From positions 3,471,019 through 3,535,018 of the forward strand of contig NZ_CP088930.1 of assembly GCF_027594825.1 (NCBI RefSeq): DNA of 64,000 nt, given 5' to 3'. The notes beneath the pieces are model-generated. The model made no database searches. It was not told the origin of the DNA and saw only the letters and a program-made list of their open reading frames with translations. This document shows, in pieces, positions 1-64,000 of this stretch. The stretch's first letter is position 1; every line of letters starts with the position of its first letter. Both the position numbers and the translations under genes were made by a program. This stretch comes from Serratia liquefaciens. GTDB lineage: Bacteria; Pseudomonadota; Gammaproteobacteria; Enterobacterales; Enterobacteriaceae.

Positions 1-157
1 GGTAACCGGTATCAGCTTCGGCTTCCTGTTCTACGTGCTGGACCAGATATTCGGCCCGCTGAGCCTGGTGTACAACATGCCGCCGGTACTGGGCGCATTG
101 CTGCCAAGCATGCTGTTCCTGCTGATCAGCGTGTATATGCTGCTAAAACGCAAGTAG
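1..157 (+). CDS. lptG: LptG, LPS export permease (3' end only)
   Basis: The window opens inside this gene; only the last 51 codons are present, in the frame starting at base 2. The readable end runs from VTGISFGFLFYVLDQIFG to ISVYMLLKRK and matches the C-terminal membrane helices of LptG, the inner-membrane permease that with LptF and the LptB ATPase extracts lipopolysaccharide and feeds it to the LptC-A-D bridge. A hairpin terminator follows 18 bases downstream. In E. coli lptG also lies next to leuX, so the gene marks intact chromosomal backbone to the left of the island. Confidence 0.93.
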   Translation, partial: VTGISFGFLFYVLDQIFGPLSLVYNMPPVLGALLPSMLFLLISVYMLLKRK

Positions 158-174
158 CGGCGCGACAGACAATT

Positions 175-208
175 AAAAAAGGCGTAGCCATGCGGTTACG
201 CCTTTTTT
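175..208 (+). terminator. Rho-independent terminator after lptG
   Basis: An A-run leads into a GGCGTA/TACGCC-type stem followed by a T-run, so the hairpin can work in both directions. It lies directly after the lptG stop codon. Confidence 0.85.
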
Positions 209-272
209 GTTTCTGGTGCCTCTTGGACGCGCTGCTGCTGATATCGCTACGCACAGGTGCACATTATCGCCG

Positions 273-445
273 ATGTCATCCGTAGGGGCGCTGCATGCTG
301 CGCCCGTGCCGTTTGCCGCAGGTATCGCCAATGTCATCCGTAGGGGCGCCGCACGCCGCGCCCGTGCCGTTTACCACAGTTATCCCGATGTCATCCGTAG
401 GGGCGCCGCATGCTGCGCCCGTGCCGTTTGCCACCGCTATCCCCA
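273..445. repeat. Three tandem copies of a 57-58 bp GC-rich palindromic repeat
   Basis: Copies begin at about 273, 331 and 388, each opening with ATGTCATCCGTAGGGGCG. Each holds the imperfect palindrome GGGCGCNGCATGCNGCGCCC and ends near CCCGTGCCGTTT. The copies differ by a few bases, for example GCATGCTGCG against GCACGCCGCG in the middle copy. The same palindromic core recurs near 50620 and 62500, so this is a local amplification of a dispersed repeat. Open frames that can be read through it are repeat artefacts. Confidence 0.85.
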
Positions 446-594
446 ATCGACACGCCCTACTTCGCCCAAATAATGAACCCAAGATGACCCCGCCGACGAT
501 TTTTTCAGCACTTAACTCATTGAACAACGGATAAGTGTTGCACGTGGATCGCTGAAAGGTATAATGCACCCGTTTTCCGCATACTACTTGCAGT

Positions 595-679
595 GCCGAA
601 GTGGCGAAATCGGTAGACGCAGTTGATTCAAAATCAACCGTAGAGATACGTGCCGGTTCGAGTCCGGCCTTCGGCACCA
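595..679 (+). tRNA. leuX: tRNA-Leu (anticodon CAA)
   Basis: The cloverleaf is 85 nt long with encoded CCA. The acceptor stem GCCGAAG pairs with CTTCGGC, a long variable arm is present, and the T arm is GGTTCGAGTCC. The 17-nt anticodon arm has loop TTCAAAA, giving anticodon CAA. It is nearly identical to E. coli leuX, a classic attachment site for P4-type integrases. An integrase gene begins 187 bases downstream in the same orientation, which fits its 3' end being the left attachment site of the island. Confidence 0.97.
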
Positions 680-693
680 TTAGTATGTAAATA

Positions 694-716
694 GACCTCA
701 ACTGAGGTCTTTTTTT
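694..716 (+). terminator. Terminator after tRNA-Leu
   Basis: The stem GACCTCA/TGAGGTC has a two-base loop and is followed by seven T residues. It lies 14 bases after the tRNA CCA end. Confidence 0.85.
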
Positions 717-865
717 ATGTCTAAAATTCAGCATTTACCTGCTTTTCTCGCCATATTAACTCTCTCAAAGTCAACCGACTTCAACGTACATCTACCAACA
801 CATGTTGGTACAGATGATGGTATTTCCGGTTCGATAATGCTTGTACCAACAGGGAGGGGATAAGC

Positions 866-2044
866 ATGGCTCTAACAGATATCAAAGTCAGAACAGCTAA
901 GCCAACGGATAAGCAATATAAGCTGACCGATGGCAACGGTATGCATCTTCTCGTCCACCCAAATGGTTCAAGATACTGGCGTCTGCAGTACCGCTTTGGC
1001 GGGAAGCAAAAGATGTTGGCACTTGGGGTTTACCCTGAAATTACACTGGCGGATGCCAGAGCACGTCGTGATGATGCTCGGAAGCTTTTGGCAAACGGCA
1101 TCGACCCGGGAGACAAAAAGAAAAATGATAAGGTTGAACAAGAAGAAGCGCGCACTTTTGAGGAGCTTGCTGTTGAGTGGCATGCCACAAATAAAAAGTG
1201 GTCGGAAGAACATAGCCGACGAGTGTTCAAAAGCCTGGAGGACAACCTCTTTCCTGCCATTGGTAAACGCAACATTGCCGAGCTAAAAACGCGGGATTTG
1301 TTAGCTCCTATAAAAGCCGTAGAACTTTCTGGACGACTTGAAGTGGCTTCCCGTCTTCAGCAGCGTACCACCGCTATTATGCGCTATGCCGTTCAGAGCG
1401 GTTTACTGGACTACAATCCCGCGCAGGAGATGGCCGGGGCAGTTGCTTCTGGAAATAGGCAACATCGTCCAGCACTGGAATTAAAGCGCATCCCCGAGTT
1501 ACTCCAAAAAATAGACGGCTATACCGGCAGGCCGCTAACCCGTTGGACAACGGAACTCACTCTGTTGATTTTTATTCGCTCGAGTGAGTTGCGTTTTGCA
1601 CGCTGGTCAGAGATTGATTTTGAAACGTCAATGTGGACGATCCCACCAGAAAGAGACCCTATTCCCGGAGTAAAACATTCACAGCGAGGCTCAAAAATGC
1701 GCACACCGCATCTGGTGCCACTGTCTAAACAGGCACTGGCGATCCTTAAACAGATAAAGCAGTTTTCTGGAGAGCACGAGCTGATTTTCATTGGCGATCA
1801 CGATCCGCGTAAGCCGATGAGTGAAAATACGGTGAACAGTGCGCTACGGGTCATGGGCTATGACACCAAAGTCGAGGTTTGCGGGCATGGTTTTCGTACG
1901 ATGGCCTGTAGCTCGTTAATTGAGTCTGGGTTGTTGTCGAAGGATGCGGTAGAGCGGCAGATGAGCCATATGGAACGCAATTCGGTGCGGGCGGCATATA
2001 TCCATAAAGCGGAGCATCTGGATGAGCGCAAACTGATGCTGTAG
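866..2044 (+). CDS. P4-type tyrosine integrase with premature amber codon
   Basis: This is a site-specific tyrosine recombinase of the P4/CP4 integrase family, 392 codons as written. The N-terminal DUF4102 arm-binding domain (about residues 1-90, MALTDIKVRTAKP) is followed by the SAM-like core-binding domain and the catalytic domain. Visible catalytic elements are the first Arg in SSELRFARW, HGFRTMA (HxxR) and SHMERN, with the nucleophile Tyr in RAAYIHKAE. The start is ATG with a GGGAGGGG ribosome site. The frame ends at a TAG (2042-2044), but the same frame continues as WWADFLDANRERVITPFDY to a TGA at 2129-2131. That is the normal C-terminal tail of the family, so a CAG to TAG change removed about 28 residues. 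The active-site Tyr is upstream of the stop, so residual activity is possible. Confidence 0.92.
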   Translation: MALTDIKVRTAKPTDKQYKLTDGNGMHLLVHPNGSRYWRLQYRFGGKQKMLALGVYPEITLADARARRDDARKLLANGIDPGDKKKNDKVEQEEARTFEELAVEWHATNKKWSEEHSRRVFKSLEDNLFPAIGKRNIAELKTRDLLAPIKAVELSGRLEVASRLQQRTTAIMRYAVQSGLLDYNPAQEMAGAVASGNRQHRPALELKRIPELLQKIDGYTGRPLTRWTTELTLLIFIRSSELRFARWSEIDFETSMWTIPPERDPIPGVKHSQRGSKMRTPHLVPLSKQALAILKQIKQFSGEHELIFIGDHDPRKPMSENTVNSALRVMGYDTKVEVCGHGFRTMACSSLIESGLLSKDAVERQMSHMERNSVRAAYIHKAEHLDERKLML

Positions 2045-2172
2045 TGGTGGGCTGATTTTCTGGATGCGAATCGGGAGAGAGTGATTACGCCGTTTGACTA
2101 TGCGAAGATCAATCGGGGTAATGGCGTGTGAGTTGAATCCCTTTATTTCTCGGTTGATGTTTAAATTAGAAA

Positions 2173-2214
2173 GACCAACTAGCCGCTTAGGACTGGTTGG
2201 TCACTGTATTTTTT
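2173..2214 (+). terminator. Probable terminator after the integrase
   Basis: The inverted repeat GACCAAC/GTTGGTC has a 16-base loop and is followed by a T-rich tract. It lies about 40 bases after the stop that ends the integrase read-through frame. Confidence 0.5.
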
Positions 2215-2345
2215 ATCGTTGTTATCAGAATTTCATCTGCCAGGTACAGAGCCACCAGACAAAAAGGATGTCTGCAATAATGCCTTGAATGTACATATAG
2301 CTGCGAGCATCATCGCAAACATGTGCTCATGGATTCTTCAACGCA

Positions 2346-2639
2346 ATGACCTCTGACAAAACCCTAAAGCAAGCGATATCAAATATTACTATTTGGCGCA
2401 AAGGCGAACAGCGTGCGCCACATAAACCATTGTTGCTACTGCACGTCCTCTCACACTATCGCCTGGGTCATGATCGCCTGTTTAACTATGGTTCTGAAAT
2501 CTACGAACCCCTGTTGGATCTTCTGGAACGTTATGGACCGCAGCGCCGTGACGAGCGACCGGACATGCCGTTCTGGCGTCTGAAGGGCGATGGCTTCTGG
2601 GAACTCCAGTCAAGCAAGGACTGCGAATCAAAGTTGTGA
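2346..2639 (+). pseudogene. N-terminal remnant of a phosphorothioate-dependent HNH endonuclease
   Basis: The 97 codons resemble the start of proteins annotated as phosphorothioated-DNA-binding restriction endonucleases. Conserved features are an amphipathic N-terminus, RAPHKPLLLLHVLSHYR, and the block MPFWRLKGDGFWEL. Full-length relatives are about 300 residues and end in an HNH nuclease domain. Here the frame stops soon after the FWEL block and nothing downstream resembles an HNH motif. It is therefore a truncated remnant, probably inactive as a nuclease. No dnd or ssp modification genes are nearby; enzymes of this kind restrict DNA carrying phosphorothioate modification. The family call is from memory of the motif; the truncation is inferred from length. 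Confidence 0.6.
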
Positions 2640-2820
2640 TGGAGATATAAGAGTCCACTTTTTCAAAAGGTTAAAATGAGAGCCCTATATCTGATTACCG
2701 AACCTTAGTTAATAGGAAGTCATTTTTTGTTGGCCGAAACTTATAAGGCTTATTTAATTTTCCTATGTTTGTAAATTGCCTACCCACACGAATTAAGTGC
2801 TGCATCTACGGAGAGAGCAA

Positions 2821-3858
2821 GTGGAACTGAATGATTTAAAAAAACGACTTCAACAGCATCTGGGTGATGGCCTAGTTCTAATCGTTGGTTCAGGGTTATC
2901 TTGCGCAGAAGGAGTTCCTGGGATGGGAAAACTCGGGGACCATCTGATCGCCCATGTCGCAGACAATCTTTCCCCTGATGACCTGAAACTCTGGGATGAA
3001 ATCCACCCCGCGATCGGAACTGATGGTTTAGAAGCGGCATTGCTCAAACGAGCCCCGACACCAGCCCTTGAAGCAATCATTGTCAAATCTACCGGGGAAT
3101 ACATAGCAGCAGCCGAAGCAGCTATTATCTCTGAGGTGTTTAAAAACGAGAAAACACTTCGGCTTACAATGTTACTTCCTCATTTATTAAAACCAGATAA
3201 AGGCATACCCATTGTTACAACTAACTATGACCGCTTAGTTGAGCTTGCCTGTGAAGAAGCTGGATTAGGAGTTGATACGATGTTCAGCGGGCATTTTGCT
3301 GCTCGGCTAGTGCCTCTTGATAGCCATTGGGGCTTTTGCCGTGGAGCCAAACTTGTTGGTAAGAATGTGCGATACAAGTTCACACCAAAAGTGAACGTTT
3401 TCAAACCGCATGGCAGCTTGGACTGGTATCACCGTAAAGGGAACCCGGTGCGATATACAGGAGATCTTCCTCTTCCTCGTCTAATTATTACACCTGGCTT
3501 GAATAAATTCAGGAGCGGCTACGACAGTCCCTTTGACAAACACAGGGAAAAAGCTAATGACGCAATCGATAAAGCCCGTCGTTTCTTTATCATCGGTTAT
3601 GGCTTTAATGATGATCATTTGGAAACACATCTCACTCCTCGTATTCGGTCAGGAGTCAGAACTGTCATTTTGACCCATACACTTTCTGCAAAAGCTAAAG
3701 AAATAGCTAAGTTAAATAAGAATGTAATTGCAGCGGAGTTTCATAGCGATGCAGGAACTACCGGTGCGCGCTTTATCGTCGATGGTAATGAGATATTTTT
3801 CCCTAGTGTTGATTACTGGGATCTTAAAGGATTCGTAGAAGGAGTCTTATCCGCATGA
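2821..3858 (+). CDS. SIR2-family NADase of a SIR2-HerA defence pair
   Basis: This 345-residue SIR2-like protein is the predicted effector of the two-gene SIR2-HerA antiphage system, in which SIR2 depletes NAD+ in complex with the HerA ATPase. The NAD-binding Gly-rich motif LIVGSGLSCAEG lies near residues 20-30, TTNYDRLVE near 132 and KPHGSLDWY near 195; the His of the last is the usual catalytic position. FIIGYGFNDDHLE follows near 260. I chose GTG at 2821 because GGAGAG precedes it by six bases; an upstream GTG at 2797 lacks such a site. The stop overlaps the herA start (ATGA), so the two are translationally coupled. The upstream 180 bases carry no gene. Confidence 0.85.
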   Translation: MELNDLKKRLQQHLGDGLVLIVGSGLSCAEGVPGMGKLGDHLIAHVADNLSPDDLKLWDEIHPAIGTDGLEAALLKRAPTPALEAIIVKSTGEYIAAAEAAIISEVFKNEKTLRLTMLLPHLLKPDKGIPIVTTNYDRLVELACEEAGLGVDTMFSGHFAARLVPLDSHWGFCRGAKLVGKNVRYKFTPKVNVFKPHGSLDWYHRKGNPVRYTGDLPLPRLIITPGLNKFRSGYDSPFDKHREKANDAIDKARRFFIIGYGFNDDHLETHLTPRIRSGVRTVILTHTLSAKAKEIAKLNKNVIAAEFHSDAGTTGARFIVDGNEIFFPSVDYWDLKGFVEGVLSA

Positions 3859-5603
3859 CCAGTTCTGCTCTTAAATTTACAGAAAACGAACAAATAGGCC
3901 GTGTGGCTGGAGTAGATACCAGCCGTGTGGCTATTGATGTCACCAACTCAGAAATGCTGACACGTGTTGGAATTGGACAGCTTATAGCAATAAAAGGAGC
4001 AACACAGGCCGAATTCCTGATTGGAATGACAGATCGCGTTACTCGCTCACTACGAGAAGAACTACCTGACCCAGAAGAGGATGAGTCAGGGATGTTAACC
4101 GTATCACCTTCAGACCATATGCAGGCTTTCGTCATTGGCACTTATAGAACTGTTGATGGAGATAAAACGGATATTTTCAAACGAGGTGCCGATAGTTTTC
4201 CTCAGATCGATCGCGAATGCTTTGTGATAGAAGGTGTTAATCTTCAGCGTTTTATGGGGATACTCGGTGCCGGTTTACCCAGCGAAGAACGTCTTAAACT
4301 AGGTACTTTCGTGGCGGATCGGAGTGCTGAGGCTATTGCTAGTGGGGATAGATTTTTCCAGAGGCATGCAGCCATCCTAGGAAGTACTGGTTCAGGTAAG
4401 AGTTGGGCTGTAGCCCTAATACTAGAGCGAGCAGCTAAGCTTAAATATCCGAATATCGTTGTGTTCGATATGCATGGTGAGTACGCCGCACTTGCTGACA
4501 AAACCAAAGGAGGTTACGCACAACGATTCCGTATCGCTGGACCAGGAGACCTTACTGCACCTAAAGATGATGCACTATTTCTGCCGTATTGGTTACTGAA
4601 TCGAGATGAAATGTTGTCGATGATTCTTGACCGTAGCGATCAGAATGCCCCAAACCAGGCCTCTCGTTTCACTCTTCATGTTCGGGATCTCAAAGGCGCA
4701 ACTCTGGACTCATCTGGTAAGCCGAAAGTCAAAGAGACATTCACTGTAGACTCACCAATACCTTACGCTATTTCTGATTTAGTTGCTCTTTTAACCAAGG
4801 ATAATATAACGAAGGGTGTCGGGAAAAACGGCGCTGCTGTAAAGGGGGACTGGGAAGACAAGCTGACACGTTTTCTTTCTAGGCTGGAAGCAAAACTTGA
4901 TGATCGCCGATATGGTTTTATGTTTTCCCCGCCTCCTGAAGCTCTCGATTATGGATGGCTTGCCAAACAGATTATAAAACTACTTCGAGCTGATTCTGGT
5001 AATGGTATTAAAATTATCGATTTCTCTGAAGTTCCTGCTGATGTCCTGCCAGTAGTGACAGGGACGTTAGCCCGCCTACTCTATGATATTCAGTTCTGGA
5101 TGAACGCAAATTCTCGTACGCCAATCACTTTACTTTGCGATGAAGCACATCTTTATCTTCCTGTAAAAGATGACGCCGATTCAGTTCAAAGACAGGCGCT
5201 ATGGTCCTTTGAACGCATTGCAAAAGAGGGGCGTAAATATGGTTTCTCATTATTAGTCGTAAGTCAGAGGCCATCAGATGTAAGCCGAACAATCCTTTCC
5301 CAATGTAACAACTTCCTTGCTCTGAGGCTAACAAATGACAGCGATCAAAATGTTATCAAGAGACTTATGCCTGATTCCCTCGTAGGTCTAACAGCTATGC
5401 TTCCACTTTTAGATACAGGTGAGGCTTTGTTGCTTGGGGATGCGGTTCTTCTACCAACACGCATTAAACTTGACCAACCGCTGGTAAAACCCGACAGCGC
5501 CACCCGAGATTTCTGGAAAGAATGGGGTTCTCTTAACCCTGATCTAGGTTTATTAGAGGCGGCAGTTGAATGTTTAAGAAGCCAGTCAAGAATTAACAAA
5601 TAA
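3855..5603 (+). CDS. herA: HerA-type hexameric ATPase/translocase partner of SIR2
   Basis: This 582-residue HerA/FtsK-superfamily ATPase has an N-terminal HAS-barrel-like region (to about residue 150). The RecA-like DUF87 core has Walker A GSTGSGKSW near residue 180, FDMHGEYAAL near 212, Walker B LLCDEAHLYLP near 430 and the downstream VVSQRPSDVSRTILSQCNN segment. In described systems the HerA hexamer forms a large complex with SIR2 and acts in phage sensing and DNA translocation. It starts four bases before the SIR2 stop and is followed at once by a strong terminator, so the pair is a closed two-gene operon. In chromosomal archaeal systems HerA works with NurA; no NurA is here, which supports the defence assignment. 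Confidence 0.88.
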   Translation: MTSSALKFTENEQIGRVAGVDTSRVAIDVTNSEMLTRVGIGQLIAIKGATQAEFLIGMTDRVTRSLREELPDPEEDESGMLTVSPSDHMQAFVIGTYRTVDGDKTDIFKRGADSFPQIDRECFVIEGVNLQRFMGILGAGLPSEERLKLGTFVADRSAEAIASGDRFFQRHAAILGSTGSGKSWAVALILERAAKLKYPNIVVFDMHGEYAALADKTKGGYAQRFRIAGPGDLTAPKDDALFLPYWLLNRDEMLSMILDRSDQNAPNQASRFTLHVRDLKGATLDSSGKPKVKETFTVDSPIPYAISDLVALLTKDNITKGVGKNGAAVKGDWEDKLTRFLSRLEAKLDDRRYGFMFSPPPEALDYGWLAKQIIKLLRADSGNGIKIIDFSEVPADVLPVVTGTLARLLYDIQFWMNANSRTPITLLCDEAHLYLPVKDDADSVQRQALWSFERIAKEGRKYGFSLLVVSQRPSDVSRTILSQCNNFLALRLTNDSDQNVIKRLMPDSLVGLTAMLPLLDTGEALLLGDAVLLPTRIKLDQPLVKPDSATRDFWKEWGSLNPDLGLLEAAVECLRSQSRINK

Positions 5604-5610
5604 TGCAGTA

Positions 5611-5645
5611 CTCGACGAGTATAAACACTCGTCGAGCCCTTTTTA
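5611..5645 (+). terminator. Strong terminator after herA
   Basis: The perfect 10-bp stem CTCGACGAGT/ACTCGTCGAG has a six-base loop and is followed by CCCTTTTT. It begins seven bases after the herA stop codon. Confidence 0.9.
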
Positions 5646-6077
5646 GGGCATATTTATTTGATTCGAGAAAAATTTTAATTGTCGAAAAGTGAATCTGGTA
5701 GGCCTGAATCTACCTGTAAGTATCCCGGCAAAACGAACCATTCATTTTAACAGATATGTCAATCTCCGCTTATCGCTCGAAGCAGACCGTCAGGTTTGCT
5801 TATGTGCTACCGGTGAATATTGCCAAGTCAATTTTGAGCTAATACAATTCAGTCTTATTGACTAAATGGTTTGTTAGCGATAATCACGATGCTTCACGTT
5901 CTGCAAGTTCGGAGTTACTGGCATAAGGAGCTTGCAGTCATGATCAAATGCACATACTGATCTTCAAAGAAAATGTGTGGTTTAAGCGCCATCAGAACTT
6001 TTGTATTCTCTACACCGCCGAGAAAAAACTCATAGACATACCCACCTCTAACTTTAAATAAACCTATTTAAGAGATC
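5646..6077. other. AT-rich gap between convergent operons
   Basis: About 430 bases separate rightward herA from the leftward NERD-helicase gene. I see no credible reading frame, tRNA or clear repeat. It holds the 3' untranslated ends of both operons and probably decayed transferred DNA. Confidence 0.5.
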
Positions 6078-8534
6078 TTAGTCGTCGACAGGTGAATATT
6101 TCCCTTTTTCGACTTTAATAAGATGCTTTTTATTGTAGCAAGTTGACAGTGCACAGGCTAAAGCATTCCTTAATTCAGAACGTTCTAATTGTTCAAGATA
6201 AGTATAGCGTTTACGTAGTGCATCTGTTATCTCATCCAATACTAGTATTTTATCTGGTGGTAATAACGCAACCCAAGCCTGTATAAAAGCTAATGCGCTT
6301 CTGTAGAGAAGTTTTCCGCCAGGTAATGATTCGCGTAGTACTTTCCTTCTATATGCCTTTTCGAATGCCACTCTTCGGGCACTAGCCGCAGCTAACGGTA
6401 TGGGTAATAATCGTCTCTTTTCTTTTTGAACAGCTGAATTAAAATTACCCTGAGAGATTGTTAAATCAAACTCGCGAATTGCATTAATTTCATGTCTGGT
6501 TGGTGATGATTCTTCTGTTCTCTTATTGCAAAGAAAACAATTATTGTCAGAATCAAAAGGTGTCATCTTTTCACATGTGGCACAATTTTTTATTAATAAA
6601 TGTGTTCCTATGTCTAATGTGTTTAATTCGAATTGTTGATTTTCAATGTAATAAACAACTCTCCGTGAATCGCTGAACCAATACATAACTGGGTAAGTAT
6701 GGTGGGAATATAAATAATCAACCCACGTTTCCGCTGGAGAGTTTTCTTCATCAAACTCAATAAGCCACGAAGAAAGGCTTTTTGACCATGCTAATTTTAC
6801 AGTGTTGAGTTTAAGGTCCCCTTCGCTGAAAAAGTTAGCCATAAGAACTTTGGAGGATGATTTATGTTTTGCTTCATTAATTGCTCGCTGAATTTCCTTT
6901 CTATTAACCAGCTTATGCAGAAAATTATTATTTTCTCTCCATGCTAGTTTCTCCGAATCATAAATTGCAATGAAAGCAGTTGTGGCTCTTGAATAAGCAC
7001 AAAATAATTGAGCATCCTCCATGTTTTCGGAATCCAGTGTAATAACAACAGGTGATTCCATACCACGAAAACGGGATACAGTTTCAATATTTATATCAAA
7101 AATTTTCATGTCTTTCTGGAGGAAGTTTTTCACTAAATCCGTAGGGACAAGGACGGTAATCTCATCAGATGGTACAGAACTTTCTTTCAACCGTAAGATT
7201 TCATCAATCAATGTGGAAAGTGGATCGATAACTACTAATTCTTTTAACGTATCAGGTTCGTTATTCCTTGGGGAAGTAATTTGATATGAAGAAGGTCTGA
7301 TAGCCATTAAATAATCAGTAACGGCTTTGGGGCATCTTAACACAATCGTTAAGCTGAAGGAAAATTGGGAGTTAATTATCCGCTGAAGGTCAGTATGATT
7401 CGTTCCTTTTTCAAAAGAGAACGTTTGGGTTTCATCGCAAAATGCAATAATGTTTTTATTTTCAAACCAACAAAATAAGGTTTCCAACCACGAAGGATGT
7501 AACGCCTGCGCTTCGTCAATAATCAAAGCATCATAATCCTTTAGATCCTTTTTATTTAATGCATTAAGCAAATCCTCGCAACATCCTGATTCAAACCAGC
7601 CTGTTGGAGACTCAGGAGGTAGCGCTAATCTATTACGAGCCTGATGACAGAGTTTGTGCCAGGTAAAAACGTCGCATAATGAGTCTGGAGTTTGTTGTCG
7701 AATGTATTCAGAAAGGCGGTTGTTAAAAGTAAGAAATAAAACTTTTTTTTGCTCTTTAACAAGTCGTCTGGCGAATTCAATCCCAATCAGAGTCTTTCCT
7801 GTTCCTGGCCATCCAGTTACAACAAATCGTTGATATTCTGACAGCAGTTCAATGACTTTAATTTGTTCATGTGTGAGTCTTAACCAGAGTTGATTATCAT
7901 AAATAATTCGGGTTCCCCAGTCAGGCGTGCCATCAAATTGCGGGCATATAGATTTTATTATTAATTGAAGTCGTTCACTTCCTAAATCATTATTTCCTAA
8001 TGCAGATTTCCAATATTGCATTATCTCAATAGTGTACTTTGCAATTTCCGGGAGTTGGCTTTTATCAACGAATATTTTTCTAAATGGTCTTACAGACGCA
8101 TCAACCATTGCTGTATTTATAACGTTATTATTGAAATAGCTATCGGGAAAAATAAAACCATAACCAATACGCAATCGTAATGTTGTTGCTCCTCCTAACC
8201 AACGGGCTAATCCATGAACATTGTTACGTGTTTGCTTCACTACATCGACATTATTATTTGTTTGGAGATGTACAAAAATAGGGCCATCTACGCGATATAC
8301 CCCACTTTTTACCTCGAAAGCTAAAACACCATAGATACGATGGAGAACAAGAAAATCTATTTCTCCACTTGGAGGTAATCTCATACCCAAATGCCGGGCT
8401 GCCGAACTCAACCACGGAAGACTATGAATCACAGTGAAATCATCGGACAGCCCTTCTTTTAGCAGGGCATAGACCGTTTTTTCTCCATAACTATCATTAT
8501 CAACAGGTCCGAATGCCGGAATCATTTTGGCCAT
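6078..8534 (-). CDS. NERD-domain superfamily 1 helicase with zinc-finger tail
   Basis: This 818-residue protein begins with a NERD (nuclease-related) domain, about residues 10-90. Its PD-(D/E)xK-like motif GEIDFLVL...LAFEVKSG looks intact. A UvrD/PcrA-like helicase follows: Walker A VTGWPGTGKT near 240, Walker B LIIDEAQALHP near 340 and motif VI-like AYSRATTAF near 515. The C-terminal third has a four-cysteine knuckle (CATC near 650, CFLC near 665) and an unassigned region. It is the last gene of a leftward operon, 46 bases after hsdR. NERD helicases are common in defence islands, but I know of no fixed role within type I restriction operons. It could be an accessory that degrades or unwinds restricted phage DNA, or an independent defence gene using the promoter. 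Confidence 0.82.
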   Translation of the reverse strand: MAKMIPAFGPVDNDSYGEKTVYALLKEGLSDDFTVIHSLPWLSSAARHLGMRLPPSGEIDFLVLHRIYGVLAFEVKSGVYRVDGPIFVHLQTNNNVDVVKQTRNNVHGLARWLGGATTLRLRIGYGFIFPDSYFNNNVINTAMVDASVRPFRKIFVDKSQLPEIAKYTIEIMQYWKSALGNNDLGSERLQLIIKSICPQFDGTPDWGTRIIYDNQLWLRLTHEQIKVIELLSEYQRFVVTGWPGTGKTLIGIEFARRLVKEQKKVLFLTFNNRLSEYIRQQTPDSLCDVFTWHKLCHQARNRLALPPESPTGWFESGCCEDLLNALNKKDLKDYDALIIDEAQALHPSWLETLFCWFENKNIIAFCDETQTFSFEKGTNHTDLQRIINSQFSFSLTIVLRCPKAVTDYLMAIRPSSYQITSPRNNEPDTLKELVVIDPLSTLIDEILRLKESSVPSDEITVLVPTDLVKNFLQKDMKIFDINIETVSRFRGMESPVVITLDSENMEDAQLFCAYSRATTAFIAIYDSEKLAWRENNNFLHKLVNRKEIQRAINEAKHKSSSKVLMANFFSEGDLKLNTVKLAWSKSLSSWLIEFDEENSPAETWVDYLYSHHTYPVMYWFSDSRRVVYYIENQQFELNTLDIGTHLLIKNCATCEKMTPFDSDNNCFLCNKRTEESSPTRHEINAIREFDLTISQGNFNSAVQKEKRRLLPIPLAAASARRVAFEKAYRRKVLRESLPGGKLLYRSALAFIQAWVALLPPDKILVLDEITDALRKRYTYLEQLERSELRNALACALSTCYNKKHLIKVEKGKYSPVDD

Positions 8535-8580
8535 ATTACTATTTCCTTATAACATGCTCCTGGCAGAAATTTTCACGATG

Positions 8581-11500
8581 TTACATCGTCCAGTGATTAG
8601 AAATAACTTCCGCTTGTTTTAAAATTAACTCCACCGCACCCGCTGTTTTATCCGGCGGATATTTATACCGACGCAGAGTCTGTCGAACCAGGATACGCAA
8701 CCTTGCACGAACGCTTTCCCGTACCTGCCAGTCTACGGTTGTAGATTGCCGCAGCTTCAGCGTCACTTCTATCGCCAGTTTCTTAAGTACCTCATCCCCT
8801 AACTCTCGGACGGCGCTTTCGTTTTCTGCCAGTGCGTCGTAGAAGGCGATCTCGTCAGGATTCAGACCAAGCGCATCATCACGCGCCATTGCGGACTGAA
8901 AATCCTTCGCCATCTGGATCAGCTCTTCAATCACCTGCGCCGTCTCAATAGCCCGGTTGTTGTATTTAATCAGCACGGCCTGAAGACGTTCAGAATACTT
9001 CTTCTCCTGCACTACGTTATTTTTCGTGCGGGACTGGATACCATCATTAATCAGTTTTTCCAGCAGCTCTACCGCCAGGTTGCGATAAGGCATATCGTGG
9101 ACTTCCTGCAAAAACTCATCAGAAAGTAAGCCAATATTGGGCTTATCCAGCCCGGCCAGTGTGAAAATATCATCCACGCCATTAGCAATTACGGCATTAT
9201 CCAGAATCTGTTTCAGCGCGGAGTTCTTCTCGGCCTGGCTTATTTTTTTGTCCACACTGGTAAATTTGCTGATAGCGGCCTTCACTGCAGACAAGAAAGC
9301 AATCTCCAGTTTATAAGGCTGTGCCGCATCCAGCGTACAGCAAAGCGACCAGGCTTTAGTAATTGCCAATACGTTATCAAGAAAGCGTTTCTTACCGTCT
9401 TCAAGGCCGAGCACGTAGTTTGCAACAGGTACCAACAGCTTTTGTGCGTGAGCTTCAAAGCCGGTGTAGTCAAAACCCGCTGACGTTGCTGTTTTGGCAA
9501 ACATACCGTGGATGATGTCCAACTTTTCCAGCATGATTGCCAGCGCTTCTTCGGCATTAATGGTCGCATCGCCTTTACCGTTTGCATCGGTATAGGTTTT
9601 CAGCGCCAGTTTCAGTTCATTGGCGATTCCGATGTAATCCACCACCAGCCCTCCGGGTTTATCTTTGAATACCCGGTTGACGCGGGCAATGGCCTGCATC
9701 AGGTTATGTCCGCGCATTGGCTTGTCGATATACATGGTGTGACAGCAAGGGGCATCAAAGCCAGTCAGCCACATATCGCGCACAATCACCAACTTCAGCG
9801 GATCGTTCACATTCTTGAAACGGGACTCCAGCCGTTTTTTAGTTCGTTTGTTGTAGATATGCGGTTGAAGCATTGCCTTATCGGACACTGTACCGGTCAT
9901 CACGATTTTGATTTGCCCCTTTTCAGGATCGTCATCGTGCCACTCCGGGCGTAGCGCGATAATTTCATCGTAAAGATGGACGCAGATTTCACGGCTCATG
10001 GCGACAATCATCGCCTTGCCGTCCATTACGGTATTGCGCTTCTCAAAGTGAGAAATCAGATCGGCGGCAACCTGTTGGAGACGAGGTTTAGCACCAACCA
10101 GTTTCTCCAGACGGCTCCATTCACCTTTGGTTTTTTCACGCAGGTCCAGCTCATCATCTTCAATCAGTTCATCAACCTGATCGGAGAGCGCCGCCAGTTC
10201 TTCATGATTGAGATCGAGTTTCGCCAGCCGGGATTCGTAGTGAATAGGCACCGTTGCGCCATCGTCCACCGCATCCTGAATATCGTAAATCGAGACGTAA
10301 TCGCCAAATACAGCGCGGGTATCGCGATCCTCTGCCGAAACCGGTGTTCCAGTGAATCCCAGAAACGAGGCGTTAGGCAGCGCGTCACGCATATGTTTAG
10401 CGTAACCGTATTTATAGATGCCGGTTTCCCGGTCCAGGTTGGCTTTCATGCCGTACTGGCTGCGGTGGGCTTCATCGGAAATAACAACGATGTTGCTGCG
10501 CCCATTGAGAACCGGATGGGCGTTTTCCCCTTCCTCCGGGGAGAACTTCTGCACAGTGGTAAAGATAATGCCGCCAGCATCGCGGGTTGCAAGCAGTTCA
10601 CGCAGTGCTTCGCGGTCATCCGCCTGCACTGGCGTCTGTTTGAGCAGTTCCTGTGCCTGACAGAAGGTGCCGTAAAGCTGGCCGTCCAGATCGTTACGAT
10701 CGGTCACGACCACAATCGTCGGGTTGCCCATCTCCGGCTGTTGCAACAATTTACCGACGTAGCAACACATAGAGATACTTTTACCGGAACCCTGCGTATG
10801 CCAGACCACACCGGCTTTCTTACTGCCTGGCTGAATGTTGCTGTGCAGGATCAGTTGCTTACCGGTAGCAGCGACGATCGTCGCCTGCACGGCCTCACGC
10901 ACCGCGTGGAACTGGTGATAACCAGCTATTTTTTTTATCAGTCTTTCATCGTTGTTTTCGAACAGAACGAAGTAACGGATATAGTCGAGCAGCTGTTCCC
11001 GGTTAAAGAACCCCCGTACCATAGTTTCCAGTTGCCATTCCAGCAGGGGCTTATCATTTTCATTGCTGATGGTCTTCCACGGCATAAAACGTTCTTCCGT
11101 GGCCGTCAGAGAACCCACACGTGCCAGATAGCCATCGCTGACAATCAGCGCTTCATTGCTGATAAACAGATCGCGGATTTCGTCTTTATAGGTCTGTAAC
11201 TGGTGGTAGGCATCCCAGATATCTACTTTGTCGTCGATGGGGCTTTTCAGTTCCACAACCGCCAGCGGCAGTCCGTTAATAAAACAGATGATATCCGGGC
11301 GTCGCGGTTGTTTCGTTCCGCAAATAGTCATTTGATTGACCACCATAAAATGGTTGTTTTGCGGCTGGTTAAAATCCACCAGCAAGGCATGGTCGTGGAT
11401 AAGTTCTTCGTCGCAACGGTACTGAACCGGAACACCTTCCAACAACCAATGATGGAAGGCTTTGTTGCTGGCAATCAGATCCGGGCTTTCAGCGCGAGTA

Positions 11501-11715
11501 ATACGGGATATAACCTGTTCGAAGACGTCTGCGGGCAGATGCGGGTTGATTTTTTGCAGGCAGGAGGTTAACACGGGCGTCAGGAACACATCATGATAGC
11601 TGGCGCGTTGCGGGTTACTGCCATCAGGGGCAATATCCGGCCCGTGATGAATTTCCCAGCCCTGTTCAGTAAACCAGCCCAAGCAAAGCTGTTCTAAGTC
11701 GTCTTCGGTTAGCAT
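8581..11715 (-). CDS. hsdR: Type I restriction enzyme, motor/nuclease subunit HsdR
   Basis: This 1044-residue HsdR cuts unmodified DNA after ATP-driven translocation within the R2M2S complex. The N-terminal nuclease domain has RPDIICFINGLPLAVVELK near residue 140-155 (PD-ExK type). Superfamily 2 motor motifs follow: TQGSGKS near 310, VVISDEAHRSQYG near 413, GFTGTP, and MWLTGFDAPCC with QAIARVNRVF. The helical C-terminus that contacts the methylase core is complete. It is the fourth gene of the operon, 15 bases after the DUF4268 gene. Its codon use is GC-richer than the NERD gene after it, which hints that the two were joined from different sources. Confidence 0.96.
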   Translation of the reverse strand: MLTEDDLEQLCLGWFTEQGWEIHHGPDIAPDGSNPQRASYHDVFLTPVLTSCLQKINPHLPADVFEQVISRITRAESPDLIASNKAFHHWLLEGVPVQYRCDEELIHDHALLVDFNQPQNNHFMVVNQMTICGTKQPRRPDIICFINGLPLAVVELKSPIDDKVDIWDAYHQLQTYKDEIRDLFISNEALIVSDGYLARVGSLTATEERFMPWKTISNENDKPLLEWQLETMVRGFFNREQLLDYIRYFVLFENNDERLIKKIAGYHQFHAVREAVQATIVAATGKQLILHSNIQPGSKKAGVVWHTQGSGKSISMCCYVGKLLQQPEMGNPTIVVVTDRNDLDGQLYGTFCQAQELLKQTPVQADDREALRELLATRDAGGIIFTTVQKFSPEEGENAHPVLNGRSNIVVISDEAHRSQYGMKANLDRETGIYKYGYAKHMRDALPNASFLGFTGTPVSAEDRDTRAVFGDYVSIYDIQDAVDDGATVPIHYESRLAKLDLNHEELAALSDQVDELIEDDELDLREKTKGEWSRLEKLVGAKPRLQQVAADLISHFEKRNTVMDGKAMIVAMSREICVHLYDEIIALRPEWHDDDPEKGQIKIVMTGTVSDKAMLQPHIYNKRTKKRLESRFKNVNDPLKLVIVRDMWLTGFDAPCCHTMYIDKPMRGHNLMQAIARVNRVFKDKPGGLVVDYIGIANELKLALKTYTDANGKGDATINAEEALAIMLEKLDIIHGMFAKTATSAGFDYTGFEAHAQKLLVPVANYVLGLEDGKKRFLDNVLAITKAWSLCCTLDAAQPYKLEIAFLSAVKAAISKFTSVDKKISQAEKNSALKQILDNAVIANGVDDIFTLAGLDKPNIGLLSDEFLQEVHDMPYRNLAVELLEKLINDGIQSRTKNNVVQEKKYSERLQAVLIKYNNRAIETAQVIEELIQMAKDFQSAMARDDALGLNPDEIAFYDALAENESAVRELGDEVLKKLAIEVTLKLRQSTTVDWQVRESVRARLRILVRQTLRRYKYPPDKTAGAVELILKQAEVISNHWTM

Positions 11716-11730
11716 CGGTAACGTCCTGTA

Positions 11731-12927
11731 TTAAACGTGTTCGGCTTCTTCTGTAATATTTTCAGCTTCATCATGCCCGTTAAAGGTTCGCTTAATCAAC
11801 TGATTAAGTTCCGGTAGACATGTTGAAAAGGCTTTTTCAAATGCCGTCATATGTTCTACCAACCAGTCGACCATCTCCGGCCACTTATCCTGATCTGCGA
11901 TGTCGTTGATGGGTTTTCTGTAAGTAATACGACAGGATTTCTTATCCGGTAAGGCCTGCCAAAAAATTTCATGCCCAAAGCGATTTTCGATAGCGGATTT
12001 GCGTTCATGAAGCCAGTCAAACGCAAATGTATTGGTTTGTGCTGACGGTTTGGCAATCCAAAGCTCAACCCTAATTTCTTTTTTGCTGAAGATAAGATTG
12101 TACGAAACGCCACTGATGCCAGAACCTGCGCTTAACCAGTGGTCGGTTGACGGGCTGATATTATTGTAGAGTGAACATGAGCTAACGCGGAATTTCTCCA
12201 GAGCCTGGGTCCAGAACGCCTTACGTAAATGATGGCGAGCTTTGGATTCTCCAGTCGTGGACTGCTCCTCAGCCTCTTTTTGCGCCATACCGATCATGTA
12301 AGATTCCGCTTCCGGCGTCGGGATAACCTGCTTGATATCAATAAACACATCGTTACCATAACGGTAAGGTGTGACCTTAAAGCACTGTACGCGAATATTA
12401 AACTGCATTAACCAGAGTGCGGTATTAGTTGCTTCTTTGCGGAAATTTGCTGCGACCATCATGATACGCTGTGAACGATTCTGGTTAATTTGTACCTCTT
12501 CCAGGCTATCGTGCTCAAGAAATTCAGCCAGCACGTCAGCTGCAGGACGCGTTTCTTCTGGTTCGTTCTGATCGAGGTAACGTTGGAAGATCTCAACGAT
12601 ATGTTCTTTGCGTAGATTCGCGCAGTAACCCGCGTACTTCAGCGCCTGCCAGACGACATCACGCCCGGAATCATCGAGTTTGTTCTCGATGATCACCAGA
12701 TTACCGTCCTTGTCGATCGCCAGTAGATCAAGCCGCTCTTTGGTATCGTCAAACCCAGCAAACTCTTTTTGGATGATAAGTAATTCATCATCACAGTTAC
12801 GGGTCAACGCCTGCGGATGCTTTGCCAACCATTCCTGTAAGTGGTAACGTTCGGTGAAACCCGCTTGACTGAAGGTGGTTTCCTGAAGGGGTTGCAGGCT
12901 ATTGCTGGGCTGATCGACTTTAAACAT
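11731..12927 (-). CDS. DUF4268 PD-(D/E)xK nuclease-like protein in the hsd operon
   Basis: This 398-residue protein is encoded between hsdS and hsdR. The N-terminal half (about residues 20-110) shows a nuclease-fold signature, RLDLLAIDKDGNLVIIENK, with D and E-x-K spaced as in PD-(D/E)xK enzymes. The C-terminal part (about 230-380) matches what I remember as DUF4268, with aromatic-rich segments such as IRVELWIAKP and DWLVEHMTAFEKAF. The start ATG overlaps the hsdS stop by eight bases (ATGTTTAA), so it is translationally coupled. Proteins of this kind are found beside type I systems, but their task is not settled. An extra nuclease, an anti-restriction guard or a DNA-binding accessory are all possible. 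Confidence 0.75.
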   Translation of the reverse strand: MFKVDQPSNSLQPLQETTFSQAGFTERYHLQEWLAKHPQALTRNCDDELLIIQKEFAGFDDTKERLDLLAIDKDGNLVIIENKLDDSGRDVVWQALKYAGYCANLRKEHIVEIFQRYLDQNEPEETRPAADVLAEFLEHDSLEEVQINQNRSQRIMMVAANFRKEATNTALWLMQFNIRVQCFKVTPYRYGNDVFIDIKQVIPTPEAESYMIGMAQKEAEEQSTTGESKARHHLRKAFWTQALEKFRVSSCSLYNNISPSTDHWLSAGSGISGVSYNLIFSKKEIRVELWIAKPSAQTNTFAFDWLHERKSAIENRFGHEIFWQALPDKKSCRITYRKPINDIADQDKWPEMVDWLVEHMTAFEKAFSTCLPELNQLIKRTFNGHDEAENITEEAEHV

Positions 12928-14362
12928 AGTCAGTTTCCTTGGCTATTTCCTCGGCTTCCGGTAACGTGATTTCACCGGACAGGAGTTTGGGGAGTAGGGT
13001 ATCGCGTAGCTGTGAAAGCAGTGTGTTTTGATTGTGCTTTACCCGATTATTATCAATGACAAAATTACTAAACTTACCAAATTTCATTAATAATGCGTCA
13101 GGAGGTATTACCCATGGCATATTTTGAAGCACTCCTGCATCAGCCCTTTGCCTTCCGCTAGTCCCCTGCATACTTTGAATGGCCGTTATTCTGAAGGATT
13201 CTAAGCGGGCAATAAAATAACTTATAGATAAAGGAAGATCTCGTTTTACTCTCATCACAATAAATTCAGTTGATCCCCAACCGACTGTGTCATTAGAGGA
13301 GAGAAAGTCTACAAATGCAGTTTTTCCATTCTCAAGACAAGGTGTTATGCGAGCCAAGAGAGTGTCGCCATTTTTAAATTTTGTGCCACTAGTTACTTCT
13401 CGACAAACAACTTCTTGTACTGAATGTCCTTTAACAGGAACATTTTTCATATCAAGATACGGAGCATTAATTCCTTTTTTTAATATTCTTTTTGGGTTGA
13501 ATTCGATAATTTCCCCCAAATTGCCAATAGCCCATCCTTCAGGAATCTCACCTAATTCACTTTCCTGCATTGCAGACGGAAACAGTTCTGCTGTGGCCTT
13601 TAACTCAGCATATTGCTCAGGGTGCTCACGCTCAAAAATCGCCAGCGCGTCAGCACTTTTCCCGGAAATCGCCGTCATGGCAGCAAACGTCGCCTCTTCT
13701 TGCGAACCACCTGATTCCAGCACCGCGATTTTGGCTTTTACCGGTTCAAAATCAACAAACCAATTTTTGAACAGGGCCTGTGCCATTTGTTCGAGAGTTT
13801 GGTTAATTCGTTTAGCATTAACAATCTTCGAATTAATACTATCTATAACACTGACGATAAATTTTCTTTGTGCGTAAGTGCCCCACGGGATAGAATACGA
13901 AAAAATATCTGATAATGTTATACTTGCTTGGTTTGCGCTCCCCTGAGCTTTTGATATCAAATATTCTGAAAAATCTTTAGTTTTAAGTGAGATGTATAGA
14001 TATTTTTGATTCACTAAATCTTCATCAACAACTCTAAGCCTCACTGTATTCTGGTTTAATAAGGCTCCGGATAATTCACGAGGAACCCTTACAACTTTAC
14101 CCACTATTGATGCTGGGTTTTGAGGCCATGAACCAACGGTTGCAATAACCACATCATCTTCATTGAGCCGTACCATTTTGTTACTAATAGCTACTTCATG
14201 AGCAACAAAGCGAAGGTCATCAGTAGAAATTGAATCCCAAGTAAAATTGCTTACACGTACAACAGGAACACCAGCAGAAATATAATCTTTTGATTTGAAG
14301 GCAAAACCTTTTTTGTGTGCTACTAAACTACCTAGTTCTTCTCTTTTTAGTTCAAAGCCCAT
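12920..14362 (-). CDS. hsdS: Type I restriction specificity subunit HsdS
   Basis: This 480-residue HsdS supplies the bipartite DNA recognition of the type I complex. Two target-recognition domains (about residues 1-170 and 270-430) are separated by a conserved helical spacer containing INQTLEQMAQALFKNWFVDFEPVKAKI. The second spacer at the C-terminus has TLLSQLRDTLLPKLLSGEI. I chose ATG at 14362 because GGGGAG precedes it and it overlaps the hsdM stop by 11 bases; longer upstream starts would read far back into hsdM. The recognition domains are visibly AT-richer than the helical spacers, the usual sign of swapped specificity segments. The target sequence cannot be read from the gene. Confidence 0.95.
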   Translation of the reverse strand: MGFELKREELGSLVAHKKGFAFKSKDYISAGVPVVRVSNFTWDSISTDDLRFVAHEVAISNKMVRLNEDDVVIATVGSWPQNPASIVGKVVRVPRELSGALLNQNTVRLRVVDEDLVNQKYLYISLKTKDFSEYLISKAQGSANQASITLSDIFSYSIPWGTYAQRKFIVSVIDSINSKIVNAKRINQTLEQMAQALFKNWFVDFEPVKAKIAVLESGGSQEEATFAAMTAISGKSADALAIFEREHPEQYAELKATAELFPSAMQESELGEIPEGWAIGNLGEIIEFNPKRILKKGINAPYLDMKNVPVKGHSVQEVVCREVTSGTKFKNGDTLLARITPCLENGKTAFVDFLSSNDTVGWGSTEFIVMRVKRDLPLSISYFIARLESFRITAIQSMQGTSGRQRADAGVLQNMPWVIPPDALLMKFGKFSNFVIDNNRVKHNQNTLLSQLRDTLLPKLLSGEITLPEAEEIAKETDYV

Positions 14363-16058
14363 AACCCAGGCTCCCCAAGTTTTCCTTAATCTGTGATTCC
14401 AACTCTGCACTTTCATCCAACTGAATTTTAAGCTGCGCAGTCAGCCTCTCCATCTTCTCGGCAAACGGTTCATCATCTTCATCCTGTTCAACCGCACCAA
14501 CGTATCGACCAGGGGTTAAGACAAAATCATTTTTCTTGATATCGTCCAGTGTGGCAGCAAAGCAGAAGCCGGCCTTATCTTCATAATCTTTATCCATTTG
14601 CCAGGCATGGAAAGTGTCGGCAATCTTTTTAATATCATCCGTTGAGAAATCACGTAGTACGCGATCTTTCATAAAGCCAATCTGGCGGGCATCAATAAAT
14701 AGCACTTCACCCTTACGATGCGCTTTACCATTACCGCCAGATTTATCTTTGGTCAATAGCCAGATACAGGCAGGGATCTGCGTGTTAGTAAAGAGTTGAC
14801 CCGGCAAAGCTACCATACATTCAACCAGATCAGCTTCGATAATCTGACGGCGTATATCACCTTCCGTATTACTGTTGGAGCTCATCGAACCATTCGCCAA
14901 CAACAACGCCATTGAACCTTTCGGGGCCAGATGGTGGATCATATGCTGCATCCAGGCAAAGTTGGCGTTGCCCTGTGGCGGTGTGCCGTACTGCCAGCGG
15001 ACGTCATCTTCCAGCTTTGCATTCCACCACTCTTTCATATTGAACGGTGGATTAGCCATAACAAAATCGGCACGCAGATCCGGGTGCTGGTCGTTCAGGA
15101 ACGTATCGGCGTTCTGTTTACCGAAGTTAAAATCGATGCCGCGAATCACCATATTCATCGCAGCCAGTCGCCAGGTGGTAGGGTTGGACTCCTGCCCGTA
15201 AACGGAGATATTGCGTTTCTGCTCAGCTGCGTTGTAATGCTTTTCATTAGCATGCGCTTCAATAAAGCGATCGCTGGAAACAAAGAAACCACCAGAACCC
15301 ATTGCCGGGTCATAAACGCGACCATTGTAGGGCTGAAGCATTTCAACAATCAGCGTGACGATGCTTTTTGGCGTGTAATACTGGCCGCCCTGCTTGCCTT
15401 CCGCCAGTGCGAACTGACCAAGGAAGTATTCATAGACGTGGCCGAGAATATCTTTGCTCTTCAAATTGAGCTTCACGCCGTTGTATTTAGGCTCGCTAAA
15501 ACTGGTATCGGAGAAAACGTTGATCAGGCTGATTAACAGATCGTTACCAAGCTGATAGTGCCCGATACGGTTAAGGATGTTTTTCAACTTCGGGTTGCTG
15601 TTTTCGATAGTATCCAGAGCGATATCAATCAGCTTCGATACTGACGTCATGATGATATTTTTGCCGCTATCGTCTTTCCCCAGAACCGTCCCTACAGGCA
15701 AAGCAGCGTTGGTTTTGAGCGTTTCCCAGCGAGCCAGTTTGGGCACCCAGAAGACGTTTTTCTCAGTGTAATAGTCCTGGACTTCCAGCTCTTCGGCGAT
15801 CGCCTGCTGATATGCTTCTTCCGTGTCGTAATCGTCACGAGAAAGCGCGTAAATGTTGTCCGGGTTGGACTTATCTTCAAACAGCCCTTTCAGTTCCTTC
15901 TGACGGGCGTCAAAGGCATCTGAAACATACTTCAGAAAGATAAGCCCCAGCACCACATGCTTGTAGTTGGCCGCGTCCATATTGGCGCGTAGCTTGTCTG
16001 CTGCCTTCCAGAACTTAGTATCCAGATCGTTCAGAAATTGCTGTTCAGCGTTGTCCAT
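14352..16058 (-). CDS. hsdM: Type I DNA methyltransferase HsdM
   Basis: This N6-adenine methyltransferase of about 568 residues protects host sites and forms the core of the restriction complex. The N-terminal HsdM domain (FWKAADKLRANMDAANYKHV) is followed by GQYYTPKSIV, the AdoMet motif DPAMGSGGFF near residue 252 and the catalytic ANPPFN near 336. It is the promoter-proximal gene of the operon hsdM-hsdS-DUF4268-hsdR-NERD helicase. The ATG at 16058 is preserved with GAGG upstream; a TTG just before it is less likely. Having the methylase first is the normal safe order, since modification is made before restriction. Confidence 0.96.
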   Translation of the reverse strand: MDNAEQQFLNDLDTKFWKAADKLRANMDAANYKHVVLGLIFLKYVSDAFDARQKELKGLFEDKSNPDNIYALSRDDYDTEEAYQQAIAEELEVQDYYTEKNVFWVPKLARWETLKTNAALPVGTVLGKDDSGKNIIMTSVSKLIDIALDTIENSNPKLKNILNRIGHYQLGNDLLISLINVFSDTSFSEPKYNGVKLNLKSKDILGHVYEYFLGQFALAEGKQGGQYYTPKSIVTLIVEMLQPYNGRVYDPAMGSGGFFVSSDRFIEAHANEKHYNAAEQKRNISVYGQESNPTTWRLAAMNMVIRGIDFNFGKQNADTFLNDQHPDLRADFVMANPPFNMKEWWNAKLEDDVRWQYGTPPQGNANFAWMQHMIHHLAPKGSMALLLANGSMSSNSNTEGDIRRQIIEADLVECMVALPGQLFTNTQIPACIWLLTKDKSGGNGKAHRKGEVLFIDARQIGFMKDRVLRDFSTDDIKKIADTFHAWQMDKDYEDKAGFCFAATLDDIKKNDFVLTPGRYVGAVEQDEDDEPFAEKMERLTAQLKIQLDESAELESQIKENLGSLGYGL

Positions 16059-16272
16059 CAAAGCCTCAAAAAATCATCTATGCCTGGTTCGGTGCCCAGG
16101 TTGCGTAGAATCGGGGAAATTATTAGGGATCATACCCTGACGTCAGAGCGATACCAAGATGAAGGGCTGATTTCCGCATCAATACCTTGCGGCAAGGGGG
16201 GATTACTCTTTTACACTTATAGGTGCAAAATAACGGTGTTTTTCATTTCCCTACCGGAGCATCTTACGCGCT
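16059..16272. promoter_or_regulatory. Divergent promoter region between hsdM and the TIR gene
   Basis: This 214-base non-coding stretch lies between two genes that face away from each other, so it must hold the promoter of the hsd operon and that of the TIR gene. I see no clear repressor dyad; it is more AT-rich toward the TIR side. Confidence 0.6.
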
Positions 16273-17250
16273 ATGACCACTCTCGTTTTTTCCTATTCTC
16301 ATGCAGATGAAGCATTACTCAATGAACTTCAGAAGCACCTGTCCCCTCTGAAGCGGATGGGTAAAATTACCACATGGCACGATCGCCGTATCGTTCCAGG
16401 CCAAGAGTTTGAGCGCCAGATTGATCTGTACTTTTCCCAAGCAGATATCATCTTGCTACTGATCAGTAGTGATTTCATCAATTCTGATTATTGCTATCAG
16501 GTTGAAATGGCTAATGCGCTTGAGCGGCACAACCGGGGTGAAGCGGTGGTCATTCCGGTAATCTTAAGAGATTGTGCCTGGCATCAGTTGCCGTTCGGCA
16601 GCATTATGGCGGCGACAATCGATGGTAAGCCGATTACCCGATTTTCCAGTCACGATGAAGGCTATGTTCAGGTCGTCGATGCTGTCTCCCGAGCCATTGC
16701 CAATTTGGAAGCGAAAAAGCCACAGCAGAGTGTGCACGCTGCAGCTCCGGTGAATCCGATGCTTCAGGCAGCAGATACCGTTTTTACACCGCGTTCCAGC
16801 AATCTTTCTCTACCCAAGAGCTTTACCGACCTGGATAAAGATCGAGCCCGTCACGAGGGTTTTGAGTATGTCGCTCGTTATTTTGAAAACTCGCTGGATG
16901 AACTTAAAAATCGTCATGCTGGGTTAGACGTTGATTTCCAGCGAATTGATGCGAATTCATTCACTTGCTCAGTATATATCAATGGTAGCAAGGTTGGTCA
17001 ATGTGGCATCTGGCGTGGCAATCAACACCATGGAATGGGGGATATCTGTTATAGCCAGGATAACGTTGTTCGAAACAGCATTAACGAAAGCCTGAGCCTT
17101 GCTGATAATGGTCAATCTCTTGGTTTCCGTGCTCTGATGGGAGGATTTAGCAGCGGTAACTCACGAGAAGAGCTTCTGACGAACGAAGGGATGTCAGAAC
17201 ATCTCTGGGGAATGTTCTTCGGAGTAATCAAGCAACGTATGTCTCGATGA
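16273..17250 (+). CDS. TIR-domain protein with unassigned C-terminal domain
   Basis: This 325-residue protein has a TIR domain in about residues 1-150: TLVFSYSHADEALLNELQKHL, then WHDRRIVPGQEFERQI, then LLLISSDFINSDYC. The expected catalytic glutamate is E78 in YQVEMANALE. Bacterial TIR proteins commonly cleave NAD+ on sensing phage, killing or arresting the cell. After a linker the C-terminal part (about 190-325) has GFEYVARYFENSLDELKNRH and FTCSVYINGSKVGQCGIWRG. I recall similar tails on other TIR proteins but no name for the domain; it is probably the sensor or oligomerisation part. The gene diverges from hsdM and is followed 76 bases later by a small gene. It could act alone. Confidence 0.85.
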   Translation: MTTLVFSYSHADEALLNELQKHLSPLKRMGKITTWHDRRIVPGQEFERQIDLYFSQADIILLLISSDFINSDYCYQVEMANALERHNRGEAVVIPVILRDCAWHQLPFGSIMAATIDGKPITRFSSHDEGYVQVVDAVSRAIANLEAKKPQQSVHAAAPVNPMLQAADTVFTPRSSNLSLPKSFTDLDKDRARHEGFEYVARYFENSLDELKNRHAGLDVDFQRIDANSFTCSVYINGSKVGQCGIWRGNQHHGMGDICYSQDNVVRNSINESLSLADNGQSLGFRALMGGFSSGNSREELLTNEGMSEHLWGMFFGVIKQRMSR

Positions 17251-17326
17251 TTAATTGCCCCAGAATCGTTTACTTAGCCCAATTTGAACGAAGCCGGTAC
17301 TGACAAATTACGATAAGGATATAGAA

Positions 17327-17635
17327 ATGGTACAACTTAACCTTGCCAAGGTTCTGTTACTTGGAGACGAAAGCAATGGATATGTCCGTTACGAAATATT
17401 TTCAAAAGAAGGAGAGCGACCAGACTATCCAGAAAAAATTATAGTTTATCGCGAGAAGGTATTGGTGGTGAACGGTGATAAGTATTGGGCTAAAACGGAT
17501 GAAATCATCAGTCTGGATCATCTCGGATTCCAGGACGGGGGATTTCAAATGGCAATTACTTACCAGATGCGTCCTGCGCGGGATATGTTTTCAGCTATAG
17601 GTGAATGCAGAAAGCATTATAGTAATTCCCAGTGA
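17327..17635 (+). CDS. Small protein of unknown function downstream of the TIR gene
   Basis: This 102-residue protein is not recognised. It starts at an ATG with an AAGGA site. It looks soluble and beta-rich (KIIVYREKVLVVNGDKYWAKTDEI, QMAITYQMRPA), with no signal peptide or membrane span. It is co-oriented with the TIR gene 76 bases upstream, so it may be a partner or inhibitor of the TIR protein, or unrelated cargo. A large non-coding and degraded stretch follows it. Confidence 0.6.
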   Translation: MVQLNLAKVLLLGDESNGYVRYEIFSKEGERPDYPEKIIVYREKVLVVNGDKYWAKTDEIISLDHLGFQDGGFQMAITYQMRPARDMFSAIGECRKHYSNSQ

Positions 17636-17774
17636 CCGGACGATTATAGAACAGACTAATTCAGCAAAGTTGATCTCAGTTCTACTTCAGTTCTGAAGAT
17701 TTGGCGTGGTAGGCCGGGCAGCGAATGATCCTTAATAATTAGTGCCAGATTGCGTACAGTGCCGATTGTCTCTG

Positions 17775-17975
17775 TTAAGCATTGAGATAGATATGGTGCA
17801 GACGATTAATCAGTTGGATTTCACTGATGTCTGGCTTCGCATAAGGACAATCATGCAACGTATAGCCACAGAGAAGACAGATATAACTGTCGTTAGGCGC
17901 GCCCCGTGTGGTTAATAGCCTCGGAACATAATCGGACTCCTGTTGGCAGGCGTAAGCCGTCCCTGAAGGGCAGGC
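17775..17975 (-). pseudogene. Start-less Cys-rich gene remnant
   Basis: An open frame of 66 codons runs between stops and reads like real protein, with CQQESDYVPRLL and a zinc-ribbon-like ICLLCGYTLHDCPYAKP. No ATG or GTG occurs in it, and the only TTG lies inside the Cys cluster. The 5' end appears to have been lost at the hairpin at 17949-17982. I do not recognise the parent gene. It lies among decayed CP4-type island pieces. Confidence 0.35.
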
Positions 17976-17982
17976 TTACGCC
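17949..17982. terminator. Strong hairpin without T-run
   Basis: The perfect 10-bp stem GGCGTAAGCC/GGCTTACGCC has a 14-base loop. It sits between two gene remnants on opposite strands. No clear T-run follows on either side, so it may be an element end or recombination scar, not a working terminator. Confidence 0.45.
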
Positions 17983-17996
17983 ATGCTGTTGTATAG

Positions 17997-18518
17997 ATGA
18001 ATAAAGAATATGAATCTCTGTATCGCCATATCCTCCCTGAGCTGGATCTCATCTTGTGGGTTATCAAAGCCGATGATCGAGCCTTCTCTGTGGATGAACG
18101 CTTCTACCGGCGAGTGATGACTGGCTACCAACAACGGGTACTGTTTATCGTTAATCAGGTTGACAAAATCGAGCCAAGCCATGAGTGGTATGTCACCGGC
18201 AATGTACCATCACCGCATCAGTGGGTGAATATTGAGGCCAGGCTGGCATCCATTCGTCAGTTATTTTCACCACTCCATCCGGTGTGCGCTGTCTCAGCGA
18301 GAACAGAATGGAATCTGCCATCAATGGTAGAAACGATGATGTGCTGCCTGCCAGACCGAGCCACCAGCCCATTGGCGACACAACTGCACGGGAGGTTATG
18401 CGGTGAACCGATAAAAAAGCAGGCGCGTGAGGGTTTTGGCAACGCAGTAGGTGAGGTGTTTGATTCTGCGGAAGCAGCATCATTTATTCCTGCGCCATTA
18501 AAAGCGGTTACGGAGTGA
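17997..18518 (+). pseudogene. C-terminal fragment of a YfjP/YeeP-type GTPase
   Basis: The 173 codons match the C-terminal part of the small GTPases YfjP/YeeP/YkfA found in CP4-type islands of enterobacteria. Visible features are LDLILWVIKADDRAFSVDE, the G4-like VNQVDKIEP and the ending AREGFGNAVGEVFD...FIPAPLKAV. The N-terminal P-loop and switch I are absent, and about 100 residues are missing compared with the usual length near 290. The preceding bases are unrelated. It is therefore a truncated remnant, and it shows that this end of the island was once a CP4-like element. Confidence 0.7.
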
Positions 18519-18603
18519 TGCTTTTTATCTCTACACAAATAACCTCTTTTTAGGTCTTTTATGCAGAGATGGCGATTCTGTTACTCAAGAAGACAAGGCC
18601 TGT

Positions 18604-19875
18604 TTATCTTTCTGCAAGCCTGAATGCTTCAGCCATGCGCTCCTGTTCCCGTAGAGGAAGCCCCAGACCATTAGCGATAGTTCTCCATTGGCTCACTATC
18701 CCAATGAAATTTTCAATAATCTCATCGGCCTCAGCCAGACTTAAACGAAAGAACCTGGCGACTTCCCGCGCCAACTCGAGGTCCAGCGCATTATCCGATT
18801 CAGTGATATTCAGTTTTAGGCCGTCGGACCAGGGCATAGGGTTCATGTCGTAGGCCTCTGAAAGCCGCCAGCCCTTACCAGGCACCAAAATAAACCCGTG
18901 ATTACGCAAGTGATCGTCTGTGTTTGATACGAGGATATTGAAAACGATCCTTGACCAGAGTTCCCGTAGGTCGGTGTTGGTTTGCGAACCTTGGGTTATC
19001 AGAACTTGGGCAAGTTCCAGATAGCTGACACCCGTCGAGGCATCATCACCATCCTGATGCCGGGTCATTGTCATCGCCGAAGCAAAATGAAGGCGTCGCC
19101 CGGTGTGGGTGCGATCGAATCGGCGAACCATAAAGCAGTGATAATCGCTGGCGAATTTATGAGCCTCGGCTGCTGCGACCTTTAACCCACAGCCTACGGC
19201 AAGGGCATTAACAACCATCTCCCAGCCGCCAACATCGTAATCATCCCGGACACTTGGAAATTTTGCTATATGCAGGTGGCCTTGCTCGTCGATCACACTG
19301 GCTTTAGGTCTGGCCCCACCCAGCGAGCCACCCGGAGCAATAAGCATCCGCAACCATTCCTGCCCTTGTGGAGATGTATTATCCGGATCATCTTCCAGTG
19401 CGCGACTGGCTCTTTCTAAAGCGCGAATTTCGGTAAAGGGTGGGGCGGCGATACCAGCCCGGTTATCAAGAAACTCACCTTCATCTTCAAGCTTATAACG
19501 CAGCGCGCCAACGCGATAAAGGTCATGCACGCCCAATAGATAGTCTGATTCGTATAGCCGGGTTCCTTCAGCTTGAATACCAGTACGAATATCCCTTTCA
19601 AGGCGACGTTTCATCAGCAACCGACCCCAGCGATCGGGGCTGGAGTCACCAAATACCCCGAATTTGTCCTTTGGCTGAGTGGGATACTGAGCACCGGGAA
19701 ATAGCCGTATTTCTGGGTCAAGTTGCAGGTGATTGAGGCTGGGATCGGCTAATGCCAGGGGATCGTATTCAAATTCAAATAGCTCCCGCATGCGAGTTTT
19801 TCGGCCATGCAAGAGGCCTATGCGCTTTGGTTCTGACAATCCATCCCAGTCTGCGTATACACCGATCATTGCCAT
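18604..19875 (-). CDS. hipA: HipA-family Ser/Thr kinase toxin
   Basis: This 423-residue HipA-type kinase belongs to a family whose best-known member phosphorylates glutamyl-tRNA synthetase and induces persistence. The Gly-rich loop GGSLGGARPKAS lies near residue 185-196. The ATP-binding Lys is in HIAKFPS near 205, the catalytic loop is VSNTDDHLRNHG near 318 and the metal-binding motif is AYDMNPMPW. It starts two bases after the hipB stop, with AAAGGA inside the end of hipB, so expression is coupled to the antitoxin. An in-frame ATG two codons later is a possible start. All kinase residues look intact. Its substrate could be another aminoacyl-tRNA synthetase. Confidence 0.9.
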   Translation of the reverse strand: MAMIGVYADWDGLSEPKRIGLLHGRKTRMRELFEFEYDPLALADPSLNHLQLDPEIRLFPGAQYPTQPKDKFGVFGDSSPDRWGRLLMKRRLERDIRTGIQAEGTRLYESDYLLGVHDLYRVGALRYKLEDEGEFLDNRAGIAAPPFTEIRALERASRALEDDPDNTSPQGQEWLRMLIAPGGSLGGARPKASVIDEQGHLHIAKFPSVRDDYDVGGWEMVVNALAVGCGLKVAAAEAHKFASDYHCFMVRRFDRTHTGRRLHFASAMTMTRHQDGDDASTGVSYLELAQVLITQGSQTNTDLRELWSRIVFNILVSNTDDHLRNHGFILVPGKGWRLSEAYDMNPMPWSDGLKLNITESDNALDLELAREVARFFRLSLAEADEIIENFIGIVSQWRTIANGLGLPLREQERMAEAFRLAER

Positions 19876-19877
19876 TG

Positions 19878-20363
19878 TTAATTTCCTTTTATTGGTTTCT
19901 TCAATGGTTTTAGCAGGGAAGCCAGATTTGCCGAGGTAGTGCCTGTCGTTGTTCTGGCGGAAGGCAGGCTGGGTTTCTCGGTTGCTGTGACTTGCTTAAC
20001 TGACTCGGCGCTGCTGTCCTCGGTCACTGGTTTTCTTCGAGCTGACGTAACCTTAGAAGGAAGCGTGCTGGCATTTTTTATCAGGCGCGAATCCTGAAGC
20101 TGGCGACCCAATTCATCCTCGGCGGCCAACTTATTCAGATCTGTTTCCAGCCCTAACACCTGCATGACGGACAGGTAAGCGCCAATCGTGACACCTGCGC
20201 CACCTGCTTCAAGCGAACGTAGCGTCATTGGCGTCATGCCTGCTCTTTCTGCAACCTGTTTGGCCGTCAGTTTCCGGCGTAGTCGCGCAAGCTTCAGTCG
20301 TTCGCCAAAGTCAGTCAGTAACAGGTTTGTGCCAGGAAGTAGGGGTGCTGTTTTTTTAGCCAT
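19878..20363 (-). CDS. hipB: HipB-like antitoxin/repressor
   Basis: This 161-residue XRE-family repressor is the antitoxin partner of HipA. The helix-turn-helix is [23 protein letters not shown]...[12 protein letters not shown] (about residues 20-60). The C-terminal tail beyond residue 95 is long, low in complexity and rich in Ser, Thr and Lys; typical HipB proteins are about 90 residues. Such tails are often the degron or the toxin-contact segment. It is the first gene of the operon. Repeated TAATATTAGCA elements lie just upstream. Confidence 0.87.
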
Positions 20364-20401
20364 GGTGATAATATTTTATCTTTCAGTGTTAAATATGAAC
20401 A

Positions 20402-20508
20402 TAATATTAGCATGTTTACTGATTGTTTGAAGGTGATTGCCTTTGTTTTATGGCTTGTAGTGCTAATATTGTCTCTATAAATTAAAAAAAAAGATAAAAT
20501 ATTAGCAC
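20402..20508. promoter_or_regulatory. Repeated operator-like elements upstream of hipBA
   Basis: The element TAATATTAGCA or its reverse occurs three times: near 20402-20412, at 20460-20470 (as GTGCTAATATT) and at 20498-20508 (AATATTAGCAC). The last two form an 11-bp perfect inverted repeat. The tract is strongly AT-rich and begins about 40 bases upstream of the hipB start, as expected for HipB-bound autoregulatory sites. Confidence 0.65.
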
Positions 20509-20813
20509 TTTGAGTTTGAGTTAGACTGCCGTAGGCAGATGTTCACGGCTTGAATGTGGTTTCCAGTGATATCAGGGAAGTGGTTAAGAAAACGCCATCG
20601 AGATATCTTTAAAAGGTTATTAATTTTGCTACCAGGCGAGGTTTAGTTGTGGACTCACCGGGAAAACAAACTATCAGGGCTCAGATACCGATGGAGCTTA
20701 CTGCACCCTCGTCATTGCAGCCCCTTGAACGCTCATTTCCATTCAAGAGGTGCTGGACTAACCGGGAGTGATGATTATCATGTTATCGATACTACCGATC
20801 CAGAGAGCGTGTT

Positions 20814-21449
20814 ATGCAACATATCATTGAAGGTTTCCTCAGCTTCCAGAAAGAGATTTTCCCACAGCGTAAGGAACTCTTCCGCAGCCTTGCCTCCAGC
20901 CAGAACCCTAAAGCGCTTTTTATTTCGTGTTCTGACAGCCGCCTGGTACCCGAGCTTGTGACTCAGCAAGACCCAGGGCAGCTTTTCGTTATCCGTAACG
21001 CAGGCAACATCGTTCCTTCCTTTGGCCCGGAACCGGGCGGGGTGTCGGCGACCATTGAATACGCGGTGGTGGCATTGGGCGTCACGGATATCGTGATTTG
21101 CGGCCACTCGAACTGCGGCGCCATGAAGGCGATAGCTTCTTGCCAGTGCCTTGACCCGATGCCGGCAGTGGCCCACTGGCTGCATTATGCTGACGCCGCC
21201 AAAGCGGTGGTAGAGAAGAAAACCTGGGATAACGAAATCGACAAAGTTAACGCTATGGTCGAAGAGAACGTCATCGCCCAGCTAAATAACATTAAGACTC
21301 ACCCGTCCGTTGCCGTGGGCCTGCGCAACAACGGCCTGCGTCTGCACGGCTGGGTGTACGACATCGAAAGTGGCGAGATCCGCACGCTGGATAAAAATAC
21401 GAAGAATTTCGTATCACTGGCGGATAACCCCGCAGTTCACTTCGAATAA
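20814..21449 (+). CDS. cynT: CynT-type beta-carbonic anhydrase
   Basis: This 211-residue beta-class carbonic anhydrase interconverts CO2 and bicarbonate in the cytoplasm. The zinc ligands are in [14 protein letters not shown] (Cys near 40) and [10 protein letters not shown] (His near 98, Cys near 101), and the Asp-Arg pair of the active site is present. The sequence is much closer to E. coli CynT than to Can. CynT normally works with cyanase (cynS), which uses bicarbonate, but no cynS is in this window. It may therefore serve general bicarbonate supply. It lies between the island's hipBA and a second patch of mobile-type genes, so either it is backbone and marks the island's right edge, or it is cargo. 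Confidence 0.92.
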
Positions 21450-21478
21450 CGTGATGCCTGGCCTTGGCTATCAAATTC

Positions 21479-21506
21479 AATCCACGCTTCGGCGTGGATT
21501 TTTTTA
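21479..21506 (+). terminator. Terminator after cynT
   Basis: The stem AATCCACGC/GCGTGGATT has a TTCG tetraloop and is followed by a T-run. It begins 29 bases after the cynT stop. Confidence 0.9.
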
Positions 21507-21527
21507 TGAATAAATTTAGCCAAGATA

Positions 21528-21627
21528 ACAGCCTTTAGGCTGTATCTATAATTAAACACCCTATAAGCTGTATTTTGCATTTACAGCCTGTGGGGTGTAA
21601 TGTGAACAATACAGCTTATAATCTGTA
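21528..21627. promoter_or_regulatory. Four evenly spaced palindromic operators
   Basis: Four boxes resemble TACAGC-N6-GCTGTA: ACAGCCTTTAGGCTGT (21528-21543), ACACCCTATAAGCTGT (21556-21571), TTACAGCCTGTGGGGTGTAA (21581-21600) and TACAGCTTATAATCTGTA (21610-21627). Their centres are 27-28 bases apart. They lie directly upstream of a HipB-like repressor gene, the arrangement seen in E. coli hipBA, where four operators are used, but with a different sequence. Confidence 0.75.
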
Positions 21628-21656
21628 CACAGCGATAAGACAGCGAGCCGCTATCT

Positions 21657-21953
21657 ATGAATACCGTCTATCCGTTAAAAACACTGAGCCAGCTACGTCC
21701 TTTACTGGTGGGTTTTCGTAAAGCAAAAGGCCTGACGCAAAAAGACGTCTCTGAGAGGCTGGGCGTCACCCAGCAGACCTATGCACGCCTGGAGTCAAAC
21801 CCTACATCAGCCAGCCTGGAACGTCTGTTTAGGGTGTTTAATGTGCTGGGTATTGAAATGGTGTTTTCATCAGAGCTTACCTCTGCGGGATGTGAAACCG
21901 AGGAAGTCTCTGCCGAACATAAAAACTCACCCGCCAGGCGGGAACAGTGGTGA
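21657..21953 (+). CDS. Orphan HipB-like XRE repressor
   Basis: This 98-residue protein has a helix-turn-helix (FRKAKGLTQKDVSERLGVTQQTYARLES) and the length and ending of HipB antitoxins (FRVFNVLGIEMVFSSE). It would normally be followed by hipA. Here only very short frames follow, one overlapping the stop as TGATG and another reading MRRSQKRFSNH. The next real gene is on the other strand. It looks like a HipB whose toxin has been lost, kept as a DNA-binding protein with four operators in front of its own gene. Confidence 0.8.
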   Translation: MNTVYPLKTLSQLRPLLVGFRKAKGLTQKDVSERLGVTQQTYARLESNPTSASLERLFRVFNVLGIEMVFSSELTSAGCETEEVSAEHKNSPARREQW

Positions 21954-22100
21954 TGATATGCGTCGTTCGCAAAAACGGTTTTCTAATCACAGCAAAATAA
22001 GGGCAGAGGATGATGTGGGGAAAAGATGATCCTTTTCTAGACCCGTTTCTTTAAGCACCACCCTCGAAACACTTCTACTCAAATAGTTTTTAAATAATGG

Positions 22101-23222
22101 CTATTTAAAACTCGCCTCTTTCAGCTCCAACTTCACCATCAAAGTCTGATTCAGCGCTTTCCCATCAACCCCACTGTGGATCCTGCGGTGGCAGGTAGGG
22201 CAGATGGCGCCGACCCACTGAGGGTGATCGGGGCCTTCATCGGCCAGGCGTTTTGTGTGATGAGGTTCCAAGTAGGGTTCGCCATTCCTTTTCTTGAACG
22301 GTGCGGGTTGCTCGCATGACTCACAGATACCATTGGCGCGTTGCAGTACGTATTTTTTCACGTCTTCGCTGCGCTTGAACCAAGAGTTTTTGCTGTCACT
22401 TTCTTTACGCTGGCCCGTCATCATGGATGATTTTATGGCCTTGGCACGTAGCTGCTCGAGCGTATCTTTCTTCGAAGCGACTTCTGAAGTGTCGATATCA
22501 TTATCAACTTCGCGAGCAGAAGATACCGGGAATAAATTAAAAACTATTCCCTGCCGCATATCCTTTTTTTCGAAGTCTAAGCATTCAATGTAATCCCACG
22601 TATCACATTCAAACATGCCAATAAATCTTACGCCCTTATCTTTTTTATTATCTTCAAATAAGAAGATGTCTTCGCCATTCTCTTTGTGGTCGCGGATGGC
22701 CTTATTGCCCCGAATAAACTCCATTGGGCCTTTCTGGCCTTCTCCGGTATAGGAGAAGCTGCCATCAGCTGACCAACCGTCTTTGTAGCCATAAGCCTCG
22801 CCGCTCTCACCGGTAAAGATGAAGATGACGGGGAACTCAGTGGGTGTCCAGATACCGCCCTGCAGTTGCCCACCATAGAGGTCGATAAGCTCTTTACGCG
22901 TGTAAAGCCTACCTTTGACTAAATGCTCAATAGGGTGAGGTGTTTCGATGATCTCGAAACCGAGGTTTTTAAGTGCTTGGATCGCAATCTTAGCGCCATT
23001 GTTAGATTTTATTTTTTCGAAGGGTGTTTCGAACTGGTAAACATAAGCGGCCGCGACGATGACTCTGATATCGTACTTTTCGTTATTATAAAGGAGTTCA
23101 CATTTTTTAATTCGTTTGACGTTGTATTTTTTCAGCAGAGCATCACAACCCAACGTTTTATATTCTTCGATGGCTTTTAAAACCGCTTCTTTCGAAGATA
23201 ACGTCTCTATTTTAGTCGGCAA
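22101..23222 (-). CDS. ScoMcrA-like HNH endonuclease (type IV restriction)
   Basis: This 373-residue protein is predicted to cut modified DNA. The N-terminal head (about residues 1-95) contains YDIRVIVAAAYVYQ. A middle domain (about 105-230) has YGGQLQGGIWTPTEFPVIFIF, GYKDGWSADGSFSYTGEGQ and DIFLFEDNKK, the pattern I associate with the SRA-like modified-base reader of ScoMcrA-type enzymes. The C-terminal HNH nuclease has CESCEQPAPF, EPHHTKRLADEG and CPTCHRRIHSG, so both the zinc and the metal-binding sites are visible. The only in-frame start is a TTG at 23222, with GAGGGAA six bases before it, suggesting deliberately low expression. No methylase is adjacent, as expected for type IV. Confidence 0.8.
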   Translation of the reverse strand: MPTKIETLSSKEAVLKAIEEYKTLGCDALLKKYNVKRIKKCELLYNNEKYDIRVIVAAAYVYQFETPFEKIKSNNGAKIAIQALKNLGFEIIETPHPIEHLVKGRLYTRKELIDLYGGQLQGGIWTPTEFPVIFIFTGESGEAYGYKDGWSADGSFSYTGEGQKGPMEFIRGNKAIRDHKENGEDIFLFEDNKKDKGVRFIGMFECDTWDYIECLDFEKKDMRQGIVFNLFPVSSAREVDNDIDTSEVASKKDTLEQLRAKAIKSSMMTGQRKESDSKNSWFKRSEDVKKYVLQRANGICESCEQPAPFKKRNGEPYLEPHHTKRLADEGPDHPQWVGAICPTCHRRIHSGVDGKALNQTLMVKLELKEASFK

Positions 23223-23476
23223 AACATTTCCCTCATTGCAGAACGGATTCTGATCAATGCGTTTGCGTGCTGCCAGCGGCCATGCGTCGTTATCCAGCAG
23301 TTAACTCATCGATTTATCGAATGCGTTAACTATGCCAGGCCACGGGGGAAATGCCTACCTTCGTGAATGTGTTTATCGTGATGTGTCAGTCAGATCTATG
23401 AGATTTACCAGAGTGATAAGAACGGTACAAAACTAATACCGTTCTTATTATTTATTTTGGCTTTTATTTTAACTTA

Positions 23477-23785
23477 TCAGCTCTGGCACTCCATCTCGCG
23501 CAGAGCACGTCCATAGAGGTTGCACAGGGCCGGTACTAAGTGAGCCGTCGCGTTGAGGTAGTGATGCAGCTGTTCCCATTGGGTGTCGTCAGGCTGCGGG
23601 TGCTTTTGCATAAGCTCACCGAACAGCAGCAGGCCGTGGCAGAGTCCTTCGGCCTGCTCGGCGGAGAGGGCGGCTAGGTCTAGGAGTTGCGTTGCGTCTA
23701 GGGTGCTGAGATCGAGCTGATTGAACAATTGGCGATAGAGGGTGAGGGTGTCTGTGGCAGGTTCTGAGGTGGAAGTATCAGCCAT
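23477..23785 (-). CDS. Small prophage-type protein downstream of a C4-like leader
   Basis: This 102-residue, acidic and mostly helical protein (LYRQLFNQLDLSTLDATQLLDLAAL, AEGLCHGLLLFGELMQ) has no membrane segment. I chose ATG at 23785 with GGAG eight bases before it; a start at 23806 lacks a ribosome site. I do not recognise a function. Its upstream region resembles the structured leader of prophage ash/icd-type small genes, which suggests a prophage remnant. Confidence 0.55.
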   Translation of the reverse strand: MADTSTSEPATDTLTLYRQLFNQLDLSTLDATQLLDLAALSAEQAEGLCHGLLLFGELMQKHPQPDDTQWEQLHHYLNATAHLVPALCNLYGRALREMECQS

Positions 23786-23818
23786 GATTGCATCTCCGTA
23801 TGTCATTAGATTATGACC

Positions 23819-24020
23819 ATCACCAGAGACGCTAAACTCGGGTGGCAGCCCAGACGGGGTTAGCGTTACCGGGACATAGGAACCGGCGCTTCGTATGAAG
23901 CCCCCGCCTGAGCCACCATAATTTGGGGTGAGCTAAAGCTGCGGCATTATTACACAACGCCGCGGTATATGTCAGATTCGGAACGCTAACTCCGGCTGCG
24001 GAATGTGCCGCAGCCAACAG
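23819..24020 (-). ncRNA. Structured leader resembling a C4 antisense RNA
   Basis: Read leftward, this region begins with a perfect 8-bp hairpin (GGCTGCGG/CCGCAGCC, 23994-24015). A GTTAGCGTT element follows (its complement AACGCTAAC is at 23982-23990) and is complementary to AACGCTAAC further on (23859-23867). A third related element is GTTTAGCGTC (23828-23837). A frame without ATG in the same region ends in GNANPVWAATRV, like the Ash-type small proteins of P4 and P1-like phages. Self-complementary short elements plus an Ash-like frame are hallmarks of C4 antisense RNA loci. The assignment is by pattern only. Confidence 0.4.
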
Positions 24021-24140
24021 ACTATAGCGCTGACCAAAAGGCGAAAAAACAGCCTGTACAAAATTACAGGGGCTTACTGCCAGGTCTGGAATACGGCTCG
24101 CAACAATCGCCTTTAGCGGCCCTTATCGCACCCATCCCCA

Positions 24141-27030
<2,890 letters not shown>

Positions 27031-27125
27031 GGAATATCGTCTCTTAGATATGAATTCGGATTGCCCAAAGGCGAATTTGCGCTACCTGGGCGATCCGCCG
27101 TTCCATCTCAATGAAACGCCCACAA

Positions 27126-27137
27126 GAAACCGGTTTC
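27126..27137. promoter_or_regulatory. AscG operator
   Basis: GAAACCGGTTTC is a perfect 12-bp palindrome of the LacI-family type. It fits the AscG consensus TGAAACC-GGTTTCA, lies about 95 bases upstream of ascF and 180 upstream of ascG, and can serve both promoters. Confidence 0.85.
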
Positions 27138-27313
27138 ACAAAATCATGCTGATCTGTTTTTACTCTGGCAAGAATTATGATTTTTTGGTTTTTCATTTCG
27201 TGAAGCCAGTCACTTTAAGGCCGAAAGGGACGGCAGCGGCAGGCGCGAAAACATTTCAAAGCCGGGGCGTCTTGGGTAGACTGCGCGGAACCCTGGATTT
27301 TGATGGCGCAGAG

Positions 27314-28336
27314 ATGGCAACAATACTTGAGGTGGCAAAAAGGGCCGGCGTTTCGAAAGCGACGGTGTCCCGCGTATTATCCGGCAGCGGCTACGTGGGC
27401 CCGGAAAAGCGAGAACGGGTAGAGAAAGCCATCGCCGAGACCGGCTATCGGCCCAATCTGCTGGCGCGCAACCTCGCCACCAAAACCACTCAGACCATCG
27501 GCCTGGTGGTCACCAACACGCTGTACAGCGGCAACTATTTCAGCGAGCTGATGTTCCAGTCGGCGCGCATCATGGAAGAGCACGGCCGCCAACTGATCCT
27601 GGCGGACGGCAAGCACACCGCCGAAGAAGAAAAGGCCGCCATTCAATTCCTGCTGGATCTGCGCTGCGACGGCGTGATCATCTATCCGCGCTTTCTGTCG
27701 ATTGCGGAAATGGACGAGATCATCTCCCAGCACAAACAGCCGATCCTGGTGATCAATCGTCGGTTAAGGCTGAACGACAGCTACTGCATCTTCAGCGATC
27801 AGCACGCCACCAGCGCGGCGGCGGTGGGGCACCTGATCGAACAGGGGCACCGCGATATCGCTTTCATCACCGGCTCGCTGGATTCACCCACCGGGCTGGA
27901 GCGGCTTTCCGGCTATAAAGCCGCGTTGGCGGAGCAGGGTATTGCCGTCAATAGCGCCCTGATTGTCGAGGGGAAGTGGAATGCGCAAAGCGGCATGGCG
28001 GCGGTCGATACGCTGCTGGCCAGCGGATGCGCTTTCAGCGCCATTGTCGCCAGCAACGACGAGATGGCTATCGGCGCCATCAAGCGGTTGACGGAGCGCC
28101 AGATCCCGGTGCCGTCCGCCGTTTCGGTGGTAGGTTTTGATGACATCCCGCTGGCGCCTTATACCATCCCCTCGCTCTCCAGCATGAAAATGCCGGTGAC
28201 CGACATGATCAAGGAAACCATCAATCGGCTGGTGTCGATGCTGGACGGCGGCGAACTGAGCAAGCGCCCCACCTTCCCGGCCAGCCTGATCCTGCGCGAT
28301 TCGGTAGCGGCGGGGCCTTATTTTCAGAAGGGGTAA
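27314..28336 (+). CDS. ascG: LacI-family repressor AscG
   Basis: This 340-residue LacI/GalR repressor has helix-turn-helix TILEVAKRAGVSKATVSRVLSG and hinge helix RPNLLARNLATK, followed by a periplasmic-binding-protein-like effector domain (YFSELMFQSARIMEEHGRQL, VVGFDDIPLAPYTIPSLSS). It is closely similar to E. coli AscG along its whole length and controls the divergent ascFB operon. I chose ATG at 27314 because the helix-turn-helix begins there; upstream codons in the frame have no family counterpart and would run across the operator. Confidence 0.94.
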   Translation: MATILEVAKRAGVSKATVSRVLSGSGYVGPEKRERVEKAIAETGYRPNLLARNLATKTTQTIGLVVTNTLYSGNYFSELMFQSARIMEEHGRQLILADGKHTAEEEKAAIQFLLDLRCDGVIIYPRFLSIAEMDEIISQHKQPILVINRRLRLNDSYCIFSDQHATSAAAVGHLIEQGHRDIAFITGSLDSPTGLERLSGYKAALAEQGIAVNSALIVEGKWNAQSGMAAVDTLLASGCAFSAIVASNDEMAIGAIKRLTERQIPVPSAVSVVGFDDIPLAPYTIPSLSSMKMPVTDMIKETINRLVSMLDGGELSKRPTFPASLILRDSVAAGPYFQKG

Positions 28337-28351
28337 GGGGGGCGGAGGGTT

Positions 28352-28682
28352 TTATTTTTTTCCACGGTACGTCATATAAATTTTTTGAATTTCAGGATCA
28401 TCCAGACTGCCGTAGGAGATATTTTCTTTATCTAAACCGTCCAGTCTTTTGTTCGCGGAAGTAACGCCCCTGAAGCTCAAGTATTTCAGACTTGGTAAGA
28501 ACCCCTTTCCGTTTAAGGTTAACAAGTAGTTGCTCCACATCATCCAATTCGACAGCGTCGTCAGCCAGACCCGTAATGTCAACCGCCATACGGCTCATGC
28601 TGCCGCGGTACACTGTAATATCGTGTTCTTCTGCAAGTTTATGGACATAACTTGCGACACTAACGAGAGTTCTTTGGGTCAT
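28352..28682 (-). pseudogene. Small gene of unknown function with a probable frameshift
   Basis: Frame one starts at 28682 and encodes 84 residues (MTQRTLVSVASYVHKLAEEH...ILELQGRYFREQKTGRFR). A second frame with protein-like sequence takes over at the same place and runs on as LDGLDKENISYGSLDDPEIQ to a stop at 28352. Removing one base in the AAAAG run near 28448 joins them into a single protein of about 110 residues ending KIYMTYRGKK. So this is either a one-base frameshift mutation or a slippery-site frameshift. I do not recognise the family. It is soluble and predicted mostly helical. Confidence 0.6.
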
Positions 28683-28963
28683 AGGGGTACTCTCAGTTCT
28701 TAGTTAGATTTTAGTATGCCAATACAGCCATGTTGCTAAAGTGCAACGCGTTACGGCTTTCTGAATAGCTGAGTTTAATACCGCTACACCCTAAGCATGA
28801 GGCAGGCGGGGGCCATTGCAGGTTAGCCGACCGTTGAGCGCAGGGATGCGCGATACGAGCCCCCAGGGATGGGGTCACGGCGTGTCGGCGTTCTGTATGA
28901 TTCCCGCCTGTAGCACTATCAGGCGTAGTTCCTTAGGTTGCATCCATTAATGTGGCTTTTCAC

Positions 28964-29926
28964 TCAACCTAATGCCGCAAACCGCTCCCGAATCAACTTC
29001 TCCGGCAAATCCACGCCAATAAACACCAAGGTGCTGCGGCGCTCTTGCTCCGGCAGCCACTCGCGATCCCAGTCGGCGTTATACAGCCGTTGTACGCCCT
29101 GGAATAACAGCCGGCGCGGCTCGTCCTTGATCGACAAAATGCCCTTATAACGCAGCAGGCTGTCGGCATAGTCCAGCAGCAGGCTTTCCATCACTTCGGA
29201 AATCTGCATCAGCTCCAGCGGCTGGTCGTGGTACACCACGATCGAGCCAATGTTGTTCTGCGCTTGCGGAATGCGGCGAAACAGCGGCGCCGGCTGCGTC
29301 AGGGTCAGCTTGTCGTTCAGCACAAAGCCTTCGATGTCGAACAGCACGCTGAGATCGATCTCGCCGTGCGTCACTTTATACACCGGTGCGCGGGCGTTCA
29401 TCTGCTGCAGGCGTTGGATCAGCGTTTCGCAGTCCGGTGCCACGTCGGTTTTGGTCAGCAGAATGCGGTCGGCGTAGCCCACCTGCGCCTGCGCGATGCT
29501 GAACTGGGTCAGTTGTTGGTCGGCATGTGCGGCGTCCACCAGGGTGATGATGCCGTCCAGCAGGAAGCGTTCGCAGAGGATCTCGTGCGAGAAAAAGGTC
29601 TGGGTGATCGGCCCGGGATCGGCCATGCCGGTGCATTCGATGATCAGCCGATCGAAGGTTAATTGGCCCTGGTCTACGCCGTCCAGCAAGTCCAGCAGCG
29701 CATCCGCCAGCTCGTTGGATTTGCTGCAGCAGATGCAGCCGTTGCTCAGGGTAGTGATGCGGCTGGCGCGGTCGCCAATCAGCGCATTGTCGATCGGCAC
29801 TTCGCCGAATTCGTTTTCGATGACCGCAATCTTGTAGCCGTGCTCGGCGTTGAGAATATGGCGTAGCAGAGTGGTTTTACCGGCGCCCAAAAAGCCGGTC
29901 AGAATGGTGACTGCGATGGGTTTCAT
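28964..29926 (-). CDS. yjiA: G3E-family GTPase YjiA (COG0523)
   Basis: This 320-residue P-loop GTPase of the metallochaperone G3E family has Walker A GFLGAGKTTLL, the metal-binding CICC motif in LSNGCICCSKSNELA near residue 65, ECTGMADPGP and the G4-like LTKTD. It ends in a CobW C-terminal domain (RLYNADWDREWLP). YjiA binds zinc and other divalent metals; its physiological target is unknown. It follows yjiX by 12 bases and is the last gene of the btsT operon, the same order as in E. coli. Confidence 0.95.
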   Translation of the reverse strand: MKPIAVTILTGFLGAGKTTLLRHILNAEHGYKIAVIENEFGEVPIDNALIGDRASRITTLSNGCICCSKSNELADALLDLLDGVDQGQLTFDRLIIECTGMADPGPITQTFFSHEILCERFLLDGIITLVDAAHADQQLTQFSIAQAQVGYADRILLTKTDVAPDCETLIQRLQQMNARAPVYKVTHGEIDLSVLFDIEGFVLNDKLTLTQPAPLFRRIPQAQNNIGSIVVYHDQPLELMQISEVMESLLLDYADSLLRYKGILSIKDEPRRLLFQGVQRLYNADWDREWLPEQERRSTLVFIGVDLPEKLIRERFAALG

Positions 29927-29938
29927 TACGGGTCCTTA

Positions 29939-30142
29939 TTAACAGCAGCGCATGCCGCCTTTGCCGTCCCCACCGTAGCGGGCCTGCTGGCGTTCGCGGA
30001 AAAACTCTTTATAGGTCATCACCGGTTTGTCCGGGTGGTTGTCTTTCATATGCTGGACGTAGGTATCGTAGTCGGGCACGCCCACTAACATGCGCGCTGC
30101 CTGACCGAGGTATTTCCCCGCCTGGCCGAGATTTCCGAACAT
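29939..30142 (-). CDS. yjiX: YjiX, small CstA/BtsT-associated protein
   Basis: This 67-residue member of the YbdD/YjiX family starts [18 protein letters not shown] and ends [13 protein letters not shown], almost identical to E. coli YjiX. A longer upstream frame adds 14 residues that lack family support. It always accompanies CstA-type pyruvate or peptide transporters and is thought to be a partner, though its action is not known. The C-terminal Cys pair is conserved. Confidence 0.95.
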
Positions 30143-30210
30143 AACCTTCTCCCCAAAAAAATTACCCTGCATAACAGATTTCATTATGCAGGGTATCCGT
30201 TAAATCACCA

Positions 30211-32391
30211 TCAGTGCTGCGGTGAAACTTTGACGTCCCCCTCAGTTACGCCGTTGGCAGGCGCTTCTTCAGGCACCGGCACGTAAGGCGTTTCCTGGTC
30301 GCTGCGGTTCGGGTTTTTGTGCGCCGCCATGGCGGTCTTCACCCCGTAGAAGATGATGCTGTACACCACCAGCAGGAACAGAATGCTCAGCCCGGCGTTG
30401 GTGTAGTTGTTCACCACGATATGGTTCATGTTAGCCACTTGCTGCGCGGTCAGCTCGGCACCGCCTTCGGCGATTTTGCGCTTGTACTCACCGGCCTGGA
30501 AGAAGAAACCTTCCAGCTGCGGGTTGTCGCTGAACAGCTTCAGACCCAGGGCGTAAGTGGTGCAAATCAGCAGCCATACCGCCGGCAGCACGGTGACCCA
30601 AATGTATTGGGTGCGCTTCATCTTAATCAGCACCACGGTACCCAACACCAGCGCCACGGCGGCCAGCATCTGGTTGGAGATGCCGAACAGCGGCCACAGG
30701 CTCTTCACGCCGCCGAGCGGATCGACCACCCCTTGATACAGCAGATAGCCCCACAGGCCCACGCAGCCGGCGGTGCCGACAATGCCGGCCACCAGCGAGT
30801 CGGTTTTCTTCAGGAACGGCACGAAGTTGCCCAGCAGATCCTGCAGCATAAAGCGGCCGGAACGGGTACCGGCATCCAGCGCGGTCAGAATAAACAGCGC
30901 TTCAAACAGGATACCGAAGTGGTACCAGAAGCCCATGTTGGCGCCGGGAATGATCTGGTGGAACACGTGGGCGATACCCACTGCCAGCGTAGGTGCGCCA
31001 CCGGCGCGGTTCAGCACCGAAGGCTCGCCGATGTCTTTGGCGGTCTGCAGGATCTGTTCCGGGCTGATGACAAAGCCCCATGAGCTGACGGTCGCCGCCG
31101 CGTGGGCGGTCACATCTTTCAGTGACGCCATGATCATCGGCGCATCTTCAGTCCCCAAACGGTGCAGGTCAGGCATGGTGATGCCCAATGCTGCCGGCGG
31201 GGTGTTCATGGCGAAGTACAGGCCCGGCTCGATAATCGAGGCCGCCACCAACGCCATGATGGCCACGAAGGACTCCATCAGCATTGCGCCGTAACCGATA
31301 AAGCGCGCGTCTTTTTCATTGGCCAACAGCTTCGGCGTAGTGCCGGAGGCGATCAACGCATGGAAGCCGGACACGGCGCCACAGGCGATGGTAATGAACA
31401 GGAACGGGAACACCGAGCCTTTCCACACCGGGCCTGTCCCGTCGACAAACTGGGTGATCGCCGGCATTTTCAGCTCAGGGTTGAGGATCACGATGCCAAT
31501 CGCCAGCCCGACGATAACGCCAATTTTCAGGAAGGTCGCCAGATAGTCGCGCGGCGCCAGGATCAGCCAGACCGGCAGCAGGGCGGAAACGAACGCATAG
31601 CCAATCAGCGTATAGGTGATGGTGGTGTCTTTAAAGGTCAGCGCCGGCCCCCAGTACGGGTCGTGGGCAATTACGCCGCCGAACCAGATGGAAGCCACCA
31701 GCAGCACGATGCCAATGATTGACACTTCGCCCACCCGTCCCGGACGCAGGAAGCGCATGTAAACGCCCATAAACAGGGCAATTGGCACGGTGGAGCAGAC
31801 GGTGAACACGCCCCACGGGCTTTCCGCCAGCGCTTTCACCACGATCAAGGCCAGCACCGCCAGGATGATGATCATGATCAGGAAGCAGCCAAACAGCGCG
31901 ATGGTCCCCGGTACCGGGCCCATTTCCTTTTTGATGATCTCGCCGAGCGAAGCGCCGTTGCGGCGCGAGGAGATGAACAGCACCATAAAGTCCTGCACCG
32001 CCCCCGCCAGCACCACGCCGCCCAGCAGCCACAGCGTGCCGGGCAGGTAGCCGACCTGTGCCGCCAGCACCGGGCCCACCAGCGGGCCAGCCCCGGCAAT
32101 GGCGGCGAAGTGGTGGCCGAACAGCACGTTTTTGTTGGTCGGCACGTAGTTCAGACCGTCGTTATTGACCACCGCCGGCGTTGCGCGGAAGGCGTCCAGC
32201 TTCATCACCTTGGTGGCGATATACAGGCTGTAATAACGGTACGCCACCAGATACACCGCCACCGAGGCGACGATGATCCACAGTGCGCTGATGTGTTCGC
32301 CACGGCGCAGCGCAACCACGCCCAGGCAGGACGCGCCGAGTATTCCCAGCAGCATCCAGGGTAGGTGTTTTAAAATCCCCTCTCTGTTCAT
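30211..32391 (-). CDS. btsT: Pyruvate:proton symporter BtsT (YjiY)
   Basis: This 726-residue inner-membrane transporter of the CstA family has about 17-18 hydrophobic segments. Conserved blocks include LNYVPTNKNVLFGHHFAAIAGAGPLVGP and LDAGTRSGRFMLQDLLGNF. It resembles E. coli BtsT more than CstA, including the N-terminal HLPWMLLGILGASCLGVVALRRGE and the gene order btsT-yjiX-yjiA. BtsT imports pyruvate and is induced by the BtsS/BtsR two-component system when pyruvate is sensed. Three BtsR-type boxes occur upstream. Confidence 0.95.
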   Translation of the reverse strand: MNREGILKHLPWMLLGILGASCLGVVALRRGEHISALWIIVASVAVYLVAYRYYSLYIATKVMKLDAFRATPAVVNNDGLNYVPTNKNVLFGHHFAAIAGAGPLVGPVLAAQVGYLPGTLWLLGGVVLAGAVQDFMVLFISSRRNGASLGEIIKKEMGPVPGTIALFGCFLIMIIILAVLALIVVKALAESPWGVFTVCSTVPIALFMGVYMRFLRPGRVGEVSIIGIVLLVASIWFGGVIAHDPYWGPALTFKDTTITYTLIGYAFVSALLPVWLILAPRDYLATFLKIGVIVGLAIGIVILNPELKMPAITQFVDGTGPVWKGSVFPFLFITIACGAVSGFHALIASGTTPKLLANEKDARFIGYGAMLMESFVAIMALVAASIIEPGLYFAMNTPPAALGITMPDLHRLGTEDAPMIMASLKDVTAHAAATVSSWGFVISPEQILQTAKDIGEPSVLNRAGGAPTLAVGIAHVFHQIIPGANMGFWYHFGILFEALFILTALDAGTRSGRFMLQDLLGNFVPFLKKTDSLVAGIVGTAGCVGLWGYLLYQGVVDPLGGVKSLWPLFGISNQMLAAVALVLGTVVLIKMKRTQYIWVTVLPAVWLLICTTYALGLKLFSDNPQLEGFFFQAGEYKRKIAEGGAELTAQQVANMNHIVVNNYTNAGLSILFLLVVYSIIFYGVKTAMAAHKNPNRSDQETPYVPVPEEAPANGVTEGDVKVSPQH

Positions 32392-32544
32392 TGAGGTGTC
32401 CTTAGTTCAAATCTGCAAAATGAGTGAGTTAATCCGCTTATAAGATGTTTCAGGCACGCGGCCCGGTGCGGATAACGTTCGGGTATAGGTTTAGGAACAG
32501 CTCATCATTGCGGGTTGGGGCAGGGGAAGACAGGCGAATTTCAG

Positions 32545-32594
32545 TCAGCGGTTGGATTCGCCGGGTGAACGGTTGGATTGGCAGGGTAAGCGGT
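32545..32594 (-). promoter_or_regulatory. Three BtsR-type direct repeats upstream of btsT
   Basis: On the btsT strand, ACCGCTTA, ACCGTTCA and ACCGCTGA occur with exactly 13 bases between neighbours, a 21-bp period. The known BtsR (YehT) site is ACC(G/A)CT(C/T)A-N13-ACC(G/A)CT(C/T)A. The boxes lie about 150-200 bases upstream of btsT. The third copy is an extra half-site compared with the usual pair. Confidence 0.8.
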
Positions 32595-32695
32595 TGGTAG
32601 CTGGTTTCATCATGTTTTGAATATAGCGGCGCAGTTGTCTCGGGTGAAAATCGTATATACCCTGCGTTAGATAACGTATGGAAAAGGATAAGGTC

Positions 32696-33487
32696 ATGGA
32701 AGAACAAACAGAAGGCGTCAGCAGTGAAATGCGCGTCAAAATAAAAAAGGTGTTGCGTGAAATAGAAGCGCGGTATGACGTAAGGGTGTTATATGCCTGC
32801 GAGTCCGGCAGTCGAGGGTGGGGATTCGCCTCGCCGGACAGTGATTACGACGTGCGTTTCTTGTATGTGCATCGGCCTGAATGGTATTTGCGCGTTGAGA
32901 CGCAGCGTGACGTGATAGAGCTGCCGATAGATGATGAGCTAGACGTCTGTGGATGGGAATGGCGTAAGTCGCTCGGCCTGTTAAAGCGGGCTAACCCGAC
33001 TTTGATCGAATGGTTGGATTCACCGGTGGTTTATCAGCAGGACACTGAAAGTGTAGAGGCGCTGAAAGGCGTCGTACCGGAATGGTTTTCGGCTAAGCGA
33101 GCGCGCTGGCACTATCTTTCCATGGCGCGTAAAAACTTCCGCGGCTACTTGCAAGGCGAGGAGGTGCGCCTCAAAAAATATTTTTACGTTCTGCGGCCAC
33201 TGCTGGCTGTCCTCTGGATAGAAGCGGGCAAAGGAGTGCCGCCAATGCTTTTCGAGCACCTGCTGGCTGGAACGGTGAGCGATCCATTGTTGTTAGCGGA
33301 AATTCATGCCTTGTTGGCTGCCAAGAAAAGAGCCGGAGAAGCAGAATACGGTCCCCGCAGGGAGCTGATACACGCGTTTATCCTGCAAGGGCTTAAAGCT
33401 CATGAACAACAGACCGAATTACCAGATAGCCGCGCGCGCAGTGATTTTTCGCTCGATGAATTGCTTTATAGAACTGTCATGGCGTAA
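32696..33487 (+). CDS. COG3541 nucleotidyltransferase
   Basis: This 263-residue protein belongs to the Pol-beta-like nucleotidyltransferase superfamily. The signature is ACESGSRGWGFASPDSDYDVRF, in which G-S and D-x-D are the nucleotide and metal-binding elements. Family members are predicted to add nucleotides to an unknown substrate; none is assigned to a pathway here. I prefer ATG at 32696, with AAGG nine bases before it, to ATG at 32678, which has no ribosome site. The gene diverges from btsT. Confidence 0.85.
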   Translation: MEEQTEGVSSEMRVKIKKVLREIEARYDVRVLYACESGSRGWGFASPDSDYDVRFLYVHRPEWYLRVETQRDVIELPIDDELDVCGWEWRKSLGLLKRANPTLIEWLDSPVVYQQDTESVEALKGVVPEWFSAKRARWHYLSMARKNFRGYLQGEEVRLKKYFYVLRPLLAVLWIEAGKGVPPMLFEHLLAGTVSDPLLLAEIHALLAAKKRAGEAEYGPRRELIHAFILQGLKAHEQQTELPDSRARSDFSLDELLYRTVMA

Positions 33488-33672
33488 TGGCCGCGAGCGT
33501 TATCGATGAAAGTGGCGCAGGAGAGCGTAATAATACCTTTCTGTGTTGCTGCATTAGCACTGCCGCCCGGCCGCCGCTGTGCTAATACACCCCCCGGAAT
33601 AACCGGCCGGCTTTAACCCCCTGTTTTTCTGTTCGCCTACTGGGTGCCGAACGTTTCCGGCGGCCTGCGTCT

Positions 33673-34557
33673 TCAGGTCGTCTGCAGGGTTTGCAGCAGG
33701 TGGATAAACGCGGCGCTGAGCGGCGGCGTAGCCGGTTCATGGCGGGTAAAGACGTAAAAGCGCGCGCTGATGTCGATCCCCTGCGTCGGGATTTTCTGCA
33801 GGTGCAGTTGCGGCGCATAGTGCGCGACAACCCGATCGCTCAGCAGCGCGATATAACCCTGCTGCCTGACCAGGCACCAGGTCGCCAGAAAGGAGTCGGT
33901 CTCGACTATCTGGCCGTGCGGCGTGTAACTCTCGGCGATCTCGCGGATGGCGGCGTGCCCCACCGAGCAGGAGCGCGGCACCACCCATTTGGCCTCGGCC
34001 GGCGGCTGCCCGGCGGCGGTAAGGTCGCCCCCCTGATAGAGCGAGAAGCGCTCGCTTTTCAGCGCCTGCATGGCCAGATCGGCGCCGCCCGTCGCGCCGT
34101 TCAGGCTGCTGACTGCCAAATCCAGCTCGCAGTTTCGCAGCCGGGCGAGCAGGCCTTCCGGGCCGTCTTCCACCACCGTCACCCGGGTATGCGGGTAGCG
34201 GCGGTTGAAGCCTTCGAGCACCTGCGGCAGATAGCACAGCAGCGGATCGACGCTCATCCCCACCCGCAGACGCTTCTCACCGTCAGCGCTCATGCCGCGT
34301 AGTTCGTCAAACACGCTGAACAACTGATTGGTGGCGGCGTCTATCCGCCGGTAAAACAGCTCACCCACCGCCGTCAGGCGCACGCCGCGGTTGCTGCGCT
34401 CCAGCAGCCGTGCGCCTATGGACATTTCCAGCTCCTTGAGCACCCGGCTGAGCGTCGGTTGCGAGATGGCCAGTTTTTTCGCGGCCTCGTGCAAGCTTCC
34501 GCAGTGGACGATATCTTTGAACATCGTCAGATGAGCCAACTTCGGCATGGTTTTCAT
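33673..34557 (-). CDS. LysR-family regulator
   Basis: This 294-residue LysR-type regulator has helix-turn-helix HLTMFKDIVHCGSLHEAAKKLAISQPTLSRVLKELE and a standard effector-binding domain. It lies 27 bases after the mgtC-like gene, on the same strand as the ABC transporter cluster. It may therefore be that cluster's regulator, in which case it would be co-transcribed with part of its target set. The effector cannot be read from sequence. Confidence 0.88.
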   Translation of the reverse strand: MKTMPKLAHLTMFKDIVHCGSLHEAAKKLAISQPTLSRVLKELEMSIGARLLERSNRGVRLTAVGELFYRRIDAATNQLFSVFDELRGMSADGEKRLRVGMSVDPLLCYLPQVLEGFNRRYPHTRVTVVEDGPEGLLARLRNCELDLAVSSLNGATGGADLAMQALKSERFSLYQGGDLTAAGQPPAEAKWVVPRSCSVGHAAIREIAESYTPHGQIVETDSFLATWCLVRQQGYIALLSDRVVAHYAPQLHLQKIPTQGIDISARFYVFTRHEPATPPLSAAFIHLLQTLQTT

Positions 34558-34584
34558 GATTAGTCTCCCTGAAGGTGAAAGGCA

Positions 34585-35277
34585 TTAGCCGGAGCCAGCG
34601 ATGCGGCTGTAATAGGCTTGTTTCATCATGCTGTCGTTCAGCAGTTTATTGATGGTCTGGTCGAGCACCGGCGTGGTGACGGAAGCCGGCATCAGCGTGG
34701 CGGTGATCTCCACGTCGTCGTCGCCAAAGGGTTCGATATCCAGATGCGAGATAAAGCAGTTTTCGCCTTGCAGCACCTGTTTGAATTTGGCCAGCGCTTC
34801 ACGCTGCTCATGCTCGAAGGCGATCACGCAAATCTGGTAGGTGGATTCGCCGTTAACGTCATTGAAGGGTTGTTTGTTGACCATATTGACCAGAGGACGC
34901 AACAGGGTATTGGCGGCGAGCACGAACAGCGTGGCGGCCAGCGCATCGCCGTACAGGCCGCAGCCGGCGCAGGCCCCGACCGCAGCGGAACCCCAGAGCG
35001 TGGCGGCGGTGTTCAGGCCGCGGATGTTCATCCCTTCCTTCATGATGGCTCCGGCGCCGAGAAAGCCGACGCCGGAGACCACGTAGGAGATGACGCGCAC
35101 CGCGCCGTCGCTGCCGTCGATGGTCATGGCCAGGTGGACGAAGATCGCTGCGCTGGTGGCCACCAGCGTGTTGGTGCGCAGCCCGGCGGTGCGCTGGCGG
35201 AACTGTCTTTCGTAGCCGATGGCGGCGCCCAGGACGGACGCGGTCAGCAGCGTCAGCAGTGTATGAATGAAATGCAT
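34585..35277 (-). CDS. MgtC/SapB-family membrane protein
   Basis: This 230-residue protein has about five N-terminal membrane helices, the family block AAIGYERQFRQRTAGLRTNTLVATSAA, GAIMKEGMNIRGLNTAATLWGSAAVG and a cytoplasmic C-terminal domain with an ACT-like pattern (about 145-230). In Salmonella, MgtC supports growth in low Mg2+ and in macrophages and inhibits the F1Fo ATP synthase. The length and both domains match true MgtC, not the shorter YhiD/SapB forms. I chose ATG at 35277. A hairpin sits directly before the start. Its place downstream of an ABC ATPase gene is unusual; mgtC is more often with mgtB. Confidence 0.85.
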   Translation of the reverse strand: MHFIHTLLTLLTASVLGAAIGYERQFRQRTAGLRTNTLVATSAAIFVHLAMTIDGSDGAVRVISYVVSGVGFLGAGAIMKEGMNIRGLNTAATLWGSAAVGACAGCGLYGDALAATLFVLAANTLLRPLVNMVNKQPFNDVNGESTYQICVIAFEHEQREALAKFKQVLQGENCFISHLDIEPFGDDDVEITATLMPASVTTPVLDQTINKLLNDSMMKQAYYSRIAGSG

Positions 35278-35299
35278 GATAATAACTCGATATATTATC
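35278..35299 (-). promoter_or_regulatory. Hairpin abutting the mgtC-like start codon
   Basis: On the coding strand GATAATA and TATTATC form a 7-bp stem around the loop TATCGAGT, ending at the base before ATG. The only candidate ribosome-binding bases (GAG) lie inside the loop, so translation could be controlled by folding. Confidence 0.5.
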
Positions 35300-35389
35300 C
35301 GCTTATCATGAGCCACCCGTGGCGGGGTAACTCTTGATAAACAGGTAGTTAAGTTGGCGGGGTTCCGTCCCGCCAAACCATGGCTGCGC

Positions 35390-36169
35390 TCAGTGCGTGG
35401 CGGCGATCTGCCGGCTGAGTGTCTCGCTGATTTTGTCCGTCAGCGGCTGCATTCCCTCGCGGGTGCGCGTCTCGCGGCGCTGCGCGATGTGATAGCAGCC
35501 GTCGAGGGTACCTGCGCCCAGCAGGAAGATGCGATCAGACATCATCACCGCCTCCTCTACGCTGTGGGTAACCAGCACGATGGAGCGCGTTTTGATCTGG
35601 CGAGTGCTCCAGATACGCAGCAGGTCGCTACGCAGGTGTTCGCCGGTATAGACGTCCAGCGCGGAAAAGGGCTCGTCCAACAACAGCAGTATCGGTTCTA
35701 CCGCCAGCGCGCGCGCAAAGCCGACTCGCTGGCGCATGCCGCCGGAAAGCTCGCGCGGGTAGGCATCGCGGTAGGGGGCGAGCCCGACCAGATCGAGCAT
35801 TTTCAGCGTCTGGGCTTCGACCACCTGCGGCGGCAGATCCTGCGCCTGCAGCCCGAAGGCGATATTCTGGTAGACGTTAAGCCACGGGAAAATGGCGAAG
35901 GTCTGGAACACCATGTTGATCTGCGGATTTGGCCCCGAGACTTTTTTATCCCCCAGCATCACGGTACCCAGATCCGGCGCGATCAGGCCGGAAATAATAC
36001 GCAATAGGGTGGATTTGCCTGAGCCGGACTGCCCCAAAATGCTGACGACCTCGTTGTCGTAGAGGCGCAAATTGATTTCATTCAGCACCAGGCGTTTTTC
36101 TTTTCCGGTAGGCTGAACGCTTTTGCTGACGTTATTGACTGCTAGCAGCGTGGTTTTTTTTACCATCAT
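35390..36169 (-). CDS. NitT/TauT-type ABC ATPase, second copy
   Basis: This 259-residue ABC ATPase has Walker [10 protein letters not shown] near residue 46, Q-loop MVFQTFAIFPWL, signature [17 protein letters not shown], Walker [14 protein letters not shown] and H-loop LVTHSVEEAV. It has a short C-terminal tail past residue 220. I chose ATG at 36169 with GGAG ahead; upstream codons are unrelated. It resembles the ATPase at 37872-38675 and probably forms a heterodimer with it, or serves as an alternative, under the double-domain permease. It has its own upstream region with a dyad shared with the permease promoter. Confidence 0.88.
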   Translation of the reverse strand: MMVKKTTLLAVNNVSKSVQPTGKEKRLVLNEINLRLYDNEVVSILGQSGSGKSTLLRIISGLIAPDLGTVMLGDKKVSGPNPQINMVFQTFAIFPWLNVYQNIAFGLQAQDLPPQVVEAQTLKMLDLVGLAPYRDAYPRELSGGMRQRVGFARALAVEPILLLLDEPFSALDVYTGEHLRSDLLRIWSTRQIKTRSIVLVTHSVEEAVMMSDRIFLLGAGTLDGCYHIAQRRETRTREGMQPLTDKISETLSRQIAATH

Positions 36170-36722
36170 GATGTTTCTCCACTCAATTAAAAATATGAGC
36201 ATGGAAAAATGGCCGATATTTATCGTCGGGCCGGCGTGAAATAAATGCGAGCGCAAATAAGCCTGACCGTTATCGGACTGTTAATAAGCATATGCTGGAG
36301 TGATTAGCCTGTCAGGCGCGCCGGACTGGCATGCGCGGAGGCCATGCGCTGAAGGGGTAAAGCGAAGGGATGTGGTAACTAACGCATATCCTGACACTTT
36401 CAGGATGCAATGGGATGACTATTGCTCCTGTGACCTCAGCGATTCCAACAATAAAATAAACAACCAACTGTCGCCTTCCATATCTTTCTCCCGTTATTTT
36501 TCGTGTGGCCATAATACGCGTGGTATAGCCTGTTATTCAATGTGGTTGCGCCGAATTATGTCGGCAAAATGTAATTTAATATGAATGCGGGAAAAGTTTT
36601 CTTTATTAATTAAACGGCGTGTCAACAGAAATAACAAGAATGAATATAGGCATCATTTTATGGAAATATAAACCTGAATTAAACGAGAGAATAACATGGT
36701 ATGCGGCAAGTCAAATAATGAA
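36170..36722. other. Gap upstream of the second ABC ATPase gene
   Basis: About 550 bases with no credible gene. It contains the dyad at 36384-36410 and an AT-rich tract further right (about 36560-36720), and presumably the promoter of the ATPase-mgtC-lysR segment. Confidence 0.5.
36384..36410 (-). promoter_or_regulatory. Dyad shared with the ABC permease promoter (copy A)
   Basis: The + strand reads GCATATCCTG-N7-CAGGATGCAA, with perfect ATCCTG/CAGGAT arms. The right half, CTTTCAGGATGCAA, differs by one base from CTTTCAGAATGCAA upstream of the permease gene. It lies about 215 bases before the ATPase start. Confidence 0.55.
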
Positions 36723-36748
36723 CCGGCCGGAGGGCGCCCTCCGGCCGG
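36723..36748 (-). terminator. Perfect GC palindrome after the porin gene
   Basis: A 26-bp perfect palindrome of arms CCGGCCGGAGG/CCTCCGGCCGG around GCGC begins about eight bases past the porin stop. The T-run is weak, but position and strength suggest a terminator. Confidence 0.7.
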
Positions 36749-36756
36749 AATGGGGA

Positions 36757-37839
36757 TCAGAACTGATACATGATGCCGGTTTCGACGATGTCGTCGGCGC
36801 TGGCACCCACGGCGTTCTGCCGTTGCAGCAGGTTGAGTTTGTACTCCACGTAGGTTGACATGTTGGCGTTGAAGCTGTAATTCAGCGCCAGATCCAGGTA
36901 TTTGACCAGATCGGCGTCGCCGATGCCGGGCAGGTTACGGCCGCGCGTTTGCAGGTAGGCCAGCGAGGGCGTGACGCCGGAATCGAAATGATACTGCGCG
37001 ACCGCCTCGACGGCGTCCGCGCGGGGAGCGAAGCCGGCGTAGCGATCGCCGTCGACGTAGGTCATGTTCTCGGTGCGCGCGTAGCTTGCCGCCAGGTAGA
37101 GGTTGTCTTGGTCGTATTTCAGTCCCAGCGTCCAGGCCCGGGCACGATCGCCGTCAGCCAGACCGAAGCGCTGTTGCGCCAGGGTGCGCGCAGAGTTGGC
37201 GTAGGCGGCGCCAAAGTCTAGCCCTACGCCGGTGTCGTAGGTGGCGGAAAAGGCGTAGCCATCGCCGTTTTGTGTCTGAATATCCTTCGCCCGGAGGGCG
37301 TCGTCCCCCCGATTCTTCCCCTGATATTGCAGGCCGAGATCCAGACCGTCCAACAGTCCACCCAGGCTGCGGTTATGGTAGGTCAGCAGGCCGTTGGCGC
37401 GACCGGTCATGAAGTTGTCGGCCGCTTCGTAGCTGTCGTTGCCGAATTCAGGCAGCACGTCCGTCCAGCCAGCCACGTCATACAGCAGGCCGTAGTTGCG
37501 GCCGTAATCCAGGCTACCCCAGCGGCCGAACGTCAATCCGGCAAAGCCCAGACGGGTATAGCTGTCGCCCGGCCCGGCGCTTTCCGCCTGATTAAGCCCC
37601 GCCTGATATTCCCACTGCCCATACCCCGTCAGCTCGTCGCCGATTTGCGTCTCGCCTTTGAAGCCGAAGCGAGTGTAGGAGCGGTCACCGTTATTGCTGG
37701 CGTCGCTGCTGAAGTAATGCACGCCGTTCAGTTGGCCGTACAGATCCAGTTTATTACCGTCCTTATTGACGATTTCCGCACCGGTGGCGGCAGCCGGCAG
37801 CAGGATGACCAGCGTCATCAGCAAGCTTTTATGGTTCAT
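36757..37839 (-). CDS. OmpC/OmpF-type porin embedded in the ABC cluster
   Basis: This 360-residue trimeric general-diffusion porin has a signal peptide (about 1-20, ending AAATGA before EIVNKDGNKLDLYG). It continues with the enterobacterial porin pattern: YTRFGFKGETQI, GYGQWEYQ, LTFGRWGSLDYGRNYGLLYD, and a terminal Phe (DIVETGIMYQF) needed for outer-membrane insertion. I chose ATG at 37839, with GGGGAA upstream; the frame extends further but outside the family. It is 32 bases after the first ABC ATPase, so it is in the transporter operon and probably gives the substrate passage through the outer membrane. Confidence 0.92.
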   Translation of the reverse strand: MNHKSLLMTLVILLPAAATGAEIVNKDGNKLDLYGQLNGVHYFSSDASNNGDRSYTRFGFKGETQIGDELTGYGQWEYQAGLNQAESAGPGDSYTRLGFAGLTFGRWGSLDYGRNYGLLYDVAGWTDVLPEFGNDSYEAADNFMTGRANGLLTYHNRSLGGLLDGLDLGLQYQGKNRGDDALRAKDIQTQNGDGYAFSATYDTGVGLDFGAAYANSARTLAQQRFGLADGDRARAWTLGLKYDQDNLYLAASYARTENMTYVDGDRYAGFAPRADAVEAVAQYHFDSGVTPSLAYLQTRGRNLPGIGDADLVKYLDLALNYSFNANMSTYVEYKLNLLQRQNAVGASADDIVETGIMYQF

Positions 37840-37871
37840 TTCAATTCCCCAAGTGGATGAAAACAAGGCCG

Positions 37872-38675
37872 TTAACCGGCCGATTGCGATTGCGCGATTT
37901 TTCTGTACAGGCAGCTGCGGATCCGATCGGTGAGGTGCCGCAGGCTTTCCCGGTTGCGCGCCGCGCGAGGGATGTTGACGCTGAATTCGTCGTCGATTCG
38001 TTTGTCGGCGGCGTCCAGGATCAGCACCCGATCGGACATCAGCACCGCTTCTTCGACGTCGTGCGTCACCATCACCATGGCGCGCGTACGCAGGTGGTTT
38101 TCTCCCCAAAGCGCCAGCAGATCGCCCCGCAGTTTTTGCGCGGTAAAGATATCGAGGGCGGAGAAGGGCTCGTCCAGCAGCAAGATGTCGGGCTCTACCG
38201 CCAGCGCCCGGGCGAAACCCACGCGCTGGCGCATACCGCCCGAAAGCTCGCGCGGCCAGGCGTGCTCATAGCCGGTCAGCCCCACCAGGCGTAGCAGCGC
38301 CCCCAGCCGCTCGGCGATCGTCTGCGGCGGCAGCTTTTGCGCCAGCAGGCCGAAGGCGATGTTGTCGTACACCGTCAGCCAGGGGTAAAGCGCGTAGGAC
38401 TGAAACACCATGCCGACGTTGGCGCTCGGGCCGTTGACCGGTTTGCTCGCCAGGGTGAGCGTGCCGCTGTCCGGCGGGATCAGCCCCGCCAGCATGCGCA
38501 GCAGCGTGGACTTGCCCGAGCCGGATTGCCCCAGAATGGTGACGAACTCGCCGGCGTGTATGGCCAGCGACACGTCGCGCAGCACGGGTTTGGGGTGTTT
38601 GTTTTCGCCGATAAACGTCTTGTTCAGCCGGCGGGCGCGGATAATCACGTCTTGAGTCACCATGTTGTTCCCCAT
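37872..38675 (-). CDS. NitT/TauT-type ABC ATPase, first copy
   Basis: This 267-residue ABC ATPase has Walker [16 protein letters not shown]-loop [12 protein letters not shown], signature [20 protein letters not shown], Walker [13 protein letters not shown] and switch His in VTHDVEEAV. It follows the double permease by three bases. It belongs with ATPases of nitrate, sulfonate or other anion importers, but the substrate is open. It is clearly a paralogue of the ATPase at 35390-36169. Confidence 0.9.
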
Positions 38676-38678
38676 TGA

Positions 38679-40424
38679 TCAGTCATATTTGAATTTGGTT
38701 TCCGCTATGCGATACAGCGGTTGCCAGACGAAGATGATGCACAATGCCACCAGCGCGCACATCGCTGCGCAGCCCAGTGCTGACTCCGGGTTCTTGCCGG
38801 CGTCGGTCACCACGGAAATGAAGGCGCCCAGCCCTGTGGCGCTGAGGGTGGTGCTGCCCCACTGGATCACCTCGGCGGCGATGGCGCTGTTCCAGGCGCC
38901 GCCGGCGGCGGAGATGATGCCGGTCACGATGTAGGGGAAAATCGCCGGCAGCATGTAGTAGCGCCACCAGCGAAAGCGACGCAGGCCGAAGGTTTCGCTG
39001 ACCTCGGTGATCTGCGTCGGAATGGCGGAGACGCCGGCGATCACGTTGAACAACACGTACCACTGGGTACCCAGCATGATCATCGGAATGGCCCACCAGC
39101 CGAGATCCTGATGATAAATGGCGATGAAGGCGGCGATCAGCGGGTAGAAAATGTTGGGCGGAATGGCCGCCAGGATCTGGATGATCGGCTGGAAGATCTT
39201 CACCAGGCGTGGATTCATGCCGATCCAGACTCCCAGCGGCGTGAAGATCGCCACGCTGAGCAGCATAGCCGCGACCACGCGCGCGGTAGTGAGCAGCATC
39301 CACTCCGGCAGCATGGCGAAGTACTGTTTGGGGAAGTATTCCCACAGCCGGTAACCGAACCAGACGCAGGCCAGCACCACGCCGAGATACCACAGGCTAC
39401 GCCACAGCCAATTACCTTTGGCGGCGAGGCGAAACAGGCGGTGCAGGCAGAGGGCGTACCACAGCCGCGGCAGCTTGAACAGCCACAGGTCAGCCAGCGC
39501 GCGCAGCGTGCTGCCCAAAGCTGCGCCGATGTGCGAGAAGGCCAGACTGTTGTAGAACCACGGATTGCCGAACGGCCGATTGGCGGTGACGTCTTCATAT
39601 TTGAAACGGGCGGTGTAACGCACCAGCGGGCGGAAAACCAGCTGATCGAGCAGCACGATATTGGCAGCCAGCGCGACGATCGCATACAGGATCGCCGCTA
39701 CGTTCTGCTGCGCCAGCGCTTCGGCGATATAGGAGCCGACGCCGGGTAATTCGACCGAGCGATCGCCAACCGGAATGGCTTCGGAGGCCACCAGGGCGAA
39801 CCAGGCGGCGGACTGCGACACCATGGCGTTCCACAGCAGGCCCGGCACCGAATAGACGAACTCCAGCCGCCAGAAGCGTTGCCACGGGTTGTAATTGAAG
39901 CTGCGCGCGGCTTCGTCCAGCTCCTTGGGCACGATGCGCAGCGTCTGATACAGCGTCAGCATCATGTTCCAGGCCTGGCCGGTAAACACCGCGAAGATGG
40001 CGGTGCACTCCAGCCCCATCACGCTGTGCGGGTAGAGGTTGAGAAAGTACACGGTGGTGAAGGTCAGGAACCCCACCAACGGCACCGACTCCATAAAGTT
40101 GACGAAGGGCAAGATCACCCGGCGCAGCGGCGCATAGCGCGCGGCCAGCACGGCGAACACCAGAGAGAACAGCAACGACCAGACCATGCCGAGGAGAAAG
40201 CGCATGCTGGTTCTGAGCGAATAATAGAGCAGATTCCAGGCATCGAGATTAATGGCGGAGACGTTCTGTTCATTGAAGTCGCCGTGCATGTCGCCCCAGG
40301 CGCGAATAAAAAATGCAATGAAGAAAACGCCGATGGCGATAACGATAAAGTCATTTAAATAAGACTTTCTGAAAATAGATGTACCCCGGTTATTTTGCAT
40401 AACGCAATACCTTAATTTTCCCAT
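38679..40424 (-). CDS. ABC permease with two fused permease domains (COG4986 type)
   Basis: This 581-residue inner-membrane protein has two binding-protein-dependent permease domains in one chain. The first (about 70-270) has the EAA-type loop ELDEAARSFNYNPWQRFWRLE. The second (about 370-575) has ITEVSETFGLRRFRWWRYYMLP. This duplicated architecture is that of COG4986, the anion-type permease. An ATG at 40400 has AAGG nine bases upstream and may be the true start. No substrate-binding protein gene lies in the window, so it is either encoded elsewhere or absent. With two ATPases and a porin it forms a nearly complete importer. Confidence 0.85.
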   Translation of the reverse strand: MGKLRYCVMQNNRGTSIFRKSYLNDFIVIAIGVFFIAFFIRAWGDMHGDFNEQNVSAINLDAWNLLYYSLRTSMRFLLGMVWSLLFSLVFAVLAARYAPLRRVILPFVNFMESVPLVGFLTFTTVYFLNLYPHSVMGLECTAIFAVFTGQAWNMMLTLYQTLRIVPKELDEAARSFNYNPWQRFWRLEFVYSVPGLLWNAMVSQSAAWFALVASEAIPVGDRSVELPGVGSYIAEALAQQNVAAILYAIVALAANIVLLDQLVFRPLVRYTARFKYEDVTANRPFGNPWFYNSLAFSHIGAALGSTLRALADLWLFKLPRLWYALCLHRLFRLAAKGNWLWRSLWYLGVVLACVWFGYRLWEYFPKQYFAMLPEWMLLTTARVVAAMLLSVAIFTPLGVWIGMNPRLVKIFQPIIQILAAIPPNIFYPLIAAFIAIYHQDLGWWAIPMIMLGTQWYVLFNVIAGVSAIPTQITEVSETFGLRRFRWWRYYMLPAIFPYIVTGIISAAGGAWNSAIAAEVIQWGSTTLSATGLGAFISVVTDAGKNPESALGCAAMCALVALCIIFVWQPLYRIAETKFKYD

Positions 40425-40568
40425 AAGAAATCCGTCGGCGCTCGGGGGAATATTCCCGGCGACCTCAGATAAATACCGCTACAGCGGTTGAGACAGACGT
40501 TGTTTTCGCAGCGGGGCGATGGGCGGGCCGGCAGAGCGGGAAAGGCCGTCAGAAGGGGAGCGGTTGCC

Positions 40569-40615
40569 GCATTCCGTGTCTTTCAGAATGCAACCTGGGT
40601 GGCATTACTGAAAGG
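40569..40615 (-). promoter_or_regulatory. Dyad upstream of the ABC permease (copy B)
   Basis: GCATTCCG-N7-CAGAATGC (40569-40591) is an inverted repeat with one mismatch. A third related element, GCATTACTGAAAGG, follows at 40602-40615. The half CTTTCAGAATGCAA matches copy A near 36400 in 13 of 14 bases, suggesting one regulator for both promoters. Confidence 0.55.
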
Positions 40616-40854
40616 CGCCCAATAGAATTAGCGTAAAACTAAAACTTTCATCGCCCATAGGGCCCTCCTCGGTTTAAATATGGCAGGGAGAGGGTAATGT
40701 GTTTTGCTAATAAAAAGCAATTGGTGGCATGCGGTTTTTATTGTTGATGTGTAACAGGATGAATATTCATTTTTTAATCGCTATATTCAGAAAATAAAAT
40801 AACCTATTGCGATGGCGATAAATACGGTAAAAGTAAATCGAAGCGAAATGAAAC

Positions 40855-40877
40855 GGCGCGCCTGAATGTCGCGCGCC
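40855..40877 (-). terminator. Hairpin after the half-OtsA gene
   Basis: The GGCGCGC/GCGCGCC stem has a nine-base loop and lies about ten bases past the stop on the minus strand. The following tract is T-rich but interrupted, so the strength is uncertain. Confidence 0.5.
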
Positions 40878-40886
40878 GCCGTAAAA

Positions 40887-41597
40887 TCAATAAACCTGTC
40901 TGCCATTGATCCCGGCGGGGAAAATGCCGGTGGCGAAGATGTGTCCGTTAACCTGCAACTGGTCGTCGGGCAGCATTTCGACCGGGTATTCGTGGGTCAG
41001 ATAGCTGAGAAAGTTGTTGCGGTCGTCGAGCGTCTGAAAGCCGATCAGATCGTAGAAAAACAGCGATTCGATTAAGCCGTGGTGCTCGGGGATCTGTCTG
41101 AGCAGCGCCGTCGACGGGAACGGCAAATGGAAGAAGAACGCGCAGGGGTTCAGCAACCCCTGTTCTTTCAGCGCCTGGCCGCAGGGCAACAGCTGGTAAT
41201 CATCAATGCAAATGATGTCGTTCGGGCAAACATACTCGCAGGCGATATCGGCGAAATGCCGGTTGAGCTGCCGATAAGCGCGGTAGTTCTCCGGCGTGAA
41301 ATGCGCCTTCTCCGGCCGGTTATGGAACACCGGCCACAGGCCATCGTGATAGTAGCCCTGATAGTGGAAGTGAAACTCCTCGGTCGACAGCGGAAAGGTC
41401 ACCTGTTCGTAGCCGCTGCGGTGCTGGTAACTGACCGGGCGCAGCGGCGCCTCGCCAAAGTTCTGTACGTCACCGTTCCAGCCCAGCCACAACCCGCGAT
41501 CGTCATCGCTCTGGCTGTCAGGCGATAGGGCCTGCGTAGCGCAGGCCAGATCCTTGCCGTCACACTGCTTATTCGAGATCAAAACCAAACGAGACAT
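40887..41597 (-). CDS. N-terminal half of a GT20 (trehalose-6-phosphate synthase-like) protein
   Basis: This 236-residue protein aligns with the N-terminal Rossmann domain of OtsA. Matching blocks are MSRLVLISNK, GLWLGWNGD, LWPVFHNRPE, the acceptor-side blocks DIICIDDYQLLPCGQALKEQG and CAFFFHLPFPS, and DLIGFQTLDDRNNFL. It ends at ATGIFPAGING, exactly where OtsA has its interdomain YPIGI motif, so the whole donor-binding C-terminal domain is missing. The Gly-rich loop after SNR is also absent. The remaining DNA to 40425 holds no second half. It cannot be a normal trehalose synthase. It follows a glutamine-synthetase-like gene by 32 bases in the same operon, and could be a binding or regulatory protein, or a degenerate gene kept in frame. 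Confidence 0.7.
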   Translation of the reverse strand: MSRLVLISNKQCDGKDLACATQALSPDSQSDDDRGLWLGWNGDVQNFGEAPLRPVSYQHRSGYEQVTFPLSTEEFHFHYQGYYHDGLWPVFHNRPEKAHFTPENYRAYRQLNRHFADIACEYVCPNDIICIDDYQLLPCGQALKEQGLLNPCAFFFHLPFPSTALLRQIPEHHGLIESLFFYDLIGFQTLDDRNNFLSYLTHEYPVEMLPDDQLQVNGHIFATGIFPAGINGRQVY

Positions 41598-41629
41598 GCT
41601 GCGTTCCTTGTTCAGGTTACGAATAGGGG

Positions 41630-43009
41630 TTAGAGCATCCAGCGGGTTTCCGCTTCGGTGACCTGCGCTTCAAAGCGGCGCAGCTCGGCGCTCTTGCAGG
41701 TGTGCCACAGCGCGGCAAACACCGGGCCGAGGCTTTCCTGCAACGGCGGGGTCTGCTGGAACAACGCCAATGCCTCCTGCTGGCTGAGCGGCAGTGCCAC
41801 CGCGTCGCCATTTTCATAGCCGTTGCCGCAGGCCGCCGGTGGCAGGGGCTGCGCGTGCTCCAGCCCATACAGCATACCGCTCAGCATCGCCGCTACGGCC
41901 AGATACGGGTTGGCATCGGCCCCGGCCAGCCGGTATTCGATGCGCTGGTTGGCATTGTCGGCGCAGGGCAAACGCAGTGCCACCGTGCGGTTGTTGTGGC
42001 CCCAGGAGGCGCGCAGCGGCACGTGCATGCCGGGGCGAAAGCGGCGGAACGCGTTAACGTTTGGCGCGAATATCGCCATCGAGGCCGGCATCAGCGCCAG
42101 CATGCCCGCCATCACCTGCGTCATGGTGGCGCTCAACTCGCCCGGCGGGCTGGCCAACAGGTTGTTGCCCTGTTCATCCTGCAGGCTGATGTGAAAATGC
42201 AAACCGCTGCCGGCGGCCTGGGCACAGGGTTTGGCCATAAAGCAGGCGTGCTGGTGGTGTTTCTCGGCGATCTGGCGCGTCAGCCGCTTCAGGGCCAGCA
42301 CCTGATCGCAGGCCTCCAGCACGCGAGCGCTGTGATGCAGGTTCAGCTCATACTGGCCGGAGGCCGCTTCGGCGACCACCCCGGTCAGCGGCAAGGCCTG
42401 TAGCCTGGCCTGATGCTCGATGTCATTGAGCAACGCCTGGTGGCGCTCCGGCGCATCGACAGAAAAACTCTGCGTTGGGCACCGTCCGGCGTCAGCCGGT
42501 TGCTGCAGCGGATCCTGCAGATAAAACTCCAGCTCTGCCGCCACGACCGGGAAGTAACCCTTGGCATGCAGGCGTTTTAGCACCTGTTGCAGCACCACGC
42601 GCGGCTCCAGTTCGCAGGCGTCGCCGTCGGCATTTTTCATCGTCAGCAACAATTGAGCATGGTGCTGCGGATCGCGGGCGCAGGGCCGCAAGGTACCGGG
42701 CACCGGAAGACATAACCTGTCCGGCTCGCCGGCCTGTTGGCCCAGTCCGCTCTCTTCGATCACCTGGCCGCCAAGATCCATGGCGTAGATCGACAGCGGG
42801 AAATAACAGCCTTTATCCAGCGCAAAAAGCTCGGCGACAGGCAACCTTTTTCCGCGGAATTGACCGTTCAGATCGTTGAGATAAATATCGACGTGTTCGG
42901 TGTCCGGGTAGCGCTGTAAATACTGTTCCACTTCTTTGTGGAATGAACGCGCCTGCGAAGCGGGAATATCTGCCAGCAGCGGGTTAAAACCAATAACGTT
43001 AGCATGCAT
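41630..43009 (-). CDS. Glutamine-synthetase-family gamma-glutamyl ligase (PuuA-like)
   Basis: This 459-residue type I glutamine synthetase fold is predicted to join glutamate to an amine with ATP. Motifs are VAAELEFYL (metal Glu), SGQYELNLHHS, GSGLHFHISL, the phosphate/glutamate-binding NRTVALRLP and QRIEYRLAGADANPYLA. The length fits PuuA-type gamma-glutamylpolyamine synthetases (about 470). The adenylylation Tyr loop of true GlnA is not evident. Other Puu genes are absent, so the amine may not be putrescine. It is the first gene of a two-gene operon with the half-GT20 protein. Confidence 0.88.
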   Translation of the reverse strand: MHANVIGFNPLLADIPASQARSFHKEVEQYLQRYPDTEHVDIYLNDLNGQFRGKRLPVAELFALDKGCYFPLSIYAMDLGGQVIEESGLGQQAGEPDRLCLPVPGTLRPCARDPQHHAQLLLTMKNADGDACELEPRVVLQQVLKRLHAKGYFPVVAAELEFYLQDPLQQPADAGRCPTQSFSVDAPERHQALLNDIEHQARLQALPLTGVVAEAASGQYELNLHHSARVLEACDQVLALKRLTRQIAEKHHQHACFMAKPCAQAAGSGLHFHISLQDEQGNNLLASPPGELSATMTQVMAGMLALMPASMAIFAPNVNAFRRFRPGMHVPLRASWGHNNRTVALRLPCADNANQRIEYRLAGADANPYLAVAAMLSGMLYGLEHAQPLPPAACGNGYENGDAVALPLSQQEALALFQQTPPLQESLGPVFAALWHTCKSAELRRFEAQVTEAETRWML

Positions 43010-43266
43010 GGCAGCCCCCGAAATAAATGAAAACAGCGGGGGAAATTATTATCAGGGCAGGGGATAAACACATGAGGCATCCGTCTCGTAAGGCCATATT
43101 GGCGATGTAATGATGTTATCCGCGCCCCTAAAACCTGTCTGTAAAAACGCCGTAACTTTATTTATGGCCGGAATAAAAAAGCTGTAAATAAGGGGCGTGG
43201 TTCTGATGGCCGAAGAATAAAAGGCTGCATATACTGCTGAGAACGCCGTTATAAGGAGAGAAAATA

Positions 43267-43581
43267 ATGATCAGAGTTTTTATCGTGTTTGCCGCCGTGA
43301 TGACGGCGTTCAGCGCCGGGGCCTCCTCTGAAGCGGCATGGGCCAGCGGCGATAAAGCACTGCAAGCCGCCTGCCTGAAAGCCAGCAGTTTGAAAGGGGC
43401 CAAAGCCATCGGCAGCATTATCCATTATGGTGACGACGTCGGTTACTCGGCCCTGTTGATCGCCGGGCGCTATCCGCAGGCGTTTATGCATAACAAAGCG
43501 GGCAAAGAGCTGTGCCTTTACCAACGAGCCACTAAAAAGGCGGTGGTTCAGGACGCTGACGAGATGGCGGGGAAGCCATAG
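43267..43581 (+). CDS. Small secreted protein of unknown function
   Basis: This 104-residue protein has a signal peptide (MIRVFIVFAAVMTAFSAGASSEA) and two Cys (LQAACLKASS, KELCLYQ) that could form a periplasmic disulphide. The start has a strong AAGGAGAG site. I do not recognise a function. It stands alone between the ligase operon and a toxin-antitoxin pair. Confidence 0.7.
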   Translation: MIRVFIVFAAVMTAFSAGASSEAAWASGDKALQAACLKASSLKGAKAIGSIIHYGDDVGYSALLIAGRYPQAFMHNKAGKELCLYQRATKKAVVQDADEMAGKP

Positions 43582-43648
43582 CAGCAGGGTTCTTGGCAGT
43601 ACAGTTTTAAAAATGGCGTTGTAATTATAGGCTGTGCTCTATATCTTA

Positions 43649-43670
43649 TTTATAGATTGTAGTCTATAAA
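43649..43670. promoter_or_regulatory. Operator of the HigBA-type module
   Basis: The perfect inverted repeat TTTATAGA-N6-TCTATAAA lies immediately upstream of the toxin gene. This is the usual position of the antitoxin's autorepression site. Confidence 0.75.
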
Positions 43671-43681
43671 AAGGGAATGCC

Positions 43682-44032
43682 ATATGGACTGTCATAACAA
43701 CGGAAGAGTTTGATCGATGGTTTGTATCGCAAGATGACCTTACCCAGGAAAAGGTGCTTGCTGCATTGGTGATGCTTGAGAGAGGTGGCCCCAACTTATC
43801 CCGCCCATTTGTAGATTCGTTGAAGGAGTCGCAGCATTCCAATATGAAAGAGTTGCGAATCCAACATAAGGGGCGGCCAATTCGTGCTTTCTTTGCATTC
43901 GATCCTGTACGCCAAGCTATCGTTTTGTGTGCCGGCGACAAGACAGGCAATGAGAAGCGGTTTTACAAAGTCATGCTACCTATTGCCGATGCGCAGTTTA
44001 CCCAGCATTTGATGTGTAATTTTGAGGAGTAA
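43682..44032 (+). CDS. RelE/HigB-type (Gp49-like) toxin with an abnormal start
   Basis: This 116-codon toxin frame has family blocks WTVITTEEFDRWFVSQ, RPFVDSLKESQHSNMKELRIQH, RAFFAFDPVRQAIVLCAGDKTGN and EKRFYKVMLPIADAQF. Such toxins cleave mRNA at the ribosome. The first codon expected to be ATG is ATA (43682-43684), and the in-frame TAA lies only four codons upstream. The nearby ATG (43683) is in another frame and stops after nine codons. A GTG at 43754 would give a protein lacking the first 24 residues. So the toxin either uses a rare ATA start or has lost its start. The antitoxin follows three bases after the stop. Confidence 0.8.
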   Translation: MWTVITTEEFDRWFVSQDDLTQEKVLAALVMLERGGPNLSRPFVDSLKESQHSNMKELRIQHKGRPIRAFFAFDPVRQAIVLCAGDKTGNEKRFYKVMLPIADAQFTQHLMCNFEE

Positions 44033-44035
44033 CCA

Positions 44036-44335
44036 ATGGGTACTTTAAAAGAAATGTTAGCTTCGCGTACCCCTGATAGCAGGCAGCGAATTGAGGAAAT
44101 GGCAGAGGAAATGCTGCTGGAAACGCGCTTATATGAGGTGCGGGAGGCACTGGATATTTCACAGCAAACACTGGCGAATAATCTCGGTATTTCGCAACCC
44201 TCTGTTGCTGCTATAGAGCAACGTGGCAATGAACTGAAGATTTCGACATTAAAACGGTATGTGGAAGCGATGGGCGGAACACTGCGGCTGGATATTGAAC
44301 TGCCGGATGGCAAACACGTTGGATTTAGGGTTTAA
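44036..44335 (+). CDS. HigA-type XRE antitoxin
   Basis: This 99-residue antitoxin has a helix-turn-helix (YEVREALDISQQTLANNLGISQPSVAAIEQRGNEL) and the ending LKRYVEAMGGTLRLDIELPDG typical of antitoxins paired with Gp49-like toxins. It begins three bases after the toxin stop in the toxin-first order of HigBA systems and probably represses the operon through the dyad at 43649. Confidence 0.9.
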   Translation: MGTLKEMLASRTPDSRQRIEEMAEEMLLETRLYEVREALDISQQTLANNLGISQPSVAAIEQRGNELKISTLKRYVEAMGGTLRLDIELPDGKHVGFRV

Positions 44336-44348
44336 AACGATAAAAAAA

Positions 44349-44367
44349 AGGGCGCCGAGGCGCCCTT
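44349..44367. terminator. Bidirectional terminator between higA and yncE
   Basis: The stem GGGCGCC/GGCGCCC has a two-base loop. An A-run lies on the left and TTA on the right, between two convergent genes. Confidence 0.8.
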
Positions 44368-44373
44368 ATGCTG

Positions 44374-45450
44374 TTATTTCAACGCGATACGGATCACGTC
44401 GTCCGGCGCCGTGGCTTCTTTCTCACGGCTTGAAGCCTGTTTGACGCTCACGTACAGCGTCTGACCATCCGGTGACAGCGCCAGGCTGTTCGGGTGGGTT
44501 GGGGTCTTGATGGTTTGCAGCAGCTTGTAGTTCTTGGCGTCGATCACGCTGACCTGGCCTGCCTGACGATGGGTGACATACACCTCATTGCGCGTCGGGT
44601 TGAACAGGACCGCCAGTGATTCCGGCACGTCGATTTTGCTCAAAATCTTGCCGTCGCGGGTATCGACCACCAGCACCTGTGCTTGCTTGGAGTCGGTGAT
44701 AAAGGCGCGATGCGTGGCAGGATCCAAGCTGGTGTTCAGGAAGAAGTGCTCTTTGGACTCGTCCAATTTCTTGCGGCTGAGCACCTTGTTGGTTTTGGTG
44801 TCGATAGTCACCAGCTCGCCGTCGGCGTTGGTCACGTACAGGCGGCTTGCGGCCGCATCCAGCGCCAGACCGGTACCGTATTTGCCGGTTTCGGTGATGG
44901 TGGTGCGCAGGGTCAGGTCTTTGCCGTCCACTACCCAAACCACGCTGGATTCACCCAGCCCGGTGATATACAGGGTGTCGGTGGTGGCGTCGGCCACCAG
45001 CTCACGCGGTGCCAGCGGTTTTACCGTCTCGGAGCGTTTACGCGCATCCAGCACCAGGCGGCCTTTAACCTCACCGGTTTTACCGTCGATGGCCGTGACC
45101 GAGTTATTGACGGTGTTGCCGAAGAATAGCGTGTCGGTTTTGCTGTTAATGGCCGCGCCGAAAGGTTTGATATCGTTGTGAATGATCTGGGTGATATCCA
45201 GCGTTTGCGGATCCAAACGATACACTACGCCGCCTTTGTCCAGCTTGCGGCTTTGTGAGGTGGCCAGATACAGCGCGTTCTCGCCCTGGCTGTAGACCAT
45301 CTCATAAGCGCCTTTGCCGACGGGCTTGCGCAGCAGTTCCGGCTCGCCCTGGGCCAGCAGCGGGGCGGAAAACAGCATTGAAGTGAGCAGCAGCAGTGGG
45401 AAAGCGGCGCGTGCGCCAAAGCGGCGGCTGGTGGTTGTTGCAGAGTTCAT
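44374..45450 (-). CDS. yncE: YncE-like periplasmic seven-bladed beta-propeller
   Basis: This 358-residue protein has a signal peptide (about 1-33, ending SAPLLAQG) and seven YVTN-type propeller blades, for example LYVTNADGELVTIDTKTNKVL and SLALSPDGQTLYVSVKQ. E. coli YncE is similar in length, secreted, binds DNA in vitro and is derepressed without Fur; its true role is unknown. A GGAGAGG ribosome site precedes the ATG. A Fur-like box lies about 120 bases upstream. The yncD receptor that is linked in E. coli is not here. Confidence 0.9.
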   Translation of the reverse strand: MNSATTTSRRFGARAAFPLLLLTSMLFSAPLLAQGEPELLRKPVGKGAYEMVYSQGENALYLATSQSRKLDKGGVVYRLDPQTLDITQIIHNDIKPFGAAINSKTDTLFFGNTVNNSVTAIDGKTGEVKGRLVLDARKRSETVKPLAPRELVADATTDTLYITGLGESSVVWVVDGKDLTLRTTITETGKYGTGLALDAAASRLYVTNADGELVTIDTKTNKVLSRKKLDESKEHFFLNTSLDPATHRAFITDSKQAQVLVVDTRDGKILSKIDVPESLAVLFNPTRNEVYVTHRQAGQVSVIDAKNYKLLQTIKTPTHPNSLALSPDGQTLYVSVKQASSREKEATAPDDVIRIALK

Positions 45451-45570
45451 AACCTCTCCATGGAGTTAAAATGCCTGTCGCCGCAGGGCGGTTGCCCAGA
45501 GGCTAAAAAGCTCAACATTGAATTCAAAGCAAAATCCGGCCGGTCGCATCGCGCCGGGCCTTCTGTTTGC

Positions 45571-45588
45571 GAATAATAATCATTATTC
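45571..45588. promoter_or_regulatory. Fur-like box upstream of yncE
   Basis: GAATAATAATCATTATTC is a near-perfect palindrome close to the Fur consensus GATAATGATAATCATTATC. It lies about 120 bases upstream of yncE and fits iron repression of that gene. Confidence 0.7.
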
Positions 45589-45601
45589 ATGCTGGAGGGG
45601 A

Positions 45602-46032
45602 GTGATTTCTACCCAGGCTGGGGTGAAAATCACAATGTGAAGAGTGGGCAGAAGGTTGCCGATGCCTTGCCGCCGCGTGGGTTTCCTGGTTTTCCCTGCG
45701 GGCAGATAACAAATAATTAATTTAGCTGCGTTATTGTTTGGTGGCTGTAATAATATTTATTTGTTATCTCTTATAATAAAAACCCGATAATAACGGAGGT
45801 TTCTGCAGGTTAAAAAACCTCATTTTGTACGTTATATGAGCGGTTAATTACATTGTCTTGCATTGAATTACAGTTGAATACTTTTAGGGTGAAAAAGTCA
45901 TCCGGTGGTGAATAATCTCAGGTTATGACATGAATTTTTATAACTTGCGTCATTTGCACACATCGGGTAATTGTTTATGCGTGGCTTAAGACCACCGTAT
46001 TTATAAAAATAATTTTTCGGGCAGGGGTAATA
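45602..46032. other. AT-rich divergent gap between yncE and a porin gene
   Basis: About 430 bases without a gene. It is unusually AT-rich for this genome from 45710 on, and presumably holds the porin promoter and leader. I see no clear operator beyond the Fur-like box to its left. Confidence 0.5.
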
Positions 46033-47169
46033 ATGAGATATATAAAAACGCCAATATTCATTGGCGGCGTTGTGCTGTCGGCGTTATCCGCCGGTGCGCA
46101 GGCAGAAATCACCATTCTGGATAAAAACCCGCAAAGCAATGTGTTGCTGGCACCACTGAGTTTGAAAGTCGGCGGCAGTATTCGCCCCGAGTGGATATTT
46201 AATAATGGCCCGGAGCCGGGGTATTATAAAAATGGTCACGACGGCGGCACGCGCTTTCGCTTTAGCGGCGACTATGCGCTGACGCAGGATACCTCGGTTA
46301 TAGGCTACTACGAGTGGGGTGTCGATCTGGCACATGCGCTGAGTTGGGACGGCCACTACAACGAAGACGGCAAACGCGACTATCAGCGCCAGCTGTATGG
46401 CGGCTTCAAAGATGACCGCTACGGCACCTTAACCTTTGGCCACCAATACGGCATTTATTATTCGGTTGTCGGCATTAAAAGCGACGTCTGGGATAACGAT
46501 GGGCATGCGGGCGGCACTGGCATTGGTATTTCCGGCGACTACGACGGCGGTAATAAACCGAAGAACAGCCTGAAATACACCAATGATTTTGGGCCGGTTA
46601 CCTTATACGCCAACTATTTATTGCCGGAAGACGAGTTGCACACGGCGGATAATCTCAGCTATCGCCGCAAAGGTGGCGGCGGGGTAGGGTTCGATTATAA
46701 GGCGACGAAGACATTAACGGTAAGCGCGGCTTACAGCTACACCGACGCAAAAATCAAAGACAACCAATATAACGAGAAAGAGTATCACCAGCAGTTATCC
46801 GGCACCGCGCTGACCTGGCAACCCAATAACTGGTATATCGTCGGGACCGCCAGCTATTACAAAGACTATGTGCCCAGCACCCGTGAACGTACCTTGTCGC
46901 ATTATTTCGCCGGGAGCGGTTACGGGGTGGAAGGTTTTGTCGGTTATACCTTTAATATCGACAAGCCTTTCCTGAAATCGATCCAACCTTATGTGGCTGC
47001 GGACTCGCTGCAATTGAAGGGCGACGAAGAGTACCACGCCAATCACGTATACCTCGGGGTGGGGACCACCATCGGCTATGGCCTGTCGGTGTATGCGGAA
47101 CGGACGCTGGCCAACAGCAGCGACAACGAACCGGACTCCACCTGGGTGACGGTGTTCTACGACTTCTGA
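46033..47169 (+). CDS. Outer-membrane porin
   Basis: This 378-residue beta-barrel has a signal peptide (about 1-24, ending AGAQA). Successive amphipathic strands follow, such as TRFRFSGDYALTQDTSVIGYYEWG, RQLYGGFKDDRYGTLTFGHQYGIYYSVVG and YGLSVYAERTLANSS, ending WVTVFYDF with a terminal Phe. It belongs to the wider Gram-negative porin superfamily but differs from OmpC/OmpF in the opening strands, so it may be substrate-selective. The ribosome site is GGGGTAATA. It is monocistronic, with a terminator downstream. Confidence 0.85.
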   Translation: MRYIKTPIFIGGVVLSALSAGAQAEITILDKNPQSNVLLAPLSLKVGGSIRPEWIFNNGPEPGYYKNGHDGGTRFRFSGDYALTQDTSVIGYYEWGVDLAHALSWDGHYNEDGKRDYQRQLYGGFKDDRYGTLTFGHQYGIYYSVVGIKSDVWDNDGHAGGTGIGISGDYDGGNKPKNSLKYTNDFGPVTLYANYLLPEDELHTADNLSYRRKGGGGVGFDYKATKTLTVSAAYSYTDAKIKDNQYNEKEYHQQLSGTALTWQPNNWYIVGTASYYKDYVPSTRERTLSHYFAGSGYGVEGFVGYTFNIDKPFLKSIQPYVAADSLQLKGDEEYHANHVYLGVGTTIGYGLSVYAERTLANSSDNEPDSTWVTVFYDF

Positions 47170-47190
47170 TCCCCCCGCACAAACTTTCCA

Positions 47191-47217
47191 GGCCGGCCTC
47201 GTTGCCGGCCTTTTTGT
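47191..47217 (+). terminator. Terminator after the porin
   Basis: The stem GGCCGGC/GCCGGCC has a short loop and is followed by TTTTTG, beginning 22 bases after the porin stop. Confidence 0.88.
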
Positions 47218-47226
47218 CTGGTTATT

Positions 47227-48045
47227 TCACAGGGTGATCCAACCGCCCTGTGCCCGATCCGCCGCGGTTTTCTCCGCCAGATAGCGTGCCGGCGGTTTGC
47301 CCACCGCTTTGCGGAACATGGTGACGAAACCACTGGCGCTCTCATAGCCCAGATCCAGCGCCACCCGCTGTACGGTCTCCCCCTTGGTCAGGCGTTGCAG
47401 CGCCAGCATCACGTGCAGTTGCCGTCGCCAGTGGCCAAAGCTCATGCCCATTTGCTGCTGCAGGGTGCGGTTGAGGGTGCGTTCGCTCATGCCGATGCGC
47501 TGAGCCCATTGGCTTAGGGTGGCTTTGTCCGCCGGATCGGCCAGCAGGCGCTCGGTCAGTTGGCGAATGCGTGCGTCATTGGAGACCGGCAAGTGCAGGT
47601 TCTCAATCGGCGCGGCGGCCAATTGATCCAAGAGTACGCCAATCAGTCGCCCCTCCGGCCCTTGCTCGTCATACAGCGGATCAAAACCGCTGGCCTGAAG
47701 TAACAGTTCACGCAGCAATGGCGAAACGGCCAACGTACAGCAGTTGGTCGGCAACCCGGTGATGGCAGCCTGATCGACAAACAGCGCGTAACATTCGGTG
47801 GCTCCGGTACCCTGAGCGTTATGCAGCACGTTGCTGGGCATCCAAAGCGCACACTGCGGCGGGACCAGCCACAGGCCGTTTTCCACTTCACAGCGGATCA
47901 TGCCGCGCATCGTATAAATCAGCTGCGCTTTTTGGTGCCGGTGATGGGCGACTTCCCAATCCTTGTTAACGGTGGAACCCTGCACGGCGAAAACCGCCCG
48001 GGGCACCCGATCGATATCGAAAAGCGGCTGAGTGACAAAAGGCAT
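47227..48045 (-). CDS. AraC-family regulator with cupin sensor
   Basis: This 272-residue protein has an N-terminal AraC-type cupin (about 10-130: HHRHQKAQLIYTMRGMIRCEVENGLWLVPPQCALWMP). Two C-terminal helix-turn-helix motifs follow (LSQWAQRIGMSERTLNRTLQQQMGMSFGHWRR; VQRVALDLGYESASGFVTMFRKAVGKPP). I chose ATG at 48045 because the cupin begins there. A perfect palindrome abuts this start, so the gene is probably auto- or iron-regulated. It is divergent from the gene at 48162. Confidence 0.88.
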   Translation of the reverse strand: MPFVTQPLFDIDRVPRAVFAVQGSTVNKDWEVAHHRHQKAQLIYTMRGMIRCEVENGLWLVPPQCALWMPSNVLHNAQGTGATECYALFVDQAAITGLPTNCCTLAVSPLLRELLLQASGFDPLYDEQGPEGRLIGVLLDQLAAAPIENLHLPVSNDARIRQLTERLLADPADKATLSQWAQRIGMSERTLNRTLQQQMGMSFGHWRRQLHVMLALQRLTKGETVQRVALDLGYESASGFVTMFRKAVGKPPARYLAEKTAADRAQGGWITL

Positions 48046-48059
48046 GAGAATTATTCTCA
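48045..48059. promoter_or_regulatory. Palindrome at the AraC start, Fur-like
   Basis: TGAGAATTATTCTCA is a perfect 7-1-7 palindrome resembling known Fur sites. It overlaps the start codon of the regulator and the 5' region of the divergent gene. Confidence 0.5.
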
Positions 48060-48161
48060 ATTTGGCGTAAATGAAAAACATTATGTCCTGATTGTGCAAT
48101 GTGGTCTAGTGCCTCCGCCGATAAAGTAAGCGCACGTTTTCGAACTCTTAGGAGAAATCTC

Positions 48162-48557
48162 ATGTCATTAGACTCTGCAACCTTCCCGCTGGTCTGGATG
48201 CGTCAGCAAGCCGCCGGCGAACCGAAAGATACCCTCGCCGAATTTGCCGAATTCAGCACCTTGCTGCAGCGTGAACAGCCGTTTGTGCTGCTTTGCGATC
48301 GTCGTATGGACGAGAGCGGCGAGCAGGATCGTGACGAGCGCACCCAGGTCGCCCTGTGGAAACGCGATCACCGCGAGGCGCTGGCGCAGTGGGTAAAAGG
48401 CATGGTGCTGATCGAGCCGGACGACGTGCGCCGCCAGGCAGCGGAAGGGTTTGTCGATTTCGCCAGCCGTTTCTGGGGCTACCCGGTGATGGTGGTGGCC
48501 AGTGAGCAGCAGGCTCATGAGCTGGCACAACGCCTGCTCGAGCAACGGGAACAATAA
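48162..48557 (+). CDS. Protein of unknown function next to a Rob-like regulator
   Basis: This 131-residue soluble protein has SLDSATFPLVWMRQQAAGEPKDTLAEF and FVLLCDRRMDESGEQDRDERTQVALWKRDHREALAQWVKG. An AGGAG ribosome site precedes the ATG at 48162. I do not recognise a characterised family. It is 16 bases upstream of the rob-like gene, so the two are co-transcribed. Confidence 0.7.
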   Translation: MSLDSATFPLVWMRQQAAGEPKDTLAEFAEFSTLLQREQPFVLLCDRRMDESGEQDRDERTQVALWKRDHREALAQWVKGMVLIEPDDVRRQAAEGFVDFASRFWGYPVMVVASEQQAHELAQRLLEQREQ

Positions 48558-48573
48558 TTAATAAGGAAGCGCC

Positions 48574-49452
48574 ATGTATCAGCAACAGGTAATTGCGCAA
48601 CTGCTGGCCTGGATTGAAGCAAACCTCGACCAGCCGCTGACGCTGGACGATATCGCCGCCAAATCCGGTTATTCCAAATGGCATTTGCAACGGCTGTTCA
48701 AGCAGTTGACCGGCCATATTCTGGGCACCTACGCCCGGCGCAGGCGTTTGACCGCCGCCGCGCGTGAGCTGCGGCTCACCCATACCGGCGTGGCCTGCAT
48801 TGCCGATAAGTACCAGTTCGATTCCCAGCAGACCTTCACCCGTTGCTTCAAAAAACAGTTTGGTTTGCCGCCGGCCGGCTATCGCCGCAGTGCGGATTGG
48901 TCCAGCCACGGCATGCAGCCGCCGCTGCGGATGGCAGAAGGCCCATTGCCGCAGGGGGATATTGTCACTCTGCCGGCCATGCAGCTGGTGGGACGTACCC
49001 AGCGCCGCTGCTGCACGCTGGGGCAAATGCAACGTTCGAAAAATGAGCTGCGCCAGTATGTCTGGAACCAGGTGCTGCAACCCGAAGTTGCGCCACCGGC
49101 GGTGGTCTACGGCCTCACCAGCCTGGAAGCGGACAGCCGACAGCTTGATGGTCAACGCATGGCCTATACTCTGGCGCTGGCGGATGAGCAGGCCGAAGGG
49201 GAGCAGGTGCTGATCGAACAGGGGGATTACGCCAGCTTTACCTATCAGGGGCAGGTTGAAGAGTTGCCAAACTTCGTGGACCGCCTGTATGAAGCCGCGA
49301 TGCCCATGATGAAAGCCGTACGGCGCCCCGGGCAGGATATCGAGCGTTTTTATCCGACGCCGGGTGAGGTTTGCAACGTACCCGGTACGGCGATCCGCTG
49401 CGAATATCTGATCCCGATTCGCCGAACGTCACCGCCGGCCGCTGCGCTTTAA
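48574..49452 (+). CDS. Rob/MarA-type regulator with GyrI-like domain
   Basis: This 292-residue AraC-family protein has its DNA-binding domain first (about 1-105: LDDIAAKSGYSKWHLQRLFKQLTGHILGTYARRRRLTAAA; QFDSQQTFTRCFKKQFGLPPAGYRR). A C-terminal GyrI-like effector domain (about 125-285) ends in DIERFYPTPGE and IRCEYLIPIRR. It matches E. coli Rob end to end but is divergent, so it is probably a paralogue and not Rob itself. Such proteins activate mar-type efflux and stress genes. It is the second gene of a two-gene operon. Confidence 0.88.
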   Translation: MYQQQVIAQLLAWIEANLDQPLTLDDIAAKSGYSKWHLQRLFKQLTGHILGTYARRRRLTAAARELRLTHTGVACIADKYQFDSQQTFTRCFKKQFGLPPAGYRRSADWSSHGMQPPLRMAEGPLPQGDIVTLPAMQLVGRTQRRCCTLGQMQRSKNELRQYVWNQVLQPEVAPPAVVYGLTSLEADSRQLDGQRMAYTLALADEQAEGEQVLIEQGDYASFTYQGQVEELPNFVDRLYEAAMPMMKAVRRPGQDIERFYPTPGEVCNVPGTAIRCEYLIPIRRTSPPAAAL

Positions 49453-49623
49453 CGGCAGTTTTCGCAGAAAAACCTCTCCGTGCCGCACCAGGTTACAAAA
49501 AAGTTCGATATTGCGCTGGTAATGTTTCACACTTGGGCCGATGTGCACATATAATGCGCATCCGGTCATTTATGGCCGCATAACCTATATTGATAACTGC
49601 CAGTGGCCACTACCAACACGAAG

Positions 49624-50544
49624 ATGAAAATGAGCATTCGCGCGTTCCTAACCCTGTTTACGGCACTGGTGGCTTTCAGCCAGGCTGCCTTCGCCGTTGT
49701 ATATCCTTTGCCTGCCAAAGACAGCCGTCTGGTGGGTGAGAACATCCAAATCACCGTACCGGAAGACAGCAAGCTGCCGCTGGAGAGCTTTGCCGCTCAA
49801 TACCAGATGGGCCTGAGCAATATGCTGGAAGCCAACCCGGGTGTGGATCCTTTCCTGCCGAAGGCGGGCAGCACTCTGACCATCCCACAGCAGTTGATCC
49901 TGCCGGATGCGCCACGTGAAGGCATCATCATCAACAGCGCCGAGATGCGTCTGTACTACTACCCGAAAGGTACCAACACCGTAATCGTGTTGCCTATCGG
50001 TATCGGCCAGTTGGGCAAAGACACCCCGCTGAACTGGACCACCACCGTGCAGCGCAAGAAAGACGGCCCGACCTGGACGCCAACCGCCAAGATGCGCGCA
50101 GAATACGCCGCTGACGGCGAGATCCTGCCTGCAGTATTCCCGGCCGGTCCGGACAACCCTATGGGGCTGTACGCGCTGTACGTCGGTCGTCTGTATGCCA
50201 TCCACGGCACCAATGCCAACTTCGGTATCGGTCTGCGCGTGAGCCATGGCTGTGTGCGTCTGCGTGCTGACGACATCAAGTTCCTGTTTGAAAACGTTCC
50301 GGTCGGCACCCGCGTGCAGTTCATCAACGAGCCGATCAAAGCCAGCGTTGAGCCGGACGGTTCCCGTTACATTGAAGTGCACAACCCACTTTCTGCTAAC
50401 GAAGAACAGCTGCAGTCCAAAGATCCGGTGCCGTTGACCATCTCTGCGCCAGTGGGCAAAGTGATGATGGACCCAGCGGTTAACCAGAGCGAAGTGGACG
50501 CGGCAATCAAAGCCCGTTCCGGTATGCCGGTTAAAGTGAACTGA
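49624..50544 (+). CDS. ldtB: L,D-transpeptidase LdtB (YbiS/ErfK family)
   Basis: This 306-residue periplasmic enzyme anchors Braun lipoprotein to peptidoglycan. A signal peptide (about 1-25) is followed by [16 protein letters not shown], a LysM-like segment ([24 protein letters not shown]) and the YkuD catalytic domain with [10 protein letters not shown] and SHGCVRL (Cys near residue 209). It is closest to E. coli LdtB, including the same length if the ATG at 49624 is used; a GTG at 49603 adds seven residues. It is monocistronic. Confidence 0.95.
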
Positions 50545-51206
50545 TTGATTCAGTCGCTGTAGAAAAGGCGCCTTAGGGGTCTGAGGCCGTTGACAAAGTG
50601 CTCTGTTGTTTAATAGTAGGGGCGCTGCATGCTGCCCAATAGTATAATCAATGGGTTAAATCGGGTCGAACATGTTCGACACCTACCGGTTTAGCCTTTT
50701 CGCAGGTTTGTCAGCCGTCTGAGGCGCCTTAGAGCGCCTTTTTTTATGGCTAAAAAACACCGTTTTGCGCAGGCCTCCGCAGTTCTTTGCTTTTCGTTAC
50801 CGCTGCCGCTTTAAAGGTCCGGTACTGTTAGCAAAAAACAGATTTTCTCGTTGCTTAAAACGGACATCGCGAAGCTGTAGGTGGGCCAAATTGCGACAGG
50901 GAACTGTCGGGAAGGCCGTCGCTGAAACTTCTTTCTCTGGTGCAAAAACACGGCCTGAAGATCTTGCTGTAGAGTGTCAGAATAATCACAGATTACCTGC
51001 CTATGCATCACCGCTATAAATCCTTCCTGATAATTATTCCTCAAAAAACCATCGTTAATTAATTGGTTATATATCCCCTCCGACCAGTAATTGTCTGAGA
51101 AAAAACTCTCAAAATCGCTGCATTGTGAAAATAAGATCACACAAACGTAACAAAAGATAAACATAGGCTCTCTATATTGGCTGCTTTGCTTTTGGGAGGG
51201 CGTGTC
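50545..51206. repeat. Intergenic repeat mosaic after ldtB
   Basis: About 660 bases without a convincing gene. From 50568 an inverted repeat (GGCGCCTTAGGGGTCTGAGG, mirrored near 50712 as CCGTCTGAGGCGCC) flanks two dispersed elements: the GGGCGC-type palindromic core (50617-50634) and GGGTCGAACATGTTCGACA (50665-50683), which recurs at 56729. A hairpin AGGCGC/GCGCCT with a T-run (near 50722-50747) ends the block. The rest, to 51206, holds the exbD promoter, with no operator I can name. Confidence 0.7.
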
Positions 51207-51614
51207 ATGCGTAACTGGAACGAGCCGAAAAAGAACAAAGCGCACATCGAACTGATCCCGATGATCGACGTGATGATGTTTTTACTGGTGTTTTTTGTGT
51301 TGATTAGCCTGAACGTGATCCCGGCCCTTGGGCTGAAGACTCAGTTGCCGTCCGCCGGTAGCGCTCAGCAATTGAAACCGCAGAAGAAGACGATCATCAC
51401 GTTGGGCGCTGAGGAACAACTGCAGTTGGACGGTCAGCCCATTGCGCTGAGCGCGCTGGTCAGCACGCTGAAGCAACAGCAGCAGGAAAACCAGACCACC
51501 ACCATTATCGTCAACAGCGACAAAGGCGTTGCGGTAGAGCGCCTGGTCGCGGTGATGGATAACCTGCGTCAGGGCGGTTTCTTCTCCGTCTCCATCGCCA
51601 CACGGAAGCTGTGA
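51207..51614 (+). CDS. exbD: ExbD-type energiser of a dedicated TonB system
   Basis: This 135-residue inner-membrane protein has a single N-terminal helix preceded by HIELIPMIDVMMFLLVFFVL, with the proton-path Asp in MIDV. A periplasmic domain follows. I chose ATG at 51207 with GGGAGG upstream. It is the first gene of exbD-tonB-receptor. Its partner exbB lies beyond the receptor, an unusual split order, since exbB normally comes first. Confidence 0.92.
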   Translation: MRNWNEPKKNKAHIELIPMIDVMMFLLVFFVLISLNVIPALGLKTQLPSAGSAQQLKPQKKTIITLGAEEQLQLDGQPIALSALVSTLKQQQQENQTTTIIVNSDKGVAVERLVAVMDNLRQGGFFSVSIATRKL

Positions 51615-51615
51615 C

Positions 51616-52374
51616 ATGTATCTGCTCTATCGTTCACGTCACCTTTTCAGCTGGTTGCCGGCGCTGATCGTCGTGGGCTGCGTGCTGTTCGCCAGCCAAC
51701 AGGCGGCGCTGAAAATTCAGCCGCGCTATGACGAAACCGCCATGGAGCTGGCATTGGTCGAGCCGGAACCTCAGCCACAGCCACAGCCGGAACCGGAGCC
51801 GCCGGTTGAAACCCCACCGCAACCCGAGCCACCGCCGCCGGAACCTGAGCCCCTTCCTGAACCCGTGGTGCCTGCACCTGAGCCGATTGTCGAGGCCAAA
51901 CCGGTGCCCAAGCCGCAGCCGAAACCCAAACCCAAGCCGGTGAAGGAGAAAGCCAAGCCGGTGGAAAAGGCCAGGCCGGTCGCGGTGCCGACAGCGCCGA
52001 GAACCCTGGTCAGCAAGCCCGCCGCACAACCTGTTCCGCCGGCTCCGGCGGCCCCGAAGGTGAACGCGCAGGCGATCGAAAACGGTTATCTGCAGGCATT
52101 GCGCCATGAGCTGGAGCAGCGCAAGCGCTATCCCAGCGGGCGACAGGCCTCGCTTGAACGGCCGCAGGGCAACGTCGAGGTGTGGCTGGAGGTGGATCGC
52201 AGCGGTCGGGTGATCTCGTCCGGCATCACCAATAAGGCCCCCAGCATGCTGCTCAACCGTGCGGCGCTGAGCAGTTTGCAAAGTATCAGCCAGGTGAAGC
52301 CGTTCCCAAGTGAGGCTTTCAACGGGCAGACAACCAAAAGATTTTCAGCCACGTTCAATTATCAGGCGCCTTGA
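51616..52374 (+). CDS. tonB: TonB-like energy transducer
   Basis: This 252-residue protein has one N-terminal membrane helix (about 12-30). A long Pro/Glu then Pro/Lys repeat region (about 50-130, PQPQPEPEPP, PKPQPKPKPK) spans the periplasm. The C-terminal TonB domain (about 155-250) has QALRHELEQRKRYPSGRQ, VEVWLEVDRSG and FNYQAP. It lies one base after exbD, so is tightly coupled. It presumably serves the neighbouring receptor and is distinct from the chromosomal housekeeping TonB. Confidence 0.92.
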   Translation: MYLLYRSRHLFSWLPALIVVGCVLFASQQAALKIQPRYDETAMELALVEPEPQPQPQPEPEPPVETPPQPEPPPPEPEPLPEPVVPAPEPIVEAKPVPKPQPKPKPKPVKEKAKPVEKARPVAVPTAPRTLVSKPAAQPVPPAPAAPKVNAQAIENGYLQALRHELEQRKRYPSGRQASLERPQGNVEVWLEVDRSGRVISSGITNKAPSMLLNRAALSSLQSISQVKPFPSEAFNGQTTKRFSATFNYQAP

Positions 52375-52413
52375 GGCCTGGCATAACAGTTTGATTTTTA
52401 GGGGATGGAAACA

Positions 52414-54654
52414 ATGAAATCTTTCAATCGATCTGGGATTTATCTGGCAGTGATGTCGGCGATGTTGCCGGGTGCAGTGCTGGCAGCGGACTCGACCGAC
52501 GTTGGCACCATCAACGTAAAAGGGCAGTCGCTGGGGGGCGGCATGATGGTGCAGGAGGACAGCGCCAAGTCGCGTTCCACCGTCACCAAAGAGGCGATGG
52601 ATAAAATGCCGGCGGCGGCCAACGCCATCGACAAGCTGAAATATACGCCTGGCCTGAACGTCAACAGCAACGACGCCAGCGGCCTGAGCGGCGTCGATTA
52701 CACCATGCGTGGCATGAACTCCGATCAAATCGGCCTGTCGATGGACGGGATCCCGATCAACGACTCCGGCAACTATGCGGTTTATCCGAACCTGCTGGGT
52801 GATTCGGAGAACCTGGGGGAAGTGTTCGTCACCCAAGGCTCTTCGGAAGCCGACGGCCCGCACATTGGCTCCAGCGGTGGCAATATTGGCCTGGTGACGC
52901 GGCGTCCGTCTAAAGACTTCGGCGGCTTCGTCAAACAGACGCTGGGCAGCAACAACCTGAGCAAAACCTTTGCCCGTCTGGAGACCGGTGAGTACAACGG
53001 CTTCAGCAACTGGATCTCCTATTCGCACACCGAGGCCAAAAAGTGGCGCGGGGAAGGGCGTCTGTACTCCAACAAGTTCGAGATGAACTCGCTGTATGAA
53101 GACGGTAACGGCAACAGCAGCAACCTGATCATGAAGTACAACCAGCAGAATAACGTTAACTACAACACCCTGAGCAAGGCGCAGTTCGCGGAGGACCCCC
53201 GTGGCGATTATGACACCACGCCGTCCTACAACAGCCGGGGCCAGTTGAACAAGTATTACAAGCTCAACCGCAATCCTTTTGACAATTTCAACCTGACCTT
53301 CACCCAGAAGCTGCAGCTGCGCGACAACCTGGCATTGACCCTGCAGCCGTACTACTACTGGGGGAACGGCGGCAGCTTCAGCGGTCAGACGGCATCGGTA
53401 TTGTCCAATACCTCGGACCGGGCCGGTCAGTATGACCTCAGCAACTTGCAGTCCAACACCTATTACCGTCCTTCCTGGACCCAGACCTGGCGGCCGGGCA
53501 TTACCACCAAGCTGAAGTGGGACATCAACGATCAGCACAGCCTGGATATTGGCTACTGGTATGAGCGTGCGCGCCAGTCGCAGACCCAACCGTTTATCGG
53601 CATCAAGGACGACGGCAACCCGGAACAACTCTCGGGCAAACTGGGCGGTTCCGATCAGGTGAAGGACGCCAACGGCAAAACCGTACAGGGGCGTAACCAG
53701 TACACCATTACCCCGGCGCAAAAAGTGTGGCTGCAGGACACCTGGTTTGCGACGCCGGACTGGACTTTCGTCGGCGGGCTGGCCTATCAGTACGTTGAAC
53801 GAAAAGGCGATAACAAGGGCAGCCTGTATAACGTGCCGGAAAAGCGTGATGCCAAATACCATGAATTGCTGCCTAACTTCAGCGCCAGTTACAAGCTGAA
53901 CCCGGAAAACCAGATGTTTTATAACCTGACGCGCAACATGCGCACCCCGCCAAACTATGTGTTGTACAACGTCGGCGACTCTATCAGCACCAAACCGGAG
54001 CTGAGCTGGAACCATGAGCTGGGCTGGCGCTTCGAGCGTGAAGATATGCTGCTCAGCGCCTCGTTGTTCTACATGCGCTACAGCGACCGTCAAATCTCCA
54101 CCACCAACCCGGCCGGTGACTACGAGATGATGAACATCGGCAACGTAGAGAACAAAGGGCTGGAGCTGGAGTGGAGCGGCCAACTGCCGCATAACTTCAA
54201 CTACTACACCTCTTACACCTATACCGAGTCCAAGCAGAAGAGCGACATTGTCAGCAACGGCGGCCTGCCGCTGCCGACCAGCGGCAAAGAGGTGCCGAAC
54301 GTGCCCAAAAACCTGCTTAACGTAACCCTGGGTTATGACGACGGTTTGTATTACAGCAGCGTGAGCGGCAAATACGTCAGTGCGTTCTACGGCGACCTGA
54401 CCAATGACGAGAAGATTGGCGGCCGTACGGTATTCGATCTGGCGGCGGGGGTGCATCTGCCGGTGGACAAGAAGATCGTCAAGAGTGCGGCACTCCGTTT
54501 TGGCATCAGCAACCTGTTTGACAAGGAGTACCTGACTTCGGTGCGTACCACGACCTTCAACGCCGCACCTTATAACGGCGTGAGGGCCAGCACGCCTTAC
54601 TACAACGTCGGTGAAGAACGTACCTTCAGCGTATCGCTGGAAGCCACCTTTTAA
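52414..54654 (+). CDS. TonB-dependent outer-membrane receptor
   Basis: This 746-residue receptor has a signal peptide (about 1-25, ending AVLA). The plug domain (about 35-165) includes DVGTINVKGQSL near the TonB box and YTMRGMNSDQIGLSMDGIPIND. A 22-strand barrel ends RTFSVSLEATF with a terminal Phe. I chose ATG at 52414, nine bases after GGGG; ATG at 52405 has no room for a ribosome site. The ligand is unknown; no siderophore synthesis genes are near. Its partners suggest an uncommon substrate linked to the phospholipase D downstream. Confidence 0.9.
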   Translation: MKSFNRSGIYLAVMSAMLPGAVLAADSTDVGTINVKGQSLGGGMMVQEDSAKSRSTVTKEAMDKMPAAANAIDKLKYTPGLNVNSNDASGLSGVDYTMRGMNSDQIGLSMDGIPINDSGNYAVYPNLLGDSENLGEVFVTQGSSEADGPHIGSSGGNIGLVTRRPSKDFGGFVKQTLGSNNLSKTFARLETGEYNGFSNWISYSHTEAKKWRGEGRLYSNKFEMNSLYEDGNGNSSNLIMKYNQQNNVNYNTLSKAQFAEDPRGDYDTTPSYNSRGQLNKYYKLNRNPFDNFNLTFTQKLQLRDNLALTLQPYYYWGNGGSFSGQTASVLSNTSDRAGQYDLSNLQSNTYYRPSWTQTWRPGITTKLKWDINDQHSLDIGYWYERARQSQTQPFIGIKDDGNPEQLSGKLGGSDQVKDANGKTVQGRNQYTITPAQKVWLQDTWFATPDWTFVGGLAYQYVERKGDNKGSLYNVPEKRDAKYHELLPNFSASYKLNPENQMFYNLTRNMRTPPNYVLYNVGDSISTKPELSWNHELGWRFEREDMLLSASLFYMRYSDRQISTTNPAGDYEMMNIGNVENKGLELEWSGQLPHNFNYYTSYTYTESKQKSDIVSNGGLPLPTSGKEVPNVPKNLLNVTLGYDDGLYYSSVSGKYVSAFYGDLTNDEKIGGRTVFDLAAGVHLPVDKKIVKSAALRFGISNLFDKEYLTSVRTTTFNAAPYNGVRASTPYYNVGEERTFSVSLEATF

Positions 54655-54660
54655 CTATTT

Positions 54661-54784
54661 ATACCCTGCGGCTTTCAAGTTGCAGCCAGGCGGCCAACTC
54701 GCTCATCCCCAGGCGCTTACTTAAGTAAGTAACTGGGATGAGCGAGTGCAGGTAACAACGCTGCGGCTTGAAAGACGACGGGTA
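54661..54784. repeat. ERIC element
   Basis: This imperfect palindrome of about 124 bp is flanked by ATACCCTGCGGCTTTCAAG and its near-complement ending AAGACGACGGGTA. It has the diagnostic core AAGTAAGTAACTGGGATG beside CCCCAGGCGCTTAC. It lies within the operon between the receptor and exbB, so the transcript can fold there and may lower exbB expression. Confidence 0.9.
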
Positions 54785-54797
54785 AGAGGACTGAACG

Positions 54798-55448
54798 ATG
54801 AATGCCAATCTATTACACGACATTATTTTCTACGTGATGTACGCCGCGCTGGCGATTGCACTGGTGATCATTATCGAACGTGCGTTGTACTTTGCCTATA
54901 CCCAACGTCAGGCGCGTCGACTGGAGCAGGCGCTGACGTTGGACGTGCACCGCACGGCCGATCTGCCGGATGAGTTGACCCAGCGCAACAGCCTGCCGCT
55001 GGCGGTGATTTCACCGGTGCTGGAGCAAAAACATCGTGCCGGTGACCGCGAGGCGATCGGTGATCTGATCGACGCTCAGTATTTGTTGAGCAAGCCGCTG
55101 ATGGCGAGAGGCCTGTGGTTGCTGGAAACTATCGTTACCGCGGCGCCGCTGTTGGGGCTGCTGGGTACGGTGATGGGGATTATCGAAACCTTTAAGGCAC
55201 TGGCTGCCTCGGGGGTGTCCGAACCGAGCCTGGTTTCTGCCGGGATGGGCACCGCACTGTACGCCACCGGGTTGGGTATCGCCATCGCGCTGCTGTGCCT
55301 GGTGGGGAACAACTATTTGCAAAGCCGCATGGAGCGGATTAACGAACTGTTGAAGGTGCTGCTGATCCGCGCCGGTGCGCCGGGCAGCCGCCCGGAAAAC
55401 GGCAGCCGCGAGCAACGGGTTGACAGCGAGGTGCCGCGCTATGCCTAA
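54798..55448 (+). CDS. exbB: ExbB-type energiser
   Basis: This 216-residue MotA/TolQ/ExbB-family protein has three membrane helices. The family block is LETIVTAAPLLGLLGTVMGIIETFKAL, followed by GTALYATGLGIAIALLCLVGNN. It starts at ATG with AGAGGA and is separated from the receptor gene by an ERIC element. The stop overlaps the next gene's start by eight bases (ATGCCTAA), so a phospholipase D is coupled to the energiser. Confidence 0.92.
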   Translation: MNANLLHDIIFYVMYAALAIALVIIIERALYFAYTQRQARRLEQALTLDVHRTADLPDELTQRNSLPLAVISPVLEQKHRAGDREAIGDLIDAQYLLSKPLMARGLWLLETIVTAAPLLGLLGTVMGIIETFKALAASGVSEPSLVSAGMGTALYATGLGIAIALLCLVGNNYLQSRMERINELLKVLLIRAGAPGSRPENGSREQRVDSEVPRYA

Positions 55449-56691
55449 TGGCCGTCATTCACGGTGGCCACTGGGCCGCCTTTACACTGCGTTATGGGGT
55501 GGTTGTCTGTTGATGTTGAGCCAGAATGCGGCGGCGCGCTTTGAAATTCCCGGCTACGAGCTGGTGTATACCGCACCGGTAGAAACTGCGTTGCAGGCGG
55601 ATGACCTGCGCAACACGGCCGAGGTGTGGCAGCAGATGTTTGATGCGGCGAAAACCCGCATCGATCTGGGCCAGTTCTACGTGGCGAACCAACAGGGTTC
55701 GCTGCTGGATGGCGTGCTGCAGCATCTTAAAGCGGCGGGGGAACGTGGGGTAAAAATTCGTTTCCTGATGGAGGAGAAGGGCATCCGCATTTCTACTCCC
55801 GAAACGCTGGAACAGCTCAAGGCGATCCCGAATCTGGAGCTGCGCATCATCCCTTACCAGCGGCTGAGCGGCGGCATTCTGCATGCCAAATACCTGCTGG
55901 TGGACGGTGAGCAGGCGTTTGTCGGCAGCCAGAACTTTGACTGGCGCGCGCTGGCACACATCCATGAAACCGGGTTGCGCATCAGCGATGCCGGGGTCGT
56001 GGGGCAGATCCAGGCGATCTTCGAACAGGACTGGCAGGCGCAGGCGTTGCTGGCGGCGGATAAACCGGTGCCCCAACTGACGTACCAACCCACGGCGGAA
56101 ACGCCGCAGGGCAATTACCTGATCGCCAGCCCACGCGCCTACAATCCGGTGGGCGTGATTGACTCGCAGCTTGAGCTGCCGCGCCTGTTGGCTTCCGCCA
56201 GGCAGCGGGTGCGGGTACAGGTAATGGACTATGCGCCGTTGTCTTTTGGCCCGGACCGCACACGGCCTTACTACGCGGTGATCGATAACGCCCTGCGCAG
56301 CGCCGCCGCGCGCGGTGTGCAGATTGAGCTGATGGTCGCCAACTGGAATACCAAAAAGCCGGATATCGCCTGGCTGAAGAGCCTGGCGGTGGTGCCGAAC
56401 GTACAGGTGAGAATTGTCACCATTCCACCGGCCAGCAGCGGGTTTATCCCATTTGCCCGAGTGATCCACAGTAAAATCATGACCATCGACGGCGGGATCG
56501 CCTGGGTGGGCACCAGCAACTGGACCGGCGGCTATCTGGACAATTCGCGTAATCTGGAGATTGTTCTGCACGACGCGAACATGAGCCTGCGGCTGGACAA
56601 GTTGTACAGCCAACTGTGGGACAGCCTGTACGCCGAACCGCTGAAGTTGGATTACGACTACCCGACGCCCAAACCGGGCGGCGAGTCCTGA
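55441..56691 (+). CDS. Periplasmic phospholipase D-family enzyme
   Basis: This 416-residue protein has an N-terminal signal peptide (about 1-33: LGRLYTALWGGCLLMLSQNAAA). Two HKD motifs form the active site: HAKYLLVDGEQAFVGSQN near 147 and HSKIMTIDGGIAWVGTSN near 342. Such enzymes cleave or transfer phosphodiesters (phospholipids, cardiolipin, nucleic acids). Its start codon lies within the end of exbB, so it belongs to the TonB operon. It could free a ligand from, or process a phosphodiester imported by, the receptor; that link is inference. Confidence 0.88.
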   Translation: MPNGRHSRWPLGRLYTALWGGCLLMLSQNAAARFEIPGYELVYTAPVETALQADDLRNTAEVWQQMFDAAKTRIDLGQFYVANQQGSLLDGVLQHLKAAGERGVKIRFLMEEKGIRISTPETLEQLKAIPNLELRIIPYQRLSGGILHAKYLLVDGEQAFVGSQNFDWRALAHIHETGLRISDAGVVGQIQAIFEQDWQAQALLAADKPVPQLTYQPTAETPQGNYLIASPRAYNPVGVIDSQLELPRLLASARQRVRVQVMDYAPLSFGPDRTRPYYAVIDNALRSAAARGVQIELMVANWNTKKPDIAWLKSLAVVPNVQVRIVTIPPASSGFIPFARVIHSKIMTIDGGIAWVGTSNWTGGYLDNSRNLEIVLHDANMSLRLDKLYSQLWDSLYAEPLKLDYDYPTPKPGGES

Positions 56692-56693
56692 GA

Positions 56694-56762
56694 GTGTCGG
56701 CAAATCCTCGTCAAGACTGAACCGGCAAGGGTCGAACACGTTCGACCCGATTTACCCCTGTT
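56694..56762. repeat. Dispersed GTCGAAC-type repeat, second copy
   Basis: The reverse complement (starting AGGGGTAAATCGGGTCGAAC) matches 50650-50720 (ATGGGTTAAATCGGGTCGAA) over about 65 bases. It includes GTCGAAC-N2-GTTCGAC and CCGGTT. It lies between the convergent phospholipase and DmpA genes. Confidence 0.75.
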
Positions 56763-56794
56763 AATGCAGCACCCATGTTCTGGGCTTCACCGGA

Positions 56795-57901
56795 TTATTT
56801 CCGCCAGCCGCTTTTTTCCAGTGCCGTCAGCAACTGTTCGGCGCTCAGTCCTTCCGCCCGATGGCCATTACCGGAAACGGTATTGGCGGCCAGCAGGGCA
56901 TTGATAATCGCCTCTTCCACCGCTTCTGCCGCGGCTGCAAACAGCTCGGAGATGTAATCATTGTTCACCATGCGCAGCGGAGTGGTAAAGGCCCCTTTGT
57001 TGGCGTAGTCGGCAGGGGGGAGGCCGTCATTGCCGGTGGCGAAGGCGATAAAAATGTCGCCGCTCGAGTCTTCGGTACCGCCGCCGGTGCGGGCAATGCC
57101 GATGCTGGCGCGTTGGGCCAGACGGGCGCATTGGTGCGGCAACAGCGGGGCGTCGGTGGCCAGGGTGACGACGATCGACCCCATGCCCGGGTGCGGCAGC
57201 TGCGGCGTGAACGGCGAGTGAATATGTGCCAAATGACGGCCCACCGGGTAACCGCCCACCAGCAGCGACGCGCGTTTGCCGTGGTTGGCCTGCACGATGG
57301 CACCCACCGTCCAGCCACCGCGATCGGCAGGCAGGCGGCGCGAAGCGGTGCCGATGCCGCCCTTGAACTCATGGCAGATCATCCCGCTGCCGCCGCCGAC
57401 GGCACCTTCCTGGGGTAGCCCTTGGTGTGCCGCCTGCAGTGCTTGCCGCACATGTTCAGGCTTGACGTGAAAACCGTTGATGTCGTTGAGCAGGCCATCG
57501 AAGGTTTCCATCACCACCGGCATATTCCAGTACACCGCGTCGCCGGCCGGCAGCGCCTCGCGTTCCAGCGCGATCAGGCTGTCACGTACCACGCCGACGC
57601 TGTGGGTGTTGGTGAAGGCGATTGGGCTGGTGAGCAGGCCGGCTTCGCGGATCCACTCCAGCCCGGTGGCGTCGCCGTTGCCGTTAAGCACATGCACGCC
57701 GGCAAAGCAGGGGGATTGTCGCGCCTGACCGGCACGCGGTTCGATCACCGTGACGCCGGTACGCACGCTGCGCCCCTCGGCCAAATCGGCGTGGATGCTG
57801 GCGTGGCCGACGCGAACGCCGGGCACATCGGTGATGGCGTTCAGCGGGCCGGCAACGCCGTGGCCGATTTTAATGCCCAAATCCTGAGCGCGCTGCGACA
57901 T
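56795..57901 (-). CDS. DmpA/BapA-type beta-peptidyl aminopeptidase (family S58)
   Basis: This 368-residue enzyme is expected to self-cleave and to release N-terminal D- or beta-amino acids from peptides. Family marks are ITDVPGVRVGHASI, GGGSGMICHEFKGGIGTASR and GMGSIVVTLATDAPLLPHQ, where the Gly-Ser (near 241) is the expected cleavage and nucleophile site, and ARTGGGTEDSSGDIFIAFATGN. It is two bases after the permease gene, and so is the last gene of the catabolic operon. Its neighbours suggest beta-alanine peptides as the substrate. Confidence 0.88.
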   Translation of the reverse strand: MSQRAQDLGIKIGHGVAGPLNAITDVPGVRVGHASIHADLAEGRSVRTGVTVIEPRAGQARQSPCFAGVHVLNGNGDATGLEWIREAGLLTSPIAFTNTHSVGVVRDSLIALEREALPAGDAVYWNMPVVMETFDGLLNDINGFHVKPEHVRQALQAAHQGLPQEGAVGGGSGMICHEFKGGIGTASRRLPADRGGWTVGAIVQANHGKRASLLVGGYPVGRHLAHIHSPFTPQLPHPGMGSIVVTLATDAPLLPHQCARLAQRASIGIARTGGGTEDSSGDIFIAFATGNDGLPPADYANKGAFTTPLRMVNNDYISELFAAAAEAVEEAIINALLAANTVSGNGHRAEGLSAEQLLTALEKSGWRK

Positions 57902-57903
57902 GG

Positions 57904-59280
57904 TTATTCTCCTTCAATTGAGGGTTCAACGTGCGGGATAGCCTGCCGGGTGCGCATGTAACTCAGCAGCAGACCAAAACAGAGGATACCGGCGATGATA
58001 ATAAAGTCTTTCAGGCTGCTGGCGATCAAAATTGTCCATAACACATACAGGCAGCCGATCAGCGCGATCGCCACCGGCAGCGGCCACAGCGGCATCAGGT
58101 ACGGGTGGTGGAAGCGTGCTCGGCGGCGGCTGATCAGCGCGGCGACCGCCATGATGATGTACACCAGCAGCAGCAGGATCACGGTAAAGGAAGTCAGATC
58201 GCCGAGGTTGGAGCAAAAGGCCAACAGCGCGGAGGGAATACCGAACAGCAGGGTGGCGATCCACGGCGTGCCAAAACGCGGGTGGATGATTTTCAATGCC
58301 CGGTTCACCTGCGGCAGCCAAAAACCGTCACGCCCGCTGGAGAACATCATGCGGCTAAACTGCGCCACGATGGCGATAATGGCGTTAAACACCGACAGGT
58401 AAATCGCACCGCTGACCACCCGCGCCAGCGTCGGCCCCCCCAGTTGGCTGACCACGTAGCCGACCGGATCGGCCTGTTTGGCCATTTCCGTCAGGGACGG
58501 CGCGCCAATCAGCAAAGCGGTAAAGGGCAGCAGCTCGACCAGTACCACGATCGCCAACGTCAGCATGATGGCGGTGGCCATGGGTTTGCCCTGTTCGCGC
58601 ATGTCCTCCGCCATATACACCGCGGCACCGTAGCCGTTATAGGAAAACAGCGCGACGCCGACCATGGCGACGATCAGCGGTACGGAAACCGGCGCCAACA
58701 CGCCTTCGGGGTTTAGCATCACCGGCGCGACGAGGATGTCCGCACTTTGGTGCGGGTTGCTGAAGCCCAACCAGGCGATTAACCCCAGCACCGCGATTTC
58801 AACCACCAAAAAGGTGCCGGTCAGCAGCGCATTGGCCTTGATGTTGAAAATGGCGCAGGCACCGCCGATCAGGATGGTGATCATCCCGGCGGTAGAGGCG
58901 TCGAACTGAGTCCCCAGCGCGGTGTTCAGATAAGGCACTGCACCGGTGGCCAGCACCGCCGGCACGAACAGCGCAGCGCTGAGGATAAACAGGTAAGTTT
59001 GCAGTCCGCACAGGGTGCCGAACAGGCGTTTGATAATGCTGTATTCACCCCCGGCGCTGGGGTGCGCCGCGCCGAGTTCGGCATAGCACAGGGCGATGGT
59101 GGCGGCGATAAAGGCGGCGATCAGAAATGAGATAAAGGCACCGCTGCCGGCGCTGGCGATCGCCAGTGGAGCAATAACGAAAATGGAGCTGGCGGGCGTG
59201 ACGCCGGAGGCGGTAATCATCACCACGTCGAGGACGCTGAGATTACCTTTGAATTTGTGTTCTGGTGTGGACTCAGTCAT
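57904..59280 (-). CDS. APC-family amino acid permease
   Basis: This 458-residue inner-membrane transporter has about 12 helices. The first APC helix block is VVMITASGVTPASSIFVIAPLA, and GAAHPSAGGEYSIIKRLFG is conserved. It lies between the dehydrogenase (159 bases upstream) and the DmpA gene (two bases downstream). It probably imports the peptide or beta-amino acid used by the cluster. The substrate is not readable. Confidence 0.88.
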   Translation of the reverse strand: MTESTPEHKFKGNLSVLDVVMITASGVTPASSIFVIAPLAIASAGSGAFISFLIAAFIAATIALCYAELGAAHPSAGGEYSIIKRLFGTLCGLQTYLFILSAALFVPAVLATGAVPYLNTALGTQFDASTAGMITILIGGACAIFNIKANALLTGTFLVVEIAVLGLIAWLGFSNPHQSADILVAPVMLNPEGVLAPVSVPLIVAMVGVALFSYNGYGAAVYMAEDMREQGKPMATAIMLTLAIVVLVELLPFTALLIGAPSLTEMAKQADPVGYVVSQLGGPTLARVVSGAIYLSVFNAIIAIVAQFSRMMFSSGRDGFWLPQVNRALKIIHPRFGTPWIATLLFGIPSALLAFCSNLGDLTSFTVILLLLVYIIMAVAALISRRRARFHHPYLMPLWPLPVAIALIGCLYVLWTILIASSLKDFIIIAGILCFGLLLSYMRTRQAIPHVEPSIEGE

Positions 59281-59439
59281 TCAAAACTCCATTAACGCGT
59301 TAGTGGATTATTTTACGGACGGCGGTCGTGCGGGAGAGCATTGCGATGGCATGCCGCTGCCCGGGCCTGATTAAATGGAGCGCGTGGAAAACGAGGCGAA
59401 TTTCTTCGCCCCTAAAAAATCATTATGTTTATTATGAGA

Positions 59440-60948
59440 TTACCCTTGCCCGGACGGGAAGCTGAAGGTGGCATGCTGGGCGTCATGGGAAGAGGGCCAG
59501 CGCTGGGTAATGGTTTTGCGCTTGGTGTAGAACCTGACGGCATCCGGGCCGTAGGCGTGCAGGTCGCCAAACAGCGAGCGTTTCCAGCCGCCGAACGAGT
59601 GGTAGGCCACCGGAACCGGCAGCGCGACGTTGATCCCCACCATACCGACCTGAATATGATTGGAAAAATAACGTGCCGCCTCGCCGTCGCGGGTGAACAG
59701 GCAGGTCCCGTTGCCGTACTCGTGGGCGTCAATCATCGCCATCGCCTCTTTCAGCGAGCCGACCCGAACCACGCCCAGCACCGGGCCGAAGATCTCCTCC
59801 TGATAAATCCTCATTCCCGGTCGCACGTGGTCAAACAGCGTAGGGCCGAGGAAATAGCCCTGGCTGATTTGCCCGCTGTCTTCCCGCACTGCCAGCTTGC
59901 GGCCGTCGACTACCAGGGTGGCGCCTTCTTCAACGCCCCGATCGATATAGCCTTTCACCTTTTCATAATGCTGTTGGGTGACCAGTGGCCCCATGTCGTT
60001 GCGGTTATCGCTACCGGCGCCGATCCGCATGGCCGCCATTTGCTGCTGTAGCCCGGCGACCAGCGCATCGGCCGTGTCGTCTCCCACTGCCACCACCAGC
60101 GGGATGGCCATGCAGCGCTGTCCGCAGGAACCGAACGCCGCGCCCATCAGCGCACTAACGCTGCCGGCGATGTCGGCATCCGGCAGCACCACCGCATGGT
60201 TTTTCGCGCCGCCCAGCGCCTGCACCCGTTTGTTCTGACCACAACCGGTGTGGTAGATGTGCTCCGCGACCGGCGTAGAGCCGACAAAGCTGACGGATTT
60301 GACCCGGGGATCGTGCAGCAGGGTGTCCACCGCCTCGCGGTCGCCGTTGACCAGGTTCAGCACTCCCGGCGGCAGCCCGGCTTCGGACGCCAGTTGAGCG
60401 ATATACAACGTGGAGGAAGGGACGCGTTCGGAGGGTTTCAGTACAAAGGTGTTGCCGCACACTACCGCCATCGGCCACATCCACAGCGGCACCATCGCCG
60501 GGAAGTTAAACGGCGTGATGCCCGCCACCACCCCCAACGGTTGAAACTCGCTCCAGCTGTCGATGCCTGGCCCGGCGTCCTTGCTGTGCTCGCCTTTCAG
60601 CAGCTCCGGTGCATAGCTGGCGTACTCAATGTTTTCGATACCGCGCTGCAGTTCGCCCATGGCGTCACTGAGCACCTTGCCATGTTCGACGGTGATCAAC
60701 CGGCAGATGGCATCGGCATGCTGTTCCAGCAGCGTTTTTAGACGCATCATCACTCTGGCCCGCTTCAGCGGTGGCGTATCCCGCCAGGCCGGGTAAGCGC
60801 GTTCGGCGGCGTCGATGGCGCTTTCTACCGTGGCGCGGTCGGCCAGCAACACCTCCTGATATGACTGCCCGGTAGCCGGATCGTAGACCGGCTGGCTGCG
60901 GGTGCCGCCGGTGGCGGACTGGCCGTTGATCCAATGTGCAATTGGCAT
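59440..60948 (-). CDS. mmsA: CoA-acylating (methyl)malonate-semialdehyde dehydrogenase
   Basis: This 502-residue aldehyde dehydrogenase has GITPFNFPAMVPLWMWP, NTFVLKPSERVP, FVGSTPVAEHIY and the catalytic Cys in FGSCGQRCMAI near 274. The family converts malonate semialdehyde to acetyl-CoA (or the methyl form to propionyl-CoA) with CO2 loss. It lies 16 bases after the omega-aminotransferase, whose product with beta-alanine is malonate semialdehyde, so the two are consecutive steps. Confidence 0.92.
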   Translation of the reverse strand: MPIAHWINGQSATGGTRSQPVYDPATGQSYQEVLLADRATVESAIDAAERAYPAWRDTPPLKRARVMMRLKTLLEQHADAICRLITVEHGKVLSDAMGELQRGIENIEYASYAPELLKGEHSKDAGPGIDSWSEFQPLGVVAGITPFNFPAMVPLWMWPMAVVCGNTFVLKPSERVPSSTLYIAQLASEAGLPPGVLNLVNGDREAVDTLLHDPRVKSVSFVGSTPVAEHIYHTGCGQNKRVQALGGAKNHAVVLPDADIAGSVSALMGAAFGSCGQRCMAIPLVVAVGDDTADALVAGLQQQMAAMRIGAGSDNRNDMGPLVTQQHYEKVKGYIDRGVEEGATLVVDGRKLAVREDSGQISQGYFLGPTLFDHVRPGMRIYQEEIFGPVLGVVRVGSLKEAMAMIDAHEYGNGTCLFTRDGEAARYFSNHIQVGMVGINVALPVPVAYHSFGGWKRSLFGDLHAYGPDAVRFYTKRKTITQRWPSSHDAQHATFSFPSGQG

Positions 60949-60964
60949 GGCTTGCGCTCCTTTA

Positions 60965-62305
60965 TTATTCGGTTGCGTTGATAGCGTCGCCGAGGGCGTT
61001 GATCAGCGAATCGATCTGCGCCTCGCTGCTGATAAACGGCGGTGCCAACTGCAGGGTGTCGCCACCATAGCGGACATAAAACCCGCTTTCCCAGCAGCGC
61101 ATCGCCACCTCATATGGCCTGCGTGCCGCCTCACCCGGCCGGGCCGCCAGCGTGATACCTGCCGCCAGGCCAAAGTTGCGAATGTCGCTGACGTGGCTGC
61201 ATCCCTGCAAACCGTGCACCGCCCGTTCGAAATGGGGGGCCAACGCTTGCACTCGTTCGATCATCTTCTCGCGTTCAATGATATCCAGCGTCGCCAGCCC
61301 CACCGCACAGCTGACCGGATGGGCGGAGTAGGTGTAGCCGTGCGGGAATTCGAGCAAATATTCCGGTTCATCGGTGGCCATGAAGGCCTGGTAAATCTCG
61401 GGCCGAACCACCACGGCGCCCATCGGTTGTGCGCCGTTGGTGACCTGTTTGGCAATATTCATGATGTCCGGCGTGACGCCGAATGCCTCGGCGCCGGTCA
61501 AGGCACCACAGCGGCCGAAGGCGGTGATCACTTCGTCAAAAATCAGCAGAATATTGTGTTGAGTGCAGATCTCGCGGATGCGTTGCAGATAACCGACCGG
61601 CGGTACGATCACCCCGGCCGAGCCGGAGAAGGGTTCGACAATCACCGCGGCGATGGTCGAGGCGTCACGCAGTGCGATGATGCGGTTGAGTTCCTCCGCC
61701 AGTTCGGCCCCCTGCTCGGGCATGCCGCGTGAAAAGGCATTTCCCGCCAGTTGGGTATGGGGCAGGTGGTCCGCTTCGGCGCTGGCACCAAAGGCTTTAC
61801 GATTGCCGGCAATGCCGCCCACCGCGATGCCACCAAAGTTAACGCCGTGGTAGCCTTTTTCGCGACCGATAAAACAGGTTTTTCCCGCCTGGCCTTTGGC
61901 TCGCCAATAGGCACGAGCCATTTTTAACGAGGTGTCTGCCGCTTCGGAGCCGGAGCCGGTGAAAAACACGTAGTCCAGCCCGGCCGGGGTCATGGCCTTG
62001 ATTTTGTTAGCCAGCTCGAAAGATAAGGCATGGCCGAACTGAAACGCCGGGGAATAATCCAATCGGGAAAGTTGCCGGTGAGCGGCATCGGCAATTTCCT
62101 GGCGGCCATGGCCCAACCCGCAGCACCACAACCCGGATAATCCGTCAAAAATTTTGCGACCGTCCTGGCTAGTATAATAAACGCCTTGCGCGTGGCTTAT
62201 CATTCTCGGGTTGGCTTTAAAATTACGGTTGCCGGTAAAGGGCATCCAATGTGCTTCTAACCATTCACGGTCGGCTTTATTTTCACGGTGATTTAAATCA
62301 GCCAT
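60965..62305 (-). CDS. Omega-amino acid:pyruvate aminotransferase (class III)
   Basis: This 446-residue PLP enzyme has FTGSGSEAADTSLKMARAYW, LLIFDEVITAFGRCG and the PLP Lys in NIAKQVTNGAQPMGAV near 283. It resembles beta-alanine:pyruvate transaminases, which turn beta-alanine into malonate semialdehyde. It is the first gene of the leftward operon, divergent from the LysR regulator. Confidence 0.92.
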   Translation of the reverse strand: MADLNHRENKADREWLEAHWMPFTGNRNFKANPRMISHAQGVYYTSQDGRKIFDGLSGLWCCGLGHGRQEIADAAHRQLSRLDYSPAFQFGHALSFELANKIKAMTPAGLDYVFFTGSGSEAADTSLKMARAYWRAKGQAGKTCFIGREKGYHGVNFGGIAVGGIAGNRKAFGASAEADHLPHTQLAGNAFSRGMPEQGAELAEELNRIIALRDASTIAAVIVEPFSGSAGVIVPPVGYLQRIREICTQHNILLIFDEVITAFGRCGALTGAEAFGVTPDIMNIAKQVTNGAQPMGAVVVRPEIYQAFMATDEPEYLLEFPHGYTYSAHPVSCAVGLATLDIIEREKMIERVQALAPHFERAVHGLQGCSHVSDIRNFGLAAGITLAARPGEAARRPYEVAMRCWESGFYVRYGGDTLQLAPPFISSEAQIDSLINALGDAINATE

Positions 62306-62341
62306 TTTTCCCTCCGAGGGGGAGAACAGGTACGGTTAATT

Positions 62342-62583
62342 AAATATACCCGTCATCTTTTAAGTTACAGCGTTGTTATCTGCACTCAGTTATATGGCCC
62401 GTCCATGGGCCATACCCCTGCGGGCAGCGTTCAAATCGGCCACCGGCAGATTTGTCACCCCAGTTACTGTAGGGGGCGAATAAATTCGCCCCGATTAATG
62501 CGGGCGCAGCATGCAGCGCCCCTACAATATCTGGGATGAGCGAGCTGGCCGCCTAGCCGTAACTTAAAAGCCATAGGGTATAA
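62342..62583. repeat. Composite ERIC-like element carrying a nested palindrome
   Basis: The outer arms (TATACCCGTCATCTTTTAAG and AACTTAAAAGCCATAGGGTA) are the ends of the ERIC seen at 54661, in the other orientation. The centre is expanded to about 240 bp and holds the GGGCGC core (near 62500-62525), GGGGCGAATAAATTCGCCCC and GGCCCGTCCATGGGCC. Thus one dispersed repeat sits inside another, between the divergent aminotransferase and LysR genes. Confidence 0.8.
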
Positions 62584-62676
62584 ATAAGCGTGTTAATGAA
62601 ATGTTGAGTGAAATTGACTATGTTCTGCTTCTTCACTAATGTGAATAATCATATGTCGAAACTTACTTAAGGTTTT

Positions 62677-63606
62677 ATGCAAGTAAAAAAGCGCGCATTG
62701 TTGGGCCAGTTATCGGATATGGATCTGCGGTTGCTGCGGGTATTCAAGGCGGTGGTCGACTGTGGCGGCATGAGTGCCGCCGAGCTGGAGCTGAACATCA
62801 GCCTGTCGACCATCAGCAAGCACATCAAGGATCTGGAGCAGCGGCTGGGCCTGACGCTGTGCCACCGCGGGCGCGAAGGGTTTGCGGTTACTGACGAAGG
62901 GCTGCTGATTTATCAGGAAACCGTGAATCTGTTGGCGGCGACCGAGGCCTTTCACCGTGGGGTGGATGATGTGCATCAACGCCTGGGAGGACAGCTGCAC
63001 GTGGCGATATTCGACCATACCGTCAGTAATCCTCAGGCGCATATCGGCCGGGCGATCGCCTTATTCAGCGAGCAGGCGCCGGATGTCTCTTTGCAAATGT
63101 ATGTGGAGCCGATAAATACCATTGAACGCGGCGTGATTGACGGCCAATTTCAAATTGGCATTATTCCCATGCACCGCAGTGCGGAAAGTTTATCTTATAG
63201 TTCGTTATTTCATGAGAGGATGTTCTTATATTGTGGCGCGCAGCATGAATTATTTTCCGCTAACCATGAAATACTTAATTGGGATCTGTTGCACAATTAT
63301 GCCTTTGCCGGATTAGGCTACCATTCGCCGAATATGGAACTGAGCCTGCAGCAGCATTTACATCGCAAGGCAACGGGGTTTGCCCAGGAGTCGATCGCGA
63401 CCCTAATTCTTTCCGGTAAGTACGTCGGCTTTCTTCCCGACCACTATGCAGCGTTTTTTGTCGCGCAAAATATGATGCGCGCCATCAAACCGACGCTGTT
63501 CCGTTATCACTGCGAATATTCCAGCGTGCTGCGGCGTTCGCCCAGCCCGCAGCGGGTGGTCAAGCTGTTCCACGAATGCCTGCTGGCGGCTCATGGAACA
63601 GCTTAA
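62677..63606 (+). CDS. LysR-family regulator of the beta-amino acid operon
   Basis: This 309-residue LysR-type regulator has helix-turn-helix MDLRLLRVFKAVVDCGGMSAAELELNISLSTISKHIKDLE. It is divergent from the aminotransferase-dehydrogenase-permease-DmpA operon and probably activates it with the substrate or an intermediate as effector. The composite ERIC lies in the promoter gap. Confidence 0.88.
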   Translation: MQVKKRALLGQLSDMDLRLLRVFKAVVDCGGMSAAELELNISLSTISKHIKDLEQRLGLTLCHRGREGFAVTDEGLLIYQETVNLLAATEAFHRGVDDVHQRLGGQLHVAIFDHTVSNPQAHIGRAIALFSEQAPDVSLQMYVEPINTIERGVIDGQFQIGIIPMHRSAESLSYSSLFHERMFLYCGAQHELFSANHEILNWDLLHNYAFAGLGYHSPNMELSLQQHLHRKATGFAQESIATLILSGKYVGFLPDHYAAFFVAQNMMRAIKPTLFRYHCEYSSVLRRSPSPQRVVKLFHECLLAAHGTA

Positions 63607-63609
63607 TAT

Positions 63610-63702
63610 TTACTGATCTTTCTTCTTGCCAAAAATCTTGATCAGCAAGCCGACCAGGATGCCAATCGCGATGCCGGTGAAAATCCAGCTGATGATGCCC
63701 AT
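63610..63702 (-). CDS. 30-residue small membrane protein
   Basis: A single hydrophobic helix (MGIISWIFTGIAIGILVGLL) is followed by a positive tail IKIFGKKKDQ. The start is ATG with GGGAGA seven bases ahead, a strong site, which argues for a real gene. The N-terminus resembles YeaQ-type small proteins, but the rest of that family is lacking. Function unknown. Confidence 0.7.
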   Translation of the reverse strand: MGIISWIFTGIAIGILVGLLIKIFGKKKDQ

Positions 63703-63740
63703 GTCCAATCTCCCGCTATTACTTTGATCTGATTATATAA

Positions 63741-64000
63741 TCATTCGATGCGGAATGCGCCTTCGATCATCTGCTGCCGCTGCGGCGCGCTGTAGTCGAT
63801 CAGCGAGTTCTTGCTGTTGGATTTTGCCAGCGTCACCGCCAGTTCGTCAGCGGAAATCGTCAGGTCATCCTGCCAGAAACTGGCGATGGCATTGCGGGTA
63901 ATAAAGTCGATCAGGTAGCGTTCCGGGCTGTCATGCTGCTCGGGGAACAGACGGGCGGCAAGCTCAGCCATCAGCGCCCTCTGCTGCGGTTGTTCGCTTT
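63741..64000 (-). CDS. C-terminal end of an unidentified protein
   Basis: The frame is open to the right edge of the window, and codons before the internal ATG at 63971 also read like protein (SEQPQQRAL then MAELAARLFPEQ). This is the end of a longer gene that starts outside. It ends APQRQQMIEGAFRIE. I do not recognise it. Confidence 0.6.
   Translation of the reverse strand, partial: SEQPQQRALMAELAARLFPEQHDSPERYLIDFITRNAIASFWQDDLTISADELAVTLAKSNSKNSLIDYSAPQRQQMIEGAFRIE

Follow-up and report, generated by a model that had tools for sequence, protein, structure and literature searches.

A type I restriction–modification operon of Serratia liquefaciens with an embedded DUF4268 gene and an optional NERD helicase gene

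Defence genes embedded in type I restriction–modification (RM) operons are an already known kind, of which the operon described here is a new variant. According to the available excerpt of PMC3874165, a type I operon likewise houses an extra effector gene in EcoprrI (prrABD with embedded prrC). PrrC is an anticodon nuclease that bears ABC-ATPase motifs, whereas the gene embedded here encodes a predicted PD-(D/E)XK protein with a DUF4268 domain. In the type I cluster of the Vibrio cholerae island VPI-2, TgvAB protects independently of the restriction activity of HsdR, and by itself TgvAB protects 10–100 fold less well than the complete cluster against several phages (excerpt of PMC11411939), so that embedded genes may profit from their operon. 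DarTG2 is located between hsdS and hsdR in EPEC (excerpt of PMC12255303). As far as these excerpts go, TgvAB and DarTG2 are also defence genes within a type I operon, but they belong to protein families other than DUF4268 and NERD. DUF4268 itself is scarcely named in the portions of the literature searched, where one mention concerns GmrSD fusions. The PADLOC candidate label that the DUF4268 protein matches, PDC-S11, has no function described in the literature consulted. For the last gene of the operon, the closest described proteins include Nhi and Nhi-like proteins, AbiO and the reverse transcriptase (RT)-associated NERD helicase, all of which combine a NERD-type nuclease with an SF1 helicase, as is the case here.

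A type I operon with a DUF4268 gene between hsdS and hsdR

The window, a 64,000-nucleotide stretch of S. liquefaciens DNA, contains five ORFs in the order hsdM–hsdS–DUF4268–hsdR–NERD helicase (Table 1). All five lie on the minus strand and are open, where the original prediction had placed them, and its spacings were reproduced: an 11-bp hsdM/hsdS overlap, an 8-bp hsdS/DUF4268 overlap, a 15-bp gap between DUF4268 and hsdR, and a 46-bp gap between hsdR and the NERD gene. The first overlap hinges on the choice of the hsdS start at 14362, because the ORF can also begin further upstream, at 14416. Among the same-type loci measured (loci other than the window are designated by L numbers), the M/S overlap is 11 bp in 12 of 12 and the S/DUF4268 overlap is 8 bp in 11 of 12.

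Table 1. Coordinates of the operon genes and adjoining features in the window
Feature	Position	Strand	Description
5′-nucleotidase relic	5946..6028	-	83 bp, 84% identical; blastn 6e-20, tblastn 1e-10
NERD-SF1 helicase	6078..8534	-	818 aa; Pfam NERD 29 bits, SF1/SLFN-g3 helicase 43 bits
hsdR	8581..11715	-	type I restriction/translocase subunit, 1044 aa
DUF4268 gene	11731..12927	-	398 aa; Pfam DUF4268 135 bits; PADLOC candidate PDC-S11 590 bits
hsdS	12920..14362	-	specificity subunit, 480 aa
hsdM	14352..16058	-	adenine methyltransferase subunit, 568 aa; NPPF in translation
TIR gene (ThsB-like)	16273..17250	+	PADLOC ThsB 526 bits; divergent from hsdM

The RM core was assigned from domain matches. 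HsdM matches Pfam N6_Mtase (381 bits) and HsdM_N, as well as PADLOC MTase_I (570 bits); HsdS matches Pfam Methylase_S (35 bits) and PADLOC Specificity_I (372 bits); and HsdR contains HSDR_N (156 bits), SWI2_SNF2 (256 bits) and T1RH-like_C (394 bits) and scores 619 bits with NCBIfam hsdR, above its cut-off. An HsdM with an N6-methylase domain and NPPF, an HsdS, and an HsdR with HSDR_N and SWI2/SNF2 domains are thus found in one locus, and by its predicted gene content the operon is a complete type I RM operon. HsdS is variable between loci, the aligned part being 34–67% identical for L003 and L008–L011 (tblastn).

We infer that one transcript is common to all five genes. A consensus-site scan listed no minus-strand terminator-like site in the hsdR–NERD gap and four within hsdS, DUF4268 and hsdR; with 15 terminator-like sites in all, the count is close to the chance expectation of 11.5 (sd 3.4). 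Regulation by RptR as in EPEC was discarded: the site TAGCTA is not enriched, with 3 occurrences in 64 kb versus 7.4 expected. The dN/dS ratios (HsdR, 0.03–0.06; HsdM, 0.04–0.07; DUF4268, 0.04–0.09; NERD, 0.12–0.18) indicate that every gene measured is under purifying selection.

The DUF4268 protein is predicted to consist of an N-terminal PD-(D/E)XK nuclease (D67, E81, K83 and Q94) and the C-terminal DUF4268 domain. The four residues are kept in 125 of 125 sequences, giving a conserved D...ExK core. DUF4268 is the sole Pfam domain over its cut-off; PDDEXK_4 reaches 17.8 bits in the window protein, against a curated cut-off of 22.3. At a lax threshold it was detected in 10 of 10 homologues, with a best value of 1.7e-4, and NucS_C in 9 of 10. 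The PDC-S11 match is near full length (residues 1–380 on profile positions 1–373 of 375). The gene is embedded in a type I operon, as prrC is, and a Pfam search of its product yielded neither the ABC-ATPase nor the anticodon-nuclease domain of PrrC.

The order M–S–DUF4268–R also occurs without the NERD gene, in L003, L049, L050, L075, L086 and L087 and further in L091–L093, L095, L096 and L098 (the hsdM of L093 has an internal stop). Moreover, a second type I family, whose HsdM and HsdR are only 23–28% identical, has DUF4268 in the same slot (L051, L090 and L102). This recurrence in many loci, and also in a second type I family that is only distantly related, marks DUF4268 as a real embedded partner, and the compared loci show M–S–DUF4268–R to be the stable unit. 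The fixed position of DUF4268/PDC-S11 within M–S–X–R is an observation of the present analysis.

In Enterobacterales, such DUF4268 genes are common: DNA matches covering 80% or more of the gene occur in 111 of 5,426 complete Escherichia coli genomes, and protein matches with the same minimum coverage, lone or RM-linked, in 291 plasmid records. Lone genes with intact motif residues occur on plasmids, and these may be remnants or may rely on a type I enzyme present elsewhere in the cell. In L088 and L076, DUF4268 proteins with intact motifs have no adjoining RM operon, and five of ten viral-contig loci have no RM match in the DNA examined, one of them starting at a contig end. Co-variation of the C-terminal half with HsdS was ruled out by L008 and L009, in which HsdS is 47% and 67% identical and DUF4268 97–98%.

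The NERD helicase and the variable slot after hsdR

The NERD protein comprises a NERD nuclease (residues ~1–200), an SF1 helicase (~218–550) and a C-terminal region with a Cys4 motif (C651, C654, C666 and C669). The intact nuclease motif and Cys4 knuckle that had been read from the sequence are borne out by an alignment of 121 proteins (L097 and the 120 that were listed among 409 relatives): D60, E74 and K76 are present in 118 of the 118 sequences that cover these positions, and each of the four cysteines is kept in every sequence covering it (118–119). The best PADLOC model is RTasNERD-Hel (135 bits, residues 1–474); AbiO scores 55 bits and the Nhi profile 53 bits, the best stretch of the latter spanning residues 327–409. 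As in Nhi, a nuclease domain is joined to an SF1 helicase in one protein, but the NERD protein differs from Nhi, AbiO and the RT-associated NERD helicase in its ~270 extra C-terminal residues with Cys4 and in its linkage to hsdR. Among seven neighbouring genes that were scanned as well, there was no reverse transcriptase of the kind that accompanies the helicase in DRT with a NERD helicase, and no GajA-type (ATPase–TOPRIM) match as expected for Gabija. Compared with the helicase half of group III Schlafen proteins (SLFN11 and SLFN14), it shows an rmsd of 10 Å at ~15% identity, and the Schlafen core RNase family is absent among the Pfam matches.

Five species-level loci have the full order M–S–DUF4268–R–NERD: the window and L008–L011. 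In L011, the genes hsdM, hsdR and NERD read as frameshifted. Among 392 family genomes (E 1e-60), four have the NERD gene, each directly after hsdR of this RM type. Synonymous divergence of NERD and HsdR is similar in three locus pairs (0.20/0.23, 0.21/0.28 and 1.7/2.2, the last saturated). 'Orphan' NERD genes of E. coli are preceded by a 51-bp hsdR relic, which scores 33 versus at most 18 in 2000 single-base shuffles, and the junction is common to 24 genomes, in one of them in part. These orphans were dropped as proof of NERD independence, and the relic together with the family survey led us to reject the reading of NERD as unrelated cargo. Close NERD relatives whose surroundings were read are either linked to this RM type or marked by an hsdR relic; relatives at ~40% identity were thinly sampled, and the surroundings read are those of relatives outside Pseudomonas and Burkholderiales. 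One remote full-length homologue stands by itself in a contig that resembles a prophage.

The converse does not hold. RM copies with 97% identical HsdR lack NERD and have another gene in the same place, and in other loci the slot 3′ of hsdR holds other genes or none. The expectation that NERD sits beside this RM family stood from NERD to RM (4 of 4 family genomes); in the reverse direction NERD is optional. On this comparative evidence, the link is one-way (NERD implies this RM, and the RM need not have NERD), and the slot can be taken by any of several genes, of which the NERD helicase gene, an apparently exchangeable 3′ passenger, is one. A 5′-nucleotidase gene (PADLOC PDC-S08, 444 bits in L010) follows NERD, intact in L010 and frameshifted in L011, and the window retains a relic (Table 1); the passenger was formerly a pair of genes, NERD and the 5′-nucleotidase.

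A search of 280 E. coli genomes gave no match place reaching 80% of the five-gene query. An obligate five-gene system is ruled out by this search, the NERD-less RM copies and the other slot occupants. Of the extended system originally proposed, what survives is a type I operon truly extended by two intact nuclease-type proteins, with DUF4268 as a conserved partner; the single five-gene system does not, given the 97% identical HsdR copies without NERD and the lone NERD homologue.

The locus is part of an island that adjoins a tRNA-Leu gene and includes an integrase as well as SIR2-HerA, TIR and further genes of defence type. The TIR gene is a neighbour outside the operon count; it also adjoins hsdM in L003, L008 and L009 (shorter), and pieces occur in L092 and L094 (tblastn).

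Possible division of labour

We favour, at a probability of roughly 55%, a set of co-expressed layers that act separately: restriction itself, a back-up nuclease embedded in the operon, and a NERD/SF1 (Nhi/Schlafen-like) helicase–nuclease that is self-contained. HsdMSR would methylate host DNA and cut unmodified incoming DNA. The DUF4268 protein, with its predicted nuclease and variable C-terminal domain, would be a separate back-up against phages missed by restriction, and we propose that it is made in step with HsdS because of the 8-bp gene overlap. The NERD-SF1 protein alone would load onto the ends of phage DNA, or onto its replication intermediates, and degrade them, an action modelled on the proposal for Nhi-type proteins. 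The gene order would then reflect one co-inherited package of complementary layers, not one enzyme complex. The strict gene spacing and the one-way link would also fit physical cooperation.

A guard mechanism resembling that of PrrC is possible, though we consider it doubtful. Here, the type I enzyme would silence DUF4268 until a phage anti-restriction protein binds the enzyme and frees the nuclease, whereupon the cell would destroy DNA and stop the infection, with NERD a separate passenger. The embedded position recalls prrC, but the DUF4268 protein is not a PrrC homologue, intact-motif copies exist without an adjoining RM operon, and the C-terminal domain is exchanged independently of HsdS. 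An unlikely elaboration is a three-stage fail-safe on one scaffold. In it, the type I enzyme would restrict and also restrain the DUF4268 nuclease, the exchangeable C-terminal domain of that nuclease would serve as a sensor of phage anti-restriction proteins, and the NERD-Schlafen-like helicase, exclusive to this RM lineage, would form a dedicated third stage that acts on DNA ends from the first two.

That DNA which the type I enzyme has cut or stalled is processed further by DUF4268 and the NERD helicase, in a single extended system, seems improbable to us: the tight collinearity, the RM linkage of every NERD gene in the family genomes and the matched NERD and HsdR divergence speak for it, but NERD is missing beside near-identical HsdR, other genes fill its slot, and homologues of each extra gene exist without an adjoining RM operon. 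Plain defence-island hitchhiking, with both genes as cargo drawing no benefit from the operon, fits the island and the visibly variable 3′ slot but is very improbable in view of the conserved overlaps, the presence of DUF4268 in two type I families, the purifying selection and the NERD-to-RM link.

With the embedded nuclease recurrent and the end helicase–nuclease optional, the locus is best read as a layered defence of interchangeable parts and not as a fixed five-gene machine. Should DUF4268 prove to be a back-up nuclease or one guarded by the RM enzyme, a second layer of defence would be present in many systems whose current annotation is plain type I RM. In the RM-linked NERD protein, the helicase half of Schlafen proteins has a bacterial relative that is tractable to study.

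The operon and its island

All five open reading frames of the original prediction are intact on the minus strand, and profile matches identify their products as HsdM, HsdS, DUF4268, HsdR and a protein that combines a NERD nuclease with an SF1 helicase. The intergenic spacing, from hsdM to NERD, is likewise as claimed (-11, -8, +15 and +46 bp). The operon lies on an island adjoining a tRNA-Leu gene. The SIR2-HerA pair of this island is ~99% identical to the copy in L008 (Escherichia sp.). The TIR gene is also present in L003 (E. coli), L008 and L009 (Mixta; shorter), with pieces in the E. coli loci L092 and L094; no ThsA partner was found among the genes scanned.

Features of the operon and its island in the window
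Feature	Position	Strand	Remark
tRNA-Leu gene	595-679		adjoins island
Integrase, tyrosine-recombinase-type	866-2044		named from identity with annotated integrases
SIR2-HerA defence pair	2797-5603
5′-nucleotidase (PDC-S08) relic	5946-6028		3′ of NERD
NERD-SF1 helicase	6078-8534	-
hsdR	8581-11715	-
DUF4268	11731-12927	-
hsdS	12920-14362	-
hsdM	14352-16058	-
TIR gene, ThsB-like	16273-17250	+	divergent from hsdM
HipA-like gene and apparent HTH partner	18604-20363		farther along island
HNH gene, type IV restriction enzyme-like	22101-23222		farther along island

A core with embedded DUF4268

The core that embeds DUF4268 between hsdS and hsdR is real and widespread. Operons of the same type I family without NERD occur in E. 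coli (L003, L091–L093, L095 and L096), on Klebsiella and Raoultella plasmids (L086 and L087), in two further genomes of the window's family (L049 and L050), in a different family of Gammaproteobacteria (L075; HsdR 69%) and on a viral-collection contig (L098). In E. coli, hsdM has an internal stop in L093 and is truncated in L094. All 12 same-type loci measured share an hsdM/hsdS overlap of 11 bp, and in 11 of them hsdS and DUF4268 overlap by 8 bp (14 bp in L003, as annotated); for the window, L009 and L010, the hsdS start was picked to agree with the relatives. A DUF4268 gene of 54% identity occupies the same slot in a second type I family (L051, L090 and L102), whose HsdM (807 aa) and HsdR (1005 aa) are 23–28% identical to those of the window; L053 appears to be what a deletion left of such a locus.

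DUF4268 matches of any kind were found in 31 of the 295 genomes of the family sample. Nine were close (≥46% identity; one partial): six beside same-type restriction–modification (RM) genes, one beside second-type RM, one in a remnant and one alone (L052, with a stop inside the gene). Among 13 remote matches (26–38%; L054–L061 and L078–L082) with surroundings read, two (L061 and L081) have an HsdM or HsdR match 2–6 kb away and 11 have none nearby, with queries comprising the window and L051 Hsd proteins only, so that other RM types may be missed. On viral contigs, five of ten DUF4268 loci are RM-linked, three of them cut at the contig end; the other five show no RM match in the DNA available per contig, one locus starting at the contig end. 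Three other genomes of a class sample carry 41–52% matches: the gene is RM-linked in L075, alone in L076 and at a contig end in L077. A 61% identical gene stands alone on Klebsiella and E. coli plasmids (L088 and L089, each at 7001-8182), with no hsdS or hsdR piece directly adjoining; a short match to an HsdR-like helicase lies ~6 kb from the gene in L088, and a SIR2/ATPase pair is nearby in L089. The C-terminal half of DUF4268 (window 11731-12330 versus L003) has been exchanged between operons otherwise 97% identical.

NERD as a passenger after hsdR

Five NERD-linked loci are known: the window, L008, L009, L010 (Prodigiosinella, 69%) and L011 (Serratia rubidaea), in the last of which hsdM, hsdR and NERD read as frameshifted. 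L008–L011 were found with NERD as bait; the family survey is the less biased test. There, the predicted co-occurrence holds in one direction: NERD is present in 4 of 392 genomes, each time directly adjoining same-type RM, whereas same-type RM can stand without it. Three of these four genomes are drawn from the window's own and those of L009–L011, so the survey adds absence elsewhere rather than new linked loci. Within the sample of 295 genomes, NERD is present in four of the six that carry same-type RM. In Photorhabdus asymbiotica, 64% NERD and 80% DUF4268 matches lie on contigs of equal length (5,116,241), which hints at a possible further linked case. As a passenger, NERD is optional yet RM-faithful.

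The proposal of one fixed five-gene order was not borne out, the slot directly 3′ of hsdR elsewhere holding other genes or nothing. The five-gene query matched 280 of 5,426 E. coli genomes, none with a single place covering 80% of it; in the best 40 of the 280, coverage was 63%, ending at the hsdR stop. E. coli loci with 97% identical HsdR (L003, L093 and L094) carry a 165-aa gene in NERD's place. In L086, L087, L095 and L096 a small gene lies 34 bp 3′ of hsdR (annotated as an HTH regulator in L096, shorter in the other three); L050 has one as well. The slot holds a 452-aa gene in L049, a UvrD helicase (1010 aa) with a 272-aa partner gene in L091 (13499-17346) and no gene within 750 bp of hsdR in L092. 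The L091 pair is another helicase passenger, on an island that also has Zorya type I. Shorter NERD helicases (~27%) in L083 and L084, from two different families, have an HsdR-like helicase ~8 kb away and may represent a second RM-linked NERD lineage. A lone NERD-SF1 helicase (L097, 1374-3818) adjoins apparent lysis genes on a prophage-like contig.

NERD matches also occur in 28 of 5,426 E. coli genomes, four without the 5′ end, and no RM was found in the five neighbourhoods read, which are T6SS or CDI regions (one holds just a 3′ fragment). The last 51 bp of hsdR, read directly in the DNA, persist 5′ of NERD in L001, L002 and L004 (local score of 33 in L001; none of 2000 single-base shuffles scored above 18), which indicates that these orphans descend from an hsdR–NERD arrangement. 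The junction is 98.5–100% identical over its length in 23 genomes and partial in a 24th; this descent was probably a single event. The NERD copies of L002 and L005 are broken, annotated as two or more pieces.

A 5′-nucleotidase gene (PDC-S08) follows NERD in L010 (intact, 12543-13526) and L011 (frameshifted), and its relic does so in the window, L008 and L009, which points to an ancestral passenger of two genes. The NERD label changes at least twice on the HsdR tree (19 rows; the L011 row is two joined pieces). Because synonymous divergences of NERD and HsdR run in parallel (0.20/0.23, 0.21/0.28 and 1.7/2.2), the sequences favour an old, shared inheritance followed by losses over recent gains made separately.

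Reading of the operon

The operon would consist of separately acting, co-expressed defence layers, a reading to which we assign a probability of about 0.55. The main rival, a PrrC-like guard in which the type I enzyme would silence the DUF4268 nuclease until a phage anti-restriction protein released it, seems unlikely to us. Other defence genes are known in the hsdS–hsdR slot (PMC12255303, PMC11411939), and the operon is therefore a variant on a known arrangement.
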